NCBI GenBank assembly: GCA_016125285.1 | Contig: WGMA01000051.1 | Location: forward strand, 1 to 64,000 | Source of the DNA: Phycisphaera sp. | GTDB taxonomy: Bacteria > Planctomycetota > Phycisphaerae > Phycisphaerales > Zrk34 | DNA length: 64,000 nucleotides | Direction: 5' to 3' | Shown: piece by piece, positions 1-64,000 of the stretch | How the letters are laid out: each line of letters opens with the position of its first letter | Numbering within the stretch: position 1 is the stretch's first letter | The notes under the pieces: generated by a model | Databases searched by the model: none | Told to the model about the DNA's origin: nothing | The model's input: only the letters and a program-made list of their open reading frames with translations | Translations under genes and position numbers: made by a program

Positions 1-266
1 CACGGCTGCGAGCGCAGCGAGACGACGCGGGATGACGCGGGATGGCGCGACCGCCCCGCGCGTCGTGATATGCGGGGGGGGGGGGGGGCAAAAAGCGCGC
101 GCCGGGGGATGTTCCCCAACCCCCCCTCCCCCCGGGGGGGAGGGGGTGGCGAAACATCCCCCGCCCCCCCCATTCTCCCCCCCCCCCCCCCCCGCATATC
201 ACGACGCGCGGGGCGGTCGCGCCATCCCGCGTCATCCCGCGTCGTCTCGCTGCGCTCGCAGCCGTG
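1..266. repeat. Giant nested palindrome with G15 and C17 homopolymer tracts
   Basis: Bases 1-88 are the exact reverse complement of bases 179-266, an 88-bp perfect inverted repeat. Base 1 pairs with 266, so the repeat may continue to the left of the window. The left arm ends in 15 G (74-88) and the right arm begins inside a run of 17 C (177-193). Two further dyads are nested in the 90-base loop: 103-113 against 153-163 (11 bp, perfect) and 122-133 against 135-146 (12 bp). There is no T tract typical of an intrinsic terminator and no gene. It could be a real extragenic palindrome or a fold-back assembly or amplification artefact; the sequence alone cannot separate these. Confidence 0.95.
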
Positions 267-331
267 GGCATGGCGGGTTATGCTGAAAGACGCGAAACCG
301 TTCATCACGAACCTGACGCGGGGTATTCAAC

Positions 332-1399
332 ATGGGTAAGTTTCTGATCCTGGTGATCATCGTGGCCGCCATCGCGGGGCTGTACTTCACGGGCAACCTG
401 CCGGGCTTCAAGCCGGCGGAGAAGCCCGCGGAGCCCGGCACGCCGACGGCCGAAGGCACGCCGACAAAGCCGACGGCGCCGGTCACCCCCCCTCCCCCCA
501 CAACGGCGGTGAAGCCGACGTCGGACCTCAACGGCGTGAAGGTGTACGCGCTGAAGCCCAACGCGTACCCGCTGAAGACCGATCCCGGCGGCGCGATCGT
601 CGACCCGAAGGAACTCAACGAGGCGCTGGCGGCGCTGGGGCTGCCGGCGGTCGAGTCGGGCGCGCCGCTGAAGGACGGGCAGTACACGTTCGACGACTAC
701 CCGCTGGGCAAGCTGCGTGTGCAGCGTTCGGACGACGGCAAGTCGATCGCGCGGATCGTCGTCGAGTCCGCCCCCACCGTGACCAGCGGCACGGCGACGC
801 TGCCCGGCTCGCGGCTCGACACGCAGCTGACCGACGCGAAGCAGATCGCCGTGACGGCGAAGCAGACCGTTGACGAGACCGACTCGGCGTATCGCGCCGC
901 ACGCGACAAGCGCTTCGAGGAGTACCTGACGCTCACGGACCGCATCAAGCTGTACGAGGCGAACAAGTCGCCGGACCTGGCCGACAAGCTGGACGAGGCG
1001 AAGATCGCGCTGGCGGACCTGGGTCCGGTGGATAAGACGGCGTTGAGCGGATACACGGCCAAGCGTGCGGCGCTGCGTGCCGAGCTGGACGTGGCGAACA
1101 AGGCGCTGGACGCGGCGGACAAGACGGTCGAGCGGCTCACGAAGCTGATGGCCGAGCGCGACAAGGAGGCCGGGGTCGTGGTCGCGAACAAGGAGAAGTA
1201 CATCCCGGACGTGACGGTGTACGTCGGTCGGCACGGCAGCCTGTACCACCGCGCGACGTGCGGTTCGCTGCACGACGAGGACCGCGTCGCGCTGCCGCTG
1301 AAGACGGCGTTGGAGAACTACAAGCCGTGTCAGATCTGCAACCCGGCGACGGCGCTGGGGTCGGGCAGGAACGAGGAAGGGACAGGCCGCGTTTTTTAA
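332..1399 (+). CDS. Membrane-anchored protein with C-terminal His/Cys (zinc-like) motif
   Basis: 355 residues; no named family recognised for the whole protein. Residues 3-20 form one hydrophobic segment, followed by a Pro/Thr/Lys-rich linker (about 28-63), so the bulk is probably outside the membrane on a flexible stalk. The centre (about 180-300) is rich in Ala, Lys, Asp and Glu and is predicted helical or coiled coil. The C-terminus has Tyr305-His306-x3-Cys310 and then Cys333-x2-Cys336 followed by Asn-Pro. This pattern resembles the short metal-binding tails seen after some thermonuclease-type or Ada-like domains, so zinc binding is an inference. The ATG at 332 is preceded by a weak purine-rich stretch (GCGGGG). 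It stands alone, downstream of the large palindrome. Confidence 0.75.
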   Translation: MGKFLILVIIVAAIAGLYFTGNLPGFKPAEKPAEPGTPTAEGTPTKPTAPVTPPPPTTAVKPTSDLNGVKVYALKPNAYPLKTDPGGAIVDPKELNEALAALGLPAVESGAPLKDGQYTFDDYPLGKLRVQRSDDGKSIARIVVESAPTVTSGTATLPGSRLDTQLTDAKQIAVTAKQTVDETDSAYRAARDKRFEEYLTLTDRIKLYEANKSPDLADKLDEAKIALADLGPVDKTALSGYTAKRAALRAELDVANKALDAADKTVERLTKLMAERDKEAGVVVANKEKYIPDVTVYVGRHGSLYHRATCGSLHDEDRVALPLKTALENYKPCQICNPATALGSGRNEEGTGRVF

Positions 1400-1422
1400 C
1401 AATTGCGAGACGGGCTTTTTGT

Positions 1423-1428
1423 TAGAAT
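1423..1428 (+). promoter_or_regulatory. Possible -10 element upstream of the CHAD gene
   Basis: TAGAAT lies in a locally AT-rich 110-base gap before the CHAD gene at 1510. No convincing -35 hexamer sits at 16-18 bp, so this is only a candidate. Confidence 0.25.
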
Positions 1429-1509
1429 CTGACAGGTTACAGTCGTCGCGGGCGCACGCGGACGGAGCCGAAGCGGAGCGACGACAGGCATTGCACAGGA
1501 TTTGACGTC

Positions 1510-2601
1510 ATGACGATCGCACGGAACGCGACGAGCCGGCGGGCCTACGCGGCGAATGTTTTGCTGGGGCACCTGGCGGACCTGCAGGCGCAGATCGCCG
1601 GGGTGCGCGAAGCCACGGACATCGAATACATCCACAAGATGCGGGTCGCCTCGCGACGCCTGCGTAACGCGCTGGCGCTGTTCGAGGACGTGATGCCGGC
1701 GAAGAAGTTCAAACGCTGGCTCAAGCAGATCAAGACGGTGACCAAGGCGCTGGGCGCGGCGCGCGACCTGGACGTGCAGATCGAGTTCGTCACCGAGTTC
1801 GACAACGACCTGAAAGCGCAGGGCGACAAGGCGCACGCGCCGGGCGTGGAGCGGCTGGTGCTGCGGCTGACGCAGCAGCGCGAGGCGGTTCAGCCGCGTG
1901 TCGTGGCGACGATGGATCGGCTGGAGTCGTCGGGCGTGCTGAAGGACATGCGTGAGGGGCTGCTGGCGATCAACGTCGCGGCGCGGGTCACCAGCGGCGA
2001 GGAGCGCGACCACCGGCTCGTCGACGACGCACGCGAGATCATCACGCTGCGGCTGGAGCAGATGCTGGCGTACGAGCCGTTCATCTACTCGCCGCAGCAC
2101 GTCGAGGAGCTGCACCAGATGCGGATCGCCGCGAAGCACCTGCGTTACACGCTCGAGGCGTACGGCCCGGCGTTCCGCAGCAAGCTGAAGTGGCAGACCC
2201 GCGTGGCCAAGCAGGTGCAGAGCCAGCTGGGCGACGTCCACGACTGCGACGTGTGGATCGACCGCCTGCCGCGGTTCATCGAGGAGGAGCGCGAGCGGCA
2301 CCACGCGTTTTTTGGTCACCTGCGCGGGTTCGCGAAGATCGAGCGCGGCATCGAGCACCTGCGCGCCGACCGCGAGGCGCGGCGCGAGCTGCTGTACAAG
2401 GATTTCGTGGCGTTCTGGGGCACGCAGGTCGACATGGGCCGGTGGCAGAAGCTGCGGTCGAGCCTGACGGGCGCCGCGTCGCCCAACGCCGTGGTCGACG
2501 CCGGGCGCAACCCCGACGACGCCGCGGGCCCGGACGGCGACGACACGGACGCGGGCGACGTGGTCGACGCGCCGAAGCAGGCCGAAGCCGACAACGCGTG
2601 A
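1510..2601 (+). CDS. CHAD domain protein
   Basis: 363 residues. CHAD domains are alpha-helical bundles with conserved basic residues that bind inorganic polyphosphate. Both diagnostic half-motifs are visible: His42-Lys-Met-Arg45 with Arg49-Arg50 in the first half and a matching His-Gln-Met-Arg near residues 201-205 in the second half, giving the expected two-fold repeat. The last 40 residues or so (about 325-363) are strongly acidic and look disordered. An AGGAT stands upstream of the ATG. The next gene, 68 bases downstream on the same strand, encodes an HD protein resembling the helical part of exopolyphosphatases, which supports a shared polyphosphate role. Family call is firm; the biological role is inferred. 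Confidence 0.92.
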   Translation: MTIARNATSRRAYAANVLLGHLADLQAQIAGVREATDIEYIHKMRVASRRLRNALALFEDVMPAKKFKRWLKQIKTVTKALGAARDLDVQIEFVTEFDNDLKAQGDKAHAPGVERLVLRLTQQREAVQPRVVATMDRLESSGVLKDMREGLLAINVAARVTSGEERDHRLVDDAREIITLRLEQMLAYEPFIYSPQHVEELHQMRIAAKHLRYTLEAYGPAFRSKLKWQTRVAKQVQSQLGDVHDCDVWIDRLPRFIEEERERHHAFFGHLRGFAKIERGIEHLRADREARRELLYKDFVAFWGTQVDMGRWQKLRSSLTGAASPNAVVDAGRNPDDAAGPDGDDTDAGDVVDAPKQAEADNA

Positions 2602-2669
2602 GGCGCCGAACGTGGAGCGATCGGGCCGGATCGGCCGATATGACAGCAAGGACGCAGGAGGCACATCGC

Positions 2670-3335
2670 ATGGACGCGATCATCACCGCGACACCACCAC
2701 GACACCGCGCCCCGCAACGGCCGATCGTGCCGGCGCGACACCCCGACGAACTCGATCCGCACCTGCGGCCGGTGTATCGACTGGCCGAGAGCTGCCTGTA
2801 CGAGGTCGGCCACACGCACCAGGTCACGCGCCTGGCGCTGCTGCTGTTCGACCAGCTGCACGGGCTGCACCGGCTCAACGCCCGCCGACGTTTTCGCCTG
2901 ACGTGCGCCGCGCTGCTGCACGACATCGGCTGGATCGAGGGCCGCAAGGGTCATCACAAGACGGCGCTGCGTTACATCCTCGAGTCGCCGCTGCTGCCGT
3001 GGGATCGGCGCGAGCGGCTGATCGTGGGGTCGATCGCGCGGTATCACCGGCGTGCGTTGCCGACGCTGCGTCACGATCACTACACGGAGCTGTCGCGGTC
3101 GGACCGGCAGGACGTGCGGGTCTTGTCAGGGATCATGCGTGTGGCCGACGGGCTGGACCACACGCACCGCTCGAACGTGCGGGACGTGGTGACCCGGGTG
3201 ACGGACGATCAGATCATCATCGGCTGTCGCGTGCGTCGCGGCGGCGCGGCCGAGGCGCGGCAGGCCCTGCGCAAGTCGGACCTGATGTGCGACCAGTTCG
3301 GCCGGTCGGTGCAGATCGAGTGGACCCCGGCGTGA
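2670..3335 (+). CDS. HD domain protein resembling the Ppx/GppA C-terminal region
   Basis: 221 residues. An HD-fold metal-dependent phosphohydrolase-like domain. Visible metal-ligand candidates are His48 and His50, the His84-Asp85 pair, His95/His96, His126 and Asp160. The order and wording (Leu-Leu-His-Asp-Ile-Gly, then Arg-Tyr-His, then Arg-Val-Ala-Asp) match the HD region of exopolyphosphatase/guanosine pentaphosphatase proteins, but the actin-like Ppx catalytic domain is absent. The start at 2670 is chosen because AGGAGG (2656-2661) lies 8 bases upstream; the frame is open further upstream but there overlaps the CHAD gene. Whether it cleaves or only binds phosphorylated substrates cannot be told from sequence. 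Confidence 0.85.
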   Translation: MDAIITATPPRHRAPQRPIVPARHPDELDPHLRPVYRLAESCLYEVGHTHQVTRLALLLFDQLHGLHRLNARRRFRLTCAALLHDIGWIEGRKGHHKTALRYILESPLLPWDRRERLIVGSIARYHRRALPTLRHDHYTELSRSDRQDVRVLSGIMRVADGLDHTHRSNVRDVVTRVTDDQIIIGCRVRRGGAAEARQALRKSDLMCDQFGRSVQIEWTPA

Positions 3336-3413
3336 CGCGCCACGCCCCGACGGGCACTAGGCAGCCACCTCCGAAAACCCTATGATGTGCACCCACTTGG
3401 GCAGGAGGTCGCT

Positions 3414-3779
3414 ATGGCTGACAAGGCATTATCGGTCGACAAGGTTAACGGCGTCGTGTGCATCTCGTTCGTCCAGCCGAATCTGGTGGACGGCGTACAG
3501 ATCGCTCAGATCGGCCAGGAGTTGACCGCCATCGTTCAGGGCGAGGAATCGCCGCGTGTCCTGCTCAACTTCAAGATGGTCGAGCACCTGTCCAGCGCCG
3601 CGATGAGCGTGCTGATCCGCGTGCACAAGGCCGTGCTCGAGGGCGGCGGGCAGATGCGTCTGGCGAACGTCAACGCGAACATCGCCGAGCTGCTGCGGAT
3701 CACCAACCTGGACCAGATCTTCAAGGTGGACGACTCGGCACGCGAAGCGTTGGAAAACCTGGGCGGCGTGGCCGACTGA
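3414..3779 (+). CDS. STAS domain protein (anti-sigma factor antagonist type)
   Basis: 121 residues, the size of a single STAS domain. The order of hydrophobic strands and the central helix motif around residues 52-70 (Val-Glu-His-Leu-Ser-Ser-Ala) match SpoIIAA-like antagonists, in which a serine at this place is phosphorylated by an anti-sigma kinase. Here the usual Asp-Ser-Ser-Gly reads Leu-Ser60-Ser61-Ala, so the phosphorylatable serine is retained in an altered setting. The start is fixed by AGGAGG at 3403-3408, 5 bases before ATG 3414; a GTG at 3387 in the same frame lacks such a site. No anti-sigma kinase or phosphatase lies nearby, so its partner is unknown. Confidence 0.88.
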   Translation: MADKALSVDKVNGVVCISFVQPNLVDGVQIAQIGQELTAIVQGEESPRVLLNFKMVEHLSSAAMSVLIRVHKAVLEGGGQMRLANVNANIAELLRITNLDQIFKVDDSAREALENLGGVAD

Positions 3780-3854
3780 TCGCCGGCGTCGCGCGGGGGT
3801 CCCCAATCCATCACAGCAATCATCGATCCGGGACGTAGCCGGTAAACTGTGCCC

Positions 3855-4496
3855 ATGCGGACACTGATCCTGTGCATCGCGCTGGCCGGGCTTTTCGTGG
3901 CGACGTACCTGATCTGGGGCGACGCCTTCGAAGAGATGCTCAGCGGCGACGAGGCCGCGGCGACGCTTCGGTCGTTCGGACGATGGGCGTGGGCGGTGGC
4001 GATCCTGCTGCTGATCAGCGACGTGCTGATGCCGGTGCCGGCCACGGCGGTGATCGCGGCGCTGGGCGTGGTTTACGGGCCGTGGCTCGGCGGGCTGATC
4101 GGCTGCGTCGGGGCGTACCTGGCTGGCGCGGTGGCGTACGGGGTGTGCCGGGCGATGGGTCGCGGCGCGGCGGTGTGGCTGATGGGTGAGGAGCAGCTCG
4201 ACAAGAGCCACACGTTCTTCGTCAAGGCTGGCGGCTGGACCGTGGCGCTGAGCCGCTGGATGATCATCCTGCCAGAGATGGTCAGCTGCCTGGCGGGGTT
4301 GACGCGGATGCCGGCGCGGCTGTACTTCACGGCGCTGGCGTGCGGCGTGGCGCCGATGTGCATGACCTACGCACACATCGGCGCGGCGGGGTCGCAGTCG
4401 TCCCGGCCGGCGCTGGCGTTGGCGATCAGCGCGGCGTTGCCGGTGCTGATCTGGCCGATCGCTCAGTATGTCGTGAAGCGTCGCGCGGCGCGGTGA
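3855..4496 (+). CDS. VTT/DedA-like (TVP38/TMEM64) membrane protein
   Basis: About 213 residues with multiple hydrophobic segments (near residues 1-18, 46-75, 80-105, 130-155 and 175-205). The segment with Val-Tyr-Gly-Pro-Trp-Leu-Gly-Gly is typical of the VTT (SNARE-associated Golgi) fold, and a second Gly/Pro-rich re-entrant region follows. Members act in the inner membrane, and some are implicated in lipid carrier or lipid flipping; the substrate here is unknown. No Shine-Dalgarno site is visible. A GTG at 3849 is an alternative start. A TAAACT at 3843-3848 sits just ahead of the ATG, which might indicate a leaderless transcript, but this is speculative. Confidence 0.82.
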   Translation: MRTLILCIALAGLFVATYLIWGDAFEEMLSGDEAAATLRSFGRWAWAVAILLLISDVLMPVPATAVIAALGVVYGPWLGGLIGCVGAYLAGAVAYGVCRAMGRGAAVWLMGEEQLDKSHTFFVKAGGWTVALSRWMIILPEMVSCLAGLTRMPARLYFTALACGVAPMCMTYAHIGAAGSQSSRPALALAISAALPVLIWPIAQYVVKRRAAR

Positions 4497-4511
4497 GGTC
4501 CGCGGCGCGAC

Positions 4512-5039
4512 TTACTTGAACATCGTGCGCTGGCCGCGGCGGATGTAGGTGTCTTTGCCGACTTCCAGGTGCGACGGCTCGAGGCCGCCGGCCATCTTCT
4601 GACGCAGGTGCACGGTGAAGCTCTTCGACTCGCCTTTGACCGTCGCGTAGCCGGTCACCTGGTACTCGCTGCCGCCGAGATCGCTGACCTCGTAGGTCGG
4701 GTCCGACGCGGCGTTCGGCGACGCGCCCGAGACGTTCGACCGCACGGCGCTGATCGCGGCGTTGACCAGCGTGCCCTTCGGCGGCATCGCCTTGACGTGC
4801 TGGATCGCCTGCTTCGGCTGCTGCTTGCCCTTGCTCGCCACGAGCACCGCCATGACGATCACGACGAGGATCACGCCGCCGGTGACGAACACCATCGGGC
4901 TGATGCCGGCCTTCTTGCGCGGCGCTCCGTACTTCGAGCCGCCGCGCGACGTCGGCGACTGCGTACCGCCCGACGGCTGGTTCGACTTCGCAGCGCCCTT
5001 CTTTGCGTACTTACCACGGCTGTAGGCCGGCTTGACCAT
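4512..5039 (-). CDS. Unknown single-pass membrane protein
   Basis: 175 residues, not recognised. The first 45 residues are basic and rich in Gly, Ser, Lys and Tyr and probably cytoplasmic. A single hydrophobic helix spans about 49-69. The rest (70-175) is a small domain, probably outside the membrane, containing a stretch of alternating polar and hydrophobic residues (about 125-150) that looks like beta-strands. CAGGAG precedes the ATG by about 12 bases on the minus strand. It lies 84 bases downstream of the beta-helix gene on the same strand, with a locally AT-richer spacer, so it may have its own promoter. No function is proposed. Confidence 0.75.
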   Translation of the reverse strand: MVKPAYSRGKYAKKGAAKSNQPSGGTQSPTSRGGSKYGAPRKKAGISPMVFVTGGVILVVIVMAVLVASKGKQQPKQAIQHVKAMPPKGTLVNAAISAVRSNVSGASPNAASDPTYEVSDLGGSEYQVTGYATVKGESKSFTVHLRQKMAGGLEPSHLEVGKDTYIRRGQRTMFK

Positions 5040-5123
5040 AATGCAACGTACTCCTGATGTGCCCGGCTACGTAGAGTCTAAACTTTACGCGGAATTCGTC
5101 GATTTGGGAAGCCGGAACTTCGC

Positions 5124-6686
5124 TCACGCGTAATTCGTGTTGTCCGACATCTTCGCGTTCGCCTCGTTGCGGATCACGCCCGGCTTGTCCGATTTGTGCG
5201 TGTTGCCCCGCACCACGTTGTTCGCCGCGGGCGATCCGGCGATGTGGATGCCGTTCGATCGCGTCACGTTGTTGACGATCGACACGTTGCGGCACGGCTG
5301 CTCGCCGGTGTTGCGATTGGCCATGACATAGATGTCGGCGATCTTGCCGGGGGTCGACACGTCGTTGCCCTCGATCAGCAGGCCGTCGATCACGCCGCAC
5401 TTGTACAGCGAGATGTAGCTGTTGATGCGGTTGTTGAGCAGCACCGCGCCGCGCAGGTCGCTGTTGCAGTGGTCCTCGTGCATGAGGCCTTCGCCGTCGT
5501 TGATGTAGTACGAGCGGTCCGCGGCCCAGTTCCGGTGGACCACGCAGTCGTTGCCTTCGAGGCGCCATCGCCAGCCGCGCATTTCCACCGCGCGGTTGTC
5601 GTTGGTCGCGGCGCCGGACGTCTTCTTGTAACCGGTGACCGTGGGTCGCCACACGTCCGGCTCGATCCGCGTGACGTTGAAGCTGCAGTCGACGCCGTCG
5701 CCGCAGAACCCGATCGACATGCGCCCGGAGTTGAACACGTAGTTGTCGCGGATGACCGTGCCCTTGCGGAAGCCGTACGGGTGCGTCTCGGGCGTGCCGT
5801 CGTTGCCGCTGCCGCCCTCGCCGCCGACGCAGAAGTGGTTGATGTACAGGCCGGGCCGGTTGTCGTAGTCGAACACGACGTCGAACGTCTCGCGCTTGCC
5901 CTTGCCGGCGTCGAGGATGAACCCCGGCTGCGTGAAGTTCGCGTCGCCCGACTTGGGCAGGCGGTTGTTGGCGATCAGCAGGTTCTCGGCGGACTTCGCG
6001 TCGATCGCCGCGTGGTGCCGCGAGGTGAATCGCTGCCACGCGTGCTGGGCGTACTTGGGGTTCGGCACGGCCGGGTCGGCCACGGCGCAGTTGGTCAGCA
6101 CGCAGCCGAAGATCACGCGGTTGGCGCCGCAGGCGTGGCCGTCGGCTTCGTCGAGGTGGATGTGCCCGCGATCGACGGCGATGTTGACCACGCCGGTGTT
6201 CGCGCCGCCCGCGGGGTTGGCGAGGTACACGCCCTTGAACGCCGCGTCGATCGGTGCGCCGTCGCCCTCGAGCAGCGGCTCGTACTTCGGGAACACCAGC
6301 TTCGTCGGCGGGTCGTAACGCTCCTCGGTGGCGCGTGTGACGACCTTCGGCTCGGCGCCGCGGAGGATCACGCCGTCGGCGATGCGGACGTGATCCTTGA
6401 ACGCGTACGTCCCGGCGGGGAAGTACGCCACGCCGCCGCCCTGCCGCGTCAGCGTCGCCTGCGCCGCGGCCAGCTTCGCGTCCCAGTCGTCGCCGGGCAT
6501 CGTGGTGACGTCGACAACGCTGCCCCACCGCAGCTTCGACGTCCAGGCGAGTTTGTAGGCGCCGAGCGGGTCGTTGGCAGGCGAAGCGTCCGCCGCGCGG
6601 AGCACGCGGACGCCGATGAGCGGCGCGGCGATTGCGGAGGTCGCGGCGATCAGCAGGCCGCGGCGGTTCAACGTGATTTCTGGCAT
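5124..6686 (-). CDS. Tat-exported right-handed beta-helix protein
   Basis: 520 residues. The N-terminus has a Tat-type signal (Arg8-Arg9 followed by a hydrophobic stretch and Ala-Ala at about 30-32). The opening region, in which a value such as the Ala-Gly-Thr-Tyr-x-Phe turn and 'GVILRG' occur (about 95-120), is typical of pectate-lyase-superfamily parallel beta-helix proteins. The remainder is a succession of short Asn/Gly/Val-rich strands (for example about 215-225, 310-330 and 470-500) that fit stacked coils. Such proteins are often polysaccharide lyases or surface-binding proteins; catalytic residues could not be assigned. AAGGA (6695-6699) lies 8 bases upstream of the start. The SGNH hydrolase gene diverges from it. 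Confidence 0.85.
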   Translation of the reverse strand: MPEITLNRRGLLIAATSAIAAPLIGVRVLRAADASPANDPLGAYKLAWTSKLRWGSVVDVTTMPGDDWDAKLAAAQATLTRQGGGVAYFPAGTYAFKDHVRIADGVILRGAEPKVVTRATEERYDPPTKLVFPKYEPLLEGDGAPIDAAFKGVYLANPAGGANTGVVNIAVDRGHIHLDEADGHACGANRVIFGCVLTNCAVADPAVPNPKYAQHAWQRFTSRHHAAIDAKSAENLLIANNRLPKSGDANFTQPGFILDAGKGKRETFDVVFDYDNRPGLYINHFCVGGEGGSGNDGTPETHPYGFRKGTVIRDNYVFNSGRMSIGFCGDGVDCSFNVTRIEPDVWRPTVTGYKKTSGAATNDNRAVEMRGWRWRLEGNDCVVHRNWAADRSYYINDGEGLMHEDHCNSDLRGAVLLNNRINSYISLYKCGVIDGLLIEGNDVSTPGKIADIYVMANRNTGEQPCRNVSIVNNVTRSNGIHIAGSPAANNVVRGNTHKSDKPGVIRNEANAKMSDNTNYA

Positions 6687-6769
6687 ATACTAAATCCTTG
6701 CGCGGGGTACGCGAAGAGATTGCCCGACAGGCGTCGAGGGTTACGGGGTTGCTTTCGCGCGGTTGCCCC

Positions 6770-6775
6770 TACAAT
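6770..6775 (+). promoter_or_regulatory. Probable -10 element for the SGNH hydrolase gene
   Basis: TACAAT, 5 of 6 to the sigma-70 -10 consensus, lies 26 bases before the start at 6802. A TTGCTT at 6749-6754 is a possible -35, but the spacer is only 15 bp, so the pairing is uncertain. Confidence 0.35.
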
Positions 6776-6801
6776 GCATCGGACACTATCCGGAGGTTTC
6801 C

Positions 6802-7596
6802 ATGCTCAGGTCGTTCGAGATATGCGTCGGTGTGCTGATGATTGGCCTCGTGGGCGCGGGGTCGTTGCGCGCCGCGGAGCCGACGTGGGCCGAGCCGATG
6901 CGGCAGGCGCACCGCAAGTTCAACGGCACGCCGATGTACGTCGCGAAGTTCGGCGACTCGATCACGTATTCGCGTGCGTTCTGGACGCCGCTGGGCTGGT
7001 CGGACCCGACGCCGTACATCCCCAACGACGATCTGCCCAAGTCGCCGCGCGGCCGGCTGTGGAAGCAGGCGATCCAGGGCGTCAACGACACCGATGCGTG
7101 CGGTTCCGGCTGGACGGTCGACCGCCTGCTGCCGGCGGCGATGCTGGCGTTGAAGTCGCACAAGCCGGAGGTCGCGCTGATCATGATCGGCACGAACGAC
7201 ATCTCCGGCGGCAAGCTGCCCGACACGTACGCCGATCAGCTCGAGCGGATCATCACCGCGTGCCTCGATCAGGGCTGCGTGCCGATCGTCAGCACGATCC
7301 CGCCGCGACGCGACCGCGCCGAGGCCGTCGCCGAGGCGAACCGCGTGATCAAGTCGCTGGCCCGCCGCTACCACATTCCGCTCGTCGACTTCCACGCCGA
7401 GATCCTCCGCCTGCGCAGCGACGACTGGGACGGCACGCTCATCAGCGAGGACGGCGTGCACCCCACCGGCGGCAAGACGCAGGACTACTCCGACGAAAAC
7501 CTGCGGAGCTGCGGCTACGCGCTGCGGACGTGGCTGAACTTCATGGCGGTCCGCGAGGTGTACTTCCGCGTGATCGCGCCGAAGGAAGCGAAGTGA
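6802..7596 (+). CDS. Secreted SGNH/GDSL hydrolase
   Basis: 264 residues. A signal peptide covers about residues 1-25 (ending near Leu-Arg-Ala-Ala). The SGNH blocks are present: Gly-Asp-Ser53 (nucleophile) with Ile-Thr after it, Gly-Thr-Asn132-Asp (oxyanion hole) and Asp217-x2-His220 (catalytic dyad partners). These enzymes are esterases or lipases; in sulfatase-rich planctomycetes they commonly remove acetyl groups from polysaccharides, which is the likely but unproved role here. GGAGG at 6792-6796 lies 5 bases before the ATG at 6802. It diverges from the beta-helix gene and ends 5 bases before the stop of the convergent tetR-type gene. Confidence 0.9.
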   Translation: MLRSFEICVGVLMIGLVGAGSLRAAEPTWAEPMRQAHRKFNGTPMYVAKFGDSITYSRAFWTPLGWSDPTPYIPNDDLPKSPRGRLWKQAIQGVNDTDACGSGWTVDRLLPAAMLALKSHKPEVALIMIGTNDISGGKLPDTYADQLERIITACLDQGCVPIVSTIPPRRDRAEAVAEANRVIKSLARRYHIPLVDFHAEILRLRSDDWDGTLISEDGVHPTGGKTQDYSDENLRSCGYALRTWLNFMAVREVYFRVIAPKEAK

Positions 7597-7601
7597 GCTG
7601 A

Positions 7602-8252
7602 TCAGCCGTTCGCCGCGGGGGCGGCTTCGGCGTCGGGCATGTACTGGCGGATCAGCGTGTCGATCATCGGCATCACCTGTTTCGCCGCGTCGTTGCGTCC
7701 GTAGGTCTGACGCACGATCAGCGTCCCCTCGAACATCGTGACGTAGGCGTCGGCGAACGGGTCGGGGTCCATCGCGCCGGCCTGCAGCGCGAGCTCTCGG
7801 ACGTGGGCGCGGAACGCCAGCTTGTGCGCCGCCGCGGCCTTGTGCACGGGGTCGTTGGGGTTGGGGAACTCCGCGGCGGTGTTCAGGAAGATGCAGCCGT
7901 GGAAGTCCGGCTCGTTGAACCAGCGGTCGAGGACCTGGAAGTAGGCGCGCAGCTGACCCCGCGGACACTCGCCGGCGATCATCTTGACGGCGCGGTCCCA
8001 CGCGCGGCGTTCGTACTTGTCGCGCCACTCCACCGCGGCGACCATCAGTTCCGTCTTGCTGGTGAAGTGCTTGTAGAACGTCGTCTTCGAAACGCCCGCC
8101 TCGGCGATCACGCGGTCGAGGCCGGTGGCGTTGAACCCGTGTCGATAGAACAGCTCGATCGCGACCGCGACGAGGCGATCGCGCCCCTGCTTGGGGATCT
8201 CGGGCGCGCCGAGGAGGTCGGCGGCGGTCGGATCGGCGTCGGAATGGCTCAT
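7602..8252 (-). CDS. TetR family transcriptional regulator
   Basis: 216 residues. The N-terminal helix-turn-helix of TetR regulators is clear at about 24-70, with the wording Phe-Tyr-Arg-His-Gly-Phe followed by Gly-Val-Ser-Lys-Thr-Thr-Phe-Tyr-Lys-His-Phe. The C-terminal ligand domain (about 75-205) resembles that of regulators with an AcrR-like core. It is transcribed away from the OsmC-type gene across a 155-base spacer that contains a perfect inverted repeat at 8270-8290. The arrangement strongly suggests that it represses itself and osmC. The inducing ligand cannot be read from the sequence; OsmC partnership suggests a thiol-reactive or peroxide-type stress. Confidence 0.93.
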   Translation of the reverse strand: MSHSDADPTAADLLGAPEIPKQGRDRLVAVAIELFYRHGFNATGLDRVIAEAGVSKTTFYKHFTSKTELMVAAVEWRDKYERRAWDRAVKMIAGECPRGQLRAYFQVLDRWFNEPDFHGCIFLNTAAEFPNPNDPVHKAAAAHKLAFRAHVRELALQAGAMDPDPFADAYVTMFEGTLIVRQTYGRNDAAKQVMPMIDTLIRQYMPDAEAAPAANG

Positions 8253-8269
8253 GCGGTCATTAGCGCGTG

Positions 8270-8290
8270 GGGTTGACCGCTAGTCAACCC
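8270..8290. promoter_or_regulatory. Likely TetR-type operator
   Basis: A perfect 8-bp inverted repeat, GGGTTGAC at 8270-8277 and GTCAACCC at 8283-8290, is separated by 5 bases. It starts 18 bases upstream of the TetR start codon in the divergent tetR-osmC spacer. TTGAC...GTCAA arms are common in TetR family operators, and the right-hand arms also resemble -35 hexamers, so binding would block transcription. Confidence 0.65.
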
Positions 8291-8407
8291 GGGGGTGACC
8301 ACGAGTGATCTGTTCGGCCCGAAAGCCGGGTCCTACTCTTTGAACAGATGGCTGAAACATCGGAAAAACAGCCGCAAGAACACACCCTGACGCACAGGAG
8401 ACCTGAG

Positions 8408-8992
8408 ATGACGACGCACACGACCCACACGACCGAAAGCGCTTCGAAGCACACCAACGGCGTGGACATCGCCGGCCTGACGCAGACCGTCGGAGCGATC
8501 CGGCGGGACCCGGCGCTGGCGATCGGACGCTTCCGTGTCCGCAACCGGTGGATCCACGGCGGGCACAACCGCGCGACGATCCAGAGCTACTACGCGGCGG
8601 GCGAGGAGCGGCAGCACGACAAGTCGTTCGTGCACGACCTCGACGAGCCGCCCGTCCTGCTCGGCGCCGACCACGGCGCGAACCCCGTCGAGTATGCGCT
8701 GTCGGCGTTGTCCGGCTGCATCACCACGACGCTGGTGTATCACGCCGCGGCGCGCGGGATCAAGATCCACAGCGTCGAGTCGACGTACGAAGGCGAAGCC
8801 GACCTGCGCGGGTTCCTGGACCTGGATCCCAGCGTGCGGCCGGGCTTCCAGAACATCCGCGTGACGTTCAAGGTGGACGCCGACGCGACGCCGGAAGAGA
8901 TCCGCTCGCTGGTGCGGTTCGCGAAGAACCACTCGCCGGTGCACGACATGCTGAGCCACGGCGTGCCGATCACCGTGGAGACCACCGAGTAG
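8408..8992 (+). CDS. OsmC family protein
   Basis: 194 residues. OsmC/Ohr proteins are thiol peroxidases or related stress proteins. The first redox cysteine is present in the characteristic helix (Leu-Ser-Gly-Cys104-Ile-Thr-Thr-Thr). The second position, normally Cys in Ohr-type enzymes, reads His-Ser-Pro-Val-His, so this is a single-cysteine member and an Ohr-type two-cysteine cycle is not expected. The N-terminal 20 residues are Thr/His-rich and extra to the fold. The start at 8408 is supported by AGGAGA at 8396-8401; an in-frame ATG at 8348 has no comparable site. A strong terminator follows at 9054. Confidence 0.92.
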   Translation: MTTHTTHTTESASKHTNGVDIAGLTQTVGAIRRDPALAIGRFRVRNRWIHGGHNRATIQSYYAAGEERQHDKSFVHDLDEPPVLLGADHGANPVEYALSALSGCITTTLVYHAAARGIKIHSVESTYEGEADLRGFLDLDPSVRPGFQNIRVTFKVDADATPEEIRSLVRFAKNHSPVHDMLSHGVPITVETTE

Positions 8993-9053
8993 CGCCGCGA
9001 CAACGGAGCGGCACGTCGCCTGATCTGCGTGGATACAACGGGCGCATGATGAG

Positions 9054-9083
9054 GCCCGGGGCAAGCCTGCCCCGGGCTTTATT
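9054..9083 (+). terminator. Rho-independent terminator after the OsmC gene
   Basis: A perfect 10-bp GC-rich stem (9054-9063 with 9068-9077), a 4-base loop AGCC, then TTTATT. It lies 61 bases after the OsmC stop and in the convergent gap before the end of the efflux operon, so it may serve both directions, though the T tract favours the plus strand. Confidence 0.88.
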
Positions 9084-9161
9084 CATTGCATGGGATCGGA
9101 GGGTTGCACGCTCGATTGCGCCGTCATCGGACGCGGTATCGACGCGAACGCTTTGTCGGGC

Positions 9162-10592
9162 TTACCGTGGTGTGTATCGCGTCGTCGGCGCAACAGGTGC
9201 GGGCGTATTGGGTGCGCGGTCGTCTGGTGCGGGCATCGCCTGTCGGGTGAGCGTCACGCTGCCGCCGGCGGCGTGTTCGAGATCGGCGCGGGCGATGGCG
9301 AAGTCGCGCTCCAACTCCGCGAGCTTGAGCTGCGCGGCGTTGGCGGAGTCCTGCACGTCGAGCAGAACGGTCAGGTCGCTGTCGCCGGTCTGGAACGCGG
9401 TCGCGGCGAGCTCGAGATTGCGGGTCTGCATCGGCAGCGCCTTGTCGCGGTACAGCTGGATCTGCGTGGCGATCGAGCGGTACGTGCGGTACGCCTGACG
9501 GATTTCACGAACGGTCATCTGCTCGGCGACGGCGGCGGCGGCGACGGCCTGGCGGACGCTGACCTGGGCGGAGGCGATCTGGGCCTGGTTCTGATCGAAC
9601 AGCGGGATCGCGAAGCCGAGCGACGGGCCGACGGTGAAGGCGCTGGGGTCGGCGTGTTCGTAGTCGATGCCGAGCTCGATGTCGGGGATGACGCTGAGCT
9701 TCTGCTCGTGGAGGCGGCTGGCCTGGGCCTTGATCTCCCAGTGAGCCGCGAGCACTTCCAGACGCTGCGACTTGGCGACGTCGATCACGGCCTGCTCGCC
9801 GCCGATCGCGTCGAGGTCGAGGGCGGCGGGCGTTTGCTCGACGGCCCGCCAGTCGGTCGACGCGCCGGCGAGTCCGAGCGACTCGAGCAGCGTGAGCTTC
9901 TCGTTGGCCAGCTCGGTCCGCATGGCCTCGATGTCGGTCGCGTTGGCGAGCTGCTCGGCCTCGACGCGCGCCACGTCGAGCTGCGTGCCGGCCCCGTTGT
10001 CGAACTTGCTCTTCGCCAGCCTGTGCGCGCGTTCGAGGGTGTCGGCGTTCTGATTCAGCAGCTCGAGGGCGCGTTGATCGTGCACGATGCGGGCGTGCGT
10101 CTGCTGCACCTCGGCGACGAGATCGAGCGCGGAGGCCGACACGCGTAGCACGGCCGCCTGGAGATCGGCTTTCGCGGCGTCGATGCGCGCGGGGCGTTTC
10201 CACAGGTCGCTCAGCGTCTGCGCGACACTCGCGCCGAGCACGCTGTGCACGTCGCCGGACGGCGCTCGGTAGACCATGCTGAGCACGGGGTTGGGCAGCA
10301 GGCCGGCCTGCACGAAGTCGGCGCGGGCGAGGCCGATGGTCTCGATGTCGGCGCGGATCTGGCGGTTGTTCTCCAGCGCGATGGTCACGGCCTGCCGCGC
10401 GGTCAGCTCGGCCTTGCCGTCCCACTGCGGCACGCTGTCGGCCCACGGCGCGGACCACTGCGGCGTCCAGCCCGAGCGGTGGCCGACGTCCTCCGCGGCG
10501 CGGCGCACCTCCGCGTCGTAGCGCGTGGTCTGACAACCGACCACGGCGGGCAGGCATGTCACGAGTATCGTTGCGATGAGTATCCGTTTCAT
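9162..10592 (-). CDS. TolC-like outer membrane efflux lipoprotein
   Basis: 476 residues. The outer-membrane channel of a tripartite efflux system. A lipoprotein signal is visible: Lys2-Arg3, a hydrophobic stretch, then Ala-Val-Val-Gly-Cys20. Two long Ala/Gln/Leu-rich helical repeats (about 70-250 and 280-450) match the duplicated OEP fold of CusC/OprM-type proteins. The start at 10592 is chosen because it places the lipobox at the usual distance; an upstream GTG at 10634 would overlap the pump gene and prepend 14 polar residues. It is the last gene of the five-gene operon, 38 bases behind the RND gene. The C-terminus is Pro/Thr-rich. Confidence 0.93.
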   Translation of the reverse strand: MKRILIATILVTCLPAVVGCQTTRYDAEVRRAAEDVGHRSGWTPQWSAPWADSVPQWDGKAELTARQAVTIALENNRQIRADIETIGLARADFVQAGLLPNPVLSMVYRAPSGDVHSVLGASVAQTLSDLWKRPARIDAAKADLQAAVLRVSASALDLVAEVQQTHARIVHDQRALELLNQNADTLERAHRLAKSKFDNGAGTQLDVARVEAEQLANATDIEAMRTELANEKLTLLESLGLAGASTDWRAVEQTPAALDLDAIGGEQAVIDVAKSQRLEVLAAHWEIKAQASRLHEQKLSVIPDIELGIDYEHADPSAFTVGPSLGFAIPLFDQNQAQIASAQVSVRQAVAAAAVAEQMTVREIRQAYRTYRSIATQIQLYRDKALPMQTRNLELAATAFQTGDSDLTVLLDVQDSANAAQLKLAELERDFAIARADLEHAAGGSVTLTRQAMPAPDDRAPNTPAPVAPTTRYTPR

Positions 10593-10630
10593 GAGTCGTT
10601 CCGAATTTTCGAGTGGGTGCGGTCCGAGCG

Positions 10631-13600
10631 TCACGACCTGGCCGGACGCTGGGAATGCTCGCGTGCCGAGTCGATGAGGTGACGATCCGTCGTGGCGAGT
10701 CCGCCGAACGCGACGCAGCCGAGCGGGACCACGATGAGGGTGAAGAGTGTGGAGACGGACAGTCCGCCGATGACGGCGATCGCGAGCGGACGCTGCAGCT
10801 CGGAGCCGGCGCCGATGCCGAGGGCGAGCGGGAACAGGCCGGCGATCGCGGCGAGGGTGGTCATGAGGATCGGGCGGAGTCGCACGCGTGCGGCCTCGAT
10901 CATCGCTTCGCGCGGCGCCTTGCCCTCGTGGTGCAGGTGCTGGGCGTACTCGATCATGATGATGCCGTTCTTGACCACGAGGCCGACGAGCATGATCAGC
11001 CCCATGGCGGAGCTGATGTTCAGCGCGACGCCGGTGACGTAGAGGGCGTACAGGCCGCCGAGCAGGCCGAACGGCATGGCGAGGAACATGACGATCGGCA
11101 GACGGCGTGAGCGGAACTGCACCACCAGCAGCAGGAACACGAGGCCGCTGGCGAGGGAGAACACGAGCACGAGGTTGGCGAACGCGGCCTTCTGGCTCTC
11201 GGCCTGCCCGCCGTACTCCACGCGGATATCGGGCGGCAGGTGGAGCTTGTCGACGGCCTGTCGCACGGCGGCGCTGGCGGTGCCGAGATCGGTGCCCGAC
11301 ACGCCGGCGGTCACGCGAACCATCGGCGTCTGGTTCTCGCGTTCGAGTTCATTCTCGCTGAGCACGCGCTTGAACTGCGCGACGCTGCCGAGCGGCACGA
11401 GTCCGGCGCCGACGCTGCCGAGTTTCGGGTTGCCGACGAACACGGTCTTGCTGATCACGTCGCCGCCCTGCACGGTGCTGCGCCAGTCGTCGGGGTAGCG
11501 CACGCGAACGGTGAGGAACTGATCGCCGAGCTGGATGCGTGTCGCCTCGTCGCCGAGGATCTGCGCCGAGGCCTGCGCGGCGAGCTGGTCGGTGCTCATG
11601 CCGAGCCGCGCCGCGGCGAGCGGGTCGATCTTCCACTGGTACTCCGGGCTGCCGAACGACACGCCGCTCTTGGTGTCAACGATGCCCGGCGTGCGGTCCA
11701 ACGCGTTCTTCGCCTCCTCGGCCGCGGCCTGCAGCTCGGGGTAGTTCGAGCCGAAGAACTTCACCTCGATCGGCGAGGGGTTGCCCGCTAGGTCGTTGAT
11801 CGTGTCCTGCATGACCTGGACGAACTCGATCTCGACCTGCGGGACTTCCCTGGCGAACCGCTCGCGGAGGCCGTCGAGCACCTCGAAGACGCTGTGGTCC
11901 CGCTGGGCGCGAGGCTTGAGCCCGACGAGCATGTCGCCGGTGAACTGCTCGGTGGCGAAGAAGCCCAGTTCGGCGCCGGTGCGACGCGACAGCGAGCGCA
12001 CCTCGGGCGTCTCGAGGAGGATCTTTTCGATGCGGCGACACGCGTCGTCGGTGTCCTGGAGGCTGGTGCCGACGGGCATCGCGTAGTCGAGCACGAAGCC
12101 GCCCTCGTCCATCTCCGGCAGGAAGCCCGTGCCGATGCCGGCGAGCCCGGCCGTGCCCGCCGCGACGACGCCGAGCAGCAGCAGGCCGACGACGGCCGGG
12201 GCGTTGAGGAACCGCCCCGCCGCCGAGGCATAGAGATTCTGCAGCCCGGTCATCAGTCGCCCGGCCCTCGCGCCGGACCTGGGCATCAGCCACGGCACGA
12301 GCAGCATCAGCGGCGTGTACAGCAGCGAGACGACCATCGACGCGAGGATGCTCAGCGCCAGCGTGAGGCTGAGGCTGCGGAAGAACTGGCCGACGACACC
12401 CTCGAGCAGGACCAGCGGAAGGAACACCACGACGGTCGTGAGCGACGAGCCGACGATCGCGCCGACGACCTCGCCGGTGGCGTCGGCGATCGCGGCGAAG
12501 CGCTGCGGGCGCGACGCGTCGGCGGCGAACATCGACAGCCGCCGGCCGACGTTCTCCGCGACGACGATCGCGTCGTCGATGATCAGGCCGATCGCCACCG
12601 CCATGCCGCCGAGGCTCATCAGATTCAGCGACTCGCCGAACACCGGCAGCAGCGCGAGCGTGAGCACCACGGAGATCGGGATCGCGAGGCCCGCGATGAG
12701 CGTGATCCGCCAGTCGCGCAGGAACAGGAACAGCACGACCACGGACAGCAGCGCGCCGATGCCGATGGCGTCGCGCACGCCGGCGATCGAGTCGTTCACG
12801 AGCGTCGCCTGGTCGTACACCATCTCGATGCGTCCGCCGTACGGCGGATTCGACTCGGCGATGATCGCGCGCACGTCTCGCGACAGGTCCGTGACCTTGC
12901 CGCCGTCACGCAGGAACACGCTGACGACAACGCTGTCGGTCCCGCCGCCGGTGACGATCATCGTGCGTTCTTCGGTCGTCTCGACGACGCGGCCGAGGTG
13001 CCGCAGCTCGACGGGGTCCAGGCCCTCACGTGGCACGCACACGTCGAGGATCCGATCGGGGCTGGTGATCTGGCCGTCGAGCAACATCTGGTATTGCAGG
13101 CCCTCGTGGTGCGACCGCCCCACCGCCTCGATCTGATTGCTCGTCGCGATCGCCTCGCGGACCGCCAGCACGTCCACGCCGAAACGCGCCAGCGCAAGCG
13201 GGTCGGCCTCGAACACGAACTCACGCTTGTCGCCGCTCTGCACGTTCACCATGAACGCGTCGGGCAGCCGGCCCAATTGCGGCTTGAGCACCAACTCCGC
13301 CCACTCGGCCAGCTTCGCGCGCGTCACCGGGTCGTCGTGTTGCGCCAGGTCGGGCATCACGTTAAAGCTCAGCACCGGGAACACCGCCGGCGTCTGGCGC
13401 TCGATGGTCAGCGCGACATCCGCCGGCAGCGACGCCTCGGCCGCGCGGGCGCGGACCAGCGACAGCGCTTCGATCATGTCGGTCGAGGGCTGAAAGTCCA
13501 GTGACAGCTCACTGGCGCCGCGCACGGTCTTGGAACGCACGCGACGCAGGTTCGGGATCGCGCTGACGGACTGCTCGATCGGGCGCGTCACCTCGATCGT

Positions 13601-13777
13601 CATGCCGCGCACGGGCGACTCGCCGCGCTCGGCGATGACCGAGATGCGCGGGAACGCGACGCCGGGATAGATGCCCCGCGAAGCGGTCGACGCGGCGTAG
13701 ACGCCCGCTGCGATCGCCAGCAGCAGGAAGACGAACAGCGCCCGTCGGTGGGTGTATGCGAACGGCACCAGATTCAT
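10631..13777 (-). CDS. RND family efflux pump subunit
   Basis: 1048 residues, the normal RND length. The topology is typical: TM1 at about 12-32, a first periplasmic loop (about 33-335), TM2-6, a second loop, and TM7-12 to about 1030. The TM4 region reads Gly-Leu-Ile-Ile-Asp-Asp-Ala-Ile, with two acidic residues for proton relay as in HAE-type pumps; heavy-metal pumps usually differ here, so a hydrophobic or amphiphilic substrate is a little more likely. The ATG overlaps the adaptor stop by 4 bases (ATGA at 13774-13777), showing translational coupling. Substrate unknown. Confidence 0.95.
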   Translation of the reverse strand: MNLVPFAYTHRRALFVFLLLAIAAGVYAASTASRGIYPGVAFPRISVIAERGESPVRGMTIEVTRPIEQSVSAIPNLRRVRSKTVRGASELSLDFQPSTDMIEALSLVRARAAEASLPADVALTIERQTPAVFPVLSFNVMPDLAQHDDPVTRAKLAEWAELVLKPQLGRLPDAFMVNVQSGDKREFVFEADPLALARFGVDVLAVREAIATSNQIEAVGRSHHEGLQYQMLLDGQITSPDRILDVCVPREGLDPVELRHLGRVVETTEERTMIVTGGGTDSVVVSVFLRDGGKVTDLSRDVRAIIAESNPPYGGRIEMVYDQATLVNDSIAGVRDAIGIGALLSVVVLFLFLRDWRITLIAGLAIPISVVLTLALLPVFGESLNLMSLGGMAVAIGLIIDDAIVVAENVGRRLSMFAADASRPQRFAAIADATGEVVGAIVGSSLTTVVVFLPLVLLEGVVGQFFRSLSLTLALSILASMVVSLLYTPLMLLVPWLMPRSGARAGRLMTGLQNLYASAAGRFLNAPAVVGLLLLGVVAAGTAGLAGIGTGFLPEMDEGGFVLDYAMPVGTSLQDTDDACRRIEKILLETPEVRSLSRRTGAELGFFATEQFTGDMLVGLKPRAQRDHSVFEVLDGLRERFAREVPQVEIEFVQVMQDTINDLAGNPSPIEVKFFGSNYPELQAAAEEAKNALDRTPGIVDTKSGVSFGSPEYQWKIDPLAAARLGMSTDQLAAQASAQILGDEATRIQLGDQFLTVRVRYPDDWRSTVQGGDVISKTVFVGNPKLGSVGAGLVPLGSVAQFKRVLSENELERENQTPMVRVTAGVSGTDLGTASAAVRQAVDKLHLPPDIRVEYGGQAESQKAAFANLVLVFSLASGLVFLLLVVQFRSRRLPIVMFLAMPFGLLGGLYALYVTGVALNISSAMGLIMLVGLVVKNGIIMIEYAQHLHHEGKAPREAMIEAARVRLRPILMTTLAAIAGLFPLALGIGAGSELQRPLAIAVIGGLSVSTLFTLIVVPLGCVAFGGLATTDRHLIDSAREHSQRPARS

Positions 13778-15120
13778 TTCGAATCCTCCCGGGCGTTGGA
13801 GGAGTCGGCCGATGCCGGGATCGGCTCGCTGTCCTTCTCGTGCACCTTGGCGCCGTCGGGCAGGTTGTAGCCCCCGTCGATGATCACGCGGTCGCCGCCC
13901 GACACGTCGCCACGCACCGCGATCCGGTCGCCGTATTCGCCGAGCACCTCGACCGCTACGACCTTCGCCGCGCCGTCCGGCCCGACCTTCACCACGCTCG
14001 TCTCGTCCTCCATGCGGACCAGCGCCGCGCGCGGCACGAGCGTCGACTCCGGCAGCACGCCGACCTGCACCTGCGCCCGCACCATCAGGCCGAGCGGCAG
14101 GTCGGCCTGGCTGTCGGGCGTCACCAGCACCTCCATCAACCCCGTCGTCGAGTCCACCTGTTCCTGCACGGCTCGCACCTTGCCCGAGCGCGGCTTGTGG
14201 TCACGACCGATCCACGTCACCGCCGCGCCGCTCGACACGCGCGGCGCCACATCGGCCGACACGCCGACGCTCAGCACCCGGCCCCGACGCATCGTGATCG
14301 TGCCGAGCGCCGCGCCGGCATCGGCGCGATCGCCCACACGCACGTTCAACGCCGTGACCTGACCATCCGCCTCCGACTTCACCGTCGCCTGCTCCGCCGC
14401 GATCTTCGCCTCCGCCAAGGCCGACTCCGCAGCCCTGACCGCCGCGACGAGTCCGGCGTGTTGCAGGTCCGCCCCGACGCTCTGGTACGACTGCAACGCC
14501 TGCTCGGCCAGCGTCAGTTCCGCCTGCGCCTGCGCGGCCGCCTGCTTCGCCTCCTCCAGCGCGCGGTCGGACACGAGGCCGTCCTTGAACGACTTGTCGA
14601 CCAGCGCCAGCTTCGACTCGGCGAGCTTCGTGTTCGACTTCGCCTTTTCCATCCCCACGCGCAGCTCCAGCTCGCGCGACTTGCGTCCGGCCTTGTCGAA
14701 CTCGTCGAGCGCGTTCTGCGCGACCGTGCTCTGCGTCGTCGCCTGCACGACCGCGGCATCCAGCGGCAGCGGATCGAACCGCAGCAGCACGTCGCCCTTG
14801 TGGACGTCGGCGCCGGGGCTGGTCTCGACCGCGACGACGCGCCCGCCGGCGCGGCTGCTGATCGTCACGCTGCCCTTCTCGTCGACTCGCACCACGCCGA
14901 CCGCCGGCTCCATCTCCGGCAAGGCGCCCGCCTCGGCCTGGGCCGTCGTCACCGCGACGTCCATCTCCGACGGGCTGACGACGAGGCCGGCCTCCTCGTC
15001 CTCGTCGCCGTACTCCTCCGCCTCCTGTCGCGGCGCGATAAACGCGTGACTCGCCCAGCCCAGCAGGAGCCCGGCCGCCAGCAGCGTCACGCCCAACATG
15101 ATGCTCACAGATCTATTCAC
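13774..15120 (-). CDS. HlyD-type periplasmic adaptor of the RND pump
   Basis: 448 residues. An N-terminal membrane anchor (about 5-22) is followed by an acidic stretch (Glu/Asp-rich, about 32-45), a lipoyl-like beta domain (about 75-115), a long coiled-coil hairpin (about 120-215) with many Ala, Glu and Lys, and the C-terminal beta-barrel and membrane-proximal domains. This is the usual order of membrane fusion proteins. The GTG at 15120 is chosen because it overlaps the sensor kinase stop (GTGA, 15117-15120). No His-rich metal-binding extension is present, which argues mildly against a copper or silver system. The C-terminal tail is charged. Confidence 0.93.
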   Translation of the reverse strand: MNRSVSIMLGVTLLAAGLLLGWASHAFIAPRQEAEEYGDEDEEAGLVVSPSEMDVAVTTAQAEAGALPEMEPAVGVVRVDEKGSVTISSRAGGRVVAVETSPGADVHKGDVLLRFDPLPLDAAVVQATTQSTVAQNALDEFDKAGRKSRELELRVGMEKAKSNTKLAESKLALVDKSFKDGLVSDRALEEAKQAAAQAQAELTLAEQALQSYQSVGADLQHAGLVAAVRAAESALAEAKIAAEQATVKSEADGQVTALNVRVGDRADAGAALGTITMRRGRVLSVGVSADVAPRVSSGAAVTWIGRDHKPRSGKVRAVQEQVDSTTGLMEVLVTPDSQADLPLGLMVRAQVQVGVLPESTLVPRAALVRMEDETSVVKVGPDGAAKVVAVEVLGEYGDRIAVRGDVSGGDRVIIDGGYNLPDGAKVHEKDSEPIPASADSSNAREDSK

Positions 15121-16643
15121 GCTCGTGACTCCGTCATGGTTGTCGGTTGATGCGATTCGTTCTTCGAGAGTTTGGTCGGCGCGGCGTCGCGTGGCGCGCT
15201 TCCGTCGCGGCGGACGGGCAGCCGCACCTCGACGGCAAATGTTCCGCCGCGTTCGCAGTCGACACGGATCGATCCGCCCAGCAGTTCGACGATGTTTCGG
15301 CAAAGCGGCAGGCCGAGCCCGCAGTGGCCGCCCTCGTCCCCGCGCGAGGTATCGGCCCGCCAGAAGCGATCGAAGACGCGTTCGGCGTCCGCCGCGGCGA
15401 TGTCGCAACCAGCGTTCGTGATGCGGACGACCGCGGCATCGTCCAGGCGCAACGTCTCGACGCGGACCTCGCTATCGGCGTCCGCGTAGCACGCGGCGTT
15501 CTGCAGCAGGTTCCAAATCAGGATGCGCGCCTTGGTGGCGTCGGTCTCGATGCTCAGCGACGTATCGACGTCCCACCGGATGCTCAGCGATCGCTGCTCG
15601 GTCAGCTCACGAAGCGCCGACCAGCACGACTCGAGCAGCTCGTGGGGTCGCGTGGTCTCGATCCGCAGCGCGGTCTGGCCGGCTTCGAGGCGGGCCATGG
15701 TCAGCAGGTTCTCGACGATCGACTGCAGCTTCGCGCTGATGCCCAGACACGAGGCCAGGTCGTCGCGGTAGCTCGCGGCGTCGCGCGGTCGCGCCAGCGA
15801 GACCTCCAGCGTGGATCGCAGCCCCGCCAGCGGCGTCCGCAGTTCGTGGGCGACATCCGCCAGCAGCGTGCGCTCGCGCAGGAACGCCGCTTCGAGCCGC
15901 GCGAGCAGATCGTTGAGCCGGTGGACGACCGGTTCGAGTTCGCGTGGCGTCTGCGGCACGTCGACGCGCTCGGCCAACGAGTTCTCGTCCATCGTGCGCA
16001 ACCGCTCGGCCAGGAGGTCCGCGGGGGCGAGCCCGGCGCGCACCGCCAGCGTGAGCACCCCGACCAGGACCGCCAGCGTCACCAGCCAGGCGAGGATCAG
16101 CAGGTTACGCAGTTGCGACAGACTCGCTTCGATGTGAGACGGCGTAGCCGCGATCGCCAGCGTGACGCGCGTTGCCGAGACCTGATCCGGATCGATTCCA
16201 ACGAGGACGTGTTCACGCTCGACCGGCGGGATCACGGTCAGCAACGCCAGGCGGCACGGCCGACCGCCCGGCAGCGTGACCGAGCGTACGGTGGGCGCAT
16301 CAACCGGCTTGGGCGGCGCGATCAGATCGCGGTCCCGCAGCGACGGCGAACGCTTGAGCACACGACCGTCGTCGCTCCAGACCTGGTAGAACTCGTCGCC
16401 CGCGGGATCGCTGTACGCGGGGCTCGACAGCTTGTGCAGGTCGAGATCGACGCCGTGCGGGTTGCTCTCGAAGATCGCCGTGACCGCGTGCGTCTGCTGG
16501 ATCAGCGAAGCGTCCAGCTGGTTGTAGAGGTGGGCGCGCACCAGCAGGTACAACGCCACACCCGCGGCGGCGAGCACCACCGACACGCCCGTCGTCGTGC
16601 CGATCATCAGTCGCATCCGCAATGACCCGGTCACGCGACTCAC
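15117..16643 (-). CDS. Sensor histidine kinase of the efflux operon
   Basis: 508 residues. TM1 at about 12-32, a periplasmic sensor region to about 175, TM2 at about 180-200, a HAMP-like linker, the dimerisation helix with His266 in Val-Ala-His-Glu-Leu-Arg-Thr-Pro, and an HATPase domain with an N-box (Leu-Leu-Gln-Asn-Ala-Ala) and Gly-rich lid. It should phosphorylate the OmpR-type regulator upstream. The GTG at 16643 overlaps the regulator's stop codon (GTGA at 16640-16643), which fixes the start despite a longer open frame. The pump genes follow directly, so this two-component pair almost certainly controls them. Confidence 0.93.
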   Translation of the reverse strand: MSRVTGSLRMRLMIGTTTGVSVVLAAAGVALYLLVRAHLYNQLDASLIQQTHAVTAIFESNPHGVDLDLHKLSSPAYSDPAGDEFYQVWSDDGRVLKRSPSLRDRDLIAPPKPVDAPTVRSVTLPGGRPCRLALLTVIPPVEREHVLVGIDPDQVSATRVTLAIAATPSHIEASLSQLRNLLILAWLVTLAVLVGVLTLAVRAGLAPADLLAERLRTMDENSLAERVDVPQTPRELEPVVHRLNDLLARLEAAFLRERTLLADVAHELRTPLAGLRSTLEVSLARPRDAASYRDDLASCLGISAKLQSIVENLLTMARLEAGQTALRIETTRPHELLESCWSALRELTEQRSLSIRWDVDTSLSIETDATKARILIWNLLQNAACYADADSEVRVETLRLDDAAVVRITNAGCDIAAADAERVFDRFWRADTSRGDEGGHCGLGLPLCRNIVELLGGSIRVDCERGGTFAVEVRLPVRRDGSAPRDAAPTKLSKNESHQPTTMTESRA

Positions 16644-17314
16644 GCCTGCTCCTCCAGCACGTATCCCTGGCCGCGCCGCGTGTGGATCAGCGGCGCCCTG
16701 CCCGGGCCGTCGAGCTTGCGGCGCAGGTAGCCGATGTACACGTCCACGACGTTGCTCGTCGCTTCGTCGTGGAACTCGTACAGGCTGCTCCACACGTCCG
16801 CCCGACTGACAACGCTCCCGGCGCGCATCGCCAGCAGTTCGAGCAGCGCGTACTCGCGTGCGGTCAGCTCGATCGACTCGTCGCCGCGTGTCACGGATTT
16901 CGCCGCGGTGTCGATCCGCAGGTCGCCCACGCACAGGACCGGGTCTTTTCGCGCATACTTTCGACGGACCAGCGCCCGCAGCCGCGCCAACAGCTCCTCG
17001 AACGCGAACGGCTTGACGAGGTAATCGTCCGCGCCGCGGTTCAGTCCCTCGACGCGGTCCTCCACGGCGTCGCGCGCCGTGAGAATGAGCACGGGATCCT
17101 CGCAGCCGCCCTCACGCAGCCGGCGCAGCACCGTCCACCCGTCCACCTTGGGCAGCATCAGGTCCAGCACGATCACGTCGTAGGAAGCGCCGCCCGCGTG
17201 CCAGAGCGCCTTTTCTCCGTCGCCGGCGCTGTCCACGGCGAATCCTTCCTCGCGGAGCCCCTTCGTCAGGGACGTGCGGAGCGGAGCGTAGTCTTCGACA
17301 AGCAGGATTCGCAT
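16640..17314 (-). CDS. OmpR-family response regulator of the efflux operon
   Basis: 224 residues. The receiver domain (1-115) has acidic Glu7-Asp8, phospho-acceptor Asp51, and Lys in Val-Lys-Pro-Phe near 101. The winged-helix DNA-binding domain (about 128-222) includes the wording Thr-Ala-Arg-Glu-Tyr-Ala-Leu-Leu-Glu and the terminal Arg-Gly-x-Gly-Tyr. It is the first gene of the RR-HK-HlyD-RND-TolC operon. A candidate binding palindrome lies at 17386-17412, about 70 bases upstream of the start. Confidence 0.95.
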   Translation of the reverse strand: MRILLVEDYAPLRTSLTKGLREEGFAVDSAGDGEKALWHAGGASYDVIVLDLMLPKVDGWTVLRRLREGGCEDPVLILTARDAVEDRVEGLNRGADDYLVKPFAFEELLARLRALVRRKYARKDPVLCVGDLRIDTAAKSVTRGDESIELTAREYALLELLAMRAGSVVSRADVWSSLYEFHDEATSNVVDVYIGYLRRKLDGPGRAPLIHTRRGQGYVLEEQA

Positions 17315-17385
17315 GGCGTTATCAGCGTATCGGACCGGCGCGATCGCCGCCTCGCATCCGCGCACGCGTGCGCGTTGGGATGTCG

Positions 17386-17412
17386 TACAAACGGGCATGG
17401 GCGTCGTTTGTA
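17386..17412. promoter_or_regulatory. Inverted repeat upstream of the efflux operon
   Basis: TACAAACG at 17386-17393 and CGTTTGTA at 17405-17412 form a perfect 8-bp dyad with an 11-base spacer. It sits in the 162-base gap between the end of the SDR gene and the regulator start, where the operon promoter should be. It has no T tract, so an operator for the regulator is preferred to a terminator, but this is inference. Confidence 0.4.
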
Positions 17413-17476
17413 TCGTGCCGAATATGAGAGGAGGATGAAGGCCCGCCGGTCGATCGGTCTGTCGTGGAGCCCACCA

Positions 17477-18364
17477 TCAGTCGTGAACTCTCTGAGCCGA
17501 GGACTCTGCCAGTTGCACCGCGGGGGCAGGCTCGCTCGGCACCCCTGCGCCGGATGGCTTCTGGGGGCGGCTGTTGAACGAGACGATCAGATTCGCCAGA
17601 GACGGGCTGAGGGCGAACAGCCAGTCCAGCATGCGATAGTGCCGGGGGACGCACAGTTCCAGACGATGGCGATCGAGCAGCCGAACGATTCGATCCGCGA
17701 CGACGCCGGTCGCGATCGCGCGGTGCCGCACGACGGGCCAGACGTCGGCCATCTCCGAGCACTGGTAGAACGGCGTGTCGATGATCCCCGGCAGGACGTA
17801 GCTGAAGCGGACGCCGCTGCCGCGGTGCTCGGAGGCGAGACTCTGGGTGAGCGCGACCAGGGCCGCCTTCGACGCCGCGTACGCCGAGTGTCCCCACGGC
17901 CCCATCCGCGCCGCGATCGAGCTGACGTTGATAATCGCGCCGTCGCCACGCTTGAGCATGGCCGGCAGGACGCGGCCGATGATCTGCACGGCCGAGAAGT
18001 AGTTGATCTGCATCAGTCGCTCGTGGTCGTCCATCTCGTGATCGACATACGAGCGATACAATCCCTGCCCGGCGCAGTGCACGAACAGGTCGGCGTCGCC
18101 GTGCTCGACGGTCAGGCGTTTGATCGTCGCCTCAACCGCCTCGGCGTCGGCGAGATCGACCGGGACGACGATCGCCAGCCCACGATCGAGATGATCGCCG
18201 GCGATACGCTGCATGACCTCGGCCCGGCGTGCGAGCATCGCCACGCGGTAGCCGCGATCCCACAGCCGAGCGACGACCGCGGCGCCGATGCCGCTCGACG
18301 CACCGGTCACGATGGCCAGCGGCGCCTTGTTCCCAACGGGTTCTCGCGCTTTCACTGAAGTCAT
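17477..18364 (-). CDS. Short-chain dehydrogenase/reductase
   Basis: 295 residues, a classical SDR with a C-terminal extension of about 40 residues. The Rossmann glycine motif is Thr20-Gly21-Ala-Ser-Ser-Gly-Ile-Gly, and the catalytic pair is Tyr162-x3-Lys166 with Ser about 13 residues before (Asn-Val-Ser-Ser). The Ala-Arg-Arg after the second strand suggests NADP preference. The protein resembles the retinol-dehydrogenase/short-chain reductase group of unknown substrate found in many bacteria. It lies alone upstream of the efflux operon on the same strand and is probably a separate unit. Substrate not assignable. Confidence 0.9.
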   Translation of the reverse strand: MTSVKAREPVGNKAPLAIVTGASSGIGAAVVARLWDRGYRVAMLARRAEVMQRIAGDHLDRGLAIVVPVDLADAEAVEATIKRLTVEHGDADLFVHCAGQGLYRSYVDHEMDDHERLMQINYFSAVQIIGRVLPAMLKRGDGAIINVSSIAARMGPWGHSAYAASKAALVALTQSLASEHRGSGVRFSYVLPGIIDTPFYQCSEMADVWPVVRHRAIATGVVADRIVRLLDRHRLELCVPRHYRMLDWLFALSPSLANLIVSFNSRPQKPSGAGVPSEPAPAVQLAESSAQRVHD

Positions 18365-18664
18365 CCTGCTCTCGACAGCAGGCGGAGATCAACGGGGTCC
18401 CCGCCTGGTGGCGTGACATAAGCTTACCGTATTCAACATGAAGGCCAAATGAGAAGAACCGCACCGAACCGTCGCGCTCCCCTCTCGGAGCTTTCCACAC
18501 GCTCAATAGAAGGCGCGTGATACGGATTCCCGCGCCCAGACGGAGGGCGTACGGGTACCGAATCATTGGTGCGCACCTGATCGTTTTCAACGGGCCAGAC
18601 CGAAGCCGACCGACGCCTCTTTCGGGGCTTTTGGGCCTGAAACATCGTCGCTTCGACGCGATTC
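18365..18664. other. Intergenic region between SDR and ndk
   Basis: 300 bases with no supported gene. It is less GC-rich in 18410-18450 and 18570-18595. A small dyad, CGTCG (18646-18650) with CGACG (18654-18658), lies just past the ndk stop and could be a weak 3' hairpin, but no good T tract follows. The SDR promoter should be near 18365-18440; no convincing hexamer pair was found. Confidence 0.5.
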
Positions 18665-19111
18665 TCAGCCGGTGATCCAGCGTTCGTTCTGGCGGGACCA
18701 GTCGATGATTTCGCCGTTGAACCACAGGGCGAGCTCGCGCTCGGCGGATTCGGGGCTGTCGGAGGCGTGGACGAGGTTGAGCTGCTTGGACACGGCGTAG
18801 TCGCCGCGGATCGTGCCGGGGTCGGCCTCGACGCCGTTGGTCGCGCCGTTGATCTTGCGGCAGATGGCGATCGCCTCCGGGCCGCGCACCGCCGCGACCA
18901 TGACCGGGGCGGCGGTGATAAAGCCGATCAGCTCACCAAAAAACGGCTTTTCCTTGTGTTCGGCGTAGTGCTTCGAGGCGATTTCCTCGGAAACCTGGAT
19001 GAACTTGGCGGCAACGATCTGCAGGCCCTTGCGCTCGTAACGGCTGAGCAGTTCACCGGTGAGGCCACGCTGGACGGCGTCCGGCTTGATGATGATGAGA
19101 GTGGTCTGCAC
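18665..19111 (-). CDS. ndk: Nucleoside diphosphate kinase
   Basis: 148 residues, the usual NDK length. It transfers the terminal phosphate of ATP to other NDPs through a phospho-histidine. The family pattern is complete: Ile-Ile-Lys9-Pro-Asp-Ala near the start, Arg-Gly-Asp at about 102-104, and the active-site block Asn-Leu-Val-His115-Ala-Ser-Asp-Ser. The start is the GTG at 19111, preceded by AGGAG with 7-base spacing; the open frame upstream has no homologous sequence. It is divergent from the first Gfo/Idh/MocA gene and probably monocistronic. Confidence 0.97.
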
Positions 19112-19166
19112 GGTCTGGCTCCTGTGCCGGTTCGGGCTCGTGGGTGCGGGGAAAATCGGGGCGGAA

Positions 19167-19195
19167 TTTATCGCCGAAAAGGGCCGAACTTGCAA
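19167..19195 (-). promoter_or_regulatory. Predicted ndk promoter
   Basis: On the minus strand, TTGCAA (19190-19195) and GATAAA (19167-19172) are separated by 17 bases, a reasonable sigma-70 layout, 55 bases ahead of the GTG start. Confidence 0.45.
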
Positions 19196-19236
19196 GCGTG
19201 CACACAACGTATGAGTGTTGGGCGGTCGGCATCGCC

Positions 19237-19266
19237 TTGGCGGGCCGGACGGTGGTTTTGTACAAT
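19237..19266 (+). promoter_or_regulatory. Predicted promoter of the first Gfo/Idh/MocA gene
   Basis: TTGGCG (19237-19242) and TACAAT (19261-19266) with an 18-base spacer, 48 bases before the start codon at 19315. Confidence 0.5.
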
Positions 19267-19314
19267 GACGGACTGTGAAATTCCCACGCCGAACCGGATT
19301 CGGAGGCACATCGG

Positions 19315-20730
19315 ATGAGTCGAGGCACGAGTCGCCGATCGTTTATCAAGCACATCGCCTACGCCGGCGCGACCCTTCCGGTGGTTCTGCCGACGCTCGC
19401 CCGGGCGAAGTCGGCTAACAGCAAACTCGATCTCGCGTTCGTCGCCACCGGCGGCAAGGCGCAGGTGCACCTCGACACCGCCGCCAAGTTCGGCCACAAC
19501 TGCGTCGCGTTCACCGACGTCGATAAGAACGCCTGGGGCAACGCGGCCAAGCACTGGTCGGACGCCACGGCGTACGACGACTACCGCAAGATGTTCGACA
19601 AGGAAGGCGGCAAGATCGACGCCGTCCACGTCACGACGCCCGACCACCATCACTTCCCCGCCGCGGCGATCGCGTTGCAGCAGGCGCGGCCGATCCACCT
19701 TTACGTGCAGAAGCCGCTGACGTGGTCGGTGTGGGAGGCGCGGAAGCTGGCGGAGATGGCGCGTGAGAAGAAGGTCGCGACGCAGATGGGCAACCAGGGC
19801 CACGCCGCGGAGGGCTGGCGTCTGGTGTGCGAATGGATCTGGCAGGGCGCGATCGGCGACGTCAAAGAAGTGCACAACTGGACGAACCGCCCGATCTGGC
19901 CGCAGGGCCGAAGCCGACCGAAGAACGAAGAGCCGGTGCCGGCGAACCTGAACTGGGACTGCTGGATCGGCCCGGCGCCGATGCGGCCGTACTCGTCGGA
20001 GGCCGGTCCGGGCAAGAGCAACTGGGCCAAGTACTGCTACCACCCGTTCGCGTGGCGCGGCTGGTTCGACTTCGGCGCCGGGGCGCTGGGCGACATGGCG
20101 TGTCACACAATGGACGGCCAGTTCTGGGCGCTGGGCACCGACTCGCCGATCAGCGTCGAGCCGCTGAAGATCGTCGACATCACCGACGAGCAGTTCCCCA
20201 ACCAGTCGATCCTCAAGTGGGAGTACGCGGCGAACGACAAGCGCCCGGCGTACACCGCGTACTGGTACGACGGCGGGCTGTTCCCCGAGAAGCCCGACAA
20301 CGTCCGTAAGCTGCCGAACACCGGCAACCTGTTCATCGGCACCAAGGGCACGATCCTCGTGGCGGGCGACTACGGCAACAGCCCGCGGATCGTGCCGGAA
20401 GAGCTGATGCAGCAGGTCGGCAAGCCGAAGCCGATGATCGAGCGGGCGCCCGACTCCGCGGAGTACACCGGCAACAAGAAGCTCGGTCACTTCGAGGACA
20501 ACCATCACCTGGAGTTCTACATGGCGGCGGCCGGCGAGAAGCCGATCGACTTCCCCAAGAGCAACTTCAGCTACGCGGCCCCGATGACCGAATCGATCCA
20601 ACTCGGCAACGTGGCGCTGCGTGCGGGCACGAAGATCGAGTGGGACGGCAAGAACATGAAGATCACGAACGTGCCGGACGCCAACCGGTTCATCAACCGC
20701 GAGCCGCGCGCCGGCTGGAAGGTGGTCTGA
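19315..20730 (+). CDS. Gfo/Idh/MocA oxidoreductase, Tat-exported (paralogue 1 of 5)
   Basis: 471 residues. A twin-arginine signal (Arg7-Arg8-Ser-Phe-Ile-Lys, hydrophobic run, Ala-Arg-Ala at about 35) is followed by an NAD(P)-binding Rossmann domain (about 42-165) and the GFO/IDH/MocA C-terminal alpha/beta domain. The catalytic-region motif reads Val-Gln-Lys-Pro-Leu, with the conserved lysine retained. Family members oxidise or otherwise act on sugars and sugar derivatives using a nucleotide cofactor that is often tightly bound, which fits periplasmic export. Substrate not assignable. It begins a tandem row of five on the plus strand. Confidence 0.93.
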
Positions 20731-20835
20731 CGCAGAGCGTAACCCCGACCCGAGCGATATCAATCAACACAGGCCGAGCAATCGGCCGGCACACGCCGAT
20801 TCGTAATTACTTCGACCCCTGAGGAGCACGACCCC

Positions 20836-22311
20836 ATGGCCACACGCACCACACGACGAACGTTTATCCAACATGTCGGCTACGCCGGCGCTTCACTGCC
20901 GGTCCTGATGCCCGCGCTGGTTCGGGCTCAATCGGCCAACAGCAAGCTGAACGTGGCGTTCGTGGGAACGGGCGGACGGGCGGCGGCCCACACGGGCCAG
21001 ATGAGCAACATGGGGCAGAACTGCGTCTGCTTCGCGGACGTGAACAAGGGCGCGTGGGGCGGCGTGCTGGGCAAGAAGACGCCGGGCTGGAGCGACGCGA
21101 AGGGCTACACCGACTGGCGAAAGATCTTCGAGAATCACGAGAAGGAGATCGACACGGTGTTCGTCGCCGTGCCCGACCACACGCACTTCGCCCCCTCGAT
21201 GACCGCCGTGTCGCTCGGCAAGAACTGCTACACCGAGAAGCCGCTGTGCTGGTCGGTCAAGGAGTGCCAACTGCTGGCCGCGGCGTACCACAAGAACGAC
21301 AAGGTCGTTACGCAGATGGGCAACCAGGGCCACGCCGGCTCGGGTTGGCGTATCGCGTACGAGCTCTACAAGGCGGGCGCGATCGGCGACGTCGTCGAGT
21401 TCCACACGTGGACGAACCGTCCGGTGTGGCCGCAGGGCTGGGGCCGACCCGCCGGCACGAACGACGTGCCCGACAGCCTCGACTGGGAGTCGTGGATCGG
21501 CGCCGCGGAGATGCGTCCGTACTGCTCCGACTGGACCGAGGCGCCGTTCGCGAAAGACCAGAAGGATTGGAAGCACAAGGTGTACCACCCGTTCGCGTGG
21601 CGCGGCGTGCGTGACTTCGGCTCGGGCGCGCTGGGCGACATGGCCTGCCACACGACCGACGGCATCCACTCGCTGATGGAGCCGGACTACCCCATCAGCG
21701 TCGAGCCCGTGCACGTGTCCCCGCCGGTCAAGGACGCCGACAGCTACCAGATCGGCGGCATCTACAAGTGGGAGTACCCCGCGAAGGACGGCAAGCCGGC
21801 GTTCAAGGCGTTCTGGTACGAGGGCTACAAGAAGATCGGCGACGACGGCCGCTTCCACGACGAGGACAAGTACTTCCCGGACAAGCCCGAGGAGTTGGGC
21901 GACCGCAACATGCCGCGCACGGGCAACATCATCGTCGGCACGAAGGGCAAGATGCTGGTCACCGGCGACTACTGGAACAGCGCCCGCCTGATCCCCGAAG
22001 AGAAGCACCAGGAGTTCATCAACAGCCTGCCGAACAAGAAGCTGCCCGAGCTGGTCGAGCGTTCGCCGGGCCACCACGAGGAGTTCGTCATGGCGTGCCG
22101 TGGCGAGAAGCCGCGTGAGTTCAGCCGCAGCAACTGGGGCTACGCGGGCCCGATGACCGCGAAGATCCAGCTGGGCAACGTCGTGGCGCGCGTCGGTAAG
22201 AAGATCGAGTGCGACACGAAGACCGGCATCATCACGAACATCAAGGAAGCCAACGACCTGCTGTGGCGTGAGCCGCGCAAGGGCTGGGGCCCGCTGGCGA
22301 TGAACGTCTGA
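20836..22311 (+). CDS. Gfo/Idh/MocA oxidoreductase, Tat-exported (paralogue 2 of 5)
   Basis: 491 residues, the longest of the five. Tat motif Arg7-Arg8-Thr-Phe-Ile-Gln; Rossmann domain from about residue 42; motif Thr-Glu-Lys-Pro-Leu-Cys-Trp. It carries an insertion of about 25 residues relative to paralogue 3, around residues 328-350. A TGAGGAG precedes the ATG at about 9 bases. A GNRA-looped stem (20773-20788, GGCCGA and TCGGCC with loop GCAA) lies in the gap to paralogue 1. It is very close to paralogue 3, with a 153-bp patch of about 97% nucleotide identity. Confidence 0.93.
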   Translation: MATRTTRRTFIQHVGYAGASLPVLMPALVRAQSANSKLNVAFVGTGGRAAAHTGQMSNMGQNCVCFADVNKGAWGGVLGKKTPGWSDAKGYTDWRKIFENHEKEIDTVFVAVPDHTHFAPSMTAVSLGKNCYTEKPLCWSVKECQLLAAAYHKNDKVVTQMGNQGHAGSGWRIAYELYKAGAIGDVVEFHTWTNRPVWPQGWGRPAGTNDVPDSLDWESWIGAAEMRPYCSDWTEAPFAKDQKDWKHKVYHPFAWRGVRDFGSGALGDMACHTTDGIHSLMEPDYPISVEPVHVSPPVKDADSYQIGGIYKWEYPAKDGKPAFKAFWYEGYKKIGDDGRFHDEDKYFPDKPEELGDRNMPRTGNIIVGTKGKMLVTGDYWNSARLIPEEKHQEFINSLPNKKLPELVERSPGHHEEFVMACRGEKPREFSRSNWGYAGPMTAKIQLGNVVARVGKKIECDTKTGIITNIKEANDLLWREPRKGWGPLAMNV

Positions 22312-22404
22312 TCGCGGCCCGTTGCATGGATCGCGCCCTGACACAGCGGGTGTCGAGCACCCGACACAGTCCGTCGGCGTTGAAGCCGTAGCGCCCAACG
22401 CACA

Positions 22405-22419
22405 CCAAGCGCCGCTTGG
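22405..22419. repeat. Short perfect palindrome between paralogues 2 and 3
   Basis: CCAAGCG and CGCTTGG around a single C, in the 182-base gap between two Gfo/Idh/MocA genes. No T tract follows, so a regulatory site or a processing stem are equally possible. Confidence 0.4.
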
Positions 22420-22493
22420 CGAAGCCGAAGCTGCGCGTCTATGATCCCCGAACCATTCGTCCCCACCGTTTTACCTTCAGGAGACCAGGCACG

Positions 22494-23876
<1,383 letters not shown>

Positions 23877-23905
23877 TCCGTCCGGTTACACGTTTGACTT
23901 ACGAA

Positions 23906-23936
23906 ACGGTCGGGCCCGCGCCCGGCCGTTTTTTTT
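23906..23936 (+). terminator. Rho-independent terminator after paralogue 3
   Basis: A 10-bp stem (23906-23915 with 23920-23929, one T-G wobble) around a 4-base loop CCGC, followed by eight T (23929-23936). It separates paralogues 1-3 from the TATAAT-led paralogue 4. Confidence 0.92.
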
Positions 23937-23960
23937 ATGCGCGATGGGTTTCGACGGGTC

Positions 23961-23966
23961 TATAAT
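23961..23966 (+). promoter_or_regulatory. Probable -10 element of paralogue 4
   Basis: A perfect TATAAT stands 52 bases before the start at 24018 and 25 bases after the preceding terminator. No clear -35 hexamer was found at the matching distance. Confidence 0.5.
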
Positions 23967-24017
23967 CGACGAGTCCTTTCGCGGATCGACCACGCTCAAG
24001 TCTGGAGACCTCACACG

Positions 24018-25379
24018 ATGGCCAATCGCACGACGCGTCGCACGTTCATCAAGCACATCGGCTACGCCGGCGCCGCCCTGCCGATCCTCATGCCGCCGCT
24101 GGTGCGCGGCGCCGCCCCCAGCGGCACGCTCCGCATCGCGGGCATCGGCGTCGGCGGCAAGGGCTGGGGCGACATCACCGAGACGTCGAAGTCCAACGCG
24201 AAGGTGATCGCCGTGTGCGACGTCGACGAGCGCGGGCGCGGCCGGCAGGCGTTCGAGAAGTTCGGCAGCCAGGGCGCCGCGACGTTCAACGACTGGCGTC
24301 AGCTGCTCGACAAGGTGCACAACGACATCGACGCGTGCACCGTCTCCACGCCCGACCACATGCACGCGCCGATCGCCGTGTCGTGCATGAGCCTCGGCAA
24401 GCACGTCTACGTGCAGAAGCCGCTGGCGCACGACGTCTACGAGGCGCGGCAGATGCGGCTCATCGCCGCGAAGAACAAGGTCGTTACGCAGATGGGCAAC
24501 CAGGGCCACTCCGCGACGGGCAACAAGATGCTCGTGCAGATCATCCAGTCCGGCACGCTCGGCAAGATCAAGGTCGCGCACGCGTGGTCGAACCGCCCGA
24601 TCTGGCCGCAGGGCATCGACCGCCCCGCCGGCAGCGACCCCGTGCCCGAGGGATTCGACTGGGACCTGTGGCTCGGCACCGCGCCGGAGCGTCCGTTCGT
24701 CGGCAAGACCGACAAGAACGGCGGCGTCGACAGCCCGTACTGCCCGTTCAAGTGGCGAGGGTTCTGGGATTTCGGCACCGGCGCCCAAGGCGACATGGCG
24801 TGTCACATCATGGACCCCGTCGTCTGGTCGCTCGCGCTCGGCGCGCCCACGCAGGTCTGGTCCGAGGGCCCCAAGCCCAACAGCGAGTCGTACCCCAAGT
24901 GGTCCACCATCGCGTACGACTTCCCCGGCACACAGTACACCGACGGCCCCATCCGCCTCACGTGGTACGACGGCGGCAAGATGCCCGACCGCCCCGAAGG
25001 CCTGCCCGCCGACCGCAAGATGCCGGACAACGGCACGCTGTTCATCGGCGAAAAAGGCTTCATGCTCACGCCGCACGGCTCCGGGCCGCGACTCTACCCC
25101 GAGGCCGACTTCGGGCCCGAGGCCTACCCGAAGGTCGTCGGCGACGATCACTACATGCAGTGGACCAACGCCTGCCTCGGCAACGACAAGACCACCAGCC
25201 ACTTCGACTACGCCGGCCCGCTCACCGAGACCGTCCTGCTCGGCAACATCGCCCTGCGCTTCCCCGGCGAAAAACTCGCGTGGAACCCCGAGCAGCTGAC
25301 GTTCACGAACAAGCCGGAAGCCAACCAGTACGTGCGCCGCACCTACCGCAAGGGCTGGGAGGTCGACGGGCTTTCATGA
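24018..25379 (+). CDS. Gfo/Idh/MocA oxidoreductase, Tat-exported (paralogue 4 of 5)
   Basis: 453 residues. Tat motif Arg7-Arg8-Thr-Phe-Ile-Lys; Rossmann domain with Gly-Ile-Gly-Val-Gly-Gly-Lys-Gly near 42-50 in place of the Gly-Thr-Gly-Gly of paralogues 2 and 3; Val-Gln-Lys-Pro-Leu-Ala carries the conserved lysine. It is clearly more distant from paralogues 2 and 3, so the row is not a single recent amplification. The start at 24018 aligns the signal peptide with the others. It has its own TATAAT and is separated by a terminator from paralogue 3. Substrate unknown. Confidence 0.92.
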   Translation: MANRTTRRTFIKHIGYAGAALPILMPPLVRGAAPSGTLRIAGIGVGGKGWGDITETSKSNAKVIAVCDVDERGRGRQAFEKFGSQGAATFNDWRQLLDKVHNDIDACTVSTPDHMHAPIAVSCMSLGKHVYVQKPLAHDVYEARQMRLIAAKNKVVTQMGNQGHSATGNKMLVQIIQSGTLGKIKVAHAWSNRPIWPQGIDRPAGSDPVPEGFDWDLWLGTAPERPFVGKTDKNGGVDSPYCPFKWRGFWDFGTGAQGDMACHIMDPVVWSLALGAPTQVWSEGPKPNSESYPKWSTIAYDFPGTQYTDGPIRLTWYDGGKMPDRPEGLPADRKMPDNGTLFIGEKGFMLTPHGSGPRLYPEADFGPEAYPKVVGDDHYMQWTNACLGNDKTTSHFDYAGPLTETVLLGNIALRFPGEKLAWNPEQLTFTNKPEANQYVRRTYRKGWEVDGLS

Positions 25380-25537
25380 CATTCGCCGACCGAGACCGCT
25401 GAGGCGTCGCAACTTTGTTTGGAGCCCGGGCCGTCCCGCGGTGTCGAGTGGGGTAAAATGGCGTTGAGCTTAGGACCGATCGCCCGTGTGGCGATCCAGG
25501 TCGAACATCGCATCACACACATCACCGGAGCTTATGG

Positions 25538-26860
25538 ATGACGACCACACGCCGTACGTTTGTGAAATCGATCGCCGCAGCGGGGATCACGCTGCCGACC
25601 GCCCTGCCGCGCCTGGTGCGCGCCGCGTCGGCCAACGAGAAGCTCAACATCGCGTGCGTCGGCACGTCGAATCGCGCGCGGGCGGACATCAACGGCCTGG
25701 CCAGCGAGAACTTCGTCGCGTTCGCCGACGTCGACAGCAACTTCCTCGGCAAGGCGCTGAGCGACTACACGGGCTCGAAGGGCTACGAGGACTACCGTGA
25801 GATGCTCGACAAGGAGCAGAAGAACATCGACGCCGTGATGGTCGGCACGCCCGATCATCAGCACGCGCACGCGGCGCTGCGGGCGTTGAACCTCGGCAAG
25901 CACACCTACTGCGAGAAGCCGCTGGCGCACACGGCGCAGGAATGCCGCCTGATGATCGCCGCGGCGGAGCGCAACAAGGTCTCGACGCAGATGGGCACGC
26001 AGATCCACGCGGGCGACAACTACCGCCGCGTGGTCGAGAAGATCCAGGCCGGGGCGATCGGCCCCGTGCGCGAGGTGCACAACTGGATCTACGGCGCGAT
26101 GTACTCCGGCGCCCGATTCCCCGACAAGCCCGACCCCGTGCCCGCGAACCTCAACTGGGACCTGTGGGTCGGCCCGGCTCAGCCCCGCGACTACTACGAC
26201 AAGCTCTATCACCCGTTCAACTGGCGCGGCTGGTGGGACTTCGGCGGCGGCGGCGTCGCGGACTTCGGCTGCCACTACATGGACCTGCCCTTCTGGGCGC
26301 TCGGCCTCGAATACCCGACCGGCGTGCAGGCATGGGGCCCCGAGCCCAAGCCGCTGCGCTGCTCGCAGTCGACGATGATCGAGTACCGCTTCCCGGCGCG
26401 CGGCGATATGCCCGCCCTCAAGATGTACTGGCACCTCGGCGGCACGCACATCGACCGCATCGACGTCTACAAGAAGTTCGGCCTGACGAAGGAGACCTGG
26501 AAAGGCAACGGCATCCTCTTCGTCGGCGACAACGGCATGCTCATCTCCGACTACAGCAAGCACAAGCTGCTGCCCGAAGACAAGTTCGCCGACTTCAAGG
26601 ACCCGCCGCGGACGATCGCCGAATCGATCGGGCATCACAACGAGTGGATCAAGGCCTGCAAGGAGGGCACGCCGACGACGTGCAACTTCAGCTACAGCGG
26701 CAAGCTCGCCGAGACGGTGCAACTCGGCATCGCGGCGCACCGCGCGGGCAACGTCGAGTGCAACTTTGACCCCGCCACCGGCAAGGCCGACAACGACGCG
26801 GTCAACCGATTCATCTTCAAGGAATACCGCAAGGGCTGGGAGATCGACAAGATCGCGTAA
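25538..26860 (+). CDS. Gfo/Idh/MocA oxidoreductase, Tat-exported (paralogue 5 of 5)
   Basis: 440 residues. Shorter signal peptide with Arg5-Arg6-Thr-Phe-Val-Lys. The Rossmann domain lacks the canonical spacing seen in paralogues 2 and 3 (Val-Gly-Thr-Ser-Asn), and Cys-Glu-Lys-Pro-Leu-Ala gives the conserved lysine. The gap of 158 bases before it holds a TAAAAT (25454-25459) that could be a -10. The gene ends 13 bases from the end of the convergent glycosidase gene. Confidence 0.92.
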   Translation: MTTTRRTFVKSIAAAGITLPTALPRLVRAASANEKLNIACVGTSNRARADINGLASENFVAFADVDSNFLGKALSDYTGSKGYEDYREMLDKEQKNIDAVMVGTPDHQHAHAALRALNLGKHTYCEKPLAHTAQECRLMIAAAERNKVSTQMGTQIHAGDNYRRVVEKIQAGAIGPVREVHNWIYGAMYSGARFPDKPDPVPANLNWDLWVGPAQPRDYYDKLYHPFNWRGWWDFGGGGVADFGCHYMDLPFWALGLEYPTGVQAWGPEPKPLRCSQSTMIEYRFPARGDMPALKMYWHLGGTHIDRIDVYKKFGLTKETWKGNGILFVGDNGMLISDYSKHKLLPEDKFADFKDPPRTIAESIGHHNEWIKACKEGTPTTCNFSYSGKLAETVQLGIAAHRAGNVECNFDPATGKADNDAVNRFIFKEYRKGWEIDKIA

Positions 26861-26873
26861 GCACCCGCCCGCC

Positions 26874-29447
26874 CTACTCGGCGGCCAGCTCGTACCACAG
26901 CGTCTTGTAGCGCGGGCCGAGTTCCGCGGTGAGCGAGCCGTCGGCGAGCACCGTCAATTCGACCTCGCCCGTGCGTTTGCCCGTGCCATCGAGCACGAAC
27001 AACCGCCGCGCGTGCTGTGACGCAGGCAGCGTCAGCGTCGCGTTGATGCCGTTGACGAGCGTCGGCCCGTGGCCCCACTTCGTGCCGACGCTGGTGCGGT
27101 CGGCGTTCCACACCATGTCCTGGTTCTCGGCGTTACCCACCGCGGTGATCAGTACCGACGCGGACTGCTCCAGCGGCTTGCCGTCGAGGCTCGTCGCCAC
27201 CAGCACCGCGTAATCGCGTTGCGTCGGGCCGAATCTCACCGACCACCCGCCGACATCGAACGACCGCCCCGCCACCAGCCCCCACACCGCGCGCGACGCC
27301 GGGGCATTCACGCGGATGAACGCCTTGTCCATCTCACGCGCGTCCCACCGAACCGATCCGTCCGGGGTCTCCAGTTCGCGACGCTCGGCCCGCTTCAGCT
27401 CCGCGACGTCGGGCGATGCGTGGCTCTTGTCCGGCTTCATGTGAGGATCGGTGCCCACGCGGTAACGCAGGCCCAACGCGCCGAGCGTCTCGCCCCGGCC
27501 CGGCGCCGCCAGCGCCGACTCGGTCAGCGCCGCCACGTCACCACGCCGGAACATCGCCGCGCACGCGCCCATCAGCGCCGACTTGCACGGCTGGCCGTTG
27601 ACGTCGAAGAACCCGCTGAAGTGGTCCGTCGCCCAGTGGTCCGACGCGCCGTGGTACTGGAAGAAGAACACCGCATCCCAGTCCTGCAGCGCCGCGATCG
27701 TCGCGGCGATCGGCACGCCGTCGGCCGAAAAATAGCCCGGCTCGCCCGTGTTCCACTCCGTAAACGTGAACGGCTTGCCCTCGACACGCCACGGCGTCCG
27801 CATCAGCAGGTTCACGCGCGGCCAGCCGTTGTCGAACGGGTACGCCACCAGCGTCTCGTTCTGCACCGTCCACGAGTTGGCGTCCCACTGCCGGCCATGA
27901 AAGATCGGGTGGTGCCAGTACGCGTGCATGTCGGCGAAGTCCGCGACCTGGTCCAGCACGTCCATCGGCTGATAGTTCGCCTGCGTTGTCGTTACCGGCG
28001 CCTTCACGCCCAGGTCATCGATGAGATACCGCTTCGCCTCACGGTAGAACGCCAACTCCGTGTCGTGCATGAACCGCAGAAAGTCGTGTGACGCGCCCAG
28101 CGCCCACGACGCGTCGGGCAGTTCGACGTTGCCCGCCTCGACGGACTGCCCGTCCGGCATCACGGTGTCACCGCCGCCCTTCGACAGCTTCACGTTCCGC
28201 AGCTCCACCGCCGCGATGTGCCCGCCGAGATCGAACGCGAGGCGGCCATCGTTCGTCACATCGTCCGTCGCCTCGAACTGTAGCAGGTGCGTCTTCCACG
28301 CCTTGCCGAGCGACACCTGCTGCGACAGCCCGAGCGACTTCCATCCGCCGCTGACCGTTGCGATGTTCAACGCGATGTCGCGCGGCTCGTCGGCGCGTGC
28401 GTCAAACCGAAGCGTATACAGCGCACCGCTCTTGAGTGTCAGCGGCGTCGACGTCAGTTGCTGATGCCACGACTGCGGCGGGACGACCTTCGGGGCGATG
28501 CGCAACGTCGTCGTGTCGTCCTCCTTCTTCGCGATGACCTCGAGCGGCGCCTTGCCGCCGTTGTCCGACACCCACCAGCCGCCGCGATTCGCCCCGCCCC
28601 AACCCGACGACGTGATCACCGGCGGTGTGGTTGTGCTCGCCGTCGGGGCCCACGCGGCACGCACCGCCTCGGTCGAACCGTACGTCGCCTTCAGCCACGC
28701 GCTCCACCGCGCGACGAGCGTCGCGTGGTACGGCTCCGGCGCCGCCAGCAGCAGGTCGGGCCCGGCGTTGGTGAACTTGTTCTCGTTGGTCATCTCCATG
28801 ATCGCCACGGCCGGGTCGTCGACACGCCGCAGGTTGTCGCGGTACGGGTTGCGATGCGTCAGGAACTCACGCCAGAACGCGAAGATCGCCCGCTGGATCT
28901 CCGGCTGAAAGTGCAACGCGTGCTTGTCGGACTGGGCGTAGTGCTGCGTGCCGAGCCCCGCGAAGCCGAGCTTCCGGCTCGGCGTGTAGCCCACGTGCAG
29001 GTTGAGGTCCGCATAGATGCCGTGCTTCGCAAGCTGCGCGAGAAAGTAGTCGAGACGATCGACCTGTTCGGGATCAAACGCGTCGTCCTTCGTGAGAATG
29101 CCCGTGGGCGAAGGCTGCGTGTCCATGTGATGGAAGCGGACGCAGTTGACGCCCAGCTTCGCGAGGTGCGCCGCGGCCTTCTCGGCGTCGACGTGGGTGG
29201 GGAAGTTGCCGCCGAAGCAGACGTTCACGCCCCAGATGCGCAAGCGTCCCGCGTCGGTGACGAAGTGGCCGTCGCGCACACGCACGAACCCGTCCGCGCC
29301 TGCGGGCGTCGGCGACAGGAACGAGAAGTCCGTCGCGGTCGCCGCCGCGTCATCGCCCGGCACCACGAACGGAAACCGCGTGTCAACGTCCGCGGCGATG
29401 AACGTCAACGCCACCACCCACGCCAGCATCCACACCTTGCGCGCCAT
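26874..29447 (-). CDS. Secreted glycosidase-like protein (cellulase-type GH-A clan)
   Basis: 857 residues. An N-terminal hydrophobic segment (about 4-22) is probably a signal peptide. The (beta/alpha)8 barrel begins near residue 65 with the Gly-Val-Asn-Val and Leu-Gly-Val-Asn-Cys-Val-Arg-Phe-His-His wording typical of GH5-like enzymes. Acid/base candidate is Glu222 (Asn-Glu-Asn) and nucleophile candidate Glu564 (Phe-Thr-Glu-Trp-Asn). The long separation is explained by an inserted beta-rich module at about 300-430 that looks like a CBM4/9-type carbohydrate-binding domain. The C-terminal 200 residues are beta-rich. An ATG 6 bases upstream (29453) is an alternative start. Exact substrate unknown. 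Confidence 0.82.
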   Translation of the reverse strand: MARKVWMLAWVVALTFIAADVDTRFPFVVPGDDAAATATDFSFLSPTPAGADGFVRVRDGHFVTDAGRLRIWGVNVCFGGNFPTHVDAEKAAAHLAKLGVNCVRFHHMDTQPSPTGILTKDDAFDPEQVDRLDYFLAQLAKHGIYADLNLHVGYTPSRKLGFAGLGTQHYAQSDKHALHFQPEIQRAIFAFWREFLTHRNPYRDNLRRVDDPAVAIMEMTNENKFTNAGPDLLLAAPEPYHATLVARWSAWLKATYGSTEAVRAAWAPTASTTTPPVITSSGWGGANRGGWWVSDNGGKAPLEVIAKKEDDTTTLRIAPKVVPPQSWHQQLTSTPLTLKSGALYTLRFDARADEPRDIALNIATVSGGWKSLGLSQQVSLGKAWKTHLLQFEATDDVTNDGRLAFDLGGHIAAVELRNVKLSKGGGDTVMPDGQSVEAGNVELPDASWALGASHDFLRFMHDTELAFYREAKRYLIDDLGVKAPVTTTQANYQPMDVLDQVADFADMHAYWHHPIFHGRQWDANSWTVQNETLVAYPFDNGWPRVNLLMRTPWRVEGKPFTFTEWNTGEPGYFSADGVPIAATIAALQDWDAVFFFQYHGASDHWATDHFSGFFDVNGQPCKSALMGACAAMFRRGDVAALTESALAAPGRGETLGALGLRYRVGTDPHMKPDKSHASPDVAELKRAERRELETPDGSVRWDAREMDKAFIRVNAPASRAVWGLVAGRSFDVGGWSVRFGPTQRDYAVLVATSLDGKPLEQSASVLITAVGNAENQDMVWNADRTSVGTKWGHGPTLVNGINATLTLPASQHARRLFVLDGTGKRTGEVELTVLADGSLTAELGPRYKTLWYELAAE

Positions 29448-29742
29448 ACCCATCACCTGTCTTGATCGAGTTCCGTGCCCACGCCCGACGCTGCGTCGCG
29501 CGCCTTGAACAGCATAGCATCGCGCCGTCGAGCCTGCCCCGTCGGGGCCAGCGTACACTCGCCTCAGCATTTCCCTGAGCAGCAACGCGAACTCAAGTTC
29601 TCATTGATTCTTCGATTGACGCGGACACCCCACGAACCCTACCGTGCAGTAGCGGCGTATCAACCTCAGTGGTTGGATACGTTGTCGAGCAAAGGTGGAC
29701 ACCATGCAAACGATCGCGCTGGCGAACAAGGGAACGACGCAC
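29448..29742. other. Divergent intergenic region between glycosidase and SDR
   Basis: 295 bases with no supported gene. On the minus strand a TATGCT (29511-29516) could be a -10 for the glycosidase. AAGGTGG ahead of ATG 29704 provides an alternative ribosome-binding site for a slightly longer SDR. Confidence 0.4.
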
Positions 29743-30513
29743 ATGGACAGCGACTTTCGGCTGGACGGGCGTGTGGCGCTGGTGACGGGCGCGAGTCGCG
29801 GGATCGGCTTGGCGTGCGCCGATGCGCTGGCCGGCGCAGGCGCGGACGTGTTGCTTGTCGCGCGGCCGAGCATGGAGTTGTATGAGTCGGCGGTCAGGCT
29901 ACGCGAGGCGTCGGGTCGGCGCGTGGAGGCGTGCCCGCTCGACCTGCACGACGTGGACTCGATCGCGCTGTGGTACGAGACGCTGCTCGAAGATCGCGAA
30001 CCGATCGACATCCTCGTCAACGCTGCGGGCATGTCGCACCGAGGCCCCGCCGAGGGACTGACGCTCGATCAGTTCACCGAGACGTTGACAATCAATCTCA
30101 CCGCGCCGTTCGCGTTGTCGCAGGCGTTCGCGCGGGCGCTGATCGCCGCGGACAAGCCCGGCCGCATCGTCAACATCGCGTCGCTGATGAGCAGCGCCAC
30201 GCGGCCCGGCACCGCGCCTTACACGGCGTCCAAGGGCGGCCTGGCGATGCTCACCAAGGCGCTGGCGTGCGACTGGGCCGACAAAAACATCCTCGTCAAC
30301 GCCGTGGCGCCGGGCTACATCCACACCGAACTGACCGACACGCTGTACCGCGATCGACGCTTCAGCAAGTGGGTGCGGCAGCGCAGCCTGCTGGGACGCT
30401 GGGGCGAGCCGGGCGACGTGGCGCGGCCGGTGCTGTTCCTCGCGTCGCCCGCCAGCGGCTTCATCACCGGACAGGTGATCTATGTCGACGGCGGCTGGAC
30501 CGCCCACCTTTGA
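29743..30513 (+). CDS. Short-chain dehydrogenase/reductase (gluconate/FabG-like)
   Basis: 256 residues, a classical SDR. Gly-Ala-Ser-Arg-Gly-Ile-Gly near residues 16-22, Asn-Ala-Ala-Gly at about 93-96, and Tyr160-x3-Lys164 are visible. The C-terminal Ala-Ser-Pro-Ala-Ser-Gly-Phe-Ile-Thr-Gly-Gln and Val-Asp-Gly-Gly motif is typical of sugar-alcohol and 3-oxoacyl reductases. The start at 29743 gives the standard short N-terminus; ATG 29704, with AAGGTGG upstream, would add 13 residues. It lies in the sugar-degradation region and might act on a released sugar acid or alcohol, but that is context only. Confidence 0.9.
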   Translation: MDSDFRLDGRVALVTGASRGIGLACADALAGAGADVLLVARPSMELYESAVRLREASGRRVEACPLDLHDVDSIALWYETLLEDREPIDILVNAAGMSHRGPAEGLTLDQFTETLTINLTAPFALSQAFARALIAADKPGRIVNIASLMSSATRPGTAPYTASKGGLAMLTKALACDWADKNILVNAVAPGYIHTELTDTLYRDRRFSKWVRQRSLLGRWGEPGDVARPVLFLASPASGFITGQVIYVDGGWTAHL

Positions 30514-30579
30514 CCCGTTGTGCCGGGTACGCGATCATAAACACATCGCGATACACGACACGTTCAAACGGGGTGCCCC

Positions 30580-30756
30580 ATGACACTCGACACGATTCTC
30601 ACGGTCCTCGCGGCCGGCGTTCTCGACAGCACCATCCGCGGGGCCGTCATCGGCGGCCTCGTCGGCGCGGGCGTCGGCCTGCTGTTCGGCCTGATCCGCA
30701 AGCTGAGCGGCGGCAGCGGCTCCAAGAACGGCGGCTCGGATAACGACGCGAAATGA
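30580..30756 (+). CDS. 58-residue glycine-zipper membrane peptide
   Basis: 58 residues, not recognised. Residues 18-43 form one hydrophobic helix with glycines at i, i+4 spacing (Gly-Gly-Leu-Val-Gly-Ala-Gly-Val-Gly), a pattern that favours helix packing. The C-terminus is a Gly/Ser/Asn/Lys tail. Coding evidence is modest: a clean ATG, third-position G/C throughout and a stop before the convergent sulfatase. A CATAAA at about 30536 could be a -10. Could be a small inner-membrane protein or a chance frame. Confidence 0.5.
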   Translation: MTLDTILTVLAAGVLDSTIRGAVIGGLVGAGVGLLFGLIRKLSGGSGSKNGGSDNDAK

Positions 30757-30775
30757 CGCGCCGCCGGCGGTCGCG

Positions 30776-32251
30776 TCAGCGGCTGCGGAAGTACGGCTTG
30801 GACGCACGCTCTTCGAGACGATCACCCATGGCCTTCAGATCGAGCGGCGCGTCGGTTCGCCGATCCCACCAAACGTCGGCGCGCTCGGGGTCGTACAGCG
30901 GATTGGCGGTCGGCAGTTTCGCACCGACGCGCTCGCGCCACGCTTCGATCTTCGCGAGCATCGCCGCGGCGCGATCCGGCCGACGGGCCGAGAGATTGGT
31001 CGTCTCGCTCGGGTCGTCACGCAGATTGAACAGCGACAGCGCGCCGGTCTCGTACCACTCGATGAGTTTCCAATCGCCCATGCGAACCGCCGTCGCAGGC
31101 GTGCTGTGGTGGTAGTGCGGGTAGTGGATATAGATCGCCTCACGACCGAGGTCGGCGTTGGGATCGCGGAACACAGGCGTGAGGTTCACGCCGTCGATCG
31201 GCTGATCGGGGTTGGCGACGCCGGCGATCGCGCAGAACGTCGGCAGCATGTCCCACATCGCGGCCGGTTCGCGGCAGACCACTCCCGCGGGCGCCACGCC
31301 GGGCCACCGCACGATGAACGGCACACGCACGCCGCCCTCGTAGACCATGCCCTTCTCGCCACGCAGGGGTTCGTTGGTCGACACCACCTGCCCGGTGCCG
31401 GTGTACGCCTCACCCAGCCCGCCGTTGTCGGACGTGACGATCACCACCGTGTTTTCCGACATGCCCAGTTCGTCGAGTGTGTCGAGCAGGCGACCGACCT
31501 GCGTGTCCAGGTCCTCGACCATCGCCGCGTAGACCGGGTGATTCACGCCGGTCGTCGGCTTGGCCTTGTCGGCGTACTTGCTGATCGTCGACTCGTTGCC
31601 CTGAATGGGGATGTGCACGGCGTGGTGCGACACGTGAAGGAAGAACGGTTTGCCCGACTTCGCAGCGTGCTCGCGCAGGATATAGATCGCCTGATCGGTG
31701 ATGAGGTCCATGTCTTTCGGACCGTTGGGTTTGTCGCCGCGCCACTCGCGAAACGGCTTGCCGAGGTTGGCCGCGTTGACCTGATAGCCGTGCGAGCCCG
31801 GCGCGTTCGCCGCGCCCCACCCGAGGTGCCACTTGCCGAAATAGCCGGTGAGGTAACCCGCCGCGCCGAGCGCTTCGCCCGGAGTGGTGAGCGCGTGATC
31901 GAGGTGATCGGGCATCGCGGGCACGACAAGCTTCGCGAACTTCTTGTAGTGGCCGGGCAGGAAGTCCGTGATCCCGACGCGCGCGGAATTCTGCCCGGTC
32001 TCGATCGTGCCGCGCGTCGACGAGCAGACTGGCGTCGCGTAGAAGTCCGTGAAGCGCACGCCCTGCGACGCCAACGCGTCGATCCGGGGCGTCTCGTGAA
32101 ACTTGTGTCCGTAGCAACGCAGGTCGGGCCAACCCATGTCGTCGATCAGCACGAAGAGGATGTTCGGCTTAGCGGCCGCTTGCGACTTCGCAACGCTCGC
32201 GACTCCAAGCACCACCGCCATAACGATCGTTGCTACCCGCATCGCGCCCAT
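30776..32251 (-). CDS. Sulfatase with atypical Cys-Ser-Ser-Thr-Arg active-site motif
   Basis: 491 residues, a secreted type I sulfatase with a signal peptide (about 1-26). Metal-binding Asp37-Asp38 (Ile-Asp-Asp-Met-Gly), a His in the Gly-Lys-Trp-His block and an Asn/Asp block near 280 (Ser-Asn-Asp/Asp-Asn-Gly-Gly) are present. The active-site motif, which needs a formylglycine made from Cys, reads Cys76-Ser-Ser-Thr-Arg80: the canonical proline of C-x-P-x-R is serine. ATG 32251 and ATG 32242 are both possible; an ATG at 32278 overlaps the upstream gene. The upstream DUF6807 stop lies 11 bases away, so the pair is probably cotranscribed. Confidence 0.9.
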   Translation of the reverse strand: MGAMRVATIVMAVVLGVASVAKSQAAAKPNILFVLIDDMGWPDLRCYGHKFHETPRIDALASQGVRFTDFYATPVCSSTRGTIETGQNSARVGITDFLPGHYKKFAKLVVPAMPDHLDHALTTPGEALGAAGYLTGYFGKWHLGWGAANAPGSHGYQVNAANLGKPFREWRGDKPNGPKDMDLITDQAIYILREHAAKSGKPFFLHVSHHAVHIPIQGNESTISKYADKAKPTTGVNHPVYAAMVEDLDTQVGRLLDTLDELGMSENTVVIVTSDNGGLGEAYTGTGQVVSTNEPLRGEKGMVYEGGVRVPFIVRWPGVAPAGVVCREPAAMWDMLPTFCAIAGVANPDQPIDGVNLTPVFRDPNADLGREAIYIHYPHYHHSTPATAVRMGDWKLIEWYETGALSLFNLRDDPSETTNLSARRPDRAAAMLAKIEAWRERVGAKLPTANPLYDPERADVWWDRRTDAPLDLKAMGDRLEERASKPYFRSR

Positions 32252-32261
32252 CACGCTTCGT

Positions 32262-33542
32262 TTATTTCGCAAGTTCAACCTTCACTTTCGGTGGATCGCC
32301 GAACGCCGCCCAGTGCTGTTCGGCGAAAGACTTGTCGATGCCCGACTCGTGGATCAGGAACCGGTAGCGGAACACATGCGTCGCGCCGGGTTCCCACGTC
32401 CACGGCCCGGTCTGGATAGGCGCCCAGTTGAAGAACGGCCCGAACCCGCCGCTCGTGCGCATGTTCTCAGGGAAGCGATCGTTGTCCGGATGACACATCA
32501 GCAGCATCGACACGTCCTTCCCGCCGACCTTTCCGCTGTGCATGCACCACGCGGCGGCGGTCTGGTGTGCGTCCTGGTAGGTCTTACCCGCCGAGGTGAG
32601 GATTTCGTAATCCTTCTTATCCCAGTCCCTCGGCCCGCGGTAAGCCATGCCGCCGTAACGGTACTGCTCCAACAGAAGCGGCGCGTCGCTCACGTTGGTC
32701 TGTGTCGACGTGATGTCGAACATCCACCACCCGACGCGCGGCCCACCCGCGGCGTAGGCTCGCACGTCCCACTTCTCATGCAGCACGACGTGCTCCGCGT
32801 TATCGCCGACCTTCTTCTCGGGCAGCGCGACGTGATCGTGCTCCACGACGAATCGGCCGAACACGGGGCCGGCCTCCGACGGTCCGAACTTCGAGAATCG
32901 CACCGTGCCGCTTTCATCGCCGATGTTCCAGAAGTCGATCGCGCGGCCCTTCCACTTCGTGTGCACCCACGCCTGCCACAGGCCTTTGTGATGCGTGTGA
33001 TCCGCCGGGAAGTCCTCCGTCATCAGCAGGCCGTTCGGGCTGAACACGGGGTGGATGTACGCGCTGCGTGCGAACGCTTCGCGATTGAGTTGCGGGTTGT
33101 GCAGCGCCACGCCCTCCGGCACGGGAACGGGCGTGTAGTGGTATTGAAGCAACGGCCGTCCGTAAAGGTCGAGCGAGATCACGTCCTGATCACGCCGCAG
33201 CGCGACGTTTGACGCGGGCGACTTCGGATCGTTCCCGCGTACGAGCTCGAACGTCCGCACGCCGCCGGCACGCGTGGCGCCCGTCAGCGTGATCCAGAGC
33301 ACCGGCTTGTCGCCCGGCTCGTACTGCGAGGGAATCCAGTCGGCGCCCTCACGCACGTGATACCCGTCGATGAAGCTGACCACGCCCTGCGGCAGCGGCA
33401 CGGCGACCGGCGTGTCGTCGCGCTCGTGCGGGCCCGCCTCAACGGTGATCTTCGCCAACACCTTCTGCGCGTGCGCGGCCGACGTCGCGATCACCACGAG
33501 CAGCATCGACACGGCCAGCGTGCAACGGCGACACTTCGGCAT
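32262..33542 (-). CDS. PmoA-like (DUF6807) secreted protein
   Basis: 426 residues. A signal peptide covers about 1-25. The mark of the family is the motif near residues 165-195, His-Pro-Val-x-Ser-Pro-Asn-Gly and Phe-Pro-Ala-Asp-His-Thr-His-His-Lys-Gly-Leu-Trp. Proteins of this group occur in planctomycete and verrucomicrobial sugar-utilisation clusters; their reaction is not established to my knowledge. It sits between two sulfatases on the same strand, with 11 bases to the next start, so a role in the same polysaccharide pathway is likely. Nothing in the sequence identifies a catalytic mechanism; the conserved His cluster may bind metal. Confidence 0.87.
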   Translation of the reverse strand: MPKCRRCTLAVSMLLVVIATSAAHAQKVLAKITVEAGPHERDDTPVAVPLPQGVVSFIDGYHVREGADWIPSQYEPGDKPVLWITLTGATRAGGVRTFELVRGNDPKSPASNVALRRDQDVISLDLYGRPLLQYHYTPVPVPEGVALHNPQLNREAFARSAYIHPVFSPNGLLMTEDFPADHTHHKGLWQAWVHTKWKGRAIDFWNIGDESGTVRFSKFGPSEAGPVFGRFVVEHDHVALPEKKVGDNAEHVVLHEKWDVRAYAAGGPRVGWWMFDITSTQTNVSDAPLLLEQYRYGGMAYRGPRDWDKKDYEILTSAGKTYQDAHQTAAAWCMHSGKVGGKDVSMLLMCHPDNDRFPENMRTSGGFGPFFNWAPIQTGPWTWEPGATHVFRYRFLIHESGIDKSFAEQHWAAFGDPPKVKVELAK

Positions 33543-33544
33543 GC

Positions 33545-34951
33545 TCAGTTGTCTTTCTGCTTGTTCTTCTTGTTCCTGCCGCCGCTCGCGTAGAACCCTT
33601 CGCGTGTGTACTGATTGATCACGCTGCGGAGGCGGTCCCGCACCTCGCGCTGCTCGGCCGTGAGCTTGTTCGGGTCGAGCGGTGAGGTCTCGTAGAAGTC
33701 GGCCGGGACGTCGTAGAACTCACCGGTCCGGTAGAGCTTGTAACGGTGCGTGCGGGCGGACTCGCCGGCCGAGTGATCCTTGCCCGGATCCTGCAGCTTG
33801 CCGTTGCGGAAGTACCAGCAGTAGACGAACTCGCGCGGGTGGCCCACCTCGCCACGCATCTGCGGCAGGTAGCTGCGGCCGGTGACGCCGAGGTGCTCGG
33901 GCACCTTCACGCCGGCCGTGTCCGCCAGCGTCGGCAGCACATCGGAGAAGTCCACCAGGTCGGTGATCACGCGCTCGCGTGGGATCGAGCCGGGCCAGTT
34001 CGCGATCATCGACACGTGCGTGCCGTTATCCATCATGTGGCTCTTGCCACCGATCCATTCGCGACCGCGGAATCGCGACTTGATGCTGTGATACGTGCCG
34101 TTGTCGCCGGTGAAGATGAACAGCGTGTTCTCCCGAACGCCGGCCGCATCGAGCTTCGCGATCACCTTGCCGACCATCTTGTCGCAGTACGCCACCATGT
34201 CCGCGAAGTACTTGTCGTCGACGCCCTCTCCGCTCTTTTCCGACTTGTCGTTTCGACGAGCCATCGGGTCCCATTCCTTCGAGTCCGGCGTCGGCTCGAA
34301 CGGCCAGTGCGTCAGCATCATCGGGTAGTAAAGAAAGAACGGCTTGTCACCCTTCGCGGCGCGATCGATGAAGTCGAGCGCGTACGCGTTGACGATGTCG
34401 GGGCCGTACTCGCCGTTCTTGTAGTCGACCTCCTTGCCGTTGACCTCGAATCCGGGATTCGGATAACGATTGGGCCGACGCGTGAGTTGCCAGAGGCAGT
34501 ACTCGTCGAAACCGAACTTGTGCGGCCCCTCGAAGCCGCCCTTGAGCTGCCACTTGCCGGCAATGCACGTCGCGTAGCCCGCGTCGTGGAGGATATTGCC
34601 GAACGTCGTGGCCTTCGGATCGAGGATGCCGAACGCGATGTAGTTATCGCTGTTGTATTTGCCGGTCATGATCTGAACGCGCGACGGCGTGCAGATCGGC
34701 TGGCTGTAGCAGTGCTCGAATCGCACGCCGGTCTTCGCGAGTTGGTCGAGGTTCGGCGTCTTGTACGACTCGCCGCCGTTGGCCGTCACGCACTCGTAGC
34801 CCATGTCGTCGGCCATCATCAACACGATGTTCGGCCGCTTGTCCGCGGCGTTGGCTTGACGCATCGACAAGCTCTGTACCACGAACACAACAAGCACCGC
34901 CGCGCACAGGGCCTCGACATAGGTGAAGGTTCGAGTTGTCTGAATCCGCAT
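33545..34951 (-). CDS. Sulfatase with canonical CTPSR motif
   Basis: 468 residues. Signal peptide to about residue 36. Asp48-Asp49 (Ala-Asp-Asp-Met-Gly) and the active-site pattern Cys87-Thr-Pro-Ser-Arg91, which is the canonical formylglycine sequence, then Gly-Lys-Trp-Gln-Leu-Lys. It is the only one of the four adjacent sulfatases with the exact consensus. The stop codon is 2 bases from the DUF6807 start. The C-terminal tail is Lys/Asn-rich. It probably removes sulfate esters from a secreted or extracellular polysaccharide. Confidence 0.95.
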   Translation of the reverse strand: MRIQTTRTFTYVEALCAAVLVVFVVQSLSMRQANAADKRPNIVLMMADDMGYECVTANGGESYKTPNLDQLAKTGVRFEHCYSQPICTPSRVQIMTGKYNSDNYIAFGILDPKATTFGNILHDAGYATCIAGKWQLKGGFEGPHKFGFDEYCLWQLTRRPNRYPNPGFEVNGKEVDYKNGEYGPDIVNAYALDFIDRAAKGDKPFFLYYPMMLTHWPFEPTPDSKEWDPMARRNDKSEKSGEGVDDKYFADMVAYCDKMVGKVIAKLDAAGVRENTLFIFTGDNGTYHSIKSRFRGREWIGGKSHMMDNGTHVSMIANWPGSIPRERVITDLVDFSDVLPTLADTAGVKVPEHLGVTGRSYLPQMRGEVGHPREFVYCWYFRNGKLQDPGKDHSAGESARTHRYKLYRTGEFYDVPADFYETSPLDPNKLTAEQREVRDRLRSVINQYTREGFYASGGRNKKNKQKDN

Positions 34952-34987
34952 CGGCTGACTCCTGGCGCCCAGGTTGAGGGAACGTGG

Positions 34988-36469
34988 TCACTTGCCCTTT
35001 GGCGTCGTGTGTTTAACGCCGCCGCGACCGTAGTACGGGTAATGATCGAATGCCTCACCGCCGCCGACGACACGCGGGTCCTCGGTGGACTTCAACTCGG
35101 CCATGAGCTGCATCGCGAGCGTCCGCTTGATGTCCGCGTAGAACGGATCCTCCGCGATGTTGTGCAGTTGATCAGGGTCTCTGCTCAGATCGTAAAGTTC
35201 CTCGGCCGGGCGTTTGTCGAACGCGAGCGAAACCAGTCGACCGAACCTCGGATCGTCGCGATGAGCGAGCATGAAGTCCTTCGTCGGCCCGCCGTCGCAA
35301 TCTCCGCAGGCGTTGCCGTTGAACGACAGCGCCGGATCGGGGCAGCCCGCGGGCCACCGGTCCGGCTCGAAGTTGTAAATGTAGAGAAACCCGTCGGTGC
35401 GGATGGCACGCATCGGGTAGCCGCCGGGGTTCGGCTTCTCCTGCCCTTGGGCGTGACGCTCGCGACCGGTCAGCACGTGATCGCGCGACGCGACAACGCG
35501 GCCGGACTTCTCCGACGTCAGCACCGGCATCAGCGAACGACCGGTCATCTCGTCGGGGATGCGGACGTTCGCGGCCTCGAGGAACGTCGGCGCGAGATCG
35601 GTGAACGAGACGAAGTCCGTGACGCGCCGCCCGGCCTTGACCCTCGCGCCCCAGCGGATCGCCATCGGCACACGCACGCCGGAGTCGTACAGGTGACACT
35701 TGTGCCGCGGGAGCGGCATGCCGTGATCGCCGCTCATCACGATGATCGTGTTGTCGAGTTCGCCCGCCGCTTCGAGCATCGCGACGGCCTTCGCCACATC
35801 GCTGTCCCACCGCTGCACCTCGAAGTAGTAGTCCGCCACGTCGTTCCGCACGACCTCGTCATCGGGCAGGTCGGCCGGTAGTTTGATCGCGTTGACGTCC
35901 ATGCCGCTGCGTTTGCCGCTGCCCGGGTCGTATGGCCGGTGCGGGTCCGACGTGCCGAACCAGAAGCAGAACGGCTTGCCCTTCGTTCGCGACTTGAGGA
36001 AGTCGTCGAAGCTCTTGAACGACGGGCCGGCCGGGTCTTCCTCGCGTCCCAGCGCACGCCAGTCACCGGGGCCCCACGCCTTACGCCAGTGCCCGATCTC
36101 GTAGCCCGCGTCGCGCAGCAGATACGGAAACAGCTTGTACTTCGGGGCGAGCGACGACCAAAGGTTGCCGCCCTCCTCCAGACGCCAGTGGTACTGCCCG
36201 GTCAGCGCCGCGTTGCGGCACGGCGTGCACGACGGTGAGCTGACATACGCGTTATCGAACAGCACGCCCTCGCGCGCCAGGCGGTCGAACGTCGGCGTCT
36301 TGACGACCGGATCGCCGTACACTCCCGCGTGCGGCCAGCCCCAGTCGTCCGCGAGGCAGAACAGGATGTTGGGGCGGCTGTCCTCGACCGCACGCACCGC
36401 GCGCGGCGCCGTGAGGCCCACACCGAGCGCGATCGCCAGCATCCACACAATGAACAGATGACGTCTCAT
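34988..36469 (-). CDS. Sulfatase with CTPCR motif
   Basis: 493 residues. Signal peptide to about residue 28. Asp41-Asp42 (Leu-Ala-Asp-Asp-Trp-Gly) and the active-site pattern Cys81-Thr-Pro-Cys-Arg85. The formylglycine precursor Cys and the proline are retained, while the usual Ser/Ala at the fourth position is a second Cys. The start at 36469 is chosen because it overlaps the upstream sulfatase stop by one base (TGATG). Later Gly-Asp-His-Gly-Met supplies metal ligands. Substrate unknown. Confidence 0.94.
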   Translation of the reverse strand: MRRHLFIVWMLAIALGVGLTAPRAVRAVEDSRPNILFCLADDWGWPHAGVYGDPVVKTPTFDRLAREGVLFDNAYVSSPSCTPCRNAALTGQYHWRLEEGGNLWSSLAPKYKLFPYLLRDAGYEIGHWRKAWGPGDWRALGREEDPAGPSFKSFDDFLKSRTKGKPFCFWFGTSDPHRPYDPGSGKRSGMDVNAIKLPADLPDDEVVRNDVADYYFEVQRWDSDVAKAVAMLEAAGELDNTIIVMSGDHGMPLPRHKCHLYDSGVRVPMAIRWGARVKAGRRVTDFVSFTDLAPTFLEAANVRIPDEMTGRSLMPVLTSEKSGRVVASRDHVLTGRERHAQGQEKPNPGGYPMRAIRTDGFLYIYNFEPDRWPAGCPDPALSFNGNACGDCDGGPTKDFMLAHRDDPRFGRLVSLAFDKRPAEELYDLSRDPDQLHNIAEDPFYADIKRTLAMQLMAELKSTEDPRVVGGGEAFDHYPYYGRGGVKHTTPKGK

Positions 36470-37980
36470 CACTCGTAGTCCCACTTCATGATCCAGGGGT
36501 CGTCCGTCCGTTTTTGGAACGCCTTGAGCTTACCTTTCATACGCTCCAACACGTCGGCGTATTGCTGACTGTCGACCAGGTTATTGCCCTCGTTCGGGTC
36601 GGCCTCGAGGTCGTACAACTCAAACTGCGGCCGGTGGATGTACGAGTGCACGGTCTTGGCGCCGTACGGCGCATCCTGGCCGAGCTTCCACTGCGCCTGC
36701 CACGTCGGCGCCGCCCAGAGGTCCGACGCAAACGGAAACGGCAGCGGGTAGGCGATGTTCCAGATCAGCTTGAACCGCCGCTCGCGCACCACGCGCATCG
36801 GGTAGTACATCTGGATCTCGTGAAACGTATGCGACGCGTTGATCTCGTCCCAGCCTTCGACGTGCGTCTTGTCGAGCAACGCCAGGAACGACCGTCCGTG
36901 AAACTCGCCGGCCTTCGTGTCGCGCGTCGTCTGCGGATCGGTTCGCTCGGTGCGGTTGTTGATGTGCTCGACCTTTGCGAGCACCTCCTTGCGGACCTTA
37001 CCCTTGGGATCGAGCGCGCCGGCAAAGTCCACGATGGTGGGCGTGAGATCGACCCAGCTGACCATCGCATCGTTCACGACGCCGCGCTTCTCGACGTAGG
37101 GATTGCGGACGATGCACGGCGTGCGCAGGCCGCCCTCGTACACCGTGGTCTTCGCGCCGGGCATCGCGATGCCGTGGTCCGAGATGTAGATGAACAGCGT
37201 GTCGTCCCACTTGCCGGCGTCCTTGATGATCTGCGTAAGCCGCCCGACGCCCTGGTCGACACGCGAGATCGACTGGTAGTACTGAGCGATTTCGGCGCGA
37301 CACGTCGGCGTGTCGGGCAGGAAGCCGGGCACGATCACCTCCTTCGGGTCGTACACGACCTCGGTGATGCCGGGGTACGACTTGCCGGGCGCCGGGTTGC
37401 CGAACCGGTTGGGCTTGTACGGCAACTCGTCGGCGTCGCCGTTGCCCCGGTGCGGGTCGCACGTGGCGATGTACAGAAAGAACGGCTTGTCGGACTCGGT
37501 CTCGATGAACGCCTTGCAGTTGTCGGCCATCTCGACGGGGCTGCGGCAGTTGCCGGGTAGCTTTTCGTCGAACAGATACACCTGCTCGGGCGCGACGTGG
37601 TACTTGCCGCAGCGCGCGGTGCGGTACCCCGCGGCATCGAGGATGACCGGCAGCGACAGGATGTTGTCGTAGCTGGACATCTTATGATAGTGATGCTGAT
37701 GTCCGTACTGCCCGTTGGCGTGGTTCTGCAGGCCGGTGAGGATGACGGAGCGCGACGCCGAGCACGACGCCGTGGTAGCGAACGCGTAGGTGAATCGCGT
37801 GCCGTCCGCGGCGATGGCGTCGATGTTGGGCGTCTTGAGGACCGGGTTGCCGTAGCAGCCGGCGTCCGGCGACTGGTCGTCGGTCACGAACACGACGACG
37901 TTCCGCTTCGCGCCGAACGCCGTCGCGCCGATCAGCGTAACGAGCAACAGGCACACGATAAGCCGAGTGATTGATTGCAT
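36469..37980 (-). CDS. Sulfatase with CSASR motif
   Basis: 503 residues. Signal peptide to about residue 24. Asp34-Asp35 (Thr-Asp-Asp-Gln) and the active-site pattern Cys73-Ser-Ala-Ser-Arg77: alanine replaces the canonical proline. Asp-His-Gly-Ile-Ala further on supplies metal ligands. Cys-Asp-Pro-His-Arg near 195 follows the heparan/N-sulfoglucosamine sulfohydrolase-like subgroup, but this is weak evidence for substrate. It overlaps the next sulfatase start by one base. No obvious Shine-Dalgarno site is seen. It is the most upstream of the sulfatases. Confidence 0.92.
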   Translation of the reverse strand: MQSITRLIVCLLLVTLIGATAFGAKRNVVVFVTDDQSPDAGCYGNPVLKTPNIDAIAADGTRFTYAFATTASCSASRSVILTGLQNHANGQYGHQHHYHKMSSYDNILSLPVILDAAGYRTARCGKYHVAPEQVYLFDEKLPGNCRSPVEMADNCKAFIETESDKPFFLYIATCDPHRGNGDADELPYKPNRFGNPAPGKSYPGITEVVYDPKEVIVPGFLPDTPTCRAEIAQYYQSISRVDQGVGRLTQIIKDAGKWDDTLFIYISDHGIAMPGAKTTVYEGGLRTPCIVRNPYVEKRGVVNDAMVSWVDLTPTIVDFAGALDPKGKVRKEVLAKVEHINNRTERTDPQTTRDTKAGEFHGRSFLALLDKTHVEGWDEINASHTFHEIQMYYPMRVVRERRFKLIWNIAYPLPFPFASDLWAAPTWQAQWKLGQDAPYGAKTVHSYIHRPQFELYDLEADPNEGNNLVDSQQYADVLERMKGKLKAFQKRTDDPWIMKWDYE

Positions 37981-38139
37981 GGTTGGGATGTCGCTCCGGG
38001 ACGCCACAAGGATTGTTCCACCGCGTGTGCCGTGCGGGTTTGCCCCGCCGCGGTGACGATTCGAACTGCAGTATACGTGCCACGAAGCGGCGCGGCGACC
38101 GTCCAACGCGTCGATGTCGAGCGACCTGCATCCAAAGGC

Positions 38140-41100
38140 CTACTGCGAAACCGCGCCGACACTCTCGATCAACACGCCGTTGAGTATCGGCGAGCCCGTG
38201 ACCTTCTTGAACTCGATATCGAGCACGCCATCCTCAACCACAGCGGGCAGCCACGGCGTGCTGAACGGGCGGAACTTGCCGCGGGCCTCCTTGACGATGT
38301 CGAGGTTGTTGATCATGGGACGTCCCTCGATGTCGACCGTGAATACCCGCTTGCCAGCCAATTCCTCGCGCATCTCCGCGAAGATCAACATGACCCGATA
38401 CTTGCCGTTGGGTACGTCGAATTTGCAGCCGCCGACGTCGTACCAGAACGTGTGGACGACCTCGGCGAGTTCGGTGGCCGACGGTTCGCCAGCGGCGTCA
38501 GCCGTCTTGCCGCCGACCGTGCCATACAGGTTGCCCTTCTTGTATTCCTGCTGCTTGAGCCAGACACGCCCCTGCGGGTCAGTCACCGCCGGTCCGCCGG
38601 CGTTGAAATACAGCGTCAGCTTGCCCGTGGCAGACAACGTCCCGGCCGTCGTGGTTTTGCCTTTATCGCCCTTCTCCGGCCCGGCGGTCTTATCACCGCC
38701 GGCGACGGCGCCCGCGCCACTGTCTAGAACCGACGCGACATCGCGGGTCGTCGTCGCGTTGAACCGCAGCTTGCCGAGGTTGAGGAACTGGTGGACCTTG
38801 AACGTGATGATCGTTCCGCCGGGATAGCCGATCGGGTGCGTCGGCTCGAAGGTCGCAGTGGTCACCTTTCCCGGCCGACGCTCCACCGCCCAGTACGTCT
38901 TCTCGTCGCCATCCAACATTTCAGCGAGCGACCCCTTGTCACCCGCGAACCCGTGCTGCTTGACGAACTTCACGGGCACAGCCTTCGATGGGTCTGACTT
39001 CGGTGCGACGGTCACCTCGATGTCGCGGATGACGAACTTGCCCCCGATTCGTCCCGGACCGTCCGCCTGCAACGACGAATCGGTCATGGCTTCGAGTTGC
39101 AACGCGGAGATGAACGTCAGGTCGGTTTCGGTCGTGATCGAGTAGGTCTCGTTCGCGACGTTGCGTCCGCCCGCGAGCACGGCGCCGTCGCCCTGGATCG
39201 CCAGTTCCGCGACGTTCGACGCCTCGGCCTTTACCGGCTGCAGGGGCACGAAGCCCGTCACCGCCGGCGGCTGCTCCTTGAGCGCCGACGCGAGGTGATC
39301 CTTGCCGATGACTTCCCGCGTCGCATCCGGCCGCTGCCACTCCACCTTCACGTACGCGCTGCCGCCGCCCTCGTTGTGATAAACCTCGAAGTAGTACGGC
39401 TTGCCGGCTTCGAGCTCGATCTCATCGGAGGGTTTGGTCTTGTGGGCGACCACCTTGATGTTGGCCGGGTCCGCGTCGGTGCTCAGCCGGAGTGATCCCC
39501 CGTCATCCGCAGAGACAAAAAACTTGTATTTGCCCGTCTGAGGCGGCACCAGATAGCCTGCGATTCTTACGACGAACTTGTCGCCCGCGCCCCGATACTC
39601 GAGCTTGGCGACCTGGGCCGTCTTGTCGGGCTTGACGCCCTTGTCGATCCGATCCTTCAACTCCTGATTCGGATTGCCGCCGATGTTATCCCATCGCTCG
39701 AGCGGGACGGGGCCCATCACCACGGCAACCAGGTCACGCGTGTCCTTCAGCGGCGTCGCAGCCGGGTCATCTGGATACGGGGCCGGCTCGGGCTTCGGCG
39801 GCGCGACCGGCTGGGGCTTCGACGGCGTCGTGGGTTCGGGCTCGGGCTCCGTCGGCGTGGAGTTCGACGCGACGGCCTTCGTCGGCTCACCGGGACGCAC
39901 ATACACGCGTAGCCGCTTGTACGAGTAAGACCCGGCGTTCGACGTGAATGTCCAGTCGGGGTTGCCGCGAGGGTTGTTACCGATGCCGAGTTCCGCGTCC
40001 TGCGTCCAGTGATTGATCGCGAAGATCGTTTCCTTCGCGTTGTGGTTGTGCACCTGCATCGAGCCGTAGTTGCCGCTGTTGCTCGGTTGATCGCCGAAGT
40101 CGTAGGTGGTGCCGGACGCGTTAGGCACCTTGGCGCTGTTCTGCGCACCGTAGTTGGTGGACCAGAACTCGATGTTCCCGCCGTTCATGTTCGACGCGCT
40201 CCTGATACCCGCCACGTTGGACTGCACGTGCAGCGCCGCGACGTTCGTCTGGAAATGCGCCTTCGACGCGGCGGTCGGAATGCCGATCTTGGTTAGGTCG
40301 TCGGTGAACGGATCCATCGCGACAAACACATACTGAAGCTCCTCGCCATTCTTCTTCAGCTCGACCAGATACCCGATGCGCTTGAACGGCCCCTTGAACT
40401 TCTCATGATTGTCGACGTCGTACACGATCGTCGGCCCGAGTTTCGAGAGGTCGAGATCGTAGATCAGCTCGAGCCCTTCGATTCCCTTAATATCCTTCGC
40501 CGCGTCGGGATGCTCCTCAACGGCGACCGCGGGCTTGTTCTTCTTTTCGAGTTCCGCCTGTCCCTCCTCGACGAGTTTGGCGAGGTCCGCGGGGGTTAGC
40601 GCCCTGGCGTAAACACGGGCCTCGTCGATCAGGCCGCGGAACGCCAGTGATTCACCGCGATTGTACGCGCCGATCGTGGCGTGCTCGGGTGCGACGAGTT
40701 TGTCGACGTCGACCGACCCGAGGCTCTGGCCGTCGAGAAACAGCTCACCCTTGCCTTTCCCGCCGTCGCCGGTCCACGTCAGCGCCACGTGATACCACTT
40801 CTCCGCTTCGATCACCGCGGAGCCCGACCCGTCAATCGGCTGATCGCCCAGCTTGGCGCTGAGGTGGCCGTCGGCGTTGATCCGGATGTCAAAGCTGCAC
40901 GGCGCAGCGGCGGAGCTAAAAAGCATGGCGTCACCGAGTGCTTCGGCATTGAACCACATCGCGATCGTCCCGGACTTGGCATCGATCGCCTTGTCGGGCA
41001 CCGCGACGTAATCCTTCGCTCCGCCATCGAAACGCGCAGCCTTGTACATCAGGCCATCGACGTAGGTCACCTTGCCGCTCGCCTCACCGTCAAGCACGTT

Positions 41101-42528
41101 GGGGGTGTCGTCACGCGTGTGGTTGTTGAACGTCCATCGCGCCATCAGCCCTTCTTCACGCGGCTTGATCTCCACCGGCGGCGCGGGGTCGGTGGCAGAC
41201 GGCGGGACCATGGTGATATTGTTCGTCGCGCTGTTCGGATTCTGTGGATCGCTCGGTTGCGAAGCGATCGGACGCGATGCCGCGCCACCGCCAGCACTCG
41301 GACGCGGCGCTGGCTTTGGGCCATCGTCCTTGCCGCCGCCGAAAGCGATCAGCAGAATCGCCACGAGGATGCCAACACCGATGACGCCCGCCGCGATCAA
41401 CATCGGCGTGTTCGACTTGCCCTTCTGCGACACAACGGGGATGGCCGACGAAGTCGCCGACGGCTTCGGACGAACCGCGGAGATGCTACGCGACGAGGCG
41501 CCGCCGGACGCCTTCGACGCGGGCGAGGACGCCTGGCTCAGGGCCGCGAGTTCGTCGTAGGCCTCGGCGGGTTCCTGCTCGACAGGCGCCTCGCCGTGCA
41601 GCACCGCCTCCTTCGCCTGTTGCAGCGCATCGATCAGGCTGTCGTAGGAGTCGAACCGATCGGCGGGCTTCGTCGCGAGCATCTTCGCGACGACGTTCGA
41701 TGTGGCGCGACTCACATCGGGCCGAACGCTCCGCAGGTCCGGCGCGGGGTTCGTGAGGCGCATCTTGATGGTCTCGGTGACCGACTGATGCAGGAACGGC
41801 GGCTTGCCCGCGAGGATGTGAAACAGCGAAGCGCCGAGGCTGTACATGTCCGATTTGAAGTTCGGAGCGTGGCCGCGGGCGATCTCCGGCGCAATGTAGT
41901 ACGGCGTGCCGACGACGCCCTTGTCCTTGTTGTGCTTCCGCTCGTGCTGCGCAGTGCCGAAGTCGATCACCTTCGCGTTGCCGTCGCGATCAAACAGCAC
42001 GTTGCCGGGCTTGACGTCCATGTGCACCAGCCCGACACGCTGCGCAGCCCGGAGGCCCTCGACGATGCCGATCGCGAAGTCGAGCACCTTCTCTTCTTCC
42101 GGCCGGTTCTCGAGGTACTTCCGACCGGACCCGCCGTCGAGCAGTTCCATCACGATGTAGTGCTGGTCGCGGTGCTCGCCGAGCGTATGGATCTTGACGA
42201 TGTTGTGGTGATTGAGCGACGCGAGCGTCCGGGCCTCGGTGATGATCTCCTTGGCCAGTTCCTTGTCGTCGGAGTCGTCGTCGCCCACGAGGACCTTGAT
42301 GGCGACCTCGCGATCCAGGCGGGTATCGACGGCGCGGAACACGTGGCCGAACGAGCCCTTGCCCAACCGCTGATAGACGAGGAAGTGGTCGAACGACGCG
42401 GGCACCGGCACCTCGGCGCCGCACTTCGGGCACGTCGTCCGCGTCATCGGCTTCACCGACGACGTGTCGATCGTCTGCCCGCAATCCTGGCAGGTGACCT
42501 CTTTAACCCGATCGGCCTTGAAGCCCAT
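38140..42528 (-). CDS. Receptor-like Ser/Thr protein kinase with LamG, PA14 and malectin-like ectodomains
   Basis: 1462 residues. Order: zinc ribbon (Cys13, Cys16, Cys33, Cys36); Hanks-type kinase about 48-300 with the Gly loop Gly-Lys-Gly-Ser-Phe-Gly, Lys78, His169-Met-Asp171 in the catalytic loop, Asp189-Phe-Gly and Ala-Pro-Glu; linker; one membrane helix about 376-397; LamG/concanavalin-like about 460-640; a beta domain about 685-880 of the sort seen in planctomycete sialate-esterase-type proteins; a Pro-rich linker; PA14 about 925-1080; a discoidin-like module about 1100-1265; malectin-like about 1300-1460. So the kinase is cytoplasmic and three or more carbohydrate- or protein-binding domains lie outside. 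Start at 42528 has GGAG upstream. Context suggests sensing of the polysaccharide degraded by the sulfatase cluster (inference). Confidence 0.88.
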   Translation of the reverse strand: MGFKADRVKEVTCQDCGQTIDTSSVKPMTRTTCPKCGAEVPVPASFDHFLVYQRLGKGSFGHVFRAVDTRLDREVAIKVLVGDDDSDDKELAKEIITEARTLASLNHHNIVKIHTLGEHRDQHYIVMELLDGGSGRKYLENRPEEEKVLDFAIGIVEGLRAAQRVGLVHMDVKPGNVLFDRDGNAKVIDFGTAQHERKHNKDKGVVGTPYYIAPEIARGHAPNFKSDMYSLGASLFHILAGKPPFLHQSVTETIKMRLTNPAPDLRSVRPDVSRATSNVVAKMLATKPADRFDSYDSLIDALQQAKEAVLHGEAPVEQEPAEAYDELAALSQASSPASKASGGASSRSISAVRPKPSATSSAIPVVSQKGKSNTPMLIAAGVIGVGILVAILLIAFGGGKDDGPKPAPRPSAGGGAASRPIASQPSDPQNPNSATNNITMVPPSATDPAPPVEIKPREEGLMARWTFNNHTRDDTPNVLDGEASGKVTYVDGLMYKAARFDGGAKDYVAVPDKAIDAKSGTIAMWFNAEALGDAMLFSSAAAPCSFDIRINADGHLSAKLGDQPIDGSGSAVIEAEKWYHVALTWTGDGGKGKGELFLDGQSLGSVDVDKLVAPEHATIGAYNRGESLAFRGLIDEARVYARALTPADLAKLVEEGQAELEKKNKPAVAVEEHPDAAKDIKGIEGLELIYDLDLSKLGPTIVYDVDNHEKFKGPFKRIGYLVELKKNGEELQYVFVAMDPFTDDLTKIGIPTAASKAHFQTNVAALHVQSNVAGIRSASNMNGGNIEFWSTNYGAQNSAKVPNASGTTYDFGDQPSNSGNYGSMQVHNHNAKETIFAINHWTQDAELGIGNNPRGNPDWTFTSNAGSYSYKRLRVYVRPGEPTKAVASNSTPTEPEPEPTTPSKPQPVAPPKPEPAPYPDDPAATPLKDTRDLVAVVMGPVPLERWDNIGGNPNQELKDRIDKGVKPDKTAQVAKLEYRGAGDKFVVRIAGYLVPPQTGKYKFFVSADDGGSLRLSTDADPANIKVVAHKTKPSDEIELEAGKPYYFEVYHNEGGGSAYVKVEWQRPDATREVIGKDHLASALKEQPPAVTGFVPLQPVKAEASNVAELAIQGDGAVLAGGRNVANETYSITTETDLTFISALQLEAMTDSSLQADGPGRIGGKFVIRDIEVTVAPKSDPSKAVPVKFVKQHGFAGDKGSLAEMLDGDEKTYWAVERRPGKVTTATFEPTHPIGYPGGTIITFKVHQFLNLGKLRFNATTTRDVASVLDSGAGAVAGGDKTAGPEKGDKGKTTTAGTLSATGKLTLYFNAGGPAVTDPQGRVWLKQQEYKKGNLYGTVGGKTADAAGEPSATELAEVVHTFWYDVGGCKFDVPNGKYRVMLIFAEMREELAGKRVFTVDIEGRPMINNLDIVKEARGKFRPFSTPWLPAVVEDGVLDIEFKKVTGSPILNGVLIESVGAVSQ

Positions 42529-42669
42529 CTCAAGACGTCTCCGCGATACGTGCCTGTCGCGCTGCGATGTGTTCGCCCAAGACGCAATTGTAGCACCCCC
42601 GTGCGGCAACACCACCACCGCGGGAATTCCGCAACAACCGCGGAGGCAACTAGATGGCATAAAACCGCA

Positions 42670-45399
42670 TCAGCGCCCCACAGATTCAGACCCGGCTCGC
42701 CGGACACGGATCGCCGTCACCTTGTACTCCGGGCATCGCGATTGCGGATCGACCTGGGGCCCGACGAGGCAGTTGGCGTGCGACTCGGGGAAGTGGAAGC
42801 TGAGGAAGGCGGTGCCCGGCACGATGCGATCGGTGATCCGAACGGGCGCCTCTGTGCGACCCCAGCGGCTGTGGATCTCCGCCGTGTCACCCGGTTCGAT
42901 TTCGAAGCGCGCCGCGTCGTGCGCCGCCAGTTCGAGGTAGTCCATGTCCACCAGATCACGATTGGGCGTGCGACGCGTCATCGTGCCGACGTTGTAGTGC
43001 TGAAGCACGCGACCGGTGATCAACAGCAGCGGGAAGCCGTTCTGGTCGTGCTCCGGGCTCGGCACGAAGGGGATGCTCACGAGCAGGCCCTTGCCGCGGA
43101 GAAACCCGTCGGCGTGGACGGTGGCGGTGCCGGGGTGGTCGGGGGTCGGGCAAGGCCATTGCAGCCCGTCCGGCGTGAGGCGGTCGTAGCTGACACCGCC
43201 GAACTTCGCGGGCGCGACACGCGCGATCTCCGCCATCACGTCCGCAGGCGATGTATATCCCCAGTCGTGACCCATCGCCGCCGCGACGTCCGCGACCACG
43301 CGCCAGTCGGGCCGCGCCTCGCCGGGTGGATCGACGGCCGGACGCACGTGCTGGATGCGCCGCTCGCCGTTGGTGAACGTGCCTTCCTGCTCCAGCGCAC
43401 CCGCGGCGGGCAGCACCAGGTGCGCGTACTCCGTCGACTCACACGCGTACAGATCCTGAATGATCAGCAGTTCGAGTTTACGCAACGCTTCGATGGTGTG
43501 CGTCTGGTTCGGCTCGGACTGAGCCACGTCTTCGCCCTGCACCCACATCGCTTTAAGTTCGCCTCGATGGGCCGCTTTGACCATATCGGTCGACGCGATG
43601 CCCGGCTCGAGCGGCGGCGCCACGCCCCACTCCTTCGTAAACCGCGCACGCACGGCCGGATCGTCCAGCGGCTGGTACCCCGTCAGCTGGTTGGGCATCG
43701 CGCCCATGTCCGCGTGGCCCTGCACGTTGTTCTGCCCACGCAGCGGCAGCATGCCCGCGCCGGGTTTACCGATCGAGCCGGTAAGCATGCCGATGTTGCA
43801 CAGCGTCATAATCGACGCCGTGCCCTGCGTCAGTTCCGACAGACCCAGCCCGTGAACGAACAGCGCCGGTCCGGACCGACCGATCAACTCCGCCGCGGCC
43901 TTGATCAGCTTGACGCTCACGCCCGTGATCTCGGCCGCTTCGTCATAGTCGAGGCCGTCGGTGAAGCTGACGAATTCGTCGTAGCCTTCGCAACGCTCAG
44001 TGACGTACTGCTCGTCGATCCAGCCACGGTCGACCATGGCGCGTGCAATCGCGTTGAACAGCGGAACGTTGGTTCCCGGCCTCAACGCCAGGTGCAGGTC
44101 GGCAAACTCGGCAAGTTCGATCCGCCGCGGATCCACCACAACCAGCTTCGCGCCTCGGAGGACCGCCTCCTTGATCCGTGCGCCGACGACCGGGTGCGCC
44201 TCGGTCGGATTCGCGCCCGCGACGACGATCGTCGAGGCGCGTTCGATGTCAACCAGCGACGCGGACGCCGCTCCCGTGCCCGTGACCGTCTGCAGCGCCA
44301 GCGCCGTCGACGAGTGGCAGATGCGCGCACAGCAGTCCACGTTGTTCGAGCCGAGCGCCGTGCGGAACAGCTTCTGCAGCAGGTAACCCGCCTCGTTGGT
44401 CGAGCGTGACGACGTGATGCAACCGACGCATGCCGGGCCGTACGCGTCACGGATCTCCGCCAACCGCGTCGCCGCCCAGGCGATCGCTTCGTCCCACGAT
44501 ACGGGCTTGAGTTCACCGCTCACTTCATCACGAAGCAGCGGGCGAGTCAGTCGATCGGGGCTGTGATGATAGGCGTGTGCGTAGCGTCCCTTGACGCACA
44601 GGTGCCCGTGATTGACCGCCGCGTCGTCAGGAGCACTGATGCGCACCACTTTGTTGTCATGGGCCTCGATCCGCAGGCGACATCCGACGCCACAATAGCC
44701 GCACACTGAGTCGGTGACCCGGTCGGGCTCGGCCGCGGCACTGGCGACGCGATCACGGTCACTGATGGCGCCGGTCGGACAATGCTCGACACACGCGCCG
44801 CACGCAACGCACGCGCTGTCGGCGAAACGCTCGCCGGGCCCGAAGATCAGGCGCGACTTGGCGCCGCGGCCCTCGATGCCGTAGACAAACTGACCCTGTA
44901 TCTGTTCGCAGGCGTTGAGGCAGCGACGACAGGTGATGCAGGCGTCGCGATCGAATCGCAGGTACGGATGACTGTCATCGATCGCCTCGCCGTCTCTGGC
45001 CGCGTTGCCGTGCATCGAGCCCGTGACGTTCAGCTCGTGCATCAGCCGCTCGAACTCCGACCCCCCTGCGTCGGGACGAAACTGCTCGTCGACATGCTTG
45101 CTCAACGACAACGACAACACGCCGCGACGCAGGTCCGTCAGGCGCTGGGTGTCGGTGTGCACCACCATCCCCGGCGTGATCGGCGTGTGACACGCGCCGC
45201 TGGGCCGCCGCTTGCCGTCGATCTCAACGAGGCACATCCGGCAGCCGCCCTCCGGCTTCAGATCGTCGCTGTAGCAGAGCGTGGGAATGTGGATTCCCGC
45301 GCGCCGCGCCGCAGTAAGGATCGTGTCGCCCTCATGCAGATGCACCTCGCGCCCGTCGATAGTCGCCCCACCGATGATCTCACTGACTCCACGGTTCAT
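42670..45399 (-). CDS. fdhA: NAD-type formate dehydrogenase, catalytic subunit
   Basis: 909 residues. N-terminal [2Fe-2S] domain with Cys42, Cys53, Cys56 and Cys70, then the cysteines of two bacterial ferredoxin clusters (Cys-Ile-Thr-Cys-Arg-Arg-Cys and Cys-Val-Ala-Cys-Gly-Ala-Cys), a further Cys-Gly-Tyr-Cys-Gly-Val-Gly-Cys cluster, and the molybdopterin catalytic domain. The metal-ligand residue is Cys361 in Ala-Arg-Ile-Cys-His, where E. coli FdhF has selenocysteine. The start is the ATG at 45399, with CAGGAG 6 bases upstream. The gene follows the NuoE-NuoF fusion in the same operon by 23 bases. Oxidises formate, or reduces carbon dioxide, in the cytoplasm. Confidence 0.95.
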   Translation of the reverse strand: MNRGVSEIIGGATIDGREVHLHEGDTILTAARRAGIHIPTLCYSDDLKPEGGCRMCLVEIDGKRRPSGACHTPITPGMVVHTDTQRLTDLRRGVLSLSLSKHVDEQFRPDAGGSEFERLMHELNVTGSMHGNAARDGEAIDDSHPYLRFDRDACITCRRCLNACEQIQGQFVYGIEGRGAKSRLIFGPGERFADSACVACGACVEHCPTGAISDRDRVASAAAEPDRVTDSVCGYCGVGCRLRIEAHDNKVVRISAPDDAAVNHGHLCVKGRYAHAYHHSPDRLTRPLLRDEVSGELKPVSWDEAIAWAATRLAEIRDAYGPACVGCITSSRSTNEAGYLLQKLFRTALGSNNVDCCARICHSSTALALQTVTGTGAASASLVDIERASTIVVAGANPTEAHPVVGARIKEAVLRGAKLVVVDPRRIELAEFADLHLALRPGTNVPLFNAIARAMVDRGWIDEQYVTERCEGYDEFVSFTDGLDYDEAAEITGVSVKLIKAAAELIGRSGPALFVHGLGLSELTQGTASIMTLCNIGMLTGSIGKPGAGMLPLRGQNNVQGHADMGAMPNQLTGYQPLDDPAVRARFTKEWGVAPPLEPGIASTDMVKAAHRGELKAMWVQGEDVAQSEPNQTHTIEALRKLELLIIQDLYACESTEYAHLVLPAAGALEQEGTFTNGERRIQHVRPAVDPPGEARPDWRVVADVAAAMGHDWGYTSPADVMAEIARVAPAKFGGVSYDRLTPDGLQWPCPTPDHPGTATVHADGFLRGKGLLVSIPFVPSPEHDQNGFPLLLITGRVLQHYNVGTMTRRTPNRDLVDMDYLELAAHDAARFEIEPGDTAEIHSRWGRTEAPVRITDRIVPGTAFLSFHFPESHANCLVGPQVDPQSRCPEYKVTAIRVRRAGSESVGR

Positions 45400-45422
45400 C
45401 ACGCACTCCTGAGTGGTCGACC

Positions 45423-47078
45423 TTACGCGCCGGCCGACACGCCGTCGCGCTCCATCAATTCGAGGATACGCCGCATCGGGCCGGGCATCAGTTCACCGAA
45501 CGCGCAGAGACTGGCGTCGGAGATCATGTCGAGCAGTTCGCGCAGTGCCTGACGATCGCACGTCGCGGCCTCGGCCATGTCGAGCGCCCGTCGCGAACCG
45601 ATGCTGCACGGCACGCACTTGCCGCACGACTCATGTTTCATGAACCGCAGCAGGTGAACGAGCACCTTGCGCCAGTCCGTGCCGCGCGGGATCGCGACCA
45701 TTCCGCCGTGGCCAAGCTGCACGCCCCGTTTCGCCATCGCCGTGTAGCAGATGGGCGCGTCCCATTCCTCCGGCGTCAGCAGGCTGCCCATCGGCCCGCC
45801 CAGCATCACCGCCGCGATCTCCGTGCCGGTCCGAGCGCCGCCCGCATGGATCTCGATCAGCTCGCGCAGCGTCAGACCGAACTCCACTTCGACGATGCCC
45901 GGCCGCGCAAAGCCGTGATTCAGGCACATCGCCTTGGTCCCGCTCGACTCGCTCGTGCCGTAGCCGGCGTAGTCCCCAGCGCCGCGATCGATGATCCACG
46001 GCACGCACACGAGCGTTTCGACGTTGTTCACCACCGTCGGGTTGCCGTAGAGCCCACTGGTCACCGGGTACGGCGGGCGCAGCTGTACTTCTCCGCGGAA
46101 TCCTTCGATCGCAGACAGCATCGCCGTCTCTTCTCCGCAGACATAGCTGCCCATGGCGGGGAACACCTCGACGTCGAACTCGAAGTCCGTGCCGAGCACG
46201 CTGTCGCCGAGCACGTTGGCCGCACGCGCCTGCTCGATCGCGTGGCTCATCAGCTCGATCGCCGCGGGATACTCGTGACGGATGAAGACGATGCCGCGGC
46301 TCGCACCCACGGCGTACGCGCACAACGCCATGCCCTCGAGCACGGCGTGCGGGTCGTCTTCCATCAGCACGCGGTCGATGTACGATCCCGGATCACCCTC
46401 GTCGCCGTTGGCCACCACGTACTTTGTCTCGCCCGGCGCCTCGGCGCATCGGCGCCACTTGGCGCCGGTCGGGAAGGCCGCACCGCCACGCCCTCGCTCG
46501 CCGGAGCGCTCGACCGCGTCCAGCACGCTGCCGGGCGTCTGCCGCAGCGCCGCGCGCAGCGCCTCATAAACGCCCGCGGCGCGGGCGACGCTCAAATCGG
46601 AATGATCGCCGGTGATCACCCGGCGCGTCACGATCCCCTCCGGCGCGACGCACCGCACCGACGGACGCGGATGCTCGTGCTTGGGCTCGTTGACCAGGGC
46701 CGCAGCGGATCGGTCGCCACACTCGATCACGACGTGACCGTCCGCCCTCAGCACCGTCGGCGAACGATCGCAATATCCCAGGCAATACACGGAACTACAC
46801 GGCTTGTCTTCGAGGAGCCGGACGTGCAGGTCGTCCGCGCCGGCCAACAGGCATGACGTGCCGTGGCATATCCCCAGCGTGTTGGGCCCGGTCTGCAGCC
46901 CGGTGTAGTAGGAGGCCGCGGCGCGGATCGTCGCCGCAGGAAGGTCGACCTCCTTCGCCAACGAAGCAACCTGATCCGCATCGAGCCGGCCGTGCTCCGC
47001 GATGTGCTGATGGATGCGGAGCAACGCCCCGGGGCGACCGTGGTGCGTGCGATGATACTGTCGCAATGCGATACTCAT
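45423..47078 (-). CDS. NuoE-NuoF fusion, NAD-reducing subunit of formate dehydrogenase
   Basis: 551 residues. Residues 1-120 form a NuoE-like thioredoxin-fold ferredoxin with Cys71-x4-Cys76 and Cys99-x3-Cys103 for [2Fe-2S]. From about 190 the NuoF domain has Gly-Arg-Gly-Gly-Ala-Ala-Phe-Pro (FMN site), Gly-Asp-Glu-Gly-Asp-Pro-Gly and Cys-Gly-Lys-Cys-x2-Cys for a [4Fe-4S]. The fusion of NuoE and NuoF is known in some NAD-dependent formate dehydrogenases and hydrogenases, where it passes electrons to NAD. It is followed by fdhA and is preceded in the operon by two cytochromes, 31 bases upstream. Confidence 0.93.
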   Translation of the reverse strand: MSIALRQYHRTHHGRPGALLRIHQHIAEHGRLDADQVASLAKEVDLPAATIRAAASYYTGLQTGPNTLGICHGTSCLLAGADDLHVRLLEDKPCSSVYCLGYCDRSPTVLRADGHVVIECGDRSAAALVNEPKHEHPRPSVRCVAPEGIVTRRVITGDHSDLSVARAAGVYEALRAALRQTPGSVLDAVERSGERGRGGAAFPTGAKWRRCAEAPGETKYVVANGDEGDPGSYIDRVLMEDDPHAVLEGMALCAYAVGASRGIVFIRHEYPAAIELMSHAIEQARAANVLGDSVLGTDFEFDVEVFPAMGSYVCGEETAMLSAIEGFRGEVQLRPPYPVTSGLYGNPTVVNNVETLVCVPWIIDRGAGDYAGYGTSESSGTKAMCLNHGFARPGIVEVEFGLTLRELIEIHAGGARTGTEIAAVMLGGPMGSLLTPEEWDAPICYTAMAKRGVQLGHGGMVAIPRGTDWRKVLVHLLRFMKHESCGKCVPCSIGSRRALDMAEAATCDRQALRELLDMISDASLCAFGELMPGPMRRILELMERDGVSAGA

Positions 47079-47109
47079 GCCGATCCGGCCTCCGTGATCA
47101 ACGATGGTT

Positions 47110-47535
47110 TCACAGCCGCTTGTGCAGCATCTTCTCGCGAATCACTTTGTGACAGCTGACGCACGCCAGGGTCATCTGCACGTAACCCATCGCCGCGCCG
47201 TCGACGTTCTTCGCCTTCGCCTCGCGTGCCATTTGCTGCACGGCCCGACGAAACGCCTCGCTCTGCCCGCGGTACGCCGCGTCGTCGAAGACCATCCACT
47301 CCGCCTGTTGCGACAACGCCAGCAGGCTGTCTGAACGCTTCGCGATCTTGTCGAAGTCCTCCACCGCGATACCCTCGAGCACGGCCTGACTGTCGGCGAG
47401 CTTCTGCTTCATCAGCGTCTTCAGCGGCGCCTCCTTCGGCTGGCCAGCGCCGGTGCTGACCCATGCGCTCAGCATCAGCGCAAACAACGCCACGACACTC
47501 CACACCATCCATCTTGTGCGATTCATCGACCTCAT
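47110..47535 (-). CDS. c'-like monoheme cytochrome
   Basis: 141 residues. A hydrophobic signal at about 8-28 directs it across the membrane. The heme site Cys125-x2-Cys128-His129 is near the C-terminus and preceded by Gln/Ala-rich amphipathic helices, as in the four-helix cytochrome c' family. The ATG at 47535 overlaps the stop of the preceding cytochrome (ATGA) and has AGGAGG 6 bases upstream. It is a paralogue of that protein, with common wording (Val-Leu-Glu-Gly-Ile-Ala; Gln-Ala-Glu-Trp). Electron carrier role inferred; function in the formate operon unknown. Confidence 0.87.
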   Translation of the reverse strand: MRSMNRTRWMVWSVVALFALMLSAWVSTGAGQPKEAPLKTLMKQKLADSQAVLEGIAVEDFDKIAKRSDSLLALSQQAEWMVFDDAAYRGQSEAFRRAVQQMAREAKAKNVDGAAMGYVQMTLACVSCHKVIREKMLHKRL

Positions 47536-48011
47536 GGCTTGCCTCCTTCGGCGTTACGCCTGTCCACCAGGGCCAGCGCCGCGACTCGAAAGGTTTCGGG
47601 CAGTTCGATCCCGGCGCGTCGGGCGTCGCGGATGTGTTTGTGACAGTTGACACAGCTGAGCGTCAGCCGCACGTAATCGAGCGCCGCCGCGTCGATATTC
47701 TTCTCGGTGGCGTGACGCTGCAACGACTCGGCGGCATCGCGGAACTCGGCGCTGTAGATCAGGTACTCGGGCTTCTCCAACGGTCGCCACTCGGCCTGAT
47801 GCGTCAGCGCGATCAACGCCGCGGCGTTGAGGCGCGTCTTGTTCAGATCATCGTTCGCGATGCCCTCGAGCGCCTGCTGCGCGTGCGTCAGCTTCTGCGC
47901 CATCACACCGCGTACCGAGTCGTCGGTCTGGCCGCGCCCCGTGGTGATGCAAGCGACGGCCAGCACGCCGATCGCCAGACCCGTCGCCGCTACAATCGCT
48001 TGTCTTCGCAT
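47532..48011 (-). CDS. c'-like monoheme cytochrome (paralogue)
   Basis: 159 residues. Signal-like segment 4-22. Heme site Cys120-x2-Cys123-His124 followed by a 35-residue tail absent from its neighbour. Like that neighbour, it has helices with Ala-Leu-Glu-Gly-Ile and Gln-Ala-Glu-Trp. It stands first of the two cytochromes after focA, 94 bases behind. It overlaps the next start by 4 bases. Export would place it in the periplasm or equivalent compartment while FdhA and the NuoE-F fusion have no signal peptide. Confidence 0.87.
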   Translation of the reverse strand: MRRQAIVAATGLAIGVLAVACITTGRGQTDDSVRGVMAQKLTHAQQALEGIANDDLNKTRLNAAALIALTHQAEWRPLEKPEYLIYSAEFRDAAESLQRHATEKNIDAAALDYVRLTLSCVNCHKHIRDARRAGIELPETFRVAALALVDRRNAEGGKP

Positions 48012-48074
48012 GGTGTGGCTCCCTTGACCTTTACCTCACGATTCTGGTCCCGAACACCCCGAACCGATATCGGG

Positions 48075-48088
48075 GGATTCCTGAATCC
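48075..48088. promoter_or_regulatory. Perfect short dyad between focA and the cytochrome gene
   Basis: GGATTC and GAATCC around CT. It lies in the 94-base focA-cytochrome gap, and related GGGGAATC sequences occur in the focA/PFOR divergent region (49055-49061 and 49090-49100). A shared regulator is possible but unproved. Confidence 0.3.
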
Positions 48089-48105
48089 GTGTCGAAATCG
48101 CGACG

Positions 48106-48984
48106 TCACCGACCCGTTGCGCCTGTTTTGTCGGGCGAATTGCGGCGGTAGATGATCCAGTAGACAAGCCCGACGAAGCCGGCGCCGCCCACGATGTTGC
48201 CCAGTGTCACCGGAAGCAGGTTGGTCAGGAGGAACGCCGACCAGCTCAGGTGCGCGTAGCTGTCGGCGGTCGTACCCGTTGCGGCCCAGAATTCCGGCGA
48301 CGCGCCGTGCTGCACGAACAACCCGACCGGGATGAAATACATATTCGCCACACAGTGCTCGAAACCGACGGCGACAAACGCGGTGATGGGAAACACGATC
48401 GCCGCGATCTTCTCGCCGGTCGTCCGGCACGACATGCACAACCAAACCGCCAGGCACACCAACGCGTTGCAGTACACGCCGCGTGTGAACGCTTCGACGA
48501 TAGTCAGGTCGCATTTCGCGTCGGCGATCTTGAGCATCGTCACGCCGAGCTTACCACTCGCCATCTCGTGTTGAGCGGTCAGAAAGATGACCCCCGCGGT
48601 GGCCACCGAGCCGATCAGGTTGCCCAGGTAAACTACGGCCCAGTTGCGCAACAACGACCTGGCCGAGAGCTTGCGGCTGACAAACGCCATGACCAGCAGA
48701 TTGTTACCGGTGAACAGCTCCGCACCCGCCACAACGACGAGAATCAGGCCGAGGCTGAACGTCACACCGGCGATCACACGCGTCACCCCCCAGGGCAGCG
48801 CGTCGGCGGCGCCGGTCACCGAGACCGTCGAGAATACCGCCCCCATCGCGATAAACGCCCCGGCCAGCACCGCGAGCATCAGCAGCGGCGTCAACGCCAA
48901 CCGGCCTTTCGCCACACCCACATCCTCGGCCTTCACCGCGATCTGGGCCGGAACCAGTGCATCCATATTGACAACTTCAGGCAT
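48106..48984 (-). CDS. focA: Formate/nitrite transporter family protein
   Basis: 292 residues, the usual FNT length. About six membrane segments, with the mid-chain Ala-Gly-Ala-Glu-Leu-Phe-Thr-Gly-Asn-Asn (omega-loop) and Gly-Ser-Phe-like entries and a conserved His in Gly-Phe-Glu-His-Cys, the central gating histidine. With formate dehydrogenase downstream, formate is the likely substrate, but nitrite or hydrosulfide cannot be excluded by sequence. The start at 48984 has GGAG upstream at 8 bases; ATG 49005 is also possible. It is the first gene of the formate operon. Confidence 0.9.
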   Translation of the reverse strand: MPEVVNMDALVPAQIAVKAEDVGVAKGRLALTPLLMLAVLAGAFIAMGAVFSTVSVTGAADALPWGVTRVIAGVTFSLGLILVVVAGAELFTGNNLLVMAFVSRKLSARSLLRNWAVVYLGNLIGSVATAGVIFLTAQHEMASGKLGVTMLKIADAKCDLTIVEAFTRGVYCNALVCLAVWLCMSCRTTGEKIAAIVFPITAFVAVGFEHCVANMYFIPVGLFVQHGASPEFWAATGTTADSYAHLSWSAFLLTNLLPVTLGNIVGGAGFVGLVYWIIYRRNSPDKTGATGR

Positions 48985-49217
48985 GTGCGGCGCTCCACTC
49001 GTCATCGACCACCCACGAATGTCATTGCATCCGCAACCTCGCCCATTCGACATCGGGGAATCTCTGGTTCTCGAGAAGGACCGCGGACGGGGGAATCCCC
49101 GAATCGCCATCGGGTAGCCGCCCTCATACGCGGGCGTTCACGGTGGTGCTTCAATATGGCTGGGTACCGTCACGACAACGCGTGTCGACTTCCGGTACTC
49201 AGAGAGGCCCGTGCAAC
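48985..49217. promoter_or_regulatory. Divergent control region of the formate and pyruvate operons
   Basis: 233 bases between focA and the pyruvate oxidoreductase gene. It contains a TTGC-ATCC-GCAA dyad (49025-49036) and an 11-bp palindrome GGGGA-A-TCCCC (49090-49100). Promoters of both units must lie here, but no hexamer pair is convincing. Confidence 0.45.
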
Positions 49218-52200
49218 ATGACCACATGGACCGTCGACGCGAACGAAGCCGCGGCATCGGTGGCCTACCGGACAAACGAGGTGATCGCGATCTACCCGAT
49301 CACGCCCGCTTCGCCGATGGGTGAACACGCCGACGAATGGGCCGTGCAACGTCAGCCGAACCTGTGGGGTCAGGTGCCCACGGTTGTCGAGATGCAGTCC
49401 GAGGGCGGCGCGGCCGGGGCCGTGCACGGCTCGCTTCAGGCCGGCGCGTTGACCACGACCTTCACCGCGTCGCAGGGCCTGCTGCTGATGCTGCCGAACA
49501 TGTATAAGATTGCCGGCGAGCTGACGCCGTTCGTCATGCACGTCGCGGCGCGCACCGTGGCGACGCACGCGCTGTCGATCTTCGGAGACCACTCCGACGT
49601 GATGGCCGCGAGGCAGACGGGGTTCGCGATGCTCTGCTCGTCGAACGTCCAGGAGGCGCACGACTTCGCGGCGATCGCGCAGGCCGCGACGCTCCGCTCG
49701 CGCGTACCGGCGATGCACTTCTTCGACGGCTTCCGCACGTCACACGAGATCGGCAAGATCACGCCGCTGGGCGACGACGACCTGCGGGTGATGTTCGACA
49801 ACGAACTGATCGACGCACACCGCCGCCGAGCGCTGACGCCGGACCGCCCTGCCGTACGGGGGACCGCGCAGAATCCGGATGTGTTCTTCCAGTGCCGTGA
49901 GGCCTGCAACCCGTTCTACGACGCCTGCCCCGATGCGTATACCGATGCGATGGCGCGTTTCGAACAGATCACCGGCCGCATCTATCGCCCCTACGAGTAC
50001 ACCGGTCACCCCGATGCCGATCGCGTGATCGTCATCATGGGCTCGGCCGCGCAGACGACGATCGAGGCCGTCGAGTACCTCGTCGCCCAGGGCGAGACCG
50101 TGGGTGTGTTGAACGTGCGCCTGTTTCGTCCGTTTGCCGCACAAATGCTGATCAACGCCCTGCCGTCGGCCGTGCAACAAATCGCCGTACTCGACCGCAC
50201 GAAAGAGCCCGGTGGCGTCGGCGAGCCGCTCTACCTCGACGTTCAGGCCGCGATCGCCGAATCGCACAACCACTTCGCCCGATTCTACGGCCCGCCGCGC
50301 GTCGTGAGCGGTCGCTACGGACTCAGCGGCAAGGAGTACACGCCCGCGATGGCGAAGGCCGTGTTTGACGAACTGGCCCGCGACGAGCCCCGGCGCCACT
50401 TCACCGTCGGCATCACCGACGACGTGACCCACCTGTCGCTCGACGTGCCCGACAACCTCGACACCGAGGACGACGATGTGGTCCGTGCGGTGTTCTACGG
50501 ACTCGGAGCGGATGGTACCGTCGGCGCCAACAAGAACAGTATCAAGATCATCGGCGACAACACCGACCAGCACGTGCAGGGCTATTTCGTTTACGACTCG
50601 AAGAAGTCCGGCGCCCGCACTGTGTCGCACCTACGCTTCGGGCCCCGCCCGATCCGCTCGGCGTATCTCATCCGCCGCGCCGGGTTCGTGGCCGTACACC
50701 AGTTCGCGTTCTTCGACCAGTTCGACGTGCTCGCCACCGCCGCCGACGGCGCGACGCTGCTGATCAACAGCCCGTACGGGCCCGACGAGGTTTGGGCGCA
50801 GCTGCCCGTGGAGGCGCAGCGACAGATCATCGAACGCCACCTTGCGGTGTACGTGATTGACGCGCAGCGCGTCGCGGAGGGCGTCGGCCTCGGCCGCCGC
50901 ATCAACACCATCATGCAGGTGTGCTTCTTCGCGCTGGCGAAGGTCATGCCGGTCGATGACGCGATCGGTGCGATCAAGGACGCGATCCGCAAGACCTACG
51001 GACGTAAGGGCGACGTCGTCGTGCAGCGGAACCTCGACGCGGTCGACCGCGCTCTCGCGGAGCTTCACGGCGTAAACGTGCCGAGCGAGGTCACGTCGCA
51101 ACATCACCGCCGCCCCACCGTGCCCGACGCCGCGCCGGACTTTGTCCAGCGCGTTACGTCCATCATGATGGCCGGGCACGGTGACGGCCTGCCGGTCAGC
51201 GCGTTTCCGCCCGACGGGACCTGGCCCACCGGGACGTCCCGCTGGGAGAAACGCGACATCGCGTTGGAGATCCCGATCTGGGACCCCGATGTGTGCATCC
51301 AGTGCAACAAGTGCGCATTCGTTTGTCCGCACGCGGCGATCCGCGCCGCGGCGTACGAGGCCGACGCCCTCGACGGCGCGCCCGATGGGTTCAAGTCCGC
51401 CGACTACAAGGCGCCGGACCTGCGCGGGCTGAAGTACACGATCCAGGTCGCCCCGCATGACTGCACCGGCTGCGGCCTGTGTGTCAACGTCTGCCCCGCA
51501 AAGGACAAGTCCAACCCGCAGCACAAAGCGATCGATATGTCGCCACACGCGGAGCATGCCGACGAGCAGGGCCGGCTGTATGAGCACTTCCTGTCGATCC
51601 CGCCGATCCGGCGCGACCGCGTTGTCCGGCTCGACGTCAAAGGATCGCAGTTCTTCGAGCCACTGTTCGAGTACAGCGGCGCGTGCGCCGGCTGCGGCGA
51701 GACGCCGTACATCAAGGCGCTGACGCAGCTGTTCGGCGACCGCCTGCTCGTCGCCAACGCCACGGGATGCTCGAGCATCTACGGCGGCAATCTCCCGACC
51801 ACACCGTGGTGCGCCAACGCCGACGGGCTCGGCCCGGCGTGGAGCAACTCGTTGTTCGAGGACAACGCGGAGTTCGGCTATGGCATGCGGCTCGCCGTCG
51901 ATCACAAACTCGACCACGCCACGGACCTGCTCGACGGTCTGGCCGATCGCGTCGGGCCCGACCTCGTCCGCGCGATCTACGACGCCGATCAGCACAGCGA
52001 AACGGGCGTCGCCGCGGCGCGGAGAAGCGTCGCCGAGCTGCGTGACAAGCTGCGAAACATCGACAGCGACGACGCCCGCGAGCTGGACCGAATCGCCGAC
52101 TACCTCTTGCGCAAGAGCGTGTGGCTGATCGGTGGAGACGGCTGGGCGTACGACATCGGCTACGGCGGACTCGACCACGTGCTCGCCTCGGGGCGTGACG

Positions 52201-52838
52201 TCAACGTGCTCGTGCTCGACACCGAGGTGTACTCCAATACCGGCGGGCAGAGCTCGAAGGCCACGCCCCTCGGCGCCGCGGCGAAATTCGCCATCGCTGG
52301 CAAGGACGTGAACAAGAAAGACCTCGGCCTGATGGCGATGAGCTACGGCAATGTGTACATCGCGTCGGTGGCGTTCGGGGCGAAGGACAACCAGACAGTG
52401 CGGGCGTTGCTCGAGGCCGAGTCGTACCCCGGGCCGTCGTTGGTCATCGCGTACAGCCACTGTATCGCGCACGGATACGACCTGCGGGGCGGCGTCGACC
52501 AGCAGAAGCTGGCGGTGAACAGCGGCGTTTGGCCGCTGTACCGCTTCGACCCGCGTCGCATCGCCGAAGGCAAGGCACCGCTGCAGCTCGACAGCCCGCC
52601 GATCAAGGCGTCGGTCACGCAGTACATGGCCAACGAGGCGCGATTCCGTATGGTCGAGAAGATGGACCCGCTGCGGTTCAAACGGCTGGCGAAGCAGGCG
52701 GCGCGCCACACGGCCGATCGCGTCGAGCTTTACCGGCAGATGTCGCAGTTGCACTGGTCCGCCGCAAACGCCACCGGAACGACCAATGTTGGCGAAGTCG
52801 AACACGCGACCGCGGCAACCCCAGACGAGGATTCCTGA
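49218..52838 (+). CDS. nifJ: Pyruvate:ferredoxin (flavodoxin) oxidoreductase
   Basis: 1206 residues, the single-chain PFOR length. Domains: gamma/pyrimidine-binding N-terminus with Tyr-Pro-Ile-Thr-Pro-Ala-Ser-Pro (substrate loop, residues 27-34), then domains II-IV, a two-cluster ferredoxin insert (Cys-Ile-Gln-Cys-Asn-Lys-Cys at about 693; Cys-Thr-Gly-Cys-Gly-Leu-Cys at about 748), a further Cys-Ala-Gly-Cys-Gly-Glu-Thr and the thiamine-binding region with Gly-Asp-Gly-Trp-Ala-Tyr (about 971). It cleaves pyruvate to acetyl-CoA and carbon dioxide and reduces ferredoxin, an oxygen-sensitive reaction. The stop directly abuts the next start. Confidence 0.97.
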   Translation: MTTWTVDANEAAASVAYRTNEVIAIYPITPASPMGEHADEWAVQRQPNLWGQVPTVVEMQSEGGAAGAVHGSLQAGALTTTFTASQGLLLMLPNMYKIAGELTPFVMHVAARTVATHALSIFGDHSDVMAARQTGFAMLCSSNVQEAHDFAAIAQAATLRSRVPAMHFFDGFRTSHEIGKITPLGDDDLRVMFDNELIDAHRRRALTPDRPAVRGTAQNPDVFFQCREACNPFYDACPDAYTDAMARFEQITGRIYRPYEYTGHPDADRVIVIMGSAAQTTIEAVEYLVAQGETVGVLNVRLFRPFAAQMLINALPSAVQQIAVLDRTKEPGGVGEPLYLDVQAAIAESHNHFARFYGPPRVVSGRYGLSGKEYTPAMAKAVFDELARDEPRRHFTVGITDDVTHLSLDVPDNLDTEDDDVVRAVFYGLGADGTVGANKNSIKIIGDNTDQHVQGYFVYDSKKSGARTVSHLRFGPRPIRSAYLIRRAGFVAVHQFAFFDQFDVLATAADGATLLINSPYGPDEVWAQLPVEAQRQIIERHLAVYVIDAQRVAEGVGLGRRINTIMQVCFFALAKVMPVDDAIGAIKDAIRKTYGRKGDVVVQRNLDAVDRALAELHGVNVPSEVTSQHHRRPTVPDAAPDFVQRVTSIMMAGHGDGLPVSAFPPDGTWPTGTSRWEKRDIALEIPIWDPDVCIQCNKCAFVCPHAAIRAAAYEADALDGAPDGFKSADYKAPDLRGLKYTIQVAPHDCTGCGLCVNVCPAKDKSNPQHKAIDMSPHAEHADEQGRLYEHFLSIPPIRRDRVVRLDVKGSQFFEPLFEYSGACAGCGETPYIKALTQLFGDRLLVANATGCSSIYGGNLPTTPWCANADGLGPAWSNSLFEDNAEFGYGMRLAVDHKLDHATDLLDGLADRVGPDLVRAIYDADQHSETGVAAARRSVAELRDKLRNIDSDDARELDRIADYLLRKSVWLIGGDGWAYDIGYGGLDHVLASGRDVNVLVLDTEVYSNTGGQSSKATPLGAAAKFAIAGKDVNKKDLGLMAMSYGNVYIASVAFGAKDNQTVRALLEAESYPGPSLVIAYSHCIAHGYDLRGGVDQQKLAVNSGVWPLYRFDPRRIAEGKAPLQLDSPPIKASVTQYMANEARFRMVEKMDPLRFKRLAKQAARHTADRVELYRQMSQLHWSAANATGTTNVGEVEHATAATPDEDS

Positions 52839-53831
<993 letters not shown>

Positions 53832-53853
53832 CGCCCGGGCGATCAGATATCGC

Positions 53854-55341
53854 TCACGCAAGGATGTCGTTAACAACGTGCCCGTGCACGTCCGTCAGTC
53901 GGAAGCGGCGTCCCTGGAACTTGAACGTGAGCCGCTCGTGATCGATGCCCATCAGGTGCAGGACGGTCGCCTGGAAGTCGTGGACGTGCACCGGGTTCAC
54001 CACCGCGTTGTGGGCAAACTCGTCCGACTCGCCATACGTCGTGCCCGGCTTGATGCCGCCGCCCGCCATCCACATCGTGAACGCGTACGGGTGATGGTCG
54101 CGGCCCCACTGCTTGGTGTTTTCGATCTTGCCCTGCAGGAACGGCGTTCGGCCGAACTCGCCGCCCCAGATCACCAGCGTGTCCTCGAGCAGCCCGCGCT
54201 GCTTGAGGTCCTTGACCAGTGCGGCCGAAGGCGCGTCGGTGTCCTCACATTGGATCTTCAGCTGCGTGTTGAGGTTGCGGTGCTGATCCCACCCGGCGTG
54301 CATGAGCTGCACGAAGCGCACGCCACGCTCGGCGAGCCGGCGCGCCATCAGGCAGTTGTATGCGTACGAGCCCTGTCGCTTCACGTCGGGGCCGTACATG
54401 TCGAGGATGTGCTGCGGCTCGTCGGAGAAGTCCGTGAGGTCCGGCACCGATGCCTGCATCTTGTACGCCATCTCGTACTGGCTGATACGCGTGGCGATCT
54501 CCGGGTCGCCCACGTCGGCGAGTTTCATCTCGTTGAGCTTCGCGAGGTCGTCGAGGATGCCGCGTCGGACGGAGCGGCTCATCCCCTCGGGGTTCGACAG
54601 GTACAGCACCGGGTCGCCCGTCCCGCGGAACTGCACGCCCTGGTACTTGCTCGGCAGGAACCCGCTGCCCCAGTAGAAATCGTAGAAGATCTGCCCGCAC
54701 GACGCCTCCTTGTCGCGCGACGTCATCACGACGTAGCCCGGTAGGTCGTCAGCGGGGTTGCCCAAGCCGTACGTCAGCCACGCTCCCATCGCCGGGCGGC
54801 CCGCCTGCTCAGCGCCCGTCAGGAAGAACGTGATCGCTGGCGCGTGGTTCACCTGCGTCGTGTGCATCGACTTGATGAAGCACAGGTCGTCGGCCACCGA
54901 CGCGGTCTGCGGCAGGAAGTTGCACACGGTCGCGCCGGACTCGCCGTACCGCGCGAACTTCGTGATCGGTGCGAGGACCGGCCGCTCCTTCTGCCCGCCC
55001 GTCATCGTGCTGAACCGCTTGCCCGCGACCACCTCGTCGGGGATCTGCCGGCCGTGCCACTCATACAGCTTCGGCTTGAAGTCGAACAGGTCCGCGTGCG
55101 ACGGCGCGCCGTTCTGGATCATGTAGATGACGCGTTTCGCCTTCGCGGCGTAGTGCGGCAGGTCGTTGAGCCCGCCGATCGCGTTGCGTGTCGGAGACGA
55201 CGCGCTCATCGCGGCGCGCGACTCGGAGGCCAGCAGCGTGCTGAGCGCCGCGACGCCGAGCCCGGTCGCGCCGCGACCGAGCAGCCGGCGGCGGGTAAGC
55301 TCGATTGCGGATTTCGGATTTCGGATTTCGGATTTGCTCAT
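53854..55341 (-). CDS. DUF1501 protein, Tat-exported
   Basis: 495 residues. Residues 2-12 are encoded by a 7-bp repeat (see 55308-55335). A Tat motif Arg17-Arg18-Arg19-Leu-Leu-Gly and hydrophobic stretch follow. The DUF1501 domain, an alkaline-phosphatase-superfamily fold, fills the rest and has the Asp-His wording expected for metal ligands near the end (Arg-Asp-His-His-Pro-Tyr). DUF1501 and DUF1553 genes are nearly always paired in planctomycetes; their roles are not established to my knowledge. The gene is 129 bases downstream of the DUF1553 gene on the same strand. Confidence 0.92.
   Translation of the reverse strand: MSKSEIRNPKSAIELTRRRLLGRGATGLGVAALSTLLASESRAAMSASSPTRNAIGGLNDLPHYAAKAKRVIYMIQNGAPSHADLFDFKPKLYEWHGRQIPDEVVAGKRFSTMTGGQKERPVLAPITKFARYGESGATVCNFLPQTASVADDLCFIKSMHTTQVNHAPAITFFLTGAEQAGRPAMGAWLTYGLGNPADDLPGYVVMTSRDKEASCGQIFYDFYWGSGFLPSKYQGVQFRGTGDPVLYLSNPEGMSRSVRRGILDDLAKLNEMKLADVGDPEIATRISQYEMAYKMQASVPDLTDFSDEPQHILDMYGPDVKRQGSYAYNCLMARRLAERGVRFVQLMHAGWDQHRNLNTQLKIQCEDTDAPSAALVKDLKQRGLLEDTLVIWGGEFGRTPFLQGKIENTKQWGRDHHPYAFTMWMAGGGIKPGTTYGESDEFAHNAVVNPVHVHDFQATVLHLMGIDHERLTFKFQGRRFRLTDVHGHVVNDILA
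55308..55335 (-). repeat. Four copies of a 7-bp repeat inside the DUF1501 gene start
   Basis: CGGATTT repeated four times on the plus strand. It lies in codons 3-12 of the DUF1501 gene. As 7 is not a multiple of 3, it produces a 7-residue cycle (Ser-Glu-Ile-Arg-Asn-Pro-Lys) in the protein. Confidence 0.93.
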
Positions 55342-55433
55342 ATTCGTTCACCATTCCTGTCTAGCGACGGCTCACAGAGCCGTGCTCGTCGCGACCGCTA
55401 TTACGCCTCAACAATTCGAATCTCGGCGGCGCC

Positions 55434-55468
55434 AAATCCGAAATCCCCAATCCGAAATCCGAAATCAC
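55434..55468 (+). repeat. Five-unit 7-bp repeat, inverted relative to 55308-55335
   Basis: AAATCCG-type units, five copies with two imperfect (AAATCCC, CAATCCG). It starts 2 bases past the DUF1553 stop and is the reverse complement of the units at 55308-55335, so transcripts could fold back over about 100 bases. Confidence 0.9.
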
Positions 55469-55470
55469 TC

Positions 55471-58400
55471 TCACTCCTTGGTGAGCGTCTCATCGAGATT
55501 CAACAGCATCAGGCACAGGCCCGTATACGCGGCGTGCTCGACCGGATCGAGCTTCTCGTCACGTGGCGAGTCGCCCACGGCCAGCAATTCCTTCGCCGCC
55601 TTCGCGTCCCCGGCGTACTGCCTGCGCAACTCGTCGACGCGGCCGGTCATCACGTCGAGTTCCGCCGCGCTGGGCTTGCGCGACGCGACGAGCCGGAACG
55701 CCAGAGTGGCGCGCTGTGTCGGGTCTTCGCCCGCTGTCTGCAGCACGCGCTGCGCCATCGCGCGGGCCGCCTCGACGTAGGTCACGTCGTTCATCGTCAC
55801 CAGCGCGTGCAGCGGCGAGTTCGTCCGCGCGACCTTCACCTCGCACGTCTGCCGCTTGGCGACGTCGAAAAACACCGGCGGCCCGACGATGCGACGCCAG
55901 AACGTGTACACGCTGCGTCGATAGAGCTTGTCGCCCGGGTCCTGTGTGTAGTGCTTCTTGCCGAACGTCGCCTCGGCCCAGATGCCCTTCGGTTGATACG
56001 GCATGACCGGCGGCCCACCGAGCTTCTCGGTCATCAGGCCACTGACAAACAGCGCCTGGTCGCGGAGCATCCACGACGGCATGCGGTACCGCGGCGCCCG
56101 CGCGAGCAGGCGGTTGTGCGGGTCGCGTTCCAGCAACTCGCTGTCGACGCGCGACGACTGGCGATACGTCGCGCTCGTGACGATCAGCTTGTGCATGTGC
56201 TTCACGTCCCACCCGCTGCGGATGAACTCGCTGGCCAGCCAGTCGAGCAGCTCGGGGTGCGACGGCCGCTCGCCCTGTGTGCCGAAGTCCTCGGTCGTCT
56301 TCACCAGTCCGGTGCCGAAGAACTGCTGCCAATAGCGGTTGACGGTCACGCGCGCTGTCAGCGGGTGGTCCGGGCGGACCAGCCAGCGCGCCAGATCGAG
56401 ACGCGTCGGCCGATCATCGCTCGCCAGCGGCGGCAGGATCGCCGGCGTGCCCTCGTGCACCACCTCGCCAGGCTTGTCATAAGCGCCCTTCGCAAGGATC
56501 GCCGTCGTGCGGCGCTTGTCCGCCGGCAGTTCGTCCATCACCATCACCTTGATCGCGTTGGCCTCTTTGCCGATGTTGTCTTGCGCGAGCTCTGCCTTGT
56601 TCAGTTCCGCTGCCAGCGGGCCCGAATCCTTGGACACGTTGTCGCGGAAGTAATCCCGCGCCGCCTTGCGCTGCTTGTTGTCACGCTTGTCGACCGGCAG
56701 TTCGAGGATCTTCGCGACCGCCGGATCGACGCCACTCGTCGCCTTCAACGGCTCGTTGACCACCGACCTGTCGGCGGTTTCAGATATGCGGAACAGCGCA
56801 AGCGTGTGGTGAGTGTGCTGCGACTCGAACCGAAGGCGGAACTGAAGCTCCGTGCCGCCCTCGAAGCCGACCGGCTCTGAGGTGACGAACACGCCGACGC
56901 ACGGCTCACGACGGACGTGCCCGTCCACCGCCCAGCCGTTGTTCGCCGCGTCCACCTTGCCGTCGATCGCCCGCTCGACCGGGAACCCCGCCTGCGAGTG
57001 ATCCGCCGCAGCCTTGGCGAACATCACCCGCTTCGGCTCGGCGTTCGGATCATTGGCCGGCCGGACGTACAGTTCGATCTCGCTGAGCACGAAGTTGCCC
57101 TGCTCGTCACGCCCGACGTTCTTCGCCGGGCTCTGATCGTCCAGCAGCGCGTCGAGGCGGAAGGCCACAATGCCCGTCGCATCGGTGTGCGCCGTGAGCT
57201 CGTAGATGTCCTTTTCCGGACGGTAGCCGGTCACATGGACCGCCAAGTCGTCGCGCTTCGTGATCTTCGCGCCGTTCGTCGACAGGAGCTTGTCGAAGTC
57301 CAGCGCCGACCACAGCGGTCGATCGCCGTGCTCTCGGCGCGCCTGCTCCCACGCGGTCTGCTCGGCGTCGAGCTTCGGCTCCAGTTCCTTGAGCTTCTCG
57401 CGGAGCGCCTTGACTTTCATTTCCGCGGCGGCCAAGCGTTCCTTCTGCGCGTCGGTCGGCATGCTGACCACCGGCGGGATCTGCCCGCTGCCGTACTTGC
57501 CCCCGTTCTCCGAGGTGTTGTTGAAGAACGCGTACAGCTGGTAGTACTCGGCGTTGGTCACCGGGTCGAACTTGTGGTTGTGACACCGACAGCACGTCAT
57601 CGTCAGGCCGAGCCAGACCGTGCCGACCGTTTCGGTGCGATCCATCACGTTCTCGACGCGCGTTTCCTCGGCGATGCGGCCACCCTCGCCGTTGTACATG
57701 TGGTTGCGGTTGAACCCCGTGGCGATCTTCTGCTCGAGCGTCGCGTTGGGCAGCAGGTCACCGCCCAACTGCTCGATGGTGAATTCGTCGAACGGCATGT
57801 TGGCGTTCATCGCGTTGATGACCCAGTCGCGCCACGGCCACATCGTGCGCTCGGGGTCGGCCTGATAGCCGTTGGAGTCTGCGTAACGCGCCGCGTCGAG
57901 CCACTCCCACACCATCCGCTCGCCGTAGCGCGGCGACGCCAGCAGCCGATCGACCAGCTTCTCGTACGCGTCTGGCGACCTGTCGGCCACGAACGCGTCG
58001 ACCTCCTCCGGCGTCGGCGGCAGACCCGTGAGGTCGAGCGTCACGCGGCGGATCAGCGTGATCCTGTCCGCCTCCGGTGAGTGACGCAGGCCCTCTCGCT
58101 CGAGCCGTGATTCAATGAACCGATCGATCGGGTTGCGCGGCCACTTCGCGTCACGCACCTCCGGCAACTCACCGACGCGCGGCGGTACAAACGACCAGTG
58201 CGCCGCCCACGGCGCTCCCTGCTCGATCCAGCGACGGAGCACATCGATCTGCGCCGGCTTCAGCGGGATCTTCGCCTTCGGCGGCGGCATGATGTCGTCC
58301 GCCTTGGTCGTCGACACGCGGTAGTACAGTTCACTGTCGTCGGGCTTGCCCGGCACGATCACCTTGTAGCCGCCCATGTCCTTGAACGCCCCGGCCTTGG

Positions 58401-58608
58401 TATCCAGCCGCAGCTTTGCTTCGCGGGCCTTGTCGTCGGGGCCGTGGCAGTGGTAGCAGTGCTCGGAAAGGATCGGCTGCACGTCGCGCTCGAAGTCCAC
58501 GGGCGTGCGCGGCTCACCGGCGCACACCGGCGTCGGTACGAGAGCCACCGCCGCGTAAGTCATCGCCACAGCGAGAAACAACCGCGTCCGATTTGCGTTA
58601 ACGATCAT
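55471..58608 (-). CDS. PSCyt1-DUF1549-DUF1553 planctomycete protein
   Basis: 1045 residues. Signal peptide 1-30; PSCyt1 heme-like domain with Cys51-x2-Cys54-His55; DUF1549 at about 140-350; central beta-rich discoidin-like module (about 545-620) that also appears in the kinase ectodomain; DUF1553 at about 745-1000. The start at 58608 is in front of the signal peptide; it diverges from the AraC-type gene across a 97-base gap. Function not established. In this window it precedes DUF1501 in a probable operon. Confidence 0.93.
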
Positions 58609-58705
58609 GGGGTGCGGAGCTCCGAAGAATCGATACACACCAGTATCGACCCGTGACGCGTGTTTATCTTGTACCCGCGCCTCGAATTTTTGGTACATTT
58701 TGACC

Positions 58706-59458
58706 ATGTCCGAAACCACAGACCCCCTAACGTTTCAGGCACAGTTCTTCGCACTGCACCCCGATGCGCTGTCCGTGATGGGCCTTTTTGAGTACCTGCC
58801 CTCGGCCCGGTTCTACGCCAAGACACGCGAGAGCCGCTTCGTGCGCGTCAACAGCGCCTTTCTTGAGCCGCACGGAGCGAAACACGAGCGGGACATGCTT
58901 GGCAAGACCGATCGCGACTTTCATCCACCGGCCCTCGCCGAGGCCTACATCGCCGAGGATCAGCGGGTCATGCGCGGCGCCCGGCCGATTCCCAATCAGG
59001 TCTGGCTCGTGCCGCACTTTCGTGGCATGCCGCAGTGGTACGTTTCCAGCAAGACGCCGCTGTTCGACGCCGCGGGCGATGTCATCGGCATAGCGGGTGT
59101 GATGTACCCCATCGACACGCCGCGCGAGCAGACACACTACTTCCGCGAGTTGACCCCGGTCATTACACACATCGAGCAGCACTACACCGAAACGATCTCG
59201 ATGGAAGAGATGGCGAAGCTTGCCGACCTGTCGCCCACCCACTTCAACCGCCGGTTCCGTGCGCTGCTGCGTATGTCGCCCACACAGTACGTTCACGCGC
59301 TGCGTATACAGCAGGCCCAGCGCATGCTCAGCCAGACGCACGACCCGGTGTCCGACATCGCGATCGCGATGGGCTACTTCGACCAGAGCCACTTCACGAA
59401 AAGATTCCGTCGCGTGACGGGACTGACGCCGCAGGGGTACCGCAAGCGGTTCCGCTGA
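58706..59458 (+). CDS. AraC family regulator with PAS-like sensory domain
   Basis: 250 residues. Residues 20-145 look like a PAS fold (Tyr-Val-Ser-Ser-Lys-Thr-Pro-Leu and Asp-Ala-Ala-Gly-Asp-Val-Ile-Gly-Ile-Ala-Gly), and 150-250 is a two-helix-turn-helix AraC domain with the signature near the end (Ile-Ala-Met-Gly-Tyr-Phe-Asp-Gln-Ser-His-Phe). The start at 58706 has no strong Shine-Dalgarno site. It diverges from the PSCyt1-DUF1553 gene, the most likely target, and lies ahead of the SGNH fusion by 41 bases. The ligand may bind or react with PAS; unknown. Confidence 0.92.
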   Translation: MSETTDPLTFQAQFFALHPDALSVMGLFEYLPSARFYAKTRESRFVRVNSAFLEPHGAKHERDMLGKTDRDFHPPALAEAYIAEDQRVMRGARPIPNQVWLVPHFRGMPQWYVSSKTPLFDAAGDVIGIAGVMYPIDTPREQTHYFRELTPVITHIEQHYTETISMEEMAKLADLSPTHFNRRFRALLRMSPTQYVHALRIQQAQRMLSQTHDPVSDIAIAMGYFDQSHFTKRFRRVTGLTPQGYRKRFR

Positions 59459-59499
59459 CAGCGCGCCGCTATGATGCGGCTCCCCTGGAGATCATGACC

Positions 59500-61677
59500 A
59501 TGCGAAACCCGTCTGTCGTCCGCGCCACGCTGTTGTTGGGGCTGCTTGCCCTTGTCGCCATGCCCCGCGTCGCTCACGCCGAGCCACAGTTCCCACTCAA
59601 GGCGAAGCGTATCCTCGTGCTCGGCGACTCGATCACGCACGCCGGGCACTACGTGGCGTGGATCCAGACGCAGTTGCGCCTCCAGGGCGTCGACCCGCTG
59701 CCGCAGATCATCAACATCGGCCTGGCCAGCGAGACGTGCAGCGGGCTGTCCGAACCCGACCATCCGTTCCCGCGGCCCGACGTGCACGAGCGCCTCGACC
59801 GTGCCCTCGCAGCCGTCAAGCCCGACGTCGTCGTCGCGTGCTACGGCATGAATGATGGCATCTACTACCCGTTCAGCGACGAGCGGTTCAAGGCGTACCA
59901 GGACGGCGTCAACAAGCTGATCGAGAAGGTGCACGCGGCCGGCGCGAAGCTGGTGCTCATGGCGCCGACACCGTTCGACCCGGTGCCGCTCGAGGGCAAG
60001 GGCAAGCTCAAGCCCGACGGCGAGGCGAAGTACTCATACATGCAGATGTATGAAAAGTACGACGACGTGTTGAGCCGGTACGGCAAGTGGATCATGCAGC
60101 AGCGTGACCGCGTGGAGATGGTCATCGACCTGCACACGCCGATCGCCGAGGCGCTAGCCGAGCACCGCAAGACGGACCCGAAATACAGCTTCTCCGGCGA
60201 TGGCATTCACCCCAACGTCGACGGCCACCGCATCATGGGCGACACGATCCTGCACGCGTGGGGCGTGGAGTCGATCACGGAGCCAAGCGATGAACTGCTC
60301 AAGCTGATGACGCAGCGTCAATCGATTCTGCACGACGCGTGGCTCACGGCAGTGGGCCACAAGCGGCCGGGTGTGAAGGCGGGCCTGCCGCTGGACGAGG
60401 CCGAGGCGAAGGCCGCGGAACTCGAAGCGAAGGCGAAACCGCTGATCGAGGCGGACCGCGGTCCGCACGATTCGACGCATCCCTCGGCAGACGGCACGGT
60501 CTACCAGGTGCACTACCCCGGTATGACGGCCGACGGCGAGTTGTCGCTGGCGGTTGACTACTACCTGTGGGTGCCGAGCGGCGCGAAGAAACTGCGCGGC
60601 GTGATCGTGCACCAGCACGGGTGCGGCCCCGGCGCGTCGCTCGGCGGACGCACCGCTGCGGACGACCTGCACTGGCAGGCCCTGGCGCGCAAGTGGGACT
60701 GCGCCCTGATGGGCTCGTCGTACGACCCGCGGAAGGGCGCGAACTGTCGGCTGTGGTGCGACCCGCGCAACGGTTCTGACGCTCGCTTCCTCCAGTCGCT
60801 GGCGCACTTCGCCGACGTGACCGGGCACGCCGAGGTCGACGACGTGCCGTGGTGCCTTTGGGGCCACTCCGGTGGCGGGTTCTGGGCGAGTCTGATGCAG
60901 GTCGCCCACCCACAGCGCATCGTCGCCATCTGGTACCAGTCCGGCACGGCCTACGGCTACTGGATGAAGGGCGACATTCCCACGCCGATCATCCCCGAAG
61001 CCGCGTACGGCGTGCCCGCGATGGCGAACCCCGGGCTCAAGGAGAAGACCGACAAACGGTTTCACGTCGGGTGGGAAGGCATCACCGCCATGCGCGAGGA
61101 CTACCTCGAGCACGGCGCGTTCTTCGAGTTCGCGCCCGACCCGCGCACGTCGCACGAGACCGGCGACTCGCGCTACCTGTCCATTCCCTTCTTCGACTTC
61201 TGGCTCGATCACCGCCTACCCGCCGCGGACGCGCCCGATGCGGCGGCGCTGCAACCGATCGACGAGGGCCGACGCGATTGGCCGAAGGCGATGGCCGCGA
61301 AGCTTGACGAATTCGTCCGTACCGGCGCCGTGGGCGACACCACCCCGCCACCCGCGCCACGAGCCGTGCACGCCAGCCGCGACGCCGCCACGGGGCAGGT
61401 AACGATCACGTGGGACGCCTTCGCGGACTTTGAAAGCGGCGTGCAGTGCTTCGTCATCGAGCGCGGCGGCCAGAAGATCGGGCAGGTTCCCGAGAAGCCG
61501 GTCGGCCGTTTTGGACGCCCCCTATTTCAGCAGATGTCGTATCACGACACGCCCGAGGCGCCGCTGCCGTCGATGAGCTTTGTCGACAAGGAAGCCCCCG
61601 CGGGCGGCACGCCCATATACGGCGTCCGTACGGTAAACAGCGTCGGGCTTTCGTCTGATCCAACAACAGATCACTGA
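59500..61677 (+). CDS. SGNH hydrolase fused to alpha/beta hydrolase with FN3-like tail
   Basis: 725 residues. Signal peptide 1-27 (Ala-His-Ala). SGNH domain about 35-270 with Gly-Asp-Ser44, Gly-Met-Asn-Asp, and Asp234-x2-His237. From about 345 an alpha/beta hydrolase with Gly-His-Ser457-Gly-Gly-Gly and candidate acid/His near His571; cysteines at about Cys-Gly-Pro-Gly-Ala and Cys-Arg-Leu-Trp-Cys may form disulfides. The C-terminal 100 residues resemble a fibronectin type III repeat. The start at 59500 has GGAG at 9 bases (ATG 59494 would give 3). Likely a two-step extracellular esterase. Confidence 0.87.
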   Translation: MRNPSVVRATLLLGLLALVAMPRVAHAEPQFPLKAKRILVLGDSITHAGHYVAWIQTQLRLQGVDPLPQIINIGLASETCSGLSEPDHPFPRPDVHERLDRALAAVKPDVVVACYGMNDGIYYPFSDERFKAYQDGVNKLIEKVHAAGAKLVLMAPTPFDPVPLEGKGKLKPDGEAKYSYMQMYEKYDDVLSRYGKWIMQQRDRVEMVIDLHTPIAEALAEHRKTDPKYSFSGDGIHPNVDGHRIMGDTILHAWGVESITEPSDELLKLMTQRQSILHDAWLTAVGHKRPGVKAGLPLDEAEAKAAELEAKAKPLIEADRGPHDSTHPSADGTVYQVHYPGMTADGELSLAVDYYLWVPSGAKKLRGVIVHQHGCGPGASLGGRTAADDLHWQALARKWDCALMGSSYDPRKGANCRLWCDPRNGSDARFLQSLAHFADVTGHAEVDDVPWCLWGHSGGGFWASLMQVAHPQRIVAIWYQSGTAYGYWMKGDIPTPIIPEAAYGVPAMANPGLKEKTDKRFHVGWEGITAMREDYLEHGAFFEFAPDPRTSHETGDSRYLSIPFFDFWLDHRLPAADAPDAAALQPIDEGRRDWPKAMAAKLDEFVRTGAVGDTTPPPAPRAVHASRDAATGQVTITWDAFADFESGVQCFVIERGGQKIGQVPEKPVGRFGRPLFQQMSYHDTPEAPLPSMSFVDKEAPAGGTPIYGVRTVNSVGLSSDPTTDH

Positions 61678-61698
61678 GTCCGAAGCCTCAGCTTATTT
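61674..61698 (+). terminator. Weak terminator candidate after the SGNH fusion
   Basis: CTGAG and CTCAG (61674-61678 and 61687-61691) around 8 bases, then CTTATTT. Short stem, so low confidence. A further hairpin (61705-61711 with 61723-61729) follows without T tract. Confidence 0.3.
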
Positions 61699-61872
61699 CG
61701 AAGCGGCCTGCCTAATGATTGCGCAGGCCAAGCATGGCACGCCGCGCCGGGTGGCGTTTACGTGGCCCGATCGCGCCTGAATGCCTGTATCTTTGACACG
61801 GCATTCCGTTTGCTAATTCCTCAAGGTCGTTTCGCTTCGAGATGTCTATCGAAATTTGTTACCCTTGAGGAC

Positions 61873-63348
61873 ATGGGGAAAATGCAATTTGACGGATATC
61901 AGACCGATGGCTTCTACGACGAGTTGTTCGACGACTCCGGTAAACCGCGTGGTGGCGCGGACCTGCTGATCTCCCGCATCTCGGACCTGCCCGACGGTGA
62001 CCTGCGTCGGCGCCAGCAGGCGGCCGAGGCGGCCTTCATGAACCTCGGCATCACGTTCGCCGTGTACGGCGCCGAGGAAGGCACGGAGAAGATCTTCCCG
62101 TTCGATATCATCCCGCGCATCGTTCAGGCCAAAGACTGGGAGATGATCGAGCGCGGCCTCAGGCAGCGGATCACCGCGCTGAACCTGTTCATCGACGACA
62201 TCTACCACGACCAGAAGATTCTCAACGACGGTGTGATCCCGCGCGACCTGATCGAATCCGCCACGTCGTTCCGCAAGCAGTGCATCGGCCTCGACCCGCC
62301 GCAGGGCATCTGGTGTCACATCACCGGCACCGACCTGGTCCGCGGCGGCGACGGCACGGTCTACGTGCTCGAAGACAACCTCCGCTGCCCGTCCGGCGTC
62401 AGCTACGTGCTGGAGAACCGGCAGGTACTCAAGCGGACGTTCCCCAACGTGTTCGAAGCGTTGAACGTCCGGCCGGTGGACGACTACCCCGGTCGGCTGG
62501 TCGAGACGCTCACGCACGTGGCGCCGATCGGGATGGATCGGCCGCGCATCGTGGTGTGGACGCCGGGCATCTACAACTCGGCGTACTTCGAGCACTCGTA
62601 CCTGGCGCGCCAGATGGGCGTGGACCTGGTGGAGGCGAGCGACCTGGTGGTCGAGGACGGGCGCGTGATGATGCTCACGACGCGCGGGCCGACACCCGTC
62701 GACGTGATCTACCGGCGTGTCGACGACGACTTCATGGACCCGCAGGCGTTCCGCGAGGACTCGATGCTGGGCGTGCCGGGCCTGATGGAAGTCTACCGCA
62801 ACGGCCGCGTCGCGCTGGCCAACGCGCCGGGCACGGGCGTCGCCGATGACAAGGTGATCTACGCGTTCGTGCCGCAGATGATCAAGTACTACCTCGGCGA
62901 GGACTCGATCCTGTACAACGTGCCGACGTACCTCTGTTGGATCGAGAAGGATCGCAAGCACGTGCTGGCGAACCTCAAGGACTTGGTGGTGAAGGCCGCG
63001 AACGAGTCGGGCGGCTACGGCATGCTGGTAGGCCCGGCGTCGACAAAGGCCGAGCAGGACGCGTTCGCCGAGAAGATCAAGGCGTCGCCCCGCAACTACA
63101 TCGCCCAGCCCGTCGTATCGCTTTCGCGCGTGCCGGTGCTGGTGGACGATCACTTCGAGGGCCGACACGTCGACCTGCGTCCGTACATCCTTTACGGCGA
63201 GAACATCCACGTGCTGCCGGGTGGGCTGACGCGTGTGGCGCTGAAGAAGGGCTCGCTGGTGGTCAACAGCTCGCAGGGCGGCGGCAGCAAGGACACGTGG
63301 GTGCTGGCTGACGGAAACAGCCCGCAGCGACAGACGCAGGCTCTATGA
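61873..63348 (+). CDS. Circularly permuted ATP-grasp protein (DUF404/DUF407 type)
   Basis: 491 residues. The type 2 circularly permuted ATP-grasp family; Tyr-Asp-Glu-x-Phe-Asp-Asp-x-Gly-Lys-Pro-Arg near residues 14-26 and Glu-Asp-Asn-Leu-Arg-x-Pro-Ser-Gly-Val near 167-178 are its hallmarks. Such proteins are amidoligases predicted to make peptide-like bonds, usually encoded with an alpha-E protein and often a transglutaminase-like protease. The alpha-E gene follows 49 bases downstream. The ATG at 61873 lies only 2 bases after a GAGG, so ATG 61882 is an alternative start. Confidence 0.92.
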
Positions 63349-63397
63349 CGGGAGACGCGACACGGGACTCGGAACCGCAGGTATTGGGAGGACAGGC

Positions 63398-64000
63398 ATG
63401 GCGGACATGAACGGCGATGCGATGCTTAGCCGGGTGGCCAACGCGATCTACTGGATGAGCCGGTACGTCGAGCGCGCCGAGAACACGGCGCGTTTTATTG
63501 ACGCCGTGCGCCACCTCGTGCTGGACCTGCCGGGCGAGAGCCGTAACGAGTGGGAGTCGCTTCTCTACGCCAGCGGCGACGAGAAGTCCTTCATCGAACG
63601 CTACGGTGAGGAGTACACGAGGCAGAACGTCGTGCAGTTCATGACGTTCGACCGTGACAACCCCAACTCGATCGCGTCGTGCATGCGCAACGCCCGCGAG
63701 AACGCGCGGTCCATCCGCGAGATCATCTCCTCGGAGATGTGGGAGCAACTCAACCGCTCGTACCTGATGATGAACGACCGCCTGGCGCCGCAGCACGTGG
63801 CGGACGATCCGGCGGGTTTCTTCAGCCACTTCAAGAAGGCCTGCCTGCTGTTCAGCGGCGCGACGTATTCGACGATGACCCACAACGAGGCGTGGCAGTT
63901 CTGCAAGCTCGGCTGGACCATCGAGCGGGCCGACAAGACGTCGCGCGTGCTCGACGTCAAGTATTTCATGCTGCTGCCGCGGATCGACTACGTGAACTCG
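63398..64000 (+). CDS. Alpha-E domain protein (DUF403), cut by window end
   Basis: At least 201 residues; the frame is open to the last base, so the gene is partial. Wording Met-Leu-Ser-Arg-Val-Ala-Asn-Ala-Ile-Tyr-Trp-Met-Ser-Arg-Tyr-Val-Glu-Arg-Ala-Glu-Asn is the alpha-E signature. It starts at ATG 63398 with GGGAGG at 63387-63392. Partner of the preceding ATP-grasp protein, with which it is thought to modify peptides or proteins. A third, transglutaminase-like gene may lie beyond the edge. Confidence 0.93.
   Translation, partial: MADMNGDAMLSRVANAIYWMSRYVERAENTARFIDAVRHLVLDLPGESRNEWESLLYASGDEKSFIERYGEEYTRQNVVQFMTFDRDNPNSIASCMRNARENARSIREIISSEMWEQLNRSYLMMNDRLAPQHVADDPAGFFSHFKKACLLFSGATYSTMTHNEAWQFCKLGWTIERADKTSRVLDVKYFMLLPRIDYVNS

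Follow-up and report, generated by a model that had tools for sequence, protein, structure and literature searches.

A planctomycete transmembrane kinase with a malectin-fold domain: a candidate glycan- or surface-sensing receptor

Plant malectin receptor kinases, including those of the CrRLK1L type (FERONIA, ANXUR), combine a malectin-fold ectodomain with one membrane helix and a Ser/Thr kinase; in CrRLK1L proteins the ectodomain is an N-terminal tandem of malectin-like domains and the RLK kinase is C-terminal. For bacterial Ser/Thr receptor kinases we know of few ligands except cell-wall fragments. A literature search, thin on subscription journals and confined to articles without their supplements, found no paper describing malectin kinases in planctomycetes. 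As outlined in the main text of a survey of Planctomycetota kinases, the transmembrane Hanks-type members place the kinase in the cytoplasm and accessory domains in the periplasm, usually with one helix in between, and have expanded in individual lineages with shuffling of their domains; the main text makes no mention of malectin, PA14, LamG or lectin (PMC11032199). Here, we analyze a gene that combines several of these modules with a kinase, encoded in a 64,000-nucleotide stretch of Phycisphaera sp. DNA (contig WGMA01000051.1, positions 1 to 64,000), referred to as the window.

Gene, zinc ribbon and kinase domain

The gene runs on the minus strand from an ATG at 42528 to a stop at 38140, and the coordinates given in an earlier, sequence-only reading proved exact. 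The frame is intact over 1462 aa, contains no internal stops, and has the highest coding score of its region. That reading had also proposed a single chain extending from a zinc ribbon to a malectin domain, and the Pfam matches, cysteine alignment and hydropathy profile agree with this, the discoidin-like label apart. The modules are ordered from the N terminus as follows:

38140..42528, minus strand: whole gene of the putative receptor kinase, 1462 aa (intact frame and coding score)
42391..42528, minus strand: N-terminal zinc ribbon, residues 1-46 (C13, C16, C33, C36; invariant cysteines, DZR weak in Pfam)
41584..42390, minus strand: Hanks-type Ser/Thr kinase domain, residues 47-315 (Pkinase, PF00069, 1.3e-49, over the curated Pfam cut-off)
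41326..41415, minus strand: single transmembrane helix, about residues 372-401 (the only hydrophobic helix; sole hydropathy peak >1.6)
40564..41046, minus strand: LamG / concanavalin A-like domain, residues 495-655 (PF13385, 1.9e-22)
39889..40512, minus strand: sialate-esterase-associated domain, residues 673-880 (homology to esterase-type C-terminal domains)
39289..39741, minus strand: PA14 domain, residues 930-1080, with a Pro-rich hinge before it (PF07691)
38689..39282, minus strand: discoidin-like domain, residues 1083-1280, common to PSD1/DUF1553 proteins (family alignment A4)
38149..38631, minus strand: malectin domain, residues 1300-1460 (PF11721, 6.7e-17)

A chance or mis-assembled open reading frame was ruled out because the domains recur in matching order in paralogues. 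No full-length orthologue was found at 1e-100 among 40 relatives.

The four zinc-ribbon cysteines are kept in all 12 aligned family members, and none of the Pfam zinc-ribbon models reaches its cut-off on the window protein. The PF00069 match together with all five catalytic residues (K78, E98, D171, N176 and D189, invariant in the alignment of 12 family members) identifies the second module as a Hanks-type Ser/Thr kinase. The motifs VAIK, HMD, DFG and APE are present. HMD replaces HRD throughout the clade of malectin- or LamG-bearing zinc-ribbon kinases, the basal member excepted, and its presence in the window kinase and in 12 of the 13 other clade members excludes the RD class. The solved structures nearest to the kinase domain are those of StkP, PknA and PknB. 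The protein is nevertheless not a PASTA kinase, as judged by a score of 229.7 bits against the NF033483 model (PknB_PASTA_kin; cut-off 450), in an alignment that ends at residue 394; a Pfam search detected no PASTA domains.

Ectodomain modules

The malectin assignment made by the sequence-only reading is borne out by both the PF11721 score (62.4 bits, cut-off 23) and the fold of the predicted structure, which confirms a true malectin fold at the level of the model: VIA Z values were 16.9 for ANXUR2, 15.7 for FERONIA and 14.6 for human malectin, and the best value, 21.4, was obtained for a Bacteroides GUS C-terminal domain. Xenopus malectin contacts diglucose through Y67, Y89, Y116, F117 and D186 (PMC7783096). 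The window residues aligned to the first four are D, Y, R and E, and the Asp equivalent to D186 is absent from the motif alignment; as the alignment reads, one of five contacts (the Y89 equivalent) is kept, and the domain does not classify as a diglucose-binding malectin. Since the pocket is mostly unconserved, the ligand is not inferable from this domain. The aromatic contacts are likewise missing from CrRLK1L malectin-like domains, and FERONIA has RALF peptides among its ligands in addition to pectin (PMC7783096); the window ectodomain could accordingly have a protein ligand.

The LamG and PA14 modules are assigned by Pfam, Laminin_G_3 (PF13385) scoring 80.5 bits (cut-off 27.6) and PA14 (PF07691, residues 979-1077, 1.3e-13) 51.4 bits (cut-off 24). 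The sialate-esterase-associated label is correct by homology: residues 673-880 share 47-55% identity with the C-terminal domains of esterase-type proteins in a comparison of six sequences, and one of these proteins (L035) contains PF03629. The domain belongs to no family in the Pfam search, and the fold searches gave no convincing carbohydrate-binding match; Foldseek returned nothing <1e-3, and a second comparison only a weak TLDc-like set. For the discoidin-like module, the label is plausible but unproven, as F5/8 type C does not match the window domain and is sub-threshold in two of ten relatives, and the VIA rows are mostly malectin. Overall, the results support an ectodomain consisting largely of carbohydrate-binding-type folds.

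Kinase family, gene neighbourhoods and proposed function

The genome contains four malectin matches, all associated with zinc-ribbon kinases, one of them lying in the open reading frame directly downstream of such a kinase. In the kinase tree, the zinc-ribbon kinases that bear malectin or LamG all fall into one clade (97/95), and other lectin-type ectodomains occur in the family, e.g., a legume-lectin domain (1.8e-27) and tandem PA14. The window protein is one paralogue of this small planctomycete family, which is best explained by shuffling of modules onto a conserved zinc-ribbon kinase.

We propose that the window protein is most likely a glycan- or surface-sensing receptor kinase. The earlier interpretation as a receptor kinase stands with respect to the transmembrane kinase, the carbohydrate-binding-type ectodomain and the malectin fold, and is not supported with respect to control of the sulfatase locus. 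Inferring topology, binding and control, we consider it probable that the protein is a single-pass receptor with a glycan-related ligand outside and ligand-controlled phosphorylation inside. The kinase would lie in the cytoplasm, with one membrane pass leading to a modular ectodomain on the outer side of the cytoplasmic membrane. The LamG, esterase-associated, PA14, discoidin-like and malectin modules may bind a glycan, either of a surface or from the environment, or a glycan-attached ligand; binding would alter the activity of the kinase, which would then phosphorylate some cytoplasmic target. No substrate, phosphatase or regulator was identified. It is distinctly improbable that the ectodomain serves chiefly as an anchor or as a binder of a protein or peptide, its modules being adhesive and not glycan-sensing. 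In favour of this reading, PA14, LamG and discoidin-like modules occur promiscuously, and the last of these also turns up in planctomycete proteins without a signalling role, PSD1 proteins among them; against it, the paralogues consistently fuse these modules to an intact kinase via one membrane helix.

The sulfatase cluster described beside the kinase is real, and comprises four S1 sulfatases, a DUF6807 protein and a weak GH42-like protein on one strand:

36469..37980, minus strand: adjacent S1 sulfatase, 159 bp downstream of the kinase stop (PF00884, 8e-49; context, functional link not shown)
34988..36484, minus strand: second S1 sulfatase (PF00884, 6.9e-39; context)
33545..34951, minus strand: third S1 sulfatase (PF00884, 1.3e-47; context)
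32262..33542, minus strand: DUF6807 protein (PF14100, 2.3e-61; context)
30776..32278, minus strand: fourth S1 sulfatase (PF00884, 3.7e-51; context)
26874..29453, minus strand: probable glycosidase with weak GH42-like and CBM_4_9 matches (PF02449, 9e-5; context)

The sequence-only reading saw in this arrangement a dedicated switch for the adjacent sulfatase/glycosidase locus: the ectodomain would sense the sulfated glycan, and the kinase would then activate the cluster. The kinase does precede the four sulfatase genes on a common strand, and zinc-ribbon kinases are slightly enriched ≤5 kb from sulfatases (5 of 14 versus 1.9 expected, P=0.02). With the window gene left out, however, the count becomes 4 of 13 versus 1.7 expected (P=0.065); the family-wide proximity is only marginally above chance, and adjacency is unremarkable in a genome with about 107 sulfatases in 6.1 Mb. 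Moreover, orthologues of the adjacent sulfatase (62-70% identity) have no kinase nearby in any of five genomes, within the stretch examined, which argues against a conserved linkage between the kinase and a glycan-degradation locus. We therefore downgrade the switch, based on this synteny and the proximity statistics, to quite unlikely. No transcription factor was found within the cluster, and a consensus scan of the kinase-sulfatase gap returned no promoter or terminator, which says little either way. The DUF6807 protein is uninformative as a locus marker because no orthologue was found at 1e-70 in 121 genomes. Relatives of the kinase adjoin rml genes, an ECF sigma factor or housekeeping genes, and others tRNA-synthetase or transport genes. 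Several of these homologues lie far from glycan-degradation genes, an outcome that the earlier reading itself had named as refuting its proposal, here taken as a general rule.

The rml neighbourhoods suggest a special case of the receptor reading, not exclusive of it, in which the kinase monitors envelope integrity through the cell's own rhamnose-containing surface polysaccharide, in a working mode resembling that of plant malectin receptor kinases or bacterial PASTA kinases. In four genera, a conserved kinase orthologue has rmlA (dTDP-rhamnose synthesis; 74-78% identity) immediately downstream, no degradation genes adjoining and, in three of the four, a methyltransferase upstream. With rmlC/rmlD-type genes also close by, this orthologue is linked to surface polysaccharide. 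The window kinase, however, is a lineage-specific paralogue from a different subclade, with another ectodomain and unlinked to rml genes, and for it we regard envelope monitoring as possible, if rather doubtful. A broader scenario, which we consider unlikely, is that planctomycete malectin receptor kinases evolved apart from those of plants to read the cell's own rhamnose-containing polysaccharide, the rmlA-linked kinase being the founder from which window-type sensors of environmental glycans were derived, in particular lineages, by module shuffling.

Comparison with known systems

PknB/StkP PASTA kinases, which supply the closest solved kinase domains, span the membrane as the window protein does, but the latter is devoid of PASTA domains. 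The zinc ribbon and the HMD motif set its clade apart from the Planctomycetota kinases as covered in the main text of the survey (PMC11032199). Three further Planctomycetota kinases (L174, L192 and L196) likewise join an N-terminal kinase to a C-terminal malectin domain in one chain; they were assembled independently, as they are RD kinases of a separate clade with different middle regions, and a zinc ribbon was not found in them. The closest malectin structures (Z 17-21) are C-terminal domains of Bacteroides GH2 beta-glucuronidases, where the fold is carried by an enzyme and not by a kinase.

The family would also help explain the stimuli of the many planctomycete membrane kinases, and the rmlA linkage of its conserved member in four genera provides a concrete, testable ligand candidate. 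The proposed likeness to plant malectin receptors holds for the fold (VIA Z about 16), the one membrane helix and the presence of a Ser/Thr kinase, and not for the domain order. The window protein has an N-terminal kinase and a single C-terminal malectin domain accompanied by other modules, and does not qualify as a CrRLK1L member. Its kinase belongs with bacterial StkP, PknA and PknB, and its modules stand in the opposite order; the likeness is therefore convergent, and a bacterial family that pairs an external, true malectin fold with an intact internal kinase would constitute a convergent counterpart of the plant wall-sensing receptors.

Architecture of the kinase and its malectin domain

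The window kinase (1462 residues) is encoded by an open frame on the minus strand (42528-38140), exactly where the sequence-only reading had placed it, and its coding score is the highest of its region. A zinc ribbon, a kinase, a single membrane helix, LamG, PA14 and malectin are joined in one chain, and this part of that reading is borne out by Pfam, CxxC pairs and hydropathy. The catalytic residues of the kinase are intact.

Domains of the window kinase (protein residues; gene on the minus strand)
First 46 residues: zinc ribbon; two CxxC pairs, kept in 12 of 12 aligned family members; only weak matches to Pfam ribbon models
51-293: protein kinase; Pfam, above curated cut-off
~372-401: single hydrophobic helix
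503-649: LamG; Pfam, above curated cut-off
673-880: sialate-esterase-associated domain
979-1077: PA14; Pfam, above curated cut-off
1083-1280: discoidin-like domain, also present in PSD1/DUF1553 proteins, one of them at window 56767-57282
1306-1444: malectin; Pfam, above curated cut-off

The esterase-associated label proposed earlier also stands: sialate-esterase-type proteins carry a C-terminal domain that is 47-55% identical. "Discoidin-like" is a reasonable but unproven name. The fold match of the esterase-associated domain (window 39871-40551, minus strand; also in loci L009-L012 and L035) is weak but coherent: TLDc-type domains fill the first nine VIA rows (Z 6.7-5.1, below the trusted level), after which Z falls to 4.6. 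PSCyt/PSD1/DUF1501 proteins occur in the window and its relatives and point to a planctomycete.

A structure model of residues 1075-1462 (pLDDT 74.9) has a clear malectin fold as judged by VIA: the C-terminal domain of beta-glucuronidases from Bacteroides matches at Z 17-21, ANXUR1/2 at ~16-17 and human malectin at 14.6. Sequence profiles concur. In Xenopus malectin, diglucose is contacted by five residues: Y67, Y89, Y116, F117 and D186 (PMC7783096). In the phmmer alignment with the window domain, Y89 is retained and Y67, Y116 and F117 are replaced by Asp, Arg and Glu, respectively. D186 falls outside this alignment; a by-eye match of flanking motifs presumably places no Asp there. The contacts are thus mostly replaced, and the diglucose ligand should not be transferred. 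Plant receptors likewise do without those aromatic contacts (PMC7783096).

A receptor-kinase working is the most likely one, in which we infer topology, ligand and output: the kinase domain would lie inside the cell, connected through the single helix to a modular ectodomain outside, and ligand binding to the ectodomain would alter the kinase, which would then phosphorylate a target.

A family of zinc-ribbon kinases

Similarity searches returned many kinases in the same genome; among those retrieved, the N-terminal zinc ribbon is present in at least 11. Several of these have ectodomains, made up of LamG (L023, L025), LamG with two PA14, discoidin-like and malectin domains (L027, 1724 residues), or a legume lectin with two discoidin-like domains and malectin (L028, 1566 residues). 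All four malectin matches in this genome lie within zinc-ribbon family proteins or, for L029, in a LamG-malectin frame that follows the kinase frame by 8 bases. At L029 (8350-11603, minus strand) the kinase frame stops near the end of the kinase domain, reflecting a split gene, a frameshift or an assembly error. In a ~1.8-kaa relative (L061:8355-13898, minus strand, start approximate) with PA14, discoidin-like, malectin and LamG domains, the glycine loop of the kinase is degenerate and IEFG stands where IDFG is expected; it is probably a pseudokinase.

In a tree of 46 kinases built on one protein alignment, a single clade of 14 (support 97/95) takes in every zinc-ribbon kinase that bears malectin or LamG, and the window kinase falls within an own-genome expansion of five paralogues (98/94). 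The catalytic HRD motif is replaced by HMD in 13 of the 14 members; the basal L106 keeps HRD.

Genomic context and the neighbouring sulfatases

The kinase had been proposed to detect a glycan outside and to switch on the neighbouring sulfatase/glycosidase locus. Control of this locus is not supported. The adjacent sulfatase (36469-37980, minus strand) has clear orthologues in five genomes; no kinase is present in the neighbourhoods fetched around them (up to 20 kb each, in some cases truncated by contig ends; genes called by our own codon-usage caller). The own genome holds ~107 sulfatases, which are clustered. Of 14 zinc-ribbon kinases, 5 have a sulfatase within 5 kb (1.9 expected, P=0.02); when the window kinase, which prompted the question, is left out, the figure is 4 of 13 (1.7 expected, P=0.065). 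The set of 14 was gathered by similarity to the window protein and includes one divergent kinase (L041/C74). Co-transcription is not evident, since gaps of 159 and 141 bp separate the kinase from the sulfatase start and the upstream formate-dehydrogenase-like gene.

The expected association with degradation loci also failed for the conserved member of the family. This member is L028, which groups with its orthologues L063, L064 and L099 (support 99/97); the four come from as many genera and have discoidin-like and malectin domains. Each is followed directly downstream, on the same strand, by rmlA (74-78% identity to that of L028), with rmlC- and rmlD-type genes nearby; three of the four also have a methyltransferase and a TolB/PDZ-type protein upstream. 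This context belongs to the synthesis of sugar nucleotides for surface polysaccharide rather than to the degradation of glycans.

An ECF sigma factor lies directly upstream of L023 (7845-10864, plus strand), on the same strand, and hints at one output that the family might have; no sigma factor lies near the window kinase.

Two other gene groups in the window were observed:
19381-26860, plus strand: five Gfo/Idh/MocA-like oxidoreductase genes in a row with similar leader sequences (one confirmed by Pfam, four assigned by likeness)
42670-48966, minus strand, upstream of the kinase: formate-dehydrogenase-like alpha subunit, NuoE/F-like fusion and formate/nitrite transporter

Comparison with known receptor kinases

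Planctomycetota commonly have transmembrane Ser/Thr kinases that bear accessory domains in the periplasm; the main text of a survey reporting 105 accessory domains and 307 architectures makes no mention of malectin, PA14, LamG or lectin (PMC11032199). Elsewhere in the phylum, a kinase-first, malectin-last frame was found at 3 of 40 sampled malectin-bearing loci (L174, L192 and L196, from other families). Unlike the window kinase, these belong to the RD type and group in a clade of their own, and the combination has therefore arisen more than once. The sialate-esterase-associated module, too, has been put on a kinase independently, as the C-terminal domain of a different planctomycete RD kinase (L012:7996-9834, plus strand).

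The description of the window kinase as built like a plant malectin receptor holds for the malectin fold (Z 15.7 to FERONIA) but not for the overall design: the plant receptors have the reverse domain order, and the window kinase domain is bacterial, of the StkP/PknA/PknB kind, so the likeness is convergent.
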